Source of the DNA: a virus
DNA: 28,403 nt
Virus record (IMG/VR): IMGVR_UViG_3300017527_000567
Location: 1-28,403 of that record
Strand: one strand, 5' to 3'
Positions 1 through 28,403 of the stretch are shown piece by piece. A program made the translations under genes and the position numbers. Every line of letters starts with the position of its first letter. Position 1 is the stretch's first letter. The notes under the pieces were generated by a model. That model saw only the letters and a program-made list of their open reading frames with translations. It was not told the origin of the DNA and did no database searches.

Positions 1-435
1 GGAATTAAGAACACTTCATCGATTGAGTCTAACGGAGAAGATTTCTCTAGCGGTATTCAAATGGCAATTGCCAATAGTAGCGTTCAAGACATTATCGAAG
101 CCAATCAACTTACATATACAGAAGTTGAAAAGCAAATGTTTGAGATTATAAAAGCATGGGAAGAGTTTAGAGGTAATTCAGTATTCAGAGAAGAAGATGA
201 ATTAGAAATAACATTCAAGAAGCCTAAAGTAATGATTTCTGATGCCGAAGTATTAGCTAATATTGAAAAAAGGTTAGCATTAGGATTAATAGAGAAGTAT
301 GAAGCTCTTATGATCCTAGATCCAAACCTATCTGAACAAGATGCAAAGGCAAAATCAAAAGATATTCAATCAAATAATATGCAACAACTTCAAGGGATGA
401 GTTTTGGCAATAGAGAAGATAGCGAAGGAAATTAA
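1..435 (+). CDS. Phage portal protein, C-terminal part (5' truncated)
   Basis: The reading frame is open from base 1, so this is the end of a longer gene; the first in-frame ATG at 61 is probably internal. The visible 144 residues look like a portal C-terminus: a serine/glycine-rich start (SSGIQMAIANSS), then a long helical stretch rich in Glu and Lys, and a segment in which residues alternate around DAEVLANIEKRLALGLI, the kind of helix that ends in the portal crown region. The portal forms the dodecameric DNA channel at one capsid vertex. Identity rests on helical character and on position directly upstream of neck, scaffold and capsid genes; no catalytic motif is expected. A minor capsid or other head protein is the alternative. 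The last 32 bases overlap the next gene, which supplies its ribosome site inside this one. Confidence 0.6.
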   Translation, partial: GIKNTSSIESNGEDFSSGIQMAIANSSVQDIIEANQLTYTEVEKQMFEIIKAWEEFRGNSVFREEDELEITFKKPKVMISDAEVLANIEKRLALGLIEKYEALMILDPNLSEQDAKAKSKDIQSNNMQQLQGMSFGNREDSEGN

Positions 436-985
436 GCTCGATCTTTCTAGTGTACCAAAGTCGAAACACTCGGAAGTAAAAAGAGAAGTCGGTGATTATA
501 TCAAAGATGAAATACTTAGAGCCATTGCTAGTGGTAATTCTCCAGTTGCAGGTGAATCTTTTGCACAATTAAATAAAATATATGCCGATGAAGAAAAAGG
601 TGGTGATAGAACACCAAATTTGGAGCTCGACGGTGATTTATTGGATGCACTAAAGTATAAAAATACATCCGACGGAATAGAAATAGGCATATTCAAATCA
701 TCAGAGCTTGGAAAAGCCGACGGTCACAACAAATGGAACTGGTCAAACAATAAAAGAATACCAAAACGAAGGTTTATACCAAAAGATTCTCAAAGATTTA
801 AGAAAGAAATCAACAGTGGAATCAAATCCATTGTAAATGAGTATAAAGAAGAAGCTCCTTCCCGAGATATGTTTGAAACTATATTCACATTAGAAGAATC
901 TGAACAAGAAGTTTCTATCCAGGTTGATGATTTGTTTGGCGATAACTTTCTAGATCGATTCCTCAAGGAAAATGGCTATATATGA
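404..985 (+). CDS. Neck / virion morphogenesis protein, paralogue 1
   Basis: 193 residues with a TTG start at 404, chosen because AAGGG at 392-396 sits 7 bases upstream and no ATG fits. Motifs are SPVAG at 46-50, NLELDGDLLDALK at 72-84, ADGHN at 105-109 and RRFIP at 122-126 followed by RF and a helical tail. This order (L-x-L-x-G-x-LL, then a GHN-type turn, then an R-R-x-x-P motif) resembles phage tail-completion / HK97 gp10-like or virion-morphogenesis proteins that sit at the head-tail junction. The same motifs in the same order recur in the gene at 1121-1588, so the two are paralogues. It overlaps the portal gene by 32 bases and the next small ORF by ATGA. The exact role (head closure or tail completion) is inferred from family style and position. 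Confidence 0.55.
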   Translation: MAIEKIAKEIKLDLSSVPKSKHSEVKREVGDYIKDEILRAIASGNSPVAGESFAQLNKIYADEEKGGDRTPNLELDGDLLDALKYKNTSDGIEIGIFKSSELGKADGHNKWNWSNNKRIPKRRFIPKDSQRFKKEINSGIKSIVNEYKEEAPSRDMFETIFTLEESEQEVSIQVDDLFGDNFLDRFLKENGYI

Positions 986-1128
986 AACCTAAAAGAATGG
1001 CTTCTTTGGCTGAATTAAGAGAACTTCGCGATGTTTATGTAGAAAACCCTAACGAAACTTCATGGGATCTTGATTTCGATACAATGTACGATGAAGATGA
1101 AGAAGAAGAGGAGTTGGAAGTTGGCTAG
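982..1128 (+). CDS. Small acidic protein of 48 residues
   Basis: A short ORF starting at the ATGA junction with the previous gene. The N-terminal half is basic/neutral and helical (KPKRMASLAELRELRDVY) and the C-terminal half is strongly acidic, with a run of Asp and Glu near residues 36-46. It ends by overlapping the TTG start of the next gene by 8 bases, and its last codons contain the GAGGAG ribosome site of that gene. Translational coupling at both ends argues that it is translated. Function is unknown; the acidic tail could shield or bind the very basic protein encoded next, which is only a guess. It could also be simply a coupling ORF. Confidence 0.5.
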   Translation: MKPKRMASLAELRELRDVYVENPNETSWDLDFDTMYDEDEEEEELEVG

Positions 1129-1588
1129 AGTAAGAACAAATTTCAGACAATCCAAAAGAGATATAAAAAGGTTTAAAACCCAAGCTAGAGCAGAAGCAGA
1201 AATTGTTATGAAGAAAGAAATAACTGAATCTATAGAACGTGGTGTGTCACCAGTTAAAGGATTTGGAAGATTTGTTAAATACAGTCAGGCATATCTTAAA
1301 CAAATAAAGAATGGTAGATTTTCGGGGTTAAATAAAAAGAGAAGACCGGTCAATCTTAAATTAACTGGTCAATTATTAAGATCATTGAAAATTACAGCAA
1401 CAAAACTTGGTTTAAAGATCAGTTTTGACAATAAGTTGGCTGATATACATAATAGTAAGGGAGCAGGCAAATCTAAAACTGTAAGAAGAATCTTACCAAC
1501 TAAAAAGGGTGAGAGATTTAACAGATCAATAACAATGCGATTGGAAGAAGTTTTGAGTCGTGTTGCAAAGAACATATTCAAAGAGTGA
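1121..1588 (+). CDS. Neck / virion morphogenesis protein, paralogue 2 (basic)
   Basis: 155 residues from TTG at 1121, supported by GAGGAG at 1108-1113 with a 7-base spacer; the upstream in-frame extension to 1070 lies inside the acidic ORF and lacks a ribosome site. The N-terminus is a highly basic helix. SPVKG at 43-47, NLKLTGQLLRSLK at 78-90, ADIHN at 107-111, RRILP at 122-126 and RFNRSI afterwards match, in order, the motifs of the protein at 404-985. The L-x-LTG-x-LL-x-SL pattern followed by a His-Asn turn is typical of phage morphogenesis/tail-completion proteins near the neck. It is more basic and shorter than its paralogue. Probably a second neck component or head-closure factor; the division of labour is unknown. 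Confidence 0.55.
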   Translation: MARVRTNFRQSKRDIKRFKTQARAEAEIVMKKEITESIERGVSPVKGFGRFVKYSQAYLKQIKNGRFSGLNKKRRPVNLKLTGQLLRSLKITATKLGLKISFDNKLADIHNSKGAGKSKTVRRILPTKKGERFNRSITMRLEEVLSRVAKNIFKE

Positions 1589-1610
1589 ACACTCACCAAG
1601 GAGATTAGGA

Positions 1611-2204
1611 ATGAGTCAAGAACTTGACAACAATGATGAAATTAAAGAACAGGCTAGTAAGAAAGAATTTGATTATGAAGCTATGATTCAAAGAATGGAA
1701 AAGATGGAAGCTACTAACAATAGGTTATTAGAAGAATCTAAGACTTGGAAATCTAAGTATCAAGGTCTAAACCATGATGTTGAAGCTAAACAGAAAGCTG
1801 ATTTAGAAAAAACAGAAAACTGGAAAGACTTACTTGAGATTGAAAAGAACAAAAGAAGTGAGTATGAAGCACAATTAAGAGAAACAAAGAAATCAGTTCT
1901 TCAAAAAGAATTAGGTTTCAAAGTTGCTTCAGTTGCTAAAGATGCACATGATGTAAACGACATCATAGGATCACTTCCAAAAGATTTAATTGCTATCGAT
2001 GAAGAATCACTAACTGTAACAGGTGTAAGTGAAGCAGTTAATTTTGTTCGAGAGTCGAAGCCTTGGCTTTTCCAAAAAGAGAATCGTTCTGGTATGGCAT
2101 CAGGTAGACCAGAGATTGGAGCTACCGGTAAAAAAACTTACGATGAATTCTCTAACGAAGAAAAAGATGCAGTTTTTGCAAAGGCGTTAGAGGGATTAGT
2201 TTAA
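1611..2204 (+). CDS. Capsid scaffold protein
   Basis: 197 residues, start at ATG 1611 behind an excellent AAGGAG at 1598-1603; the open frame upstream to 1560 has no such site. The first half (to about residue 95) is a highly charged heptad-rich coiled coil with many Glu and Lys. The middle carries GFKVASVAKDAHDVNDI and a GSLPKDLI segment, and the C-terminus has SGMASGRPEIGATGKKTYDEF. This architecture and the position immediately before the major capsid gene match phage scaffold proteins of the GP20/DUF4355 style, which chaperone procapsid assembly and then leave. No protease motif is seen in it. The 18-base ribosome region is identical to that of the gene at 16888. Confidence 0.8.
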   Translation: MSQELDNNDEIKEQASKKEFDYEAMIQRMEKMEATNNRLLEESKTWKSKYQGLNHDVEAKQKADLEKTENWKDLLEIEKNKRSEYEAQLRETKKSVLQKELGFKVASVAKDAHDVNDIIGSLPKDLIAIDEESLTVTGVSEAVNFVRESKPWLFQKENRSGMASGRPEIGATGKKTYDEFSNEEKDAVFAKALEGLV

Positions 2205-2224
2205 CTTTAACAAAGGAATAAAAA

Positions 2225-3052
2225 ATGGCAGCTACTAATAGTGGTGATTTACAAGGAATTATTGAGAAACGCGTATCGGAAATGGTTACTACAACTCTTA
2301 TCCAAGATTCAGTTTCTCTAGGTGTTGTTAAGCAATTTAGTGTTTCGAATGGTATGGATAGATTAGACATTCCACTATTTAATTCACTTGCTGTTCAAGC
2401 AATCACAGAAAACACAGCAATGACAGAAGAAACTATTGCTCCAACTGTTGCTCAACTTGACCTAGACCGTCAAAGAGGTGTTGCATGGGGGATTTCAAAA
2501 AGAGCTTCTGTTCAGCAAAAAATTGATTCAGTTTCTCAAGCAGTTAAAAATGGTGCAAGAGAATTAGCGGCTGAAATCGATGATTATCTTTTTGGTTTAA
2601 TGGTTGCTGGTGCTGGTGATACAAAAGGTCTAGCGGCTGATTATGCTGGTGATGCTTTAGCGGCAATCGCAGGATCAAAAGCAATCATGGATCTTGCAAA
2701 TGTTCAAAGATTCGATAGATACTTAGTTGTTTCTCCAGGATTTTGCCAAGAACTACTTGCTAACAATTCAGTAATCAATGCTGAAAAATATGGATCAACA
2801 AATCCTATTCAAGCAGGTTATGTTGCTCAATTATTTGGATTTACAATTGTAGAATCAAGTTCAGCTTCAATCCCTGTTGGTGGGTTTATTGCTTGTCAAA
2901 TGGAAGCAACAGCTTTCGCAAGACAAATCAATCCAATGCTTTTAAGAGAAGAAAAAGCTCTTGCTGTAAAAGATGAGTATTCACTTTCTCATTTATACGG
3001 TGGTGTTTTAACTGATACTGGTTCTGATAGAATCGTTCAAGTTACAGCTTAA
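2225..3052 (+). CDS. Major capsid protein (HK97-fold)
   Basis: 275 residues, start ATG at 2225 with AAAGGA at 2211-2216 upstream. The protein opens with a short helical N-arm (GDLQGIIEKRVSEMVTTTL), followed by beta-rich segments, a long spine-like helix around residues 98-130 (QQKIDSVSQAVKNGARELAA) and a GDTKGLA turn, then VQRFDRYLVVSPGF and a C-terminal Gly/Asp-rich strand. The 'dryLVVSP' strand followed by a helix, and the closing YGGVLTD segment, are typical of HK97-fold coat proteins of about this length. No cleavable prohead delta domain is obvious. It lies directly after the scaffold gene and is followed by the only strong hairpin terminator of the head region, as expected for the most highly expressed virion gene. 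Confidence 0.88.
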   Translation: MAATNSGDLQGIIEKRVSEMVTTTLIQDSVSLGVVKQFSVSNGMDRLDIPLFNSLAVQAITENTAMTEETIAPTVAQLDLDRQRGVAWGISKRASVQQKIDSVSQAVKNGARELAAEIDDYLFGLMVAGAGDTKGLAADYAGDALAAIAGSKAIMDLANVQRFDRYLVVSPGFCQELLANNSVINAEKYGSTNPIQAGYVAQLFGFTIVESSSASIPVGGFIACQMEATAFARQINPMLLREEKALAVKDEYSLSHLYGGVLTDTGSDRIVQVTA

Positions 3053-3071
3053 TACTTAATAAGTATAACTT

Positions 3072-3105
3072 ACCCTGCCATCTTCGGGTGGTGGGGTTTT
3101 ATTTT
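3072..3105 (+). terminator. Intrinsic terminator after the major capsid gene
   Basis: An 11-base-pair stem, ACCCTGCCATC (3072-3082) with GGTGGTGGGGT (3087-3097), closes a TTCG tetraloop; several pairs are G-U, so it is stronger as plus-strand RNA than as its complement. It is followed by TTTTATTTT. It starts 20 bases after the capsid stop codon. Virion genes continue downstream on the same strand, so it probably acts partially and limits read-through. Confidence 0.8.
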
Positions 3106-3113
3106 GGTGGTTG

Positions 3114-3368
3114 ATGAGTACATTTAATCCAAATTTAGTTGAAATCAGCATGACGGCATCTACTAGAGAGAATCTAGTGAAGCTTCAAGTTATGGCAAAT
3201 AGGTTAAATGGTAGAGCTTATAACTACCGATCTGTAAAAGAAGGCAAGGAGCATGTGGTTTATTTTTTTGCTGATTGGCAAAATCATATCTACATAACCG
3301 AGAAAGACCTTGATGATATGCTACCCGTAGGTAAAACTCTAACTGAAATGACACAGGAGAGTAAATAA
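3114..3368 (+). CDS. Small hypothetical protein, virion region
   Basis: 84 residues from ATG at 3114, with GGTGG at 3106-3110 just upstream; a TTG at 3111 would sit too close to that site, and an internal ATG at 3150 has no clear site. The sequence shows alternating strands and helices, VVYFFADWQNHIYITEKDLDDML near the C-terminus reading as a beta hairpin followed by an acidic helix. No family is recognised. It is the first gene after the capsid terminator and its stop overlaps the start of the next gene (TAATG), so it is translationally coupled to the decoration-protein group. It may be a minor head protein; that is only context. Confidence 0.55.
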   Translation: MSTFNPNLVEISMTASTRENLVKLQVMANRLNGRAYNYRSVKEGKEHVVYFFADWQNHIYITEKDLDDMLPVGKTLTEMTQESK

Positions 3369-3781
3369 TGGGTAATGTAATATCGAGAAACATAAAGGTT
3401 TCAAACTCTCCAGATAAACCTTTATATGTGGATGTAATAGATCCAAGCGCAACAGGTAATGTTCTAAATATTTATCAAGAATCTTTATCAATAGCCGGAT
3501 CTGCAACTGCAACAATACTTACTTATACAGTTCCAGTTGGTAAGTATTTTGTAATCAAAAGAATCGATTACTCTGGATCAAGTAAAGGAACATTCACAAT
3601 AGATATTAATTCTAATGTTGAATCGAAACAAAGACTATATTGCACAAGCTTTAATGGATCATTCCAAATGGAAAACTTAAAGATAGTTGCGGGTGACACA
3701 ATCAAATTAATAGTGGAAAATAACACAAACAACACAGCCAATTACAATGGCAATTTAATAGGAAACTTAGATAATGCTTGA
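3368..3781 (+). CDS. Beta-sandwich virion protein, likely decoration or fibre-tip type
   Basis: 137 residues, ATG in a TAATG overlap, with GGAG about 10 bases upstream. Short N-terminal segment (about 40 residues), then a beta-rich domain: YTVPVGKYFVIKRIDYSGSS, a TFTIDIN strand, a SFNGSFQME turn, IVAGDTIKLIVEN and an Asn-rich end NYNGNLIG. The YTV-x-x-GK-x-F ... SGS ... LKI/LKA ... I-x-F/I ... N layout recurs at the C-terminus of the protein at 3959-4780, so the two appear to share a domain. Such 'GD-x-I-x-L/F-x-x-x-N' sandwiches are common in head fibres, tail tips and capsid decoration proteins of phages. Role in the capsid is inferred from location after the coat gene. Confidence 0.6.
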   Translation: MGNVISRNIKVSNSPDKPLYVDVIDPSATGNVLNIYQESLSIAGSATATILTYTVPVGKYFVIKRIDYSGSSKGTFTIDINSNVESKQRLYCTSFNGSFQMENLKIVAGDTIKLIVENNTNNTANYNGNLIGNLDNA

Positions 3782-3956
3782 ATTTAAGAAGAAGAAACTC
3801 GAAAGAATGAAAGTTGAATGTGCAAAAGCTGAAATGGAAATGAGAATTTTCGAAGCCGAAGAAAACATTGAGAGACTTCAAAAGAATATATTAGTGCAAG
3901 AAAAAAGAATGAAAGAGTTAGATGAGGAAATAAACAACTTTAACAAAGAGGTATAA
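3774..3956 (+). CDS. Small coiled-coil protein
   Basis: 60 residues, almost wholly charged, with heptad-like spacing throughout and no strand-forming stretch; predicted to be a single long helix or coiled coil. It overlaps the previous gene by 8 bases and stops two bases before the next ATG, so it sits in a tightly coupled run. Ribosome site is weak. Function unknown; a small oligomeric linker or trimerisation helper for the neighbouring fibre-like proteins is possible but unsupported by any motif. Confidence 0.55.
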   Translation: MLEFKKKKLERMKVECAKAEMEMRIFEAEENIERLQKNILVQEKRMKELDEEINNFNKEV

Positions 3957-3958
3957 TC

Positions 3959-4780
3959 ATGGCTGATTACGATTCAAGTCTTCCAGTAAGAACGGAAGCA
4001 CCGGGCGACGTTGACATTTTCATTAGTGACGCAACAACTCCCGCACAAAAACTTAAAGTCAATGCTGATGGAAGTATTGATACAAACTTCGCTCCAGGAA
4101 GTGAAATTGGTATAACAGATGGAACTGATTCATTAGAGATTAATGCTGATGGTTCTATTAACTCAGTAGTTACGGCAACTGACTTAGACATTCGTGACCT
4201 TGCATTTGCTACGGATTCTGTAGATGTATCAGGTTCAACTGTTACGGCAACAGCGACTGACTTAGATATTAGAGATTTAGTTTTTGCAACTGATAAAGTA
4301 GATGTAAGTGGATCTTCAGTAACAGTTTCTGCAACCGATTTAGATATTCGTGATCTATCAGCTGCTCAAGATTCTGTTGAAGCTCATTTAAAAGATGGCT
4401 CTGGTGCAGATTATACAAGTGCAAATCCTCTTCCAGTATCAATGTCAGCGGCGATTCCAGGTGATGAAATTGTTGATTATAATACAAGTGCTGCTGTTGC
4501 AAAAAATGCTTCAGTTAATCATGATTATACAGTATCAGCAGGAAAAGAATTTCTAGGTGATGAAGCTTGGATTTCTGGATCTGGAAAACTTAAAGCTGAA
4601 TTACTTGTTAATGGATCGGTTGTTTGGGTTGGTTTTAATTCAACTTCAAATCCTAATATTAGAATTCCAACTGAAATGATTCTTAAAGCTCAAGCGGCTG
4701 AAGTTATCAGGTTCACAATCACTAACAGAGATAAACAACCACAAGACGTTTATTCAACTCTTGCAGGTGTGGAAGTATAA
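3959..4780 (+). CDS. Repeat-containing head-fibre / decoration-like virion protein
   Basis: 273 residues, ATG at 3959 behind AAAGAGGT. N-terminus includes two NADGSI motifs (residues about 37 and 61), a style seen in phage virion proteins. Then three 26-residue tandem repeats begin ATDLDIRDL at residues about 73, 99 and 125. The C-terminal 90 residues form a beta-rich domain (DYTVSAGKEF, WISGSGKL, VIRFTITNRDK) that parallels the C-terminus of the protein at 3368-3781. The ATDLDIRDL repeat style is one I associate with environmental phage head/tail accessory proteins. Probably a trimeric fibre or decoration with repeats as shaft and sandwich as knob; location after the capsid gene favours a head position, but a tail position cannot be excluded. 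Confidence 0.65.
   Translation: MADYDSSLPVRTEAPGDVDIFISDATTPAQKLKVNADGSIDTNFAPGSEIGITDGTDSLEINADGSINSVVTATDLDIRDLAFATDSVDVSGSTVTATATDLDIRDLVFATDKVDVSGSSVTVSATDLDIRDLSAAQDSVEAHLKDGSGADYTSANPLPVSMSAAIPGDEIVDYNTSAAVAKNASVNHDYTVSAGKEFLGDEAWISGSGKLKAELLVNGSVVWVGFNSTSNPNIRIPTEMILKAQAAEVIRFTITNRDKQPQDVYSTLAGVEV
4175..4408 (+). repeat. Three 78-bp tandem coding repeats
   Basis: Units at 4175-4252, 4253-4330 and 4331-4408 each encode 26 residues starting ATDLDIRDL; units 1 and 2 also share FATD-x-VDVSGS. The third unit diverges after ATDLDIRDL. Codons for identical residues differ among copies (for instance CGT versus AGA for Arg), so the repeats are maintained at protein level and are not a recent DNA duplication. 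Confidence 0.85.
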
Positions 4781-4783
4781 TAG

Positions 4784-5149
4784 ATGGCTGATATAAGCGA
4801 ATCACAACAATCAGAAGTAGTAAGGATTTCGGGTAAGGAAGAAAATAACTTATCCGAAGTTAATACGCTTGGTGAATTAGCAACCAACGACACTCCACAA
4901 CAAGGGTTGTCTGGGGTTTTAAATTTAACAACAACTGCACAAGAATTGAAAGTCGGAGCTTCTGCTTTAGTTAATAGAAAAACAATTGAGATGCAAGCTC
5001 TCGATAAAAATGTAAAGTGGGGATACAATACAAATTGTGAATTTGATTTATTCAAGAATCAATTTTTTGCTTTACCCGCAGGAGAGAATTGCACTCTCTA
5101 TTTAAAAGCATCAACTGGAACTGCAGCTGTTGCAGTAAGCGAGAAATAA
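4784..5149 (+). CDS. Small virion accessory protein, decoration/head-fibre type
   Basis: 121 residues, ATG 3 bases after the previous stop. The first third is polar and Ser/Glu-rich (ISESQQSEVVRISGKEEN), and the last 70 residues form a small beta domain: LVNRKTIEMQALDKNVKWGYN, FFALPAGENCTLYLKA, TAAVAVSEK. The sequence 'R-K-x-(I/L)-x-x-(Q)-N/L ... (V)-x-(W/Y)-x-G-(Y) ... G ... (L)-Y-(L)-x-A-x-x-G-T-x-x-(V)-x-V-x-E' is a widespread signature of small phage structural proteins found near coat or fibre genes. Stop is immediately followed by the next ATG. Exact virion position unknown. Confidence 0.6.
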   Translation: MADISESQQSEVVRISGKEENNLSEVNTLGELATNDTPQQGLSGVLNLTTTAQELKVGASALVNRKTIEMQALDKNVKWGYNTNCEFDLFKNQFFALPAGENCTLYLKASTGTAAVAVSEK

Positions 5150-5620
5150 ATGGGCGCACCTTTTACTTTTCCAGTAGCGCAAGCAACACCATACGATAAT
5201 AGTGATAGTGGTTTAGTTGCTGAAAATGTTAAAGATGCAATTGACGAATTAAAGGAACAATTAAACGTAGCTGTCTTTACAATTCCATTAGTATATAATG
5301 GAACAATAAGCTCAGATAGATTTATAAGTTATTCCAACTTGACACCAAATTCACCGATTGTAATTCCTGTAAACTCTGAATTCACAGGTTTTACTTTTTC
5401 TAACTCGAGAAATGGTGCTGATTTTGGTTTGGAATTTAGAAGTAACACAACAACTGGAACAGCTTTTTATAGTGTTTCAAAAAACAATACAAGATTTTTT
5501 GCAGACAATAACCCAAGTCAAATATTTAATGCCGGTGACACAATTACTGTAAAATATTTAGATGAAGGTGGAAATTCGAATGATGTAGTAATCGTTCTGG
5601 CATTTAGGGCAATTTTATGA
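5150..5620 (+). CDS. Fibre-associated virion protein
   Basis: 156 residues; ATG directly abuts the previous stop codon, so translation is presumably coupled. Residues about 20-36 (GLVAENVKDAIDELKEQ) match the 'V-x-x-A-I-(D/E)-E-L' motif that is very common near the N-terminus of phage fibre and baseplate proteins. The remainder is beta-rich with many Asn, Ser and Thr and ends TVKYLDEGGNSNDVVIVLAF. Likely an adaptor plus a small knob domain in the decoration/fibre cluster. No enzymatic motif. It ends in an ATGA overlap with the next gene. Confidence 0.6.
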   Translation: MGAPFTFPVAQATPYDNSDSGLVAENVKDAIDELKEQLNVAVFTIPLVYNGTISSDRFISYSNLTPNSPIVIPVNSEFTGFTFSNSRNGADFGLEFRSNTTTGTAFYSVSKNNTRFFADNNPSQIFNAGDTITVKYLDEGGNSNDVVIVLAFRAIL

Positions 5621-6729
5621 GTTATGGCAATTTTATGATCTACATTAAAAATATTTCTGGTACTTCTCTAACCATTAGAGGTAACAGCATTAACAATAGT
5701 GCTTATTACTTAATACCACTAGTTGAGGTTGATGACTGGGCAAGTGATTCAAATGTGTTTACATTGATAGCTGATGGTGATGCTCAAATTGCTAAAGATG
5801 ATAGTGGAACAGGTGATATATCTGAGGTTACAGAACAATGGGAATACTTAACAAGAATTGTGCCTGAAGTTATTGATGTTGGTCTAGGAACTCTAGTTGG
5901 TGCTCAAGGCGAGCAAGGTGAAACTGGTGAAAATGGTTTTGGTATATATGCTTTTAGTAATACATCATCTAATGGAACTGTTTTAAAAGCTAGAGGTTTG
6001 ACAGTAAGTAAAACAGCAACAGGAACATATCAATATTCTTTTACCACAGCAACACCAGATGCAAACTATATTCCAACAGCTTCATTTTTTAATTTAGGAA
6101 CTAATACAGATACAAATTATTTTATAGATAATAAAACCGTTAATGGCTTTACTCTTACAACAGGTGTTGGTGACAATGGTACAAGTGTTGATACTCTTGC
6201 AGATTTAAACCATGGTGTTACTGTTTTAGGTGATGCATCACCACAGGGTATCACATCAGCATATGAAGCATGGTTAAGTTTAGGCAATACTGGCACAGAA
6301 CAAGATTTTCTCGACACACTGGTAGGTGAGCAAGGTATTCAAGGTATTCAAGGTGTGCCAGGTGGTTTTGCAAATTATAGCTATGCAGAAAGTGAATCTG
6401 AAAGCAGCACCACAAGTTCCAGTTATCAACAAAAATTAAAACTGACTACACCCTCGCTATCTTCAGGTAATTATTTAATACAATTCTACTGTGAGATCAC
6501 CAGCACTAACAATGATGGCATGGCGGCAATTGTAGAATTAGACGACACAACAACAATCGCAGAAATAGAAGATGACAGACATCATTCAGAAAACTACTTC
6601 AAACCGTTTTCTGGTTTTAAGCAAGTTGCCTTAACAAGTGGTGTACATGAAATTGATATTGATTACAAAAGAGATGGTGGAACTGCAAAGATAAGACGAG
6701 CAAGAATATCTATTACAGGGGTAAGTTAA
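5617..6729 (+). CDS. Collagen-like fibre protein
   Basis: 370 residues. Two short collagen-like G-x-y tracts: residues 95-107 (GAQGEQGETGENG) and 237-250 (GEQGIQGIQGVPGG). Just before the second lies TSAYEAWLSLGNTGTEQDF (213-231), a motif that recurs beside collagen-like tracts in many phage tail/head fibre proteins. Between them is a beta-rich domain; the C-terminal 115 residues form a further beta domain with SGVHEIDIDYKRDGG, C1q/TNF-like in style. The collagen triplets imply a trimeric stalk. Start is ATG 5617 in ATGA overlap; ATG 5635 is an alternative, preceded by a copy of the same 13 bases. Location suggests a head fibre or neck fibre; a tail fibre is also possible. Confidence 0.7.
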   Translation: MSYGNFMIYIKNISGTSLTIRGNSINNSAYYLIPLVEVDDWASDSNVFTLIADGDAQIAKDDSGTGDISEVTEQWEYLTRIVPEVIDVGLGTLVGAQGEQGETGENGFGIYAFSNTSSNGTVLKARGLTVSKTATGTYQYSFTTATPDANYIPTASFFNLGTNTDTNYFIDNKTVNGFTLTTGVGDNGTSVDTLADLNHGVTVLGDASPQGITSAYEAWLSLGNTGTEQDFLDTLVGEQGIQGIQGVPGGFANYSYAESESESSTTSSSYQQKLKLTTPSLSSGNYLIQFYCEITSTNNDGMAAIVELDDTTTIAEIEDDRHHSENYFKPFSGFKQVALTSGVHEIDIDYKRDGGTAKIRRARISITGVS

Positions 6730-7361
6730 TGCAATTTTTAATAAGTGAAACATTAAACAGCAAAGTTTATACGCCTAGATTAGAGGTTGAAATAAATGAA
6801 AGCTCTATAAATGAAACATTAGAAAGAATTGATACTGAAGGCGATACTATAAATATTGTGTTTTTATCTGTGCTATCTCAAGAAAGTATTTCTATTTTAA
6901 ATAATATAATTGCTAGTCATAATGGCGAATCATACCCAAAGGAACATCATGTGCAAAAGGTTGAAATTAATACACCTATTGTAAACAATGCTTTTGCAAA
7001 TAAAGGTAATCATCATTTTAGGGGTACGGGTAAAAAATACATTTGTAACGCCAATGCAACAACGTCTTGTGAGTTTGAACTGTCTTATACACACGTAAAG
7101 TTTAACGGTGTTAATATTTTAAACGGTAATATTGGTGATACTTGCAACTTAAAAGTTTTGGATAATGCTTCTGGTACATTCTCAACTATACCAAATTATA
7201 CTTTAGATCAATTTGGTTTTGATTGGAACATTACTGACTCAAAAGAATTATTGCCATATGTAGCAGACTTGTATCAAACAATGAGAATAGTAATTGAATA
7301 CACAAATAACACAGGTAGTGAAACAGAGATTTTTGTTAACTACTATATACATGAAGAGTAA
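6729..7361 (+). CDS. Hypothetical virion protein
   Basis: 210 residues, starting in a TAATG overlap with the collagen-like fibre gene. N-terminal alpha/beta segment (INETLERIDTEGDTINIVFLSVLSQ), then a beta-rich remainder with two cysteines in CNANATTSCEFEL and a third in GDTCNLKV. The content resembles a beta-sandwich structural module, without repeats or transmembrane segments. No family recognised. Because it is coupled to the fibre gene and precedes the connector genes, it is most simply a fibre-associated or decoration protein; its N-terminal part could be the attachment domain. Confidence 0.55.
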   Translation: MQFLISETLNSKVYTPRLEVEINESSINETLERIDTEGDTINIVFLSVLSQESISILNNIIASHNGESYPKEHHVQKVEINTPIVNNAFANKGNHHFRGTGKKYICNANATTSCEFELSYTHVKFNGVNILNGNIGDTCNLKVLDNASGTFSTIPNYTLDQFGFDWNITDSKELLPYVADLYQTMRIVIEYTNNTGSETEIFVNYYIHEE

Positions 7362-7362
7362 A

Positions 7363-7842
7363 ATGAGAATTATAACTATAGGTTTTTCAACACCAAAAAG
7401 GCTTAAACTAGCTTCTAGTTTAATAAGATGTTTTGAAAATTCTAGTTATTCGCATATATACATTAAAATGGAAGCATCATCTGATAGTAAACTACCTTTT
7501 GCAAAGGTGTTTCAAGCAAGTCATGGTGACGTTAATGCTGTTTCATATGATGTATTTAAAGAAAGCAACAAGATATTCCACGAATATGAGATTGTGGTAA
7601 CAAGTGAAAAGTACTTTGAAGTAGCTACATGGTTATGGCATCAACTAGGTAAACCATATGGTTTTTTGCAATTGCTTGGAATTGCCTTTAAGGTCAAGTT
7701 AAGTAACAATAGAAATGATAGATTTATTTGTTCTGAACTAGCTGGTATGATTTTAAAGACTTTTTTAAACTATGACATAAGCGAGTCTCTTGATTATATA
7801 GGTTTAAATGATGTTAAAGATATTTTAGAGAATAGAGGGTGA
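7363..7842 (+). CDS. Permuted NlpC/P60-like (YiiX/YebB-type) papain-fold hydrolase
   Basis: 159 residues from ATG 7363 (ATG 7351 is an in-frame alternative inside the previous gene; the longer frame to 7294 is not supported). The opening IGFSTPKRLKLASSLIRCFE and SYSHIYIKM place the catalytic His at 31, and the last conserved motif FICSEL places the nucleophile Cys at 123. His before Cys is the order of the circularly permuted papain-like amidases (YiiX/YebB group). GKPYGFLQLLG and the closing IGLNDVKDIL also match that family. These enzymes cut amide or acyl bonds in peptidoglycan or lipids. No signal peptide or lysis neighbour is seen; it lies between fibre genes and connector genes, so it may be a virion-borne wall-opening enzyme or act in maturation. 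Substrate is not determinable here. Confidence 0.7.
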   Translation: MRIITIGFSTPKRLKLASSLIRCFENSSYSHIYIKMEASSDSKLPFAKVFQASHGDVNAVSYDVFKESNKIFHEYEIVVTSEKYFEVATWLWHQLGKPYGFLQLLGIAFKVKLSNNRNDRFICSELAGMILKTFLNYDISESLDYIGLNDVKDILENRG

Positions 7843-7844
7843 AA

Positions 7845-8639
7845 ATGAGCGACTTATTAGTAATGCATAACGACAACGGATCATTTACGGATTACTCGAG
7901 AGATGCAAAGGATTATTTAAGAGATGATTTTAACATTGTATTTGAATCTGCTAATGATGTTCTTTATATCGGTTTATATAAGCCTTTTGGTGATTTTTAT
8001 ATTGAAATTGATACACCAACAACTCCAGGAGAACTTTCCTTCGAAATAAATGGAAATCCTGTTGCTGTTCAAGATGATACAAAGAATCTTTCTAGATCTG
8101 GATTTATGAAGTTCGAAAAGCCTTATAATTGGGCATCTTCATCGATTAATGGTGTAGAGGCTTATTGGCTTCAAGTAGATTCATCAATTGATTTTGATAT
8201 TAACTTTAGAGGAATCAATGTTGTTTTCTCTGACGATAACGATCTAGCACAAGAAATGAGGAATATTGATGCATTAAAAGCAAAAGGTGATAATTCATTT
8301 ATTGCTTACCATGTAGCTTCTAGAAATGAGATTATCCAGAGTTTAAGAAATGGTGGATACAGCAAAAGATTCGATGATATGGTGGCAAATATAACTAAGT
8401 GGGATATTCTCGACCTTGGAGAGATTCGCCAAGCTTCTAAGTATCTAGCACTGGCAAAAATATGTTTCGATATATCTTTAAATGTTGATGATAAGTTTTA
8501 TTCTAAGTTTAGAGATTATGAAGGAATGTTTGGAGCAGCTTTTAAGTTGTTTTATCTAAAGCTAGATCAAAATGATGATGGCAAATATGAAGAACAAGAA
8601 GATTTAACCGACGGAACAATAGAGATTCTAAGAGTATGA
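7845..8639 (+). CDS. Head-tail connector (neck) protein
   Basis: 264 residues from ATG 7845, preferred over GTG 7839 because GAGG at 7835-7838 has proper spacing only to the ATG. The N-terminal 130 residues form a beta-rich carbohydrate-binding-like domain (EAYWLQVDSSIDFDI). The C-terminal half is helical: WDILDLGEIRQASKYLALAK followed by a YLK-type helix and an acidic DQNDDGKYEEQE tail. Helix bundles of this kind, with 'W-D-x-x-D-L ... A-x-x-Y-x-(A/L)-(L)' and a negatively charged end, occur in gp6/gp15-type connectors that seat below the portal. It overlaps the next gene by 4 bases and precedes the tail terminator, the normal position of an adaptor. Fusion of an extra N-terminal domain is somewhat unusual. 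Confidence 0.55.
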   Translation: MSDLLVMHNDNGSFTDYSRDAKDYLRDDFNIVFESANDVLYIGLYKPFGDFYIEIDTPTTPGELSFEINGNPVAVQDDTKNLSRSGFMKFEKPYNWASSSINGVEAYWLQVDSSIDFDINFRGINVVFSDDNDLAQEMRNIDALKAKGDNSFIAYHVASRNEIIQSLRNGGYSKRFDDMVANITKWDILDLGEIRQASKYLALAKICFDISLNVDDKFYSKFRDYEGMFGAAFKLFYLKLDQNDDGKYEEQEDLTDGTIEILRV

Positions 8640-9052
8640 TAAGCGACATAAGAGCATATTTTAATGAACAAGTAATTATGGTTGATCCAGACTTACTAGC
8701 CTATGAGAACGATTTATTCGGCAACAATGATACAACTGAGCCTAGAGCAGAAAAATATTATAACCTTGTTATAGGGGTAAATACGCCATCGAGAGACGGC
8801 AATTCTCATTGGGATGAAATAAATACCCAACTTACTATTCATTCAGAAGAAACAACCGACTTAATTGGTGCATTTGATGCACTGTATGACAAAGCAATCG
8901 ACATAAAGGATTGCATAATTGATACGAAAAATTACAATCAAAGATTTAACGATATAGAATTCATTCTATTAGAGCCTATAGAAGAGTTGACTAATGACAA
9001 CTCGATTAAAGTTCGATTAGAATTTATTGTAAGAAGAAATTTCACTTTTTAA
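8636..9052 (+). CDS. Tail terminator protein
   Basis: 138 residues, ATGA overlap with the connector gene. The pattern is a short N-terminal helix, a (W/Y)-rich strand (YYNLVIGVNT), a second strand after NSHWDEINTQLTIHS, a central helix (GAFDALYDKAIDIKDCI) and a final strand pair ending VRLEFIVRRNFTF. This alpha/beta layout, about 135-residue length and final R-R-(N)-F strand are typical of tail-terminator/tail-completion proteins that cap the tube. The gene ends 11 bases before the major tail protein start, the usual order of terminator then tube. No motif is diagnostic on its own. Confidence 0.65.
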   Translation: MISDIRAYFNEQVIMVDPDLLAYENDLFGNNDTTEPRAEKYYNLVIGVNTPSRDGNSHWDEINTQLTIHSEETTDLIGAFDALYDKAIDIKDCIIDTKNYNQRFNDIEFILLEPIEELTNDNSIKVRLEFIVRRNFTF

Positions 9053-9063
9053 GGAGTAAACAA

Positions 9064-9969
9064 ATGGCAAGTACAACACAATCATCAAACCAAGTTCTAG
9101 AAGCTATGGTTTGGTATTACGGAAAACGCCAGTGCAGATCAATCCAATTTGTTGACGATGTAGCAGGATCTGTGGCTGGAGAGTATTTTGAATTAAACGC
9201 AATCGATGAAGACTATTCAGAAAAGAAGTATCTTTTTTGGCTTGATGATTCTTCAGCTTCAGCACCGACACCAGATGCTGACCAGACTTTAGTTGCAGTT
9301 GCATATTCGCAAGGCGATAGTGCAAGTGTTATTGCAGGATTGTTTGAAACAGCAGCTGAAAATTATGAATTTAGTGTTTCTAATACTGAAGGTCTTTCAG
9401 TTGTTGAAAACAAATTCCTTGGATTAATTTCTGCTGAAGATAATGCTAATGCACCAAGCGAAACTTTTACAATCCTTCAAGCATCTTCGGGTGGATCTTT
9501 AGGAGCTATTGCTCAAGGTGGAGCGACAATTTCAACTGAACAATCTCTAGAAGATATTTTTAGAGACGATGAAGGTGATATTATCCAAGATCAAATTCTA
9601 AAAGGTGCAGGAGTTTCAGGTGAACTTCAAGCAGCGGAAATGACAACTGCTAATTGGGAATCATTAGTTGGAGCGGCTTTTGGTGATACTCATACAGAAA
9701 ATTCTAGCGACTTCCAGGGATACGGAACTAGCAAATTATATCAATCATCATTTTCTTATGCCGGTCAATTAGTTGGGCATCCAAAAAGACTGCCTAACAG
9801 TGATAGAAATTCTGATATTTGTATCTGGAAAACAGTTTCAAATATGTCAGACATTAATTACTCTGGATCAGAGGTTCAAGTTGGATCATTTAGTTTTCAA
9901 GCTTTACCTGATAAGAGTAAGCCAGATGCAATTAATTTATTTGCTAGAGGCGATCACAGTTTACTTTAA
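9064..9969 (+). CDS. Major tail (tube) protein
   Basis: 301 residues with a strong AAGGAG at 9051-9056 before ATG 9064. The composition is beta-rich and acidic. A first domain (about residues 1-125) includes SVAGEYFELNAI and YLFWLDDSS; the second (about 130-300) has TFTILQASSGGS, a helix region DIIQDQILKGAG and a C-terminal domain with VGSFSFQALPDKSKPD. The immunoglobulin-like second part and size fit siphophage tube proteins carrying an extra domain. Position between the tail terminator and the frameshifted chaperone pair is the standard siphophage order and is the best evidence. It is followed by a stable hairpin, as often for very highly expressed virion genes. Confidence 0.75.
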   Translation: MASTTQSSNQVLEAMVWYYGKRQCRSIQFVDDVAGSVAGEYFELNAIDEDYSEKKYLFWLDDSSASAPTPDADQTLVAVAYSQGDSASVIAGLFETAAENYEFSVSNTEGLSVVENKFLGLISAEDNANAPSETFTILQASSGGSLGAIAQGGATISTEQSLEDIFRDDEGDIIQDQILKGAGVSGELQAAEMTTANWESLVGAAFGDTHTENSSDFQGYGTSKLYQSSFSYAGQLVGHPKRLPNSDRNSDICIWKTVSNMSDINYSGSEVQVGSFSFQALPDKSKPDAINLFARGDHSLL

Positions 9970-9977
9970 TATAATCA

Positions 9978-10008
9978 ATTTGGGTGGTTTTGAGAGAGCC
10001 ATCCAAAT
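9978..10008 (+). terminator. Stem-loop after major tail gene (attenuator-like)
   Basis: A 12-base-pair stem, ATTTGGGTGGTT (9978-9989) with AGCCATCCAAAT (9997-10008), two of the pairs G-U, closes a 7-base loop. No T-run follows (ATAAAATGG instead), so this is not a standard intrinsic terminator. It lies between the tail protein stop and the chaperone start and could stabilise the upstream mRNA end or reduce downstream expression. Confidence 0.55.
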
Positions 10009-10025
10009 ATAAAATGGGGAACAAC

Positions 10026-10262
10026 ATGGTTTTAGATGATAAAGTTTTAGAAGTTACACTGAATGGTATTAAATACGTTTTAACTTATCCTAGCGTAGAT
10101 CGACTAGAGATAATGGCTGAAGAAGAAAAGAAAGGAACAAATAATGTTGCTATTCTTAGAGAAATGCTAATTGAATGTGGATTACCAGAAAAACCAGTTA
10201 GAAAGTTACAAGCATGGCACATGCAAGCCTTGGCAAAGGAACTAACTAGTACGGGAAAGTAA
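10026..10262 (+). CDS. Tail assembly chaperone, short form (lambda gpG-like)
   Basis: 78 residues from ATG 10026, chosen because GGGGA at 10016-10020 lies 5 bases upstream; ATG 10014 is in frame but has no site. Sequence begins LDDKVLEVTLNGIKYVLTYP, a beta-hairpin typical of tail-chaperone N-termini, then a helical acidic/basic stretch. It ends ...STGK followed by TAA, and the last codons contain the G GGA AAG slippery heptamer. Chaperones of this type coat the tape measure protein during tail assembly and are not in the virion. Location between major tail and tape measure genes is exactly that of lambda G/T. It is shorter than lambda gpG, but small versions are common. Confidence 0.8.
   Translation: MVLDDKVLEVTLNGIKYVLTYPSVDRLEIMAEEEKKGTNNVAILREMLIECGLPEKPVRKLQAWHMQALAKELTSTGK
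10253..10259 (+). promoter_or_regulatory. Programmed -1 frameshift site, GGGAAAG
   Basis: The heptamer G GGA AAG is in the reading frame of the short chaperone (codons GGA at 10254 and AAG at 10257) two codons before its stop, and equals the slippery sequence of the lambda G-T frameshift. The -1 frame is open from 10250 through 10582, so slippage continues as VINRFHVTMARF. No strong downstream stem was recognised by eye. Confidence 0.85.
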
Positions 10263-10582
10263 TAAACAGGTTTCACGTCACGATGGCTAGGTTTATGCAT
10301 TACTACGGCTATAAAAGAAGTGAAGTTTTGAAGCTTGAAGCAAGAGAATATGATTTCCTTTGCAAATGCATGATAAAAGCTAAAGCCAATGACGATCTTG
10401 AGGATTTGGAAATTGTTTCTTATCCACACTTAAAAGATTCGAAGGCTAGAAATAGTGCAAGAGATAGATTAGTTAAACGAGCAGAAACTCTTGAGGAATT
10501 AGAAGAAAGGATTGTGACAAGTGATGATCTTATAATGAATGGAATCAAACTTGGAAACATAAAAGACCACATTAAGGATTAA
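10259..10582 (+). CDS. Tail assembly chaperone extension (lambda gpT-like), made by -1 frameshift
   Basis: After slippage at 10253-10259, decoding continues at GTA 10259 and gives 107 further residues, so the fused product is about 185 residues. An ATG at 10283 lies in this frame, but no ribosome site precedes it, so independent translation is unlikely. The extension is helical and charged: YGYKRSEVLKLEAREYDFL, KAKANDDLEDLEI and a Lys/Glu-rich end. In lambda the fused G-T form bridges the tape measure protein to tube subunits; only a small fraction of ribosomes make it. It stops one base before the tape measure start region (10584). The role is well supported by gene order plus the slippery site. 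Confidence 0.8.
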   Translation, partial: VINRFHVTMARFMHYYGYKRSEVLKLEAREYDFLCKCMIKAKANDDLEDLEIVSYPHLKDSKARNSARDRLVKRAETLEELEERIVTSDDLIMNGIKLGNIKDHIKD

Positions 10583-10583
10583 G

Positions 10584-12389
10584 ATGGCAAATACTATAAC
10601 TGTTGAGCTAAATTTAGATGATAAAACAGCAAAAACAAAGCTGAATAAATTTGAACAAAAAGCCAAACAAAAAGGTTCACAAGCCGGAGAATCTTTTGGA
10701 AAAGGTTTTGCAAAGTCTTTTGCGGGTAATGTCGGAGCTAATCTAGTTGGAGCGGCTTTTAGAGGCATAACATCGGAACTTGGAAATATAGTTAAAGCTG
10801 GTCAAAGCCTAGAAGTAATAGAAGTTCAATTTCAAACTCTTTTAAAATCTTCAAAATTAGCACAAAAACAATTAAGTGATTTACAAGACTTCGCTGCTTC
10901 AACTCCATTTCAAATAGAAGGTTTGGCAGTATCAACAAGACAATTATTATCTTTTGGTGTAGCTCAAGAAAAAATCATTCCTACATTAAGACAATTAGGG
11001 GATTTAGCGGCGGCTTCAGGATCTAGAATAGATGAACTAACAATTCCATTTGGAAGATTGGTTTCAACTCAAAAATTAACATTAATAGAATTAGATAAAT
11101 TTGCCGATAGAGGTATTAATCTATTCGGTCAATTATCAAAACAAACAGGTATATCTTTAGGAGAAATCAGAGACGCTGTTTCTAAAGGTCAAATTCCTTT
11201 TAGTGAATTTACAAAAGCTCTAGACACATTAACTGGTAAGGGTGGATTATTTTTCAATGCAACACAAAAGCAATCGAAAACTCTTTCTGGTGTATTATCA
11301 ACTCTAGGCGATAATCTATTTAATCTTAGAGCAAATTTAGGAAAACTTTTTTCTCCATTAATAATAAAGGCGGCTGAAGCTTTAACGAAATCATTTCAAA
11401 GTCTCGGTAAGAGTGTTAAGGAAATAAAAATTCAAGATGTTCAAAAAGACTTCGTTGCATTTAATCGTGGTGTTATTGATTACCTTATTCAGCCATTGGA
11501 ATTATTTGGAAACATTGGAAAGATAGTTTTTGATGGAGTTAGATTAGCAATTCAAGGCGTTGTTGCTTCATTAGGTTTTCTAGGTGGTAAAATAGCAGAC
11601 TTCTTGAACAAATTAAGAATAGACAACGATACAACTAAAGGTTTGCAAAATTTTTCTGAAACAAGTGCGAAGGTGTTTGAAGATTTTGCAAATCAAGCTA
11701 ATGCTTCTGTTGGATCTGTATTTGATACACCTATTTCAGATAAAGCGGCAATGTTCAATGATGAACTTTCAACTGCACTAGAAACGACGAAAGCAATAAC
11801 AACAAATGCAATGAGCAATGTTAAAACAAGCTTAAAAACATTACCAAAAGAACTTTCAAAAACAGCAATAGCAGCTAATAGAATAATAAATACTGGAATA
11901 TCAAAAACAATTGCAGGTGGAATTCAAAATGTAATTCAATCGATTGCTAAAGGTGAAAATGCCTTAGAAAATTTTGGCAAGTTCTTATTATCGACATTCG
12001 GTGATCTTGCAATCCAATTAGGAACATTTTATATTGCTCAAGGTGTAGCTCAAGCGGCGTTAATATCTCTAGGAGAGCCGGCTTCACAAATAGCTGCAGG
12101 AGCGGCGTTAGTTGCACTTGGATCTATAATGAAAGCTTTTGCCGGTGGTGGAAGTTCTGGAGCTTCATCAAGTAATTCTGCAACTGGTGGTGGAGCACTT
12201 GCAACACAATCAGAAAGTGGATTAGCAACTAGCGAGGATTTACAAGATCGACAAACATCAACAGTTTTCAACATAGAAGTTCAAGGATCACTTGTTCAAC
12301 AAGAAGAACTTGGAAGATTTATAACAGAAGTTCAAAACGAATCGAGAGAAAAGAACGGAATAATTGATACAAATGTAAGGATAGCTTAA
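10584..12389 (+). CDS. Tape measure protein
   Basis: 601 residues, ATG at 10584 after AAGGATTAAG. The N-terminal domain (VELNLDDKTAKTKLNKFEQKA, then GQSLEVIEVQFQTLLKSS and STPFQIEGLAVSTRQLLSFG, and IDELTIPFGRLVSTQKL) matches the conserved phage tape-measure N-terminal domain. The middle is amphipathic helix, and about residues 465-520 are strongly hydrophobic (AIQLGTFYIAQGVAQAALI and AAGAALVALGSIMKAFAGG), suited to membrane insertion during DNA delivery. At about 1.5 angstrom per residue this length would specify a tail of roughly 90 nm, which is an estimate. No lysozyme or peptidase motif is visible. It follows the chaperone genes and overlaps the next gene by TAATG-type coupling. Confidence 0.92.
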   Translation: MANTITVELNLDDKTAKTKLNKFEQKAKQKGSQAGESFGKGFAKSFAGNVGANLVGAAFRGITSELGNIVKAGQSLEVIEVQFQTLLKSSKLAQKQLSDLQDFAASTPFQIEGLAVSTRQLLSFGVAQEKIIPTLRQLGDLAAASGSRIDELTIPFGRLVSTQKLTLIELDKFADRGINLFGQLSKQTGISLGEIRDAVSKGQIPFSEFTKALDTLTGKGGLFFNATQKQSKTLSGVLSTLGDNLFNLRANLGKLFSPLIIKAAEALTKSFQSLGKSVKEIKIQDVQKDFVAFNRGVIDYLIQPLELFGNIGKIVFDGVRLAIQGVVASLGFLGGKIADFLNKLRIDNDTTKGLQNFSETSAKVFEDFANQANASVGSVFDTPISDKAAMFNDELSTALETTKAITTNAMSNVKTSLKTLPKELSKTAIAANRIINTGISKTIAGGIQNVIQSIAKGENALENFGKFLLSTFGDLAIQLGTFYIAQGVAQAALISLGEPASQIAAGAALVALGSIMKAFAGGGSSGASSSNSATGGGALATQSESGLATSEDLQDRQTSTVFNIEVQGSLVQQEELGRFITEVQNESREKNGIIDTNVRIA

Positions 12390-13153
12390 TGAGCATTGAA
12401 ACATATTCGGCTTTTACTTATGGGCACACAATAACAGATGATAATAAGTTTATAAATATAAACGAAGGATCTGGAGAGATTGCATGTGTCATTGAAATTG
12501 GAAGTTATAGTTTGGGAGAGTTTGTAAACAAGGTTTCCGAAGCTCTTAATAATAGTGGAAGTCTAGAATACGATGTTTCGATAGATAGAAACACCAGGAA
12601 GATTACAATTTCATCAACTTCAGCCTTTGATTTACTTATTTCATCTGGAGCAAATGCATCAAGTTCGGCTTATGAATTAATTGGCTTTACTGGTGCAGAT
12701 CAAACAGGTTTATTAACTTACGAAGGAGATGAATCAAGTGGTGAATATTATCAGCCACAAAACATACTACAATCGTACATTGATTTCACTCAAAGCTTTA
12801 AAACAACTAATGCCTCAGTGAATCAATCAGCCTCTGGAGTTGTTGAAGTTGTAAGTTATGGGAAAATACGATTCATGAATTGTAATATTGCACCCATAAG
12901 AGACGGTGAAAACTTCGGATTCATGTTAGACGATCTTCAAGCAGAACAAAACATACTTAATTTTATAAATTATGCGTCAAGCAAAGCAAAAATCGAGTTT
13001 ATACCCGACGTCAACAATCCTAGCACTTTTACAAAATGCTTGTTAGAATCAACTAGAGAAAGTAAACAAGGCGTCGATTTCGATTTGAAACCATATCAAA
13101 AACTATTTAAGTGGTATCAGTCTGGAGCATTGACTTTTAGGGAGCTAAAATAA
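12389..13153 (+). CDS. Tail-tip / distal tail-like protein
   Basis: 254 residues, coupled to the tape measure gene (its ATG overlaps the stop). N-terminal half is beta-rich: INEGSGEIACVIEIGSYSLG, then a helix FVNKVSEALNNSG, and IDRNTRKITISSTSAFDLL, a strand-rich motif ('S-(Y)-(S/T)-L-x-E-(F) ... (V)-(D/N)-R-x-T-(R)-K-I-T-I-(S)') that is widespread in siphophage tail proteins after the tape measure. The C-terminal half includes GKIRFMNCNIAPIRDGENFG and ends with a WYQSGALTFRELK segment. Likely a baseplate or distal tail protein that joins tube and hub. Exact class is not certain. Confidence 0.6.
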   Translation: MSIETYSAFTYGHTITDDNKFININEGSGEIACVIEIGSYSLGEFVNKVSEALNNSGSLEYDVSIDRNTRKITISSTSAFDLLISSGANASSSAYELIGFTGADQTGLLTYEGDESSGEYYQPQNILQSYIDFTQSFKTTNASVNQSASGVVEVVSYGKIRFMNCNIAPIRDGENFGFMLDDLQAEQNILNFINYASSKAKIEFIPDVNNPSTFTKCLLESTRESKQGVDFDLKPYQKLFKWYQSGALTFRELK

Positions 13154-13629
13154 TGCCTATAGTATTTGGATCAAAATTACAGTCTCAAATTGCAAACGAA
13201 ACTTGGCTTGATAAAACGCAAGACGATGCAACAGTTGGAAAGGTATCACTTAACGAGCCTTCATCTTCATCAATTTCAGATGCTCAACTTCAAATAAACA
13301 AAAATAAGAAAGTTATATTTGGCGAATCAACTAAATCAGATGGCGATCAATTGACACCCGACACCGAATCAATGGATCAAGAATTCAGAATGATAGGAAA
13401 CGGAGCTCCAGTAACATTGAATGCACTTCCTTTTGATTCACAACCTTTAGACGGAGCTGACATTAAACTTATTGGTCATTCCGATAGTTTTTCTGTTACG
13501 ATTTCACTTAATGATTCGCAGTATGGTTGTTATATAAATGGTGATGCAACTTTAAAAAGAGGTTACATTTTATCACTTCGATACAATGATGAACTTGAGA
13601 GATATTTAGAGATTGGGAGAAATTTTTAA
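13153..13629 (+). CDS. Tail-tip accessory protein
   Basis: 158 residues; ATG overlaps the previous stop (TAATG). Low-complexity Ser/Asp/Asn-rich N-terminal half (SLNEPSSSSISDAQLQINKN), then a beta domain with TLNALPFDSQPLDGADIKLIGHSDSFSVTI and a final ERYLEIGRNF strand. The 'G-A-D-I-x-L-x-G-x-S' turn-rich domain resembles small adaptor proteins placed between tail tip and fibre. It is coupled to both neighbours. No family recognised; an attachment subunit for the next, large fibre is a reasonable guess. Confidence 0.5.
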   Translation: MPIVFGSKLQSQIANETWLDKTQDDATVGKVSLNEPSSSSISDAQLQINKNKKVIFGESTKSDGDQLTPDTESMDQEFRMIGNGAPVTLNALPFDSQPLDGADIKLIGHSDSFSVTISLNDSQYGCYINGDATLKRGYILSLRYNDELERYLEIGRNF

Positions 13630-16169
13630 TGAAACTATTTTTACTATTATTAGTGATACCTGTTTATGTTTTTGCACAATTTACAAGTGGAACAACCAAG
13701 CAAATAGATCAAATCAATAACAACACACAGCTGGATATTATCCTAAATCCAACAAACACTGTTAAGGTCAATAACTTTTCTGGAAACTTTGCACTTCAAT
13801 CAGGATCATTAAAAGAACTTGAAGAATCAGCAACAACAAACACAGAACTAGGTTATGTTTCTGGTGTTACTTCATCAATACAAACACAAATCGATTCAAA
13901 ACAAGACAACCTTCCACTAGATACGGATGGCGATCTTTTGTATTTCAATTCTGGAATGTCAAAGCTTGGTATTGGAACTAATGGTCAGTTACTAAGAGTT
14001 TCAGCACTTGGTTTTCCAGAATGGGCAGACGTTATAAGTGTTTCGGTAACAACAAAAGGTGACATTCAAACTTATTCAACACAACCAGATAGATTGGGAG
14101 TTGGAACAGACGGTCAAGTCTTAATTGCTGATAGTGCCGAAGCAACCGGATTAAAGTGGGGAACAATAACAAGTTCGCCAACAACAACAGAAGGTGATTT
14201 AATTTTGAGAGGAGCAACAGAAGATGAAAGACTTGCAATTGGAACTGCAAATCAACTTCTTACTTCCAATGGAACAACTGCTTCATGGCAAGATGCTCCA
14301 GTTTCAACAACTCTTACAACAAAGGGTGACATTCAAACCTACGATACTGCAAATCAAAGACTAGCAGTTGGTGATGATAACTCTTATCTAGTTGCTGATT
14401 CTAGTGAGCCAACAGGTTTAAGATGGGATGATAAAATTGTTACTGCTATAAATGCTGTAACTGATTGGGAAGATTATACACCTACTTTAAGTTGGGTTAG
14501 CGGTGTTTCTGAAAATACTGCCGAATATAGACGGGTGGGTGACACCTTAGAGGTTACTGGTAGAATAAAAATAAGTGGCGCAGTTACAGCATCTACTTTA
14601 AGCATATCATTACCAAGTGGTTTAAATATAGACACCGCAAAGATTGATATGTCTGCTAGGTCATCGCAGCGACCAGATAGAGGCACTTGGTCTTGGATGG
14701 ATTACTCTACATCGCAAAGATGGAGAACCACTTGGGATAACACTAATTTTTATACACCTTTAGTCGCACCAGAAAACGGATCAACTAATTCAGTTGTACT
14801 CACTGGTAATGAGAGCCTAGTGTCATCAACAGCGCCTTTAATATGGTCAGTAGATGACGAAATTGTATATAACTTCAATTTCCCAATAGTCGGTTGGCAA
14901 TCAGGAGCATCAGCAGCGATCCAAGAAATGGATTTATCTGCTAGTACTGCGAATGAATTGAGTGCGGTAATTAATGCGACAACATGTGCAGTTGAATCAG
15001 AGAACTTTGATGGATGGATAACATCGTCAGTAGTTGTCGGAAGTGAGTCATGTGGGGTAACTTATTCAGGTCTTGGGTTAAGTGACATACCGAGTCTATC
15101 CAATGGAAATGCCTTTATATCAAATGGTAGGGCGCAGATGGTTGGAAATCCATCTATAAACTATGTGACGTTGTATTGTGTAGATACGACAACAAATGCA
15201 GTCGCTACTAATTGCGGCAAGTTCCACCTTCAATTATCAAAACAAGGCGCAGACGTTAACAAGTCACAGATAATCACAGGAACATTTGAGGGGATTAATT
15301 CTAGTGAGCTTTACTATGGTGAGTTTAGAAGATCGACAGCACAATCTATTCCATCATCACCGACACCGCCAACAGCTGTTGTGTATAACGAGGTTTTAAA
15401 TGGCTCCAATACTGGTAATTGGTATAACACTTCTACAGGTGTATTCACAGCCCCTAGAAACGGCAACTTTACTTTTTGCCCCAAGGTGCTTTATGACACA
15501 GTTGCTTGGAACATTGGATCAGCAAGTCAAATGGATTTATCAACAACTCTATACCAACACAACCTACAAAGAGATGAGATAAAAACAACAAATTCAGATT
15601 ATTACCCACTGGGGAAATGTATGACAACATACATGAATGAGGGAAACACGGCAAGTGTGCTACTTTATCATAATGATGGAACCACTAAGACGCTGATTGC
15701 GGCAGGCACATTTAACACTCTCACAATAACTGAATCAGCAACAACAGAATCAATTATCAAAAACCTAAATGATAATAATAATGTTGAGTGTGAGACTAAA
15801 ATACTGTCATCTAGTTTTAATTCAAATGGAACTATAAGTGATTTAACTTTCAATAATCTTGTTGTTGGGAAAAAATACAAATACCATGTTAAACTTCAAT
15901 TGGGCGGAACTACGGGGGCGGTTACAGACAAGCAATGGGAAGGGAATGTCACGCACAATGGGGCAGGAATTACCTATTTGAATATGAGAGTTCAAAACAG
16001 CGGAACCACAAGGATGATCGTTGGTGATGAGTTGTATTTTACAGCAACGGGCACTAGTATAACCGTTAACGCATCAATTAGACAAAACATGCAGGTTTTC
16101 GGTGATGCGGGCGGGGCGAACTCAAGAGCAACTTTGTGTTTACTGCCAGATAATACAATCTTAAACTAA
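13629..16169 (+). CDS. Large fibre protein with N-terminal signal peptide
   Basis: 846 residues. Residues 1-16 (MKLFLLLLVIPVYVFA) are a classical Sec signal peptide with a V-F-A cleavage site before QF. A short linker leads to GYVSGVTSSIQTQIDSKQ (75-92), a motif found in phage fibres; four ~45-residue repeats follow (about 99-266), then a domain starting DYTPTLSWVSGVSENTAEYRR (282-302). The C-terminal half has C1q/TNF-like elements (GVFTAPRNGNFTF). All eight cysteines lie in the C-terminal half, in four nearby pairs. A tail fibre inside the cytoplasm does not need export; exported fibre-like adhesins are known in Bdellovibrio. So this may be a tail fibre whose N-terminus came from such a gene, or a phage-encoded surface adhesin. 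The last 270 bases are GC-rich against the rest. Confidence 0.7.
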   Translation: MKLFLLLLVIPVYVFAQFTSGTTKQIDQINNNTQLDIILNPTNTVKVNNFSGNFALQSGSLKELEESATTNTELGYVSGVTSSIQTQIDSKQDNLPLDTDGDLLYFNSGMSKLGIGTNGQLLRVSALGFPEWADVISVSVTTKGDIQTYSTQPDRLGVGTDGQVLIADSAEATGLKWGTITSSPTTTEGDLILRGATEDERLAIGTANQLLTSNGTTASWQDAPVSTTLTTKGDIQTYDTANQRLAVGDDNSYLVADSSEPTGLRWDDKIVTAINAVTDWEDYTPTLSWVSGVSENTAEYRRVGDTLEVTGRIKISGAVTASTLSISLPSGLNIDTAKIDMSARSSQRPDRGTWSWMDYSTSQRWRTTWDNTNFYTPLVAPENGSTNSVVLTGNESLVSSTAPLIWSVDDEIVYNFNFPIVGWQSGASAAIQEMDLSASTANELSAVINATTCAVESENFDGWITSSVVVGSESCGVTYSGLGLSDIPSLSNGNAFISNGRAQMVGNPSINYVTLYCVDTTTNAVATNCGKFHLQLSKQGADVNKSQIITGTFEGINSSELYYGEFRRSTAQSIPSSPTPPTAVVYNEVLNGSNTGNWYNTSTGVFTAPRNGNFTFCPKVLYDTVAWNIGSASQMDLSTTLYQHNLQRDEIKTTNSDYYPLGKCMTTYMNEGNTASVLLYHNDGTTKTLIAAGTFNTLTITESATTESIIKNLNDNNNVECETKILSSSFNSNGTISDLTFNNLVVGKKYKYHVKLQLGGTTGAVTDKQWEGNVTHNGAGITYLNMRVQNSGTTRMIVGDELYFTATGTSITVNASIRQNMQVFGDAGGANSRATLCLLPDNTILN
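13923..14426 (+). repeat. Four ~45-residue fibre repeats
   Basis: Residues about 99-132, 143-177, 188-220 and 232-266 share the pattern (D/K/E)-G-D-(L/I) ... (R/K)-L-x-(I/V)-G-(T/D) ... (Q)-(L/Y)-L-x-(A/S) ... (G/S)-x-(P/L/S)-(E/R/K/S)-W. The second and fourth are closest (both begin TTKGDIQTY and end TGL-x-W). The repeats probably form a trimeric fibre shaft. Confidence 0.75.
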
Positions 16170-16178
16170 GAGGGATAT

Positions 16179-16694
16179 ATGAGACTTATAATTCTAACAT
16201 TACTTTTATTATCATTTAGCGCACTAGCTGAATTTAAAGTTGAATACATTGAAACATCAACTGGTGGAACTTATAGTTTTGAGAAAAACACAGAAGCTAA
16301 AGCAAAGACTCGCTTAATTAAGATCATCAAGAAGTCACAGTGGATGCAAGGCGAATGGAATCAAGTTGAATCACCTATCTCTAAGGAAGAGAAGTACACT
16401 GATGCAGTTGATACTGGTGAGACTCAAACTATTCAAGATATAGAAGGTAATGATATTGAAGTTCCTATCTATACTTATGAAGAGAAAACTAGATTAACTT
16501 ACTTTCACCCAAGTAACTTCACTTATACGATCACTGATATTACTCAAGAGCTTGCAGATAAAGCAGCAGATAAACAAGCTGACAAAAACGAAAGAATTGC
16601 CATTAAAGCTATGAAGTCAGAAATTAATGCATCTGACTTACCTGTTTGGCATAAAAGAATATTAAAGAAACTAATCAAAGATATGAGAGATTAA
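16179..16694 (+). CDS. Exported protein of the fibre gene pair
   Basis: 171 residues with AGAGGG upstream. Residues 1-17 (MRLIILTLLLLSFSALA) form a Sec signal peptide with an A-L-A cleavage site before EF, making it the second exported product in a row. The mature part has a beta-rich first half (EYIETSTGGTYSFEKN, TQTIQDIEGNDIEVPIYTY) and a charged helical second half (QELADKAADKQADKNERIA) ending with a Lys/Arg-rich helix. No known domain is recognised. Coupled start and matching export signal suggest it works with the preceding fibre, for example as an attachment, trimerisation or folding partner in the periplasm or at the surface. It overlaps the start of the holin-like gene. Confidence 0.6.
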   Translation: MRLIILTLLLLSFSALAEFKVEYIETSTGGTYSFEKNTEAKAKTRLIKIIKKSQWMQGEWNQVESPISKEEKYTDAVDTGETQTIQDIEGNDIEVPIYTYEEKTRLTYFHPSNFTYTITDITQELADKAADKQADKNERIAIKAMKSEINASDLPVWHKRILKKLIKDMRD

Positions 16695-16876
16695 TGACAA
16701 ATCAAGAGCTTTACAAAGAAATTAAAGAACTTCGTGGTGATGTAAAGAAAGTTGAAGATGAAGTTAAAGTTTTAAATAAAGAATTTTATTTATTTAAAGG
16801 AAAAGCTTTTGGATTTATTACAATACTAAGTGGTATATTTACTTTTATAGGTAATTTAATAACAAAAAAATTCTAA
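16694..16876 (+). CDS. Holin-like small membrane protein (XhlA-like layout)
   Basis: 60 residues, TAATG overlap with the previous gene. Residues 1-34 are a charged coiled coil (ELYKEIKELRGDVKKVEDEV), and about 38-55 are one transmembrane segment (AFGFITILSGIFTFIGNLI) followed by a short basic tail. This coiled-coil plus single-TM layout is that of XhlA-type and similar small phage lysis membrane proteins. Lysis role is supported by the spanin-like genes following. A tail-anchored structural membrane protein is an alternative. Confidence 0.6.
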   Translation: MTNQELYKEIKELRGDVKKVEDEVKVLNKEFYLFKGKAFGFITILSGIFTFIGNLITKKF

Positions 16877-16887
16877 GGAGATTAGGA

Positions 16888-17127
16888 ATGAGCGTAGGAA
16901 ATGAAAAACTAAAAGAACTAGCTGGTGCAATCGATGAAATGGTTGAAATTGGAGAAGACATTTTCAAGGATGGGGTTGATATGACAGATATTGCACACCT
17001 TCCAAGACTTGCAAATCCAGTTCAAAAGATTTACGGATTAATTTCTGAAATCAAAGCACTAGGTGAAGAGGCGAAAGATCTAGATTGGAAAGAGTTCGGC
17101 GAAATCATAGCACAATTCAATGACTAG
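16888..17127 (+). CDS. Small helical protein in lysis group
   Basis: 79 residues, with a perfect AAGGAG site; bases 16875-16892 are identical to 1598-1615 upstream of the scaffold gene. All-helical, acidic, no transmembrane segment: ELAGAIDEMVEIGEDIFKDG, TDIAHLPRLANPVQKIYG and a closing acidic helix ending EIIAQFND. Small proteins of this style ('... G-(V/I)-x-(M/L)-x-D-(I/V)-x-x-L-P-x-L ... (I)-x-x-(L)-x-E') often lie between holin and spanin genes in tailed phages, with unknown role. It overlaps the next gene by 8 bases. Confidence 0.6.
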   Translation: MSVGNEKLKELAGAIDEMVEIGEDIFKDGVDMTDIAHLPRLANPVQKIYGLISEIKALGEEAKDLDWKEFGEIIAQFND

Positions 17128-17341
17128 TTTAGTAACGGCACTCTTTGGAGTGACAAAACATATTCTAGGTATTTATGAGAAAAAAGAAGCTCGCAAATAT
17201 CTAGATCGTGTTATCTATTTAGAAAAACAATACATCAAGGAAACTTCCAAAAATGAAGAAGATATTGATACTAACGCTATTGACCACATTCTTATCGAGT
17301 TGCGCATCATTAGCGAAGCCTCTCTTACCTTTAAAGAGTAG
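17120..17341 (+). CDS. Possible inner-membrane spanin-like protein
   Basis: 73 residues. N-terminal weakly hydrophobic segment (TSLVTALFGVTKHILGIY) is followed by charged helices (ARKYLDRVIYLEKQYIKET, IDHILIELRIISEA). Its 3' end overlaps, in another frame, the start of a lipoprotein gene (17253-17341 shared), the arrangement of Rz/Rz1 spanin genes. The hydrophobic segment is short for a full membrane anchor, so i-spanin identity is not secure; small phage proteins with a 'K-Y-x-D-(K/R)-V-I-x-L-E-(K)' helix occur beside lysis genes. Probably acts with the lipoprotein in outer-membrane disruption. Confidence 0.5.
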   Translation: MTSLVTALFGVTKHILGIYEKKEARKYLDRVIYLEKQYIKETSKNEEDIDTNAIDHILIELRIISEASLTFKE

Positions 17342-17510
17342 AACACTTTATATAGATACGGAAAAGGCAATACTTTATTCAACTTACAAAACATGTAAGG
17401 GCTTTATATTTAAAAAATGTAAGCTTAACAGAATAGAATATGACTTTTCTAAAAAGGATGTTCGTGTAAAACTTAAAGCAACAGGTTTTAAACTAAAGGT
17501 AACAAGATAA
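17253..17510 (+). CDS. Lipoprotein, o-spanin-like (Rz1-type)
   Basis: 85 residues, ATG 17253 inside the previous gene in another frame (89-base overlap). MKKILILTLLTTFLSSC is a lipoprotein signal with lipobox L14-S-S-C17; the +2 residue is Ala, so outer-membrane sorting is expected. The mature part is short and basic (LPLKSRTLYID, then GFIFKKCKLNRIEYDFSKKD, with three cysteines in total). Overlap with a possible i-spanin gene, small size and lipid anchor make it an Rz1-like outer-membrane spanin subunit, though Rz1 proteins are usually Pro-rich and this is not. A moron lipoprotein (for instance exclusion of other phages) is the alternative. Implies a Gram-negative envelope. Confidence 0.6.
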   Translation: MKKILILTLLTTFLSSCASLAKPLLPLKSRTLYIDTEKAILYSTYKTCKGFIFKKCKLNRIEYDFSKKDVRVKLKATGFKLKVTR

Positions 17511-17511
17511 G

Positions 17512-19917
17512 ATGGCTATTGATCTAACTCCAGAAAATCAATCACTTGCTAAACAGATTAATCTTAATCCACAAGCAATACTTGAAATAGAAGGATTGGA
17601 TCTAGTTTTTGGAGCTCAACCAGTTGTTGAATTAACCAAGTGGGATTTGAATCCAAACATTGAATGGGATCAAGAAGGTGTTAATTGGGATGGCACAACA
17701 TTAATCGATGGATCTAGAGATTACATTGATCTTTCATCTTCAACACAAGATATTACTCAACAGATTTTGCCAGACAAGGGCGGATCATCGAGTGTAAGTT
17801 CAGTAGATATTCAACTTGTTGATAAAGATAGTGAAGTTTCCAAAGCAATGTCGTTTGATAACATAGAAGAAATACTTGGAAAGAGAGCAAATTTTTATAT
17901 TGGATTCAAGGAAGCTTCGTTTCCAGAATCAGCAATTCCGGTGTTTCGTGGAGTTGTTGTCGATTTTTTCACACAAGATGGGGCGGTCATGGTTTCGATT
18001 GCACATCCAGAGGCATTAAAGCGACAAGTAATCTATCAGCAATATCAAAGTGAACTAACAAGCGACATAAATGATTCAACTACGACTATTTCAGTTGTAA
18101 CAACTGCAGACTTAATTGAATCGGCAGACATTCAAACAACGTGCATAAAGATTGATGAAGAAGTAATGAGAGTTGTTTCAATTGATAACATCAACCAACT
18201 AACAGTTGAGCGTGGATATGAAGGAACAATTGCTCAAAGCCATGAAGATGAAAACGAAGTGACATCGATCTATATTTTGGAAGAAAAGCCTTTGGAGTTA
18301 GCATTGAAGCTTATGCTATCACAAGAAGGAAATCCATTTTTCTTATCAGATGATAAGCCAAGTTGCATAATCGGCAACAAACTTATATTCGATTATTTTA
18401 ATATTCAAGATCTAACAGGATTGGTTAAAGATGATATTATTCGACTTACTGGAACTAATGCTGGTGATTATACTGTTAAAAGCTTTTCTATCTTGGATAC
18501 TGGATCAGCCATAGAAGTAAATGAAACTCTAGTTGATGAAGTAGAATTCCTAGGTGATTTTTCTTATAAAAGTAAATATGCAGTTTTAAATGATGGCTTG
18601 GGAATGTATAGCTTCCAGGTAGATGTAAAACAACATGAAAACATAAATGCTTTTAATCCTTCTTTATTCGTTGATTACAAATTCTATTTAAAAGATTCTG
18701 TTGATGAGCCACAAGATTTCTTATCGTCGCAGGTTTATTTTCCTCAAGGATTATACACAATAAACAGATCTGCTAGAGCTTCAGTCAAGCAAGTAAACCC
18801 ACCTTTGAGCGTAGACATTGTTCCAACAATAAACACCGATAACATCACAAACATAACTAAAATCAAGCAAAGAAGATCGCTTCATAAGTATCTTTATAAT
18901 ATTTATCGATATGATTACAATGAAGACATAATAGAAGATAAAACACTAACTAAGAAGATTATCGTTTCACAGGATTCTTTAAACAGAATTAAAGGTGGAA
19001 AGAAGCAACTTAGAATAGAGTCGAAAGGCTTGAGAGATAATGCTCCCACAACATTAAACATTCAACAAATTTCTCAAAGAATAGTTGATCGCTATCGTTA
19101 TGCTCCGACATACTTCCAAAATATAGAAGTAAAATTCTCTGATGCTTTTAATTTAGAAGTTGGGGATGTTTTGCCATTTGGGGGAACTGATACCAAGGTT
19201 GTTGATCTTCAAACCGGTCAAAGAGGCAGTGCAGAAAAACTTTATGAATTAATCAATAAAAAGCTAAACATTCGAACTGGTAAAATCTCAATCGATATTT
19301 TAGAAACAGCATTTAATATTAACGCTCGTAGTGCCGTTATAAGCCTTGCAAGTGAAACTGGTGCTAACAATACAACTACACGATTACAATTGAAACTCAG
19401 CTATTCTGTTGGGGAATACGCTAAAGAAACCGACAAGTGGCAAGATTTTTCTGGAAAGAGGGTTCGAGTTTATAATAGTGCTTACAGCCAAGATGAAATT
19501 GTCGAGTTTGTTGGAATAGATCCTTCAAATTCTGATTATATCTTGATTGATACACTCTCTTTTATTCCAACAGAAGATTTTATTGTCGAAGTTCCAAAAT
19601 ATGACGATACAGACGAGCTTATAGATTCGGCATATAAGTTAAGATTTGCTTATTGGAACGCCGTTCCATTAATAACTTCTGTAACTGACGACAAGACATT
19701 TGATGTTGATCGACCAGGTGATCTTGTTGTTGGATCTGAAATTTATGTTAATAGCAAAGATTATACAAACGACTCCTTTGGAAATACAATTACAATAGAG
19801 AGCATAATCGGAAACACAATAACACTTTCTGAAGATTTGCCATTCACTCCTTTAGTTGATGATTTGGTTCAATTCAGTAATTATGTTGATGGTGGTTTTC
19901 CATATCAAATAATATGA
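17512..19917 (+). CDS. Tail hub / baseplate protein
   Basis: 801 residues, starting 2 bases after the lipoprotein stop. N-terminal domain (about 1-175) with FYIGFKEASFPESAIPVFRG and QDGAVMVSIAHPEALKR resembles the baseplate hub (gp27-like) fold. An inserted segment around residues 190-250 contains IKIDEEVMRVVSI and QLTVERGYEGTIAQSH, a motif recurring in phage tail proteins. The central region (KIKQRRSLHKYLYNIYRYDYNED, QISQRIVDRYRYAP, NLEVGDVLPFG) is typical of tail hub middle domains, and the C-terminus holds two small beta domains. The hub closes the tail tube and carries fibres. Placing it behind the lysis genes, 5 kb from the tape measure gene, is unusual. Confidence 0.75.
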   Translation: MAIDLTPENQSLAKQINLNPQAILEIEGLDLVFGAQPVVELTKWDLNPNIEWDQEGVNWDGTTLIDGSRDYIDLSSSTQDITQQILPDKGGSSSVSSVDIQLVDKDSEVSKAMSFDNIEEILGKRANFYIGFKEASFPESAIPVFRGVVVDFFTQDGAVMVSIAHPEALKRQVIYQQYQSELTSDINDSTTTISVVTTADLIESADIQTTCIKIDEEVMRVVSIDNINQLTVERGYEGTIAQSHEDENEVTSIYILEEKPLELALKLMLSQEGNPFFLSDDKPSCIIGNKLIFDYFNIQDLTGLVKDDIIRLTGTNAGDYTVKSFSILDTGSAIEVNETLVDEVEFLGDFSYKSKYAVLNDGLGMYSFQVDVKQHENINAFNPSLFVDYKFYLKDSVDEPQDFLSSQVYFPQGLYTINRSARASVKQVNPPLSVDIVPTINTDNITNITKIKQRRSLHKYLYNIYRYDYNEDIIEDKTLTKKIIVSQDSLNRIKGGKKQLRIESKGLRDNAPTTLNIQQISQRIVDRYRYAPTYFQNIEVKFSDAFNLEVGDVLPFGGTDTKVVDLQTGQRGSAEKLYELINKKLNIRTGKISIDILETAFNINARSAVISLASETGANNTTTRLQLKLSYSVGEYAKETDKWQDFSGKRVRVYNSAYSQDEIVEFVGIDPSNSDYILIDTLSFIPTEDFIVEVPKYDDTDELIDSAYKLRFAYWNAVPLITSVTDDKTFDVDRPGDLVVGSEIYVNSKDYTNDSFGNTITIESIIGNTITLSEDLPFTPLVDDLVQFSNYVDGGFPYQII

Positions 19918-19924
19918 GGTAACA

Positions 19925-20476
19925 ATGGCAGATACAGACATCATTCCACCGAGTAGAAACACTTTCTATAGAGGCGATGCAGCCTATAGAAGATCGATTA
20001 GCGAATCTTTATTAAATAAAGTTGGAGCTTCAATTAATTTTATAAATGATCGCATTGTTTATAATGAGCGTGTTTCATTTGGTGGTTATTTTCGACCTAC
20101 AGAAATAGATGAATACTCGGATAAGATTTACATACAAAGAACATCCAAGATTGGATCTTATGTAATGTCGGTCGGTCAAGTTGGTGGAGGTGGTAATAAC
20201 TCTATGAACTTTACAGTTTATAATGAGCTAGGTCAAAATGTTGGTAACTTATTCAGTACAGCACCAGTTATAAATCAATCCGGAATAACACAACCATCAA
20301 TAGGTAGAGATATTGATACGTCTACAACGATTCAACAAGTGACTAGTAATACGACTTATGGAACACTTGCATTTACAGAATTGCCAACAGGTTATTCTTT
20401 AGTGCCTTTTATTGTTAGTAACTCAACTAACTCCATAGGTTTATTTTTTAATCTATTCTTAAAACCACAGGAGTAA
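19925..20476 (+). CDS. Tail-tip fibre-like protein
   Basis: 183 residues; GAGGT is 6-7 bases upstream. N-terminus PSRNTFYRGDAAYRR, then SLLNKVGASINFINDRIVYNERVSFGGYFR, where the helix ends in 'G-(A/G)-x-(I/N)-N-F-I-N-D' and a 'F-x-x-(G)-(G/A)-Y' strand; this combination occurs at the base of tail-tip fibre proteins. A Gly-rich loop (SVGQVGGGGNNS) and a beta-rich C-terminus end FFNLFLKPQE. Located between the hub and a further tail-tip gene. Most likely an adhesion tip or fibre anchor. Confidence 0.6.
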   Translation: MADTDIIPPSRNTFYRGDAAYRRSISESLLNKVGASINFINDRIVYNERVSFGGYFRPTEIDEYSDKIYIQRTSKIGSYVMSVGQVGGGGNNSMNFTVYNELGQNVGNLFSTAPVINQSGITQPSIGRDIDTSTTIQQVTSNTTYGTLAFTELPTGYSLVPFIVSNSTNSIGLFFNLFLKPQE

Positions 20477-20480
20477 CGAA

Positions 20481-20909
20481 ATGAGTAATTATACACCACT
20501 AGTAAATAGTGAGTTGATAACGTACAATACAGGTAATATTATAATTGAGAGTGATAACGTGGTCGAAACAAGTTACACGATGCCTTATGATGCTCTTGTT
20601 CTTGTTGAGGAAGTCAGAGGTAATTCCGGCGGTAACGGTGTTCATGTAGAATTTGATTTTAGAAAAGGTGTTGGATTGTTTCTTGATGGGGTGACACCAG
20701 ATCTTGTTTGGAGATCAGGGTCTCTCGGAGAGTATCGAACAACACAATCTATCGGTTCGCCAGATCCCTATGCACAGCATACAGCAGAATTTAATGATTT
20801 TACTTATGTTAGATCAGGAACAAAGCTTTGTGTTATAGATCGAACAAGCCCAACAAGTAAGAACGCCAACATAACCATAAAACTTAGATTTTTTAAAATA
20901 AACAGATAA
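20481..20909 (+). CDS. Small tail-tip virion protein
   Basis: 142 residues with CAGGAG before ATG 20481. Beta-rich throughout, with YTMPYDALVLVEEVRG, GVHVEFDFRKGVGLFLDG, and a final NANITIKLRFFKI strand; Ser/Thr/Asn-rich. No repeats or catalytic motif. It resembles the compact jelly-roll-type modules that phages place next to fibre tips. Its stop overlaps the ATG of the endolysin gene (TAATG). Function inferred from context only. Confidence 0.55.
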   Translation: MSNYTPLVNSELITYNTGNIIIESDNVVETSYTMPYDALVLVEEVRGNSGGNGVHVEFDFRKGVGLFLDGVTPDLVWRSGSLGEYRTTQSIGSPDPYAQHTAEFNDFTYVRSGTKLCVIDRTSPTSKNANITIKLRFFKINR

Positions 20910-21310
20910 TGAAATTTAAAAACGAGAGAGATAAAGAATTGTTTTACTTATTGCACCCAGCTTTAATTATGATTTATACAGACCTAAATTGGTATGCAAA
21001 GTCTAATTATAATATTGATTTAACAATTACCCAAACAGTGACAACAAAAGAATTAGATCGTAAGTATAATCGTGTTTCGGATTCACATCGAACAGCGAGA
21101 GCTATTGATATACGAACAAAAAATATCGATTTGATAATCTTACAAGACCTTATTTATTATATAAACAACAAATGGGGTTATAAAAAGTTTCATTACATGG
21201 CGAAAAGTGGTGCTAAAAGGCTTGCTTACTACCATGAAGGAACTGCAGAACATATTCATTTAGCCATACACAAAAAATACCAAACTAAGTTTAAGTATCC
21301 GGTTGAGTAA
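20909..21310 (+). CDS. M15-family peptidase endolysin (VanY/Ply-like)
   Basis: 133 residues. The zinc site of D-Ala-D-Ala / L-Ala-D-Glu peptidases (M15) is visible: SDSHRTARAIDIR gives ligands His60 and Asp67, and EHIHLAIHKKY gives catalytic Glu114 and the third ligand His117 (E-x-x-H). The region between has YYINNKWGYKKFHYMAKSG. No signal peptide and no separate wall-binding domain, so it would rely on a holin or on damage to the inner membrane for access. It would cut the peptide part of peptidoglycan. It is coupled to the preceding tail gene and followed at once by two hairpins. It lies 3.4 kb from the small lysis genes. Confidence 0.85.
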   Translation: MKFKNERDKELFYLLHPALIMIYTDLNWYAKSNYNIDLTITQTVTTKELDRKYNRVSDSHRTARAIDIRTKNIDLIILQDLIYYINNKWGYKKFHYMAKSGAKRLAYYHEGTAEHIHLAIHKKYQTKFKYPVE

Positions 21311-21370
21311 TCCGTTAGTTCGGATTAGTTCCTCAATCTCTCAGCGACTCCCTTTCGGGGGAGTTGTTTA
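21308..21370. terminator. Two-hairpin convergent terminator zone
   Basis: Hairpin 1: TAATCCG (21308-21314) and CGGATTA (21321-21327), 7 perfect pairs with a 6-base loop; it starts in the endolysin stop codon. Hairpin 2: GACTCCC (21346-21352) with GGGAGTT (21359-21365), followed by GTTTATT on the plus strand. Hairpin 2 lies inside the last codons of the leftward gene ending at 21333. It separates converging rightward late and leftward early units, and probably works in both directions. Confidence 0.7.
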
Positions 21371-21749
21371 TTAAATGCCATGCTTTTTTATATTTATGAA
21401 ACTTGCATTTCTCACTTGAAGGATTGACTCTAATTGTAGTTTTGTTTAATTCTTTTATTGGTATTATATACCATGTATCAATTGGAATAAGGTAAGCAGC
21501 CATATAATCAAATTCATTGTCATAAGCCACACAAGCCGCTCCTCTTCTACATTGAACTTTATATGATGTGCTTGATTTATATCTATCATCGATCTTGCTA
21601 CATGTTTTAACTTGGATCTTTTTCAGATCATGACCAGTTATCATATCAACACCATAAATATCAGCAACAGGTTGATAAACCGGTATATTCCTGACAAGAC
21701 ATTCTGTTATGAAGATTGCCTCACCTATACATCCTTGTAAGCTGTGCAT
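21333..21749 (-). CDS. PD-(D/E)XK-type nuclease
   Basis: 138 residues if started at ATG 21749; TTG 21764 and GTG 21761 are in-frame alternatives. Motif I is GE at residues 9-10 in LQGCIGEAIFITECLVRN; motif II is Asp35 in the segment IYGVDMITG; motif III is QVK at 46-48, where Gln replaces the usual acid, as in many Hjc/homing-type members. A later DYMAAYLIPIDTWYIIPIKEL strand-turn matches the PD-(D/E)XK_5 / intron-type endonuclease family. Likely cuts branched DNA (resolvase) or acts as a free-standing homing endonuclease. Last gene of the leftward operon; its terminal residues (SPERES) are encoded by the terminator hairpin. Confidence 0.65.
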   Translation of the reverse strand: MHSLQGCIGEAIFITECLVRNIPVYQPVADIYGVDMITGHDLKKIQVKTCSKIDDRYKSSTSYKVQCRRGAACVAYDNEFDYMAAYLIPIDTWYIIPIKELNKTTIRVNPSSEKCKFHKYKKAWHLINNSPERESLRD

Positions 21750-21791
21750 ATCTAATTGCACCAAAAATAAAAGTTATTGTATAGATGTCAG

Positions 21792-22172
21792 TTATTTGAC
21801 TATTGTTATTTCGATTTCGACTCGAGGATTTAACTTGTCGATACCACCAGAATAATAATGAGTTGATTTAATATGTTTATCATTATCATCGGGAATGAAT
21901 CCATGCTTAGTTAAGGCATCACAAAAGAACTTTTCATGAATGGATAAAACATTGGCTCTATCCACCCTTCTATTATCACCACGAAACATCGTAAACTTCA
22001 ATGATATTACTTCATGTTTTTGTTTAGGTATCTTTCTGTGAGCTATTGCTTGGTATTGTTTCTTTATTTGGTTTGACGTTTGATAATGCCAGTTCCGATA
22101 ATTGTTTAGATTTATGTGAATCTTCTTTCCGTTCTTCTTCTCTATGTATAGGGGCATCGTTATTTTGACCAT
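21792..22172 (-). CDS. RusA-like Holliday junction resolvase
   Basis: 126 residues. A short N-terminal strand, then a helix (NNYRNWHYQTSNQIKKQYQ) and the RusA-like catalytic stretch: VDRAN (Asp71, Asn74), FFCDAL (Asp85), HGFIPDDND (Asp95, Asp96), and the PRVEIEI strand. RusA uses D70, D72 and D91; here the second Asp of the D-x-D-N motif is Ala73, so this is a variant found in phage RusA relatives. It would cut four-way DNA junctions formed by recombination or replication, helping produce packageable DNA. The ATG at 22172 has no obvious ribosome site and lies within the gene at 22024-22308, overlapping it by 149 bases; ATG 22157 is an alternative. Confidence 0.75.
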   Translation of the reverse strand: MVKITMPLYIEKKNGKKIHINLNNYRNWHYQTSNQIKKQYQAIAHRKIPKQKHEVISLKFTMFRGDNRRVDRANVLSIHEKFFCDALTKHGFIPDDNDKHIKSTHYYSGGIDKLNPRVEIEITIVK

Positions 22173-22308
22173 ACAAAAGCATAGCAGTTTGAAAACCAGT
22201 TAGAAACGAATATTTTGCAATTGCAGTTTTCTTTCTATTCATTGACTTTTCTTTCAACATAGACTGAACATGTTGATCGGCAAATTTAACTATTTTATTG
22301 AATACCAT
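22024..22308 (-). CDS. Small hypothetical protein, long overlap with RusA gene
   Basis: 94 residues, ATG at 22308 with AAGG 6 bases upstream and a 14-base overlap with the preceding gene. The N-terminal half is a basic helix region (MVFNKIVKFADQHV, KKTAIAKYSFLTGFQTAMLL) and the C-terminal half is hydrophilic and Ser/Lys/Glu-rich. It fills the otherwise empty 122 bases between its neighbours, supporting reality. Its last 149 bases overlap the RusA gene in another frame, which would constrain both; the polar, low-complexity tail fits a sequence shaped by the other frame. Function unknown. Confidence 0.55.
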   Translation of the reverse strand: MVFNKIVKFADQHVQSMLKEKSMNRKKTAIAKYSFLTGFQTAMLLYGQNNDAPIHREEERKEDSHKSKQLSELALSNVKPNKETIPSNSSQKDT

Positions 22309-22549
22309 CTTCGACCTTGTTTAATGTAACTCTGATTAATTCCCTTCTAAATGAAACAATTCTTTTTTCAAGAAGTTCATTTGCTTCTAAGAGAGCTTTG
22401 TTTTCAATGATAGTTGCATTTCTTTCACCGACCATTGCTTCGATTGACGATTCCATTTTTCTAATAGTCGTATTTAGATCTTCTATTGTTTTACTATAGA
22501 CATTAATGTCTTGAATCAGGTCTTCTTTTGTTTTTCTCATGACTTTCAT
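22295..22549 (-). CDS. Small coiled-coil protein
   Basis: 84 residues, ATG at 22549 with AAGGGA about 8 bases upstream; the ATG at 22540 is possible. Nearly continuous coiled coil: QDINVYSKTIEDLNTTIRKM and a following ERNATIIENKALLEANELLEKR heptad region. Overlaps the exonuclease gene by 4 bases and the next by 14 bases. No family recognised. A structural or regulatory partner in the recombination operon is the most that can be said. Confidence 0.6.
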   Translation of the reverse strand: MKVMRKTKEDLIQDINVYSKTIEDLNTTIRKMESSIEAMVGERNATIIENKALLEANELLEKRIVSFRRELIRVTLNKVEDGIQ

Positions 22550-23166
22550 AATAACATCCCTTGTTTTTGGTTAGTTGATTTTATGTCGTTTAAATAACAC
22601 AATCTATCGTAAATTCTTTTCATTGCCATAACATCATCTTTTTCATTATGTGCATTGTAAGTTTCATTGAATAAAGCTTTGTAAACATTTGGTTGTGAGA
22701 ATGATTTTCTGTTAGTTTCCGGATTAATCCAAGCAGTAAATTTACCATTCTTTTCCGATGATCTGACAAGATTATAAACATTAGAAACAGCTGGAGTAAA
22801 AGGTATTCTTTCTAGTTTGTATTCTTCCAGGTGGAGCATTATTTCATTTTGTATAATGGCTTTATCAAATGTAATTGTTCCAAGTTGTGTATTAGGATTA
22901 GCATAGCAGAAAAGAGTGAAGTTTAATCTTGGTATCCACGCCAGGAAGCGATTCCAAGCTTCACCCTTTTTCGGAAAGCCTTTCATATCAATCTCTCGAA
23001 TTTTATGAATTGCTTCTGCTTCTATGCTCCAAGTATTCACTTGGCTTTTTAATTCGTATTCATCTAGTAACTTATCATTATCATCATACAATGCGAAATA
23101 TCCAGTAATTACTTCATCACTCATTGGATTAATTCCGGTTGTTTCAACATCACAAAATAATTTCAT
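22546..23166 (-). CDS. DnaQ-like 3'-5' exonuclease (DEDDh)
   Basis: 206 residues. Exo motif I is FCDVETTG with Asp6 and Glu8; Asp101 (ITFDKAIIQNE) is a candidate motif II; exo III is HNEKDD with His173 and Asp178, the H-x4-D spacing of the DEDDh subgroup that includes DnaQ, RNase T and related nucleases. It would remove nucleotides from 3' ends of single strands using two metal ions. In this operon it may process ends for ERF annealing, or proofread. ATGA junctions couple it to neighbours on both sides. Length fits a stand-alone exonuclease rather than a polymerase domain. Confidence 0.75.
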   Translation of the reverse strand: MKLFCDVETTGINPMSDEVITGYFALYDDNDKLLDEYELKSQVNTWSIEAEAIHKIREIDMKGFPKKGEAWNRFLAWIPRLNFTLFCYANPNTQLGTITFDKAIIQNEIMLHLEEYKLERIPFTPAVSNVYNLVRSSEKNGKFTAWINPETNRKSFSQPNVYKALFNETYNAHNEKDDVMAMKRIYDRLCYLNDIKSTNQKQGMLL

Positions 23167-23360
23167 TGTAAATTCTTATCCATGTATAAAGCTATATTAT
23201 TATAAAGAATAGCTTCGTTTAGTTTCTTTAGATCCTTGATGCGGTCAATATCTCTCCCTATCATCAACTTTCGATACATATCCGTTTCTCTTACATATTC
23301 ATATTCTTTAACTCCAAGCCTATGCTTTAACTCGGAAATTCTTTTTTCAATAAGTTTCAT
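23163..23360 (-). CDS. Small helical hypothetical protein
   Basis: 65 residues, almost entirely charged helix (EKRISELKHRLGVKEYEYV, then RDIDRIKDLKKLNEAIL). Overlaps the upstream gene by 14 bases and the exonuclease gene by ATGA. No ribosome site better than a distant GGA, so coupling is likely. No family recognised; the N-terminal heptads suggest oligomerisation. Confidence 0.5.
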   Translation of the reverse strand: MKLIEKRISELKHRLGVKEYEYVRETDMYRKLMIGRDIDRIKDLKKLNEAILYNNIALYMDKNLQ

Positions 23361-23610
23361 TTTTTAGTTTTTCATCCATATAAAATCTTGTTAGTAGTGC
23401 ATTGATAGAAAAGCCATGTAACTTAGTTTTTTCGTATCTTATGCCAAATCTTCTGATTCCATTATGGTAAACACTAACCAGAAAAATATTATTATTTAAA
23501 GTTCTTTTTTTTGTTAATAAAACAACTCCAAGCTTATCTTGAAGAATTACATGTTTTATTATTTCGCCATCATACTCATAAGTCGGAACATCAAGTGTTT
23601 CGCTATACAC
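23347..23610 (-). CDS. Small hypothetical protein
   Basis: 87 residues with GTG at 23610, chosen because AAGGA at 23617-23621 sits 6 bases upstream and the gene then overlaps the stop of the upstream metalloprotein gene by only 8 bases; the longest frame to ATG 23733 would overlap it by 131 bases and lacks support. The sequence is beta-rich: a YEYDGEIIKHVILQDKLG strand pair, NNIFLVSVYHNGIRRFGIRYE strand pair, and a basic C-terminal helix. A small SH3- or barrel-like DNA-binding fold is conceivable, but no family is recognised. Confidence 0.5.
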   Translation of the reverse strand: MYSETLDVPTYEYDGEIIKHVILQDKLGVVLLTKKRTLNNNIFLVSVYHNGIRRFGIRYEKTKLHGFSINALLTRFYMDEKLKNETY

Positions 23611-24064
23611 CGTACATCCTTGTTGAATATACCTTTGCTTCTTTCCCGATCCTATAAGGTGCGGTATTGGATTTGCCTTTTCTAGAGTTTGAGCCATGCC
23701 CGAATCTAAGATCATTATATGCTCCATCAACATAATGAATGAATTCGTGCCAAAGCGTTCCGGTAATACTAAACTTATTCATTTTTTTAACCTTGTAATA
23801 GTTCAGATTGATTACATAAGGTTTCTTTTTTGAATAATAAGCAATCGCTTTAGACCACCTGTACCAAGGCTTATACACGTTTATATGTATATCATCCATT
23901 TTATGTTTGTTAATTAGTTGTATTATTAATTTATTAGTTGCATTGCTCATATCAAAAGCCTTTAACCTTTCAAGCTCGACATAAAACATCTTGTCGAAAA
24001 GCATTGCGTTTGCTTGAGTTACTGCAACTGTTACATTTTTTAATTTACCTTTATATGAAAACAT
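23603..24064 (-). CDS. HExxH zincin-like metalloprotease-type protein
   Basis: 153 residues from ATG 24064 (AAGGGG upstream; a TTG at 24085 is the longer option). The zinc-binding helix is LWHEFIHYVDG with His106, Glu107 and His110; Asp113 or His123 (in RFGHGSN) may be the third ligand. Around it are a FSITGTLWHEFIH start and a SRKGKSNTAPYRIGKEA tail, a combination found in small phage and bacterial zincin-like proteins. It could be a protease acting on a host factor, or a metal-binding structural protein. No signal peptide. It lies in the leftward recombination operon, so a cytosolic early role is likely. Substrate unknown. Confidence 0.6.
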   Translation of the reverse strand: MFSYKGKLKNVTVAVTQANAMLFDKMFYVELERLKAFDMSNATNKLIIQLINKHKMDDIHINVYKPWYRWSKAIAYYSKKKPYVINLNYYKVKKMNKFSITGTLWHEFIHYVDGAYNDLRFGHGSNSRKGKSNTAPYRIGKEAKVYSTRMYGV

Positions 24065-24066
24065 CC

Positions 24067-24249
24067 TTATCCCCTTGTGATCCAAAAATCCGTTTGTTTA
24101 ACTCTTGTTTTTATTGCTAGGCATGTATGTATTAAAGCGAAATCATAAAATGTTGGTTGTTGTTTAACAACATAAATTCCAACTAACATAACTATAATGG
24201 TTTCAACTAGAATAATTATTTCATTTTTTATCGTGCTTTCTGAATACAT
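24067..24249 (-). CDS. Small membrane protein
   Basis: 60 residues from ATG 24249 (GGTGG just upstream); ATG 24264 gives five more residues but overlaps more of the zinc-ribbon gene. One transmembrane segment (IIILVETIIVMLVGIYVV) near the N-terminus is followed by a short polar part ending KTRVKQTDFWITRG. Its final codons carry the ribosome site of the HExxH gene. No family recognised. Phage early membrane proteins often affect host or superinfection, but nothing here shows that. Confidence 0.5.
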   Translation of the reverse strand: MYSESTIKNEIIILVETIIVMLVGIYVVKQQPTFYDFALIHTCLAIKTRVKQTDFWITRG

Positions 24250-24430
24250 TTTCCACCAATTCATCTGTTATTTTAATTTTGTTTTTCTTTTTGCAAGAAT
24301 CGCAAATGAAACCATTTTCGAATGATAAAAAAAACTCAATGCCACACTTGCACTTTGTTAAAGTTCCTTCCCCGTTTTCCTTAACAGTTCCATCGCGATT
24401 AATATTGCTTCCAGGATCAGCTAAATTCAT
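24221..24430 (-). CDS. Zinc-ribbon protein
   Basis: 69 residues with a TAATG start overlapping the SSB stop. The polar N-terminus (NLADPGSNINRDGTVKENG) leads to a four-cysteine zinc ribbon: CKC at residues about 27-29 and CDSC at about 44-47, then a Lys-rich helix ending VFRKHDKK. Such small zinc ribbons often act in DNA or RNA binding. Immediately downstream of SSB in the same operon, so a role in replication or recombination is plausible. Function is otherwise unknown. Confidence 0.55.
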   Translation of the reverse strand: MNLADPGSNINRDGTVKENGEGTLTKCKCGIEFFLSFENGFICDSCKKKNKIKITDELVENVFRKHDKK

Positions 24431-24843
24431 TAAAACGGAATATCGTCTGAAGCAAAATTTGTGTCACTTGCAACTTGGTAATCTTTTTTTGATCCGGCAT
24501 CTTGAAGCGCTTTGTTTGTATCTTGATTAGTTGATAGAAACTTAACTTCTTTTGCTTGGATTTCAGTTATATACTTTTTAACTCCATCCTTTTCATAAGA
24601 TCTATTATCAATCTTGCCTTCAACATAAGCCTTTGATCCTTTATCAAGATACTTTGCACAGGCTTCAGCATGTTTTCCAAAAATCTTAACTTTGTGCCAT
24701 GTTGTTTTAGATTCTTTATTGCCATCCTTCATCCAGTTTTCAGTTGTAGCAACAGAAAAATTTGCAACAGCCGTTCCATTCGGAAGGTGTTTTAACTCTG
24801 GTTTCTCTCCTAAATTTCCAATTAAAATTGCTTTATTAATCAT
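24430..24843 (-). CDS. ssb: Single-stranded DNA-binding protein
   Basis: 137 residues with the complete SSB layout: MINKAILIGNLGEKPE and NGTAVANFSVATTENW open the OB fold (residues 1-100), then WHKVKIFGKHAEACAKYL and GKIDNRSYEKDGVKKY, and a Gln/Asn/Lys-rich linker to the acidic C-terminal tip DDIPF (133-137), which recruits partner proteins. It coats single strands during recombination and replication. It is in the ERF operon, the usual partner in phage annealing recombination. Length is slightly shorter than bacterial SSB but complete. Confidence 0.93.
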   Translation of the reverse strand: MINKAILIGNLGEKPELKHLPNGTAVANFSVATTENWMKDGNKESKTTWHKVKIFGKHAEACAKYLDKGSKAYVEGKIDNRSYEKDGVKKYITEIQAKEVKFLSTNQDTNKALQDAGSKKDYQVASDTNFASDDIPF

Positions 24844-25042
24844 TTTGATTCTCCTTATTGTAATTACAAAACCAGTTGCCGTTTACGACATAGATTTCGA
24901 CCGCGTAATTCTTGCCACAATCGTCACTTAAACTCTTCACCCCAGACACAACCAAAGAGCCAAACAGCCACAGTTTAAAGGTAAAAACAATTGCAACCAT
25001 TACTGTAACAAATATGGATGTTATCCAAAACTCACTTTTCAT
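24836..25042 (-). CDS. Small membrane protein
   Basis: 68 residues with a GGAG site upstream. One strong hydrophobic stretch (ITSIFVTVMVAIVFTFKLWLFG) is followed by a short soluble part with two cysteines (SDDCGKNYAVEIY, WFCNYNKENQND), which could bridge if periplasmic. It lies between ERF and SSB and overlaps the SSB start by 8 bases. No family recognised. A membrane protein inside a recombination operon is unexpected; it may be a host-directed early protein. Confidence 0.5.
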   Translation of the reverse strand: MKSEFWITSIFVTVMVAIVFTFKLWLFGSLVVSGVKSLSDDCGKNYAVEIYVVNGNWFCNYNKENQND

Positions 25043-25043
25043 A

Positions 25044-25583
25044 CTATTCTCCTTTCATTTCTTCTATCTTTTTAGTTGCTTGGCTTTTTGTCATTTGCTT
25101 CTCGATAAAAGATTTGTTTTGATTATACTTTTCCATTCCCATCAATGAGAACAAGAATTTCTTTTGACCATCACTTGCAAGTTCTGGTTTTCCGTTTGTG
25201 CGACCACTAGCACTAGCGCCATCATCATCTTCTTGTGATAAGTTAAACATAGATAAAAGAGAATATCTTCTATAGTATGAAATGTGTGATCCAACAGATT
25301 GCGGATCAGACTTACTTGGCTTTGATCCAAACCTAGCCTTGATAAACTCTCCCGACTTATGAACTAATAAAGTTTCAACACCTAAAATTTCTTCATCATT
25401 ATAAGGCATTTGAACAACACTAAAGCCATGATCGATACAAGGTCGCTTGATACATTCAAGAACTTCATCCATATCAGCATAATAGTAGTTGTAAGCTTTT
25501 TTGTTTCTAGTCGGGTTTTTAATGTTCAACTGCAAGTCAATTAGAGCAGTCGGCATTTCTTTTAAACTTGAAAATTCAATCAT
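25044..25583 (-). CDS. ERF-family single-strand annealing protein
   Basis: 179 residues with AAGGGA before ATG 25583. The ERF fold is recognisable: IKNPTRNKKAYNYYYADMDE, ending in a helix; GFSVVQMPYNDEE; and GSHISYYRRYSLL (98-110) followed by EDDDGASAS (118-126), the G-S-x-(I)-(S/T)-Y-x-R-R-Y ... D-D-D-G pattern of P22 Erf-like proteins. It anneals complementary single strands during phage recombination and genome circularisation or repair. First gene of the leftward operon with SSB downstream. A C-terminal helix (QMTKSQATKKIEE) may contact SSB or oligomerise. Confidence 0.88.
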   Translation of the reverse strand: MIEFSSLKEMPTALIDLQLNIKNPTRNKKAYNYYYADMDEVLECIKRPCIDHGFSVVQMPYNDEEILGVETLLVHKSGEFIKARFGSKPSKSDPQSVGSHISYYRRYSLLSMFNLSQEDDDGASASGRTNGKPELASDGQKKFLFSLMGMEKYNQNKSFIEKQMTKSQATKKIEEMKGE

Positions 25584-25718
25584 AATTAATCCCTTTTTTT
25601 AATTTCGTTTTTATGTTTTAGCATCCCAAAACAAAAAATCAAGAACTATTATAAAAAATTCTTATCTGTTGAAATTGAGCAGTTTATAATATAAGTTCAA
25701 AAAAAAGGAGAGTTATAT
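25584..25718. promoter_or_regulatory. Divergent early promoter region
   Basis: 135 AT-rich bases between leftward ERF operon and rightward replication genes. Plus strand: TATAAT at 25685-25690 (or TATAAG 25690-25695 with TTGAAA at 25669-25674, spacer 15), followed by AAGGAG at 25705-25710. Minus strand: TATAAT at 25653-25648, -35 weak. A pair TTGAA (25669-25673) / TTCAA (25696-25700) flanks the plus promoter and could be an operator, but is short. No repressor gene is in the window. Confidence 0.5.
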
Positions 25719-26432
25719 ATGAAATGGTTTAAGCATTATACCGATGCGTCAAGATCCGAAAAACTAGAATCGCTAATAGATAAAACTGGATTAGAAGGTT
25801 ATGCAAGATACTTTTTACTCGTTGAGTTATTAGCTGAAAAATTCGACGGAAAGAACACGACATTCCGCATCAACAAGCGAACATTGAGCCGACAACTACG
25901 ATACTACCGCCATACAATGGCTGAACAATGGCTGAACAATGGGCAAACATTGGGGTTGTATAATTTTCAATGTGATGGCGATGTATATGTCATTGTTTTC
26001 CCTAAACTATTAGAAATAAAAGATAATCACACTAGAAACTTGCAAGTTACTTCTAAGAAAGTTGCTCCTAGAAAAGATAAAGAAAAGAAAAGAATAGATA
26101 AGACTAGAGAAGAGGGAATCACCCCCGATGATGTTGTTCAATTATGGAATGAATTTGCAACTAAAAATAATTTAAAAATCTGCAGGGGATTAGGATCAGG
26201 GAAACATTTACAAAATTTCATAGAAGCCATAAATTGGTTAAAAGAAAAAAAAGATTGGGATGAATTATTTACATTATGTGGCAAGTCAGATTTCTTAATG
26301 GGAAAAGAAAACGGCGATTGGATTGTAAGTCTTACTTGGTTAGTTGATTATGACAACGCTTTAAAAGTTTTAAATGGTAACTTCGAGAAAAAAGAATTCG
26401 AAATTAAATTATCAAAGGATGTTCAATGGTAG
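25719..26432 (+). CDS. Replication initiator-like protein
   Basis: 237 residues. The N-terminus (MKWFKHYTDASRSEKLESL, ... EGYARYFLLVELLAEKF) matches the N-terminal domain of phage replisome-organiser proteins (DUF4373 / Lin1244-like winged-helix type). The middle is a Lys/Arg-rich linker, and the C-terminus (ITPDDVVQLWNEF, then KSDFLMGKENGDWIVSLTWLV and DNALKVLNGNF) is a pattern common to phage replication proteins that bind an origin and recruit a helicase loader. Bases 25915-25958 inside the gene hold an iteron cluster, the arrangement seen for lambda O. It is first in the rightward early operon and overlaps the putative loader gene by 7 bases. Confidence 0.7.
   Translation: MKWFKHYTDASRSEKLESLIDKTGLEGYARYFLLVELLAEKFDGKNTTFRINKRTLSRQLRYYRHTMAEQWLNNGQTLGLYNFQCDGDVYVIVFPKLLEIKDNHTRNLQVTSKKVAPRKDKEKKRIDKTREEGITPDDVVQLWNEFATKNNLKICRGLGSGKHLQNFIEAINWLKEKKDWDELFTLCGKSDFLMGKENGDWIVSLTWLVDYDNALKVLNGNFEKKEFEIKLSKDVQW
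25915..25958 (+). repeat. 11-bp iteron cluster, candidate replication origin
   Basis: Four consecutive 11-base units: CAATGGCTGAA (25915), CAATGGCTGAA (25926), CAATGGGCAAA (25937) and CATTGGGGTTG (25948); the first two are identical, the others degenerate. The 11-base period puts sites on one DNA face and is not a multiple of three, so it is unlikely to be a protein-level repeat. An AT-rich stretch (TATAATTTTCAATG) follows at about 25959. Confidence 0.5.
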
Positions 26433-26914
26433 AAAGAGAATTTTTTGTAAGAGAAGTAAGTAAGTTATTCGAACAATTCGGTCAAAACAAATTCTCGCAA
26501 AGAAAAACTGATTTGATTTATTTGGCTGTTAGAAGTTTGAACAATGAAGACTTTGCAAGAATCATAGATGATATAATTGGTAACTGTAAATTTGCTCCAA
26601 CAGTTGATGATTTTAAAACTAGAGCAATGACCTATAGGAAGTTTGAAACCAAGCAATCTGATTGTACTTTTTGTGGTGGTAACGGAATCATATCAAGATA
26701 CGAAAAGAAAACTGGTTACAATTATGCTTTTAGTTGTGAATGTAAAGCAGGTTTATTCTATCCGGCATTTGGTAAATGGAGAAATCAACAACAACACTTA
26801 TTCACTTCTTTTTCTCCTAGAAAGATTTGTGCCGAAGGAAAAGGAAATCCATACGAAGGAAAGAAGGAAGCTTATGAAAAGTTTTTAAAAAGAATGTATG
26901 GTGAAAGAAAATGA
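26426..26914 (+). CDS. Helicase-loader-like zinc protein
   Basis: 162 residues. Residues 1-70 are helical: FFVREVSKLFEQFG, SLNNEDFARIIDDIIGNCKF and APTVDDFKTRAM; the '... (L)-x-x-x-(D)-F-x-x-(I)-(I)-(D/x)-x-(I) ... (A)-P-(T)-(V/I)-x-(D)-(F/I)' pattern resembles phage helicase-loader N-domains (SPP1 G39P-like). Residues 80-106 are a zinc site, CTFCGGNG (Cys80, Cys83) with CEC (Cys104, Cys106). The C-terminus is charged and may contact helicase or DNA. Partner of the initiator upstream; overlaps it by 7 bases. Loader function is inferred from layout and order. Confidence 0.5.
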   Translation: MVEREFFVREVSKLFEQFGQNKFSQRKTDLIYLAVRSLNNEDFARIIDDIIGNCKFAPTVDDFKTRAMTYRKFETKQSDCTFCGGNGIISRYEKKTGYNYAFSCECKAGLFYPAFGKWRNQQQHLFTSFSPRKICAEGKGNPYEGKKEAYEKFLKRMYGERK

Positions 26915-27168
26915 AATATAGATCCGAAGAATTAACTTGCATTGCATGTTCACAACAAGGAGTTGATTTGCATCACATAAAAACTCGTGGAGCGGGTGGA
27001 TGTGATTCGTATTTTAATCTTATGCCTTTATGTAGAAAACATCATACAGAAGTTCATAAAATTGGAATGAGAAAATTTGCAAGAACTTATGCAAGGGTAA
27101 GATTTTGGCTTGTAAATAATAATTGGGAAATAGATCCTTTTATGTGCAGGTGGGTTCATAATGAGTAA
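26911..27168 (+). CDS. HNH endonuclease (Ref/DUF968-like)
   Basis: 85 residues. Cys10 and Cys13 (CIAC), the pair His21-His22 (VDLHHIKTRGAGG), Asn36 and CRKHHTEVHKIG (Cys41, His44, His45, His49) make a complete HNH zinc-finger nuclease core (two CxxC-type pairs and H-H / N / H catalytic set). Length and the HHIKTRGAGG plus NLMPLCRKHH motifs are like compact phage HNH proteins related to Ref/DUF968. It may nick or cut DNA in recombination, packaging or host-takeover. ATGA overlap with the loader gene; overlaps the PP-loop gene by 8 bases. Confidence 0.8.
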   Translation: MKYRSEELTCIACSQQGVDLHHIKTRGAGGCDSYFNLMPLCRKHHTEVHKIGMRKFARTYARVRFWLVNNNWEIDPFMCRWVHNE

Positions 27169-27943
27169 GATAATCGTATCATTTAGCGGTGGTAAAACTT
27201 CGGCTTATATGTCGAAACTGCTTTTAGAAAAATATCCAAGAAAAGATTTAGTTTTCGTTTTTATGAATACTGGAGTTGAGCATCCAAAAACATTGGAGTT
27301 TGTAAACGATGTTGATAAAAATTATGGATTAAATGTAATTTGGATTGAAGCTGTTGTTCATCATGGAGAAAGAAAATCATCATCGCATAAGATTGTAAAT
27401 TACGAAACTGCCAAAAGAGATACATCAATCTTCAAGGAAATGTGTAAGAAGTATGGCTTACCTAATGTTTCATATCTTCATTGTACGAGAGAGTTAAAAA
27501 TAAATCCTTTTAACAGCTTCATAAAAACACTTGGCTTTGATGATTACAAAATTGCAATAGGAATTAGATCCGATGAAATTGATCGAATACCAGAAGATTA
27601 TGAAAAAAAGAAGTTCTTTTATCCGTTAGCAAACGAAGGAGTTACTAAAAAAGAAGTTGAAGATTTTTGGAACAACAATGATTTCAATCTTGATTTAAGC
27701 CACCAACTCGGAAACTGTATGTTCTGTTACAAGAAATCACCAAAGAGATTATTCGAAAACATAAAAGAAATTCCTTCCCTTTTAGATATGATAAAGGATG
27801 TAGAAAAATCTTGCGGAAAGGGAGAAAGAAAAATGTTTAGAAAAAACATGAACATAGAAGAATTAATGGAATATGCAAAAACAGCAAAAGAAAAAGAGCT
27901 CCTAAAATCCGGATCATGTTCTGAACAATGTGAAATGTTTTGA
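27161..27943 (+). CDS. PP-loop enzyme, PAPS-reductase-like (CysH family fold)
   Basis: 260 residues. The ATP pyrophosphatase PP-loop is SFSGGKTSAYM (SGGKTS at 9-14). FVFMNTGVEHPKTLEFVND, then YLHCTRELKINP (Cys108) and IAIGIRSDEIDR follow, the layout of PAPS reductase-like phage proteins. Cysteines 186 and 189 (GNCMFCYKKS) and 253 and 257 (SCSEQCEMF) could hold a metal or iron-sulfur centre. Members of this fold adenylate a substrate for sulfur or nitrogen transfer (PAPS/APS reductase, TtcA, DndC, QueC). The GIRSDE and CTRELK motifs differ from true PAPS reductases, so sulfate assimilation is uncertain; nucleic-acid modification or evasion of host restriction is possible. Sits between two nuclease-type genes. 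Confidence 0.75.
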   Translation: MSKIIVSFSGGKTSAYMSKLLLEKYPRKDLVFVFMNTGVEHPKTLEFVNDVDKNYGLNVIWIEAVVHHGERKSSSHKIVNYETAKRDTSIFKEMCKKYGLPNVSYLHCTRELKINPFNSFIKTLGFDDYKIAIGIRSDEIDRIPEDYEKKKFFYPLANEGVTKKEVEDFWNNNDFNLDLSHQLGNCMFCYKKSPKRLFENIKEIPSLLDMIKDVEKSCGKGERKMFRKNMNIEELMEYAKTAKEKELLKSGSCSEQCEMF

Positions 27944-28158
27944 AGCAATGTAAAAAAGGCTCACTTAAAGAAGCAAATATAAATACATTTATAGCATTAC
28001 CAATAAACTATATATTAAACTTTTGGCTTATAGGATTACTTCAAGATCCAATAATAAAAAAAGAACATTGGGCATTTATTCTTATGACAACAGTATTTAC
28101 AATAGTTTCCATAACTAGAAATTACATTGTTAGGAGAATATTTGCTAATAAACACTAA
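27940..28158 (+). CDS. Small two-TM membrane protein (DUF7220-like)
   Basis: 72 residues from TTG 27940, which overlaps the previous stop; there is no good ribosome site, so translation is probably coupled. The start at MKQ and the pattern 'K-(x)-(S)-(L)-x-E-A ... N-T-F/x-I-(A) ... F-T-(I/V)-V-S-I-x-R-(N/S)-Y-x-(V/L)-R-R-(I/L)-F' match a known family of small phage membrane proteins (DUF7220). Two hydrophobic segments (INTFIALPINYILNFWLIG and AFILMTTVFTIVSI) span the membrane. Function of the family is unknown. Confidence 0.6.
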   Translation: MKQCKKGSLKEANINTFIALPINYILNFWLIGLLQDPIIKKEHWAFILMTTVFTIVSITRNYIVRRIFANKH

Positions 28159-28176
28159 GCATGAAACCATTATATT

Positions 28177-28403
28177 ATGATAAATTATGATCTTTTCAAA
28201 GAGATAGAACATTATGCAAAAAGGCATGTTGAATCTTCTTTAGAGCATTATAAATCAAGAAACCAAAATCAAGAAACAATGTTCATTAATTGCCTTAGAG
28301 GAAAAATTGCCGAGTGGGAATGTTTTTTCAGTATGAAGAAAGAAGGTTATATTCTAAAAGAAAAACCAGACATGTTAATATATTCTGGATCAAATAAAAG
28401 CTA
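28177..28403 (+). CDS. Probable PD-(D/E)XK nuclease, N-terminal part (3' truncated)
   Basis: 75 residues visible; the frame runs off the window. Start ATG 28177 lies 18 bases after the previous gene. After a helical start come LRGKIAEWECFFSMKKEGYI (Glu46 in a motif-I-type helix) and KEKPDMLIY (Pro64-Asp65, motif II), the order and spacing of PD-(D/E)XK restriction-like nucleases; the E-x-K strand would lie just beyond the edge. It could be a restriction-type, Vsr/MutH-like or other branch nuclease. No stop in this frame inside the window. Confidence 0.55.
   Translation, partial: MINYDLFKEIEHYAKRHVESSLEHYKSRNQNQETMFINCLRGKIAEWECFFSMKKEGYILKEKPDMLIYSGSNKS

Follow-up and report, generated by a model that had tools for sequence, protein, structure and literature searches.

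Tailed-phage virions are, to our knowledge, taken to be built in the cytosol, and the question raised by the locus considered here is why the gene for a phage tail fibre should begin with a signal for export. The window (the whole stretch of DNA analysed, 28,403 nucleotides) is a complete 28.4-kb IMG/VR record, consisting of a single virus contig; it encodes both a major capsid protein and a tape measure protein, and a bacterial chromosome is ruled out. The genes of the tail region all lie on the plus strand. The tape measure protein (10584-12389; Pfam TMP_3, E=5.7e-22; PHROG 9959, E=2.8e-46) is followed by a conserved tail protein that appears distal-tail-like by its position (12389-13153), directly upstream of a short cytosolic fibre base of 158 aa without a signal peptide (13153-13629). 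The ORF of interest (13629-16169) encodes 846 aa, which we read as a distal tail fibre or receptor-binding protein with an N-terminal Sec signal peptide. Downstream are a second protein with a predicted signal for export, the fibre's companion (16179-16694), a group of small genes that probably form a lysis cassette (16694-17510) and a large hub-like tail protein (17512-19917) that serves as a marker of the lineage.

The hub-like protein gives an indication of the host. It has no relatives among 50,697 phage records and has relatives in 3 of 369 Bdellovibrionota genomes, namely the prophage of genome G035 (E=1e-106), G153 (E=1e-101) and a fragment in G356; a match in G023 was rejected as an unrelated ATPase. 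Eight IMG/VR contigs also carry relatives, one of these being the G035 prophage again, and in L089 and L090 no fibre gene adjoins the hub. Together with the comparison to phage phi1422 presented below, these relatives make Bdellovibrionota the likely hosts, as an earlier reading made from the sequence alone had guessed, and the virus probably infects predatory Bdellovibrio-like bacteria. For the window, as for the related or comparable viruses L003, L086, L087, L103 and MW202898, the host is assigned indirectly. Elsewhere in the window, a small protein (20909-21310) has an M15-peptidase-like histidine pattern without a Pfam or PHROG match and is a possible endolysin, and a protein with a PAPS-reductase domain (27161-27943; Pfam E=1.4e-11) adjoins an HNH protein. 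Between the capsid and tail genes (3368-8639) there are several fibre-like or decoration-like genes without signal peptides, among them one (5617-6729) with tail-fibre PHROG matches and collagen-like stretches. Judged by eye, the genes at the matching place in L003 differ.

The fibre ORF begins MKLFLLLLVIPVYVFA/QF, where the slash marks the predicted SPase I site (VFA/Q) at the end of a 16-aa Sec signal peptide (13629-13676). Signal peptides were called with our own heuristic for the n-, h- and c-regions combined with conservation, not with SignalP. When the 49 proteins of the window were scanned in this way, strong signal peptides were found in three only: the fibre, the adjacent companion and a lipoprotein at 17253-17510. 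The score of the fibre was 6.0, and whole-protein shuffles reached 5.0 in 82 of 100,000 trials. The start codon at 13629 is preceded closely by a GGGAG Shine-Dalgarno sequence and forms a TAATG stop/start overlap with the upstream tail gene. In L003, a contig from another metagenome, both gene order and overlap agree with the window, and the fibre starts with MLKIIVFTLAFIPSIIFG, which has diverged from the signal sequence of the window yet is still a signal sequence; in the homologues generally, the n/h/c regions and the SPase I site are kept despite sequence divergence. The 16-residue signal peptide proposed in the sequence-only reading is therefore borne out by its score, by the translation signals and by its diverged counterpart in L003. 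Homologues with a true start beyond residue 16, which would have spoken against that proposal, were not found; the start is sound, and L003 keeps the overlap together with a signal peptide of its own. Within the tail operon, the gene lies immediately 3' of those for the tail tip and base. Tail fibres are usually synthesised and folded in the cytosol, and because a signal peptide is predicted here the protein is best regarded as a variant rather than an ordinary tail fibre. Both halves of the earlier proposal, a fibre and an anomalous export signal, thus appear to hold at the level of sequence, and the features described point to a true Sec substrate, which would actually be exported.

Comparison within the lineage suggests what kind of fibre this is. 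Between the window and L003, identity is 52% for the upstream tail protein, 58% for the base, 57% for the hub and 76% for the first ~75 residues of the mature fibre, compared with about 25-29% elsewhere in the fibre. The mature N-terminus (residues 17-91; 13677-13901) is thus better conserved than any other stretch of the tail genes compared, and it is probably the docking region and the start of the shaft. Three relatives identified through the hub, L086, L087 and G153, have exported fibres at the same position with differing tips: L086 has tail-collar domains, L087 an S74 chaperone-protease and G153 a cysteine-rich protein. The distal fibre lacks a signal in two others, L091 and G035, and the latter has it fused to the base. 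The N-terminus of the window base is homologous to the start of this fused cytosolic fibre (E 1e-4), and one domain of the window fibre recurs in the cytosolic distal fibre of L091 (E=1.7e-8). Since the domain is shared with L091 and the base matches G035, the exported protein is most simply a distal receptor-binding module that is separate from its base. A comparable sharing of domains (E=2e-16) links the exported fibre of MW202898 to the cytosolic distal fibre of G273. These comparisons are compatible with either direction of change, that is, with gain of the signal in the window lineage or its loss in G035 and L091.

The companion begins MRLIILTLLLLSFSALA/E and has counterparts with signal peptides in L003 (12245-12796) and L086 (8483-8896); it is absent from the 369 host (Bdellovibrionota) genomes. 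A match in G245 was rejected as a chance match between signal peptides, and the small gene that occupies the companion's place in L092 (640-963) encodes no signal peptide. The companion may be a chaperone or partner of the fibre that acts in the same compartment, a possibility that fits equally well with a fibre in the virion and a fibre on the host surface. The lysis-like genes that follow encode a protein with one TM segment (16694-16876), two small proteins (16888-17127 and 17120-17341) and the lipoprotein (17253-17510). The last of these has an LSSC lipobox, resembles an o-spanin and overlaps 17120-17341 out of frame, in the manner of a nested spanin-like pair; similar overlapping lipoproteins adjoin the hub in L003, L086 and G153.

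The distal part of the fibre is divided into several regions. Residues 277-425 (14457-14903; DWEDYTPT...PIVGWQSG) form a domain that is common to the exported fibres of MW202898, phi1422 (gp68) and the prophage in G148, and that is found in part in the cytosolic fibre of L091. An inserted stretch (residues 450-557; 14976-15299), missing in L003, bears C453, C475, C517 and C529. It is followed by a C1q/TNF-like head domain (residues 558-708; 15300-15752) with C617 and C664, assigned from AlphaFold2, Foldseek and weak sequence matches, and by a C-terminal domain (residues 709-846; 15753-16166) with C721 and C837, both of which are kept in L003. Modelled alone from eight sequences, the head gave a C1q-like fold (pLDDT 77.9, pTM 0.79), and a longer segment, residues 445-846, modelled with a two-sequence alignment, gave a poor model (pLDDT 38.8). 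The top PDB match of the head model in Foldseek was the C1q trimer of cerebellin-1 (Cbln1; E=1e-7), and the phage receptor-binding heads of phi812 (central spike knob/petal, 9eul) and TM4 (Gp23, 9n6a) match too, with the same fold. The model thus suggests a tip fold that is known from receptor-binding proteins.

All eight cysteines of the fibre (453, 475, 517, 529, 617, 664, 721 and 837) are C-terminal, and the earlier statement that they fall in the C-terminal half is correct. The further statement that they form four close pairs needs to be modified; with spacings of 22, 12, 47 and 116 only two of the pairs are close, although the pairing itself is backed by L003. In this relative the last four cysteines are kept (609/656, with the same 47-residue spacing, 703 and 806) and the inserted stretch that bears the other four is missing, so that gain or loss between the two fibres has occurred in even numbers, which supports the idea of pairing. 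More generally, the mature cysteine count is even in 10 of 11 complete exported fibres (p=0.006), the sole exception being that of MW202898 with five, and mean cysteine density is 1.04% in exported fibres versus 0.28% in cytosolic bases and fibres from the same kinds of phage (Mann-Whitney p=0.0006); some of the proteins compared are homologous, which makes both p-values optimistic. The even-cysteine pattern fits maturation in an oxidising compartment.

The arrangement is not confined to this lineage. Directly after a cytosolic fibre base, a signal peptide recurs not only in further phages of the family but also in podoviruses, a phi1422-like prophage and phi1422 itself (gp68). In L076, a P22-like podovirus contig in a Bdellovibrionaceae MAG, a cytosolic attachment protein of 185 aa is overlapped by an exported fibre that starts MKQFKFILILSLVLVLNSLAFA/D. 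A second podovirus that shares the attachment domain, L103, has two exported proteins after its lysis-like genes, with holin-like and spanin-like genes intervening; these proteins are consecutive (2890-5791), and the first (2890-5133) has VSTT-type repeats unlike those of the other fibres. The GenBank podovirus MW202898 encodes an exported C1q fibre if translation starts at M12. In this gene (14098-16851 of L107, annotated as a caprin-2 domain protein), the annotated start has no Shine-Dalgarno sequence, and M12 has one together with a signal peptide; the public annotation probably hides the signal peptide. The most telling case is phage phi1422, a cultured, lytic myophage of Bdellovibrio bacteriovorus (PMC3391216). 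Immediately following its tail fibre gp67 is gp68, a protein that begins MKFMIAFIIALFSVTMATA/Q and contains eight cysteines; the counterpart in the phi1422-like prophage of G148 begins MKLFLLLSLFFTNVVLA/Q and contains ten. Separately from gp68, phi1422 encodes a second exported protein of 170 aa, gp75 (L108, 44298-44810), with two mature cysteines. Shine-Dalgarno-like sites precede all of the exported-fibre starts examined, and in the cases examined the core is followed by an SPase I site (VFA/Q, AQA/Q, ATA/Q, VLA/Q or AFA/D).

Comparable fibres from other phages served as controls; these sets were picked by hand and are not a survey of base rates. Signal peptides are absent from all the tail-fibre genes of the phi1422-group phages CP-T1 (Vibrio), 56 (Aeromonas), ZF40 (Pectobacterium) and phiPLPE (Iodobacter), from the downstream fibre genes of five podoviruses that share the L076 attachment domain (L093, L094, L096, L099 and L102), and from those fibres of Microcystis, Microbacterium, NCTB and Yoloswag phages whose repeats also occur in the window or L076. 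Among Bdellovibrionota phages themselves, the fibres of G035, L091, G273, G038 (a different myophage) and phi1402 have no signal peptide, and in phi1402 no exported fibre adjoins the collar protein. Most of the weak baseplate matches were unrelated or were set aside. The exported-fibre trait is therefore common among Bdellovibrionota phages but not universal. Searches of open-access literature turned up no description of a signal peptide on the fibre of a tailed phage.

What might an exported fibre do? One answer, the main rival to the reading preferred below although less likely than not, is that it acts on the infected host rather than in the virion. Placed on the envelope of the predator, it would mask the phage receptor or alter adhesion, and might thereby exclude superinfecting phages, free progeny from debris or change the way the cell adheres. 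The signal peptide and the exported companion are as expected on this view, the host itself displays exported trimeric phage-like fibres on its surface (PMC10769870), and a receptor-binding module free of the virion would presumably mask receptors efficiently. Against it, the gene lies inside the tail operon and is coupled to tail genes, the domains of the protein are common to cytosolic distal fibres in sister phages, and the lytic phage phi1422 also has an exported fibre (PMC3391216). These three points weaken the suggestion in the sequence-only reading that the phage equips its host with a new surface adhesin, and because phi1422 is lytic we set lysogenic conversion low. In addition, the fibre contains no recognised cell-surface anchor domain and no N-terminal domain like that of the host MAT adhesins. 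It is improbable that the hydrophobic N-terminus stays uncleaved and, as a membrane anchor or a plug, holds the fibre on the membrane or the tail. The hydrophobic cores are strong and cleavage is a prediction, but the cores are also short, plausible SPase I sites follow them in the cases examined, and the cysteine parity would be better explained in an oxidising compartment.

A still slimmer chance attaches to the idea that the phage has captured the gene for an exported host adhesin. Bdellovibrio MATs have a signal peptide with a conserved ~130-aa beta-rich domain right after it (PMC10769870). The window fibre has the signal peptide, an adhesive C1q/TNF-like tip of the kind that some MATs possess (PMC10769870) and a GYVSGVTSSIQTQLDSK repeat in common with secreted host fibres, but phage fibres are just as typically built with such tips and repeats, and the ~130-aa domain is missing. 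A profile of this domain, built from six chromosomal Bdellovibrionota exported fibres that were assumed to be MAT-like and did not include the HD100 MATs, gave no match to any of the phage exported fibres (E at least 0.25, the best phage value being 0.25). A first scan of the Bdellovibrionota genomes with the mature N-terminus of the window fibre was empty, and otherwise only the generic GYVSGVTSSIQTQLDSK repeat was shared with host fibres; the companion, as noted, is likewise missing from the host genomes. An origin or identity as a host trimeric adhesin is therefore unsupported. The resemblance to MATs is nevertheless real, in that both are exported, phage-fibre-like proteins with signal peptides and variable tips, including TNF/C1q-like and S74 (PMC10769870), and the exported fibre of L087 ends in S74 as do some MATs. 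They differ in that MATs are chromosomal and carry the ~130-aa domain, whereas the phage fibres lack it and are encoded in a tail operon beside a cytosolic base. Finally, a single sequence alone would leave room for an artefact, due to a wrong start codon or a chance hydrophobic N-terminus, but the Shine-Dalgarno-like sites, the conserved stop/start overlap, the recurrence in unrelated phages and the shuffle test make this very improbable.

The reading that we prefer, and to which we give about an even chance, is that the distal subunit, which binds the receptor, leaves the cytoplasm, is oxidised in the periplasm and joins the virion at lysis. The tail-operon position, the signal peptide, the paired cysteines and the lysis-like neighbours together suggest export, oxidation, trimerisation and late joining. 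According to this proposal, the fibre would be the distal receptor-binding tail-fibre subunit of a Bdellovibrionota phage, translated late and coupled to the tail genes, while the cytosolic base would be incorporated into the virion in the cytoplasm. The signal peptide would direct the fibre to the periplasm and be processed there, where the protein would trimerise through its C1q-like head and gain disulfides. Base and fibre would meet once the membrane is breached at lysis, the fibre docking to become part of the virion, so that the final step of assembly would take place outside the cytoplasm. The supporting data (signal peptide, coupling, conservation, recurrence, cysteine parity, C1q-like fold and domain sharing) derive from sequences and their comparison. 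Some observations count against the proposal. The phages G035, L091, G273, G038 and phi1402 manage without a signal, and export is therefore not obligatory for Bdellovibrionota phages; the window base has only 158 aa; the cysteine count of the MW202898 fibre is odd; and the exported fibres compared have no common mature N-terminus, so that a general docking motif is not visible. The broader form of the proposal, that Bdellovibrionota tailed phages of three unrelated virion types mature a fibre by Sec export and disulfide formation in the periplasm and complete the virion only at lysis, is held more tentatively, its chances falling somewhat short of even.

Elements of this scheme have precedents. 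The long fibres of T4 have a two-part design, with proximal and distal receptor-binding polypeptides, and classically the fibres of this phage attach to otherwise finished particles in lysates. In the case of LtfA/LtfB of the T5-like phage DT57C (PMC4728585), the fibre likewise consists of several polypeptides, with virion-proximal and distal receptor-binding parts, and fibres of this type combine a conserved N-terminus with a variable tip. These classical two-part fibres fold in the cytosol, whereas the distal part in the window has a predicted Sec signal and paired cysteines. Late use of the host Sec system by tailed phages is known from exported endolysins, such as Lys44 of fOg44 and the SAR endolysins (PMC6116005), which differ in being lysis enzymes and not tail fibres.

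That a Sec signal recurs on distal fibres suggests that the virion may be finished in part outside the cytoplasm. The presence of this signal in unrelated phages of one bacterial phylum would break the rule of cytosolic assembly, and the cultured phage phi1422 makes that rule testable. If the fibre is in the virion, a virion part matures in the periplasm, and receptor-binding proteins stabilised by disulfides would have a natural route of formation. Otherwise, infected predators would produce a late, exported adhesin of a new kind that binds receptors. In either case, a cytosolic base with an exported, cysteine-paired fibre after it is a signature that may help to spot the phages of predatory bacteria in metagenomes.
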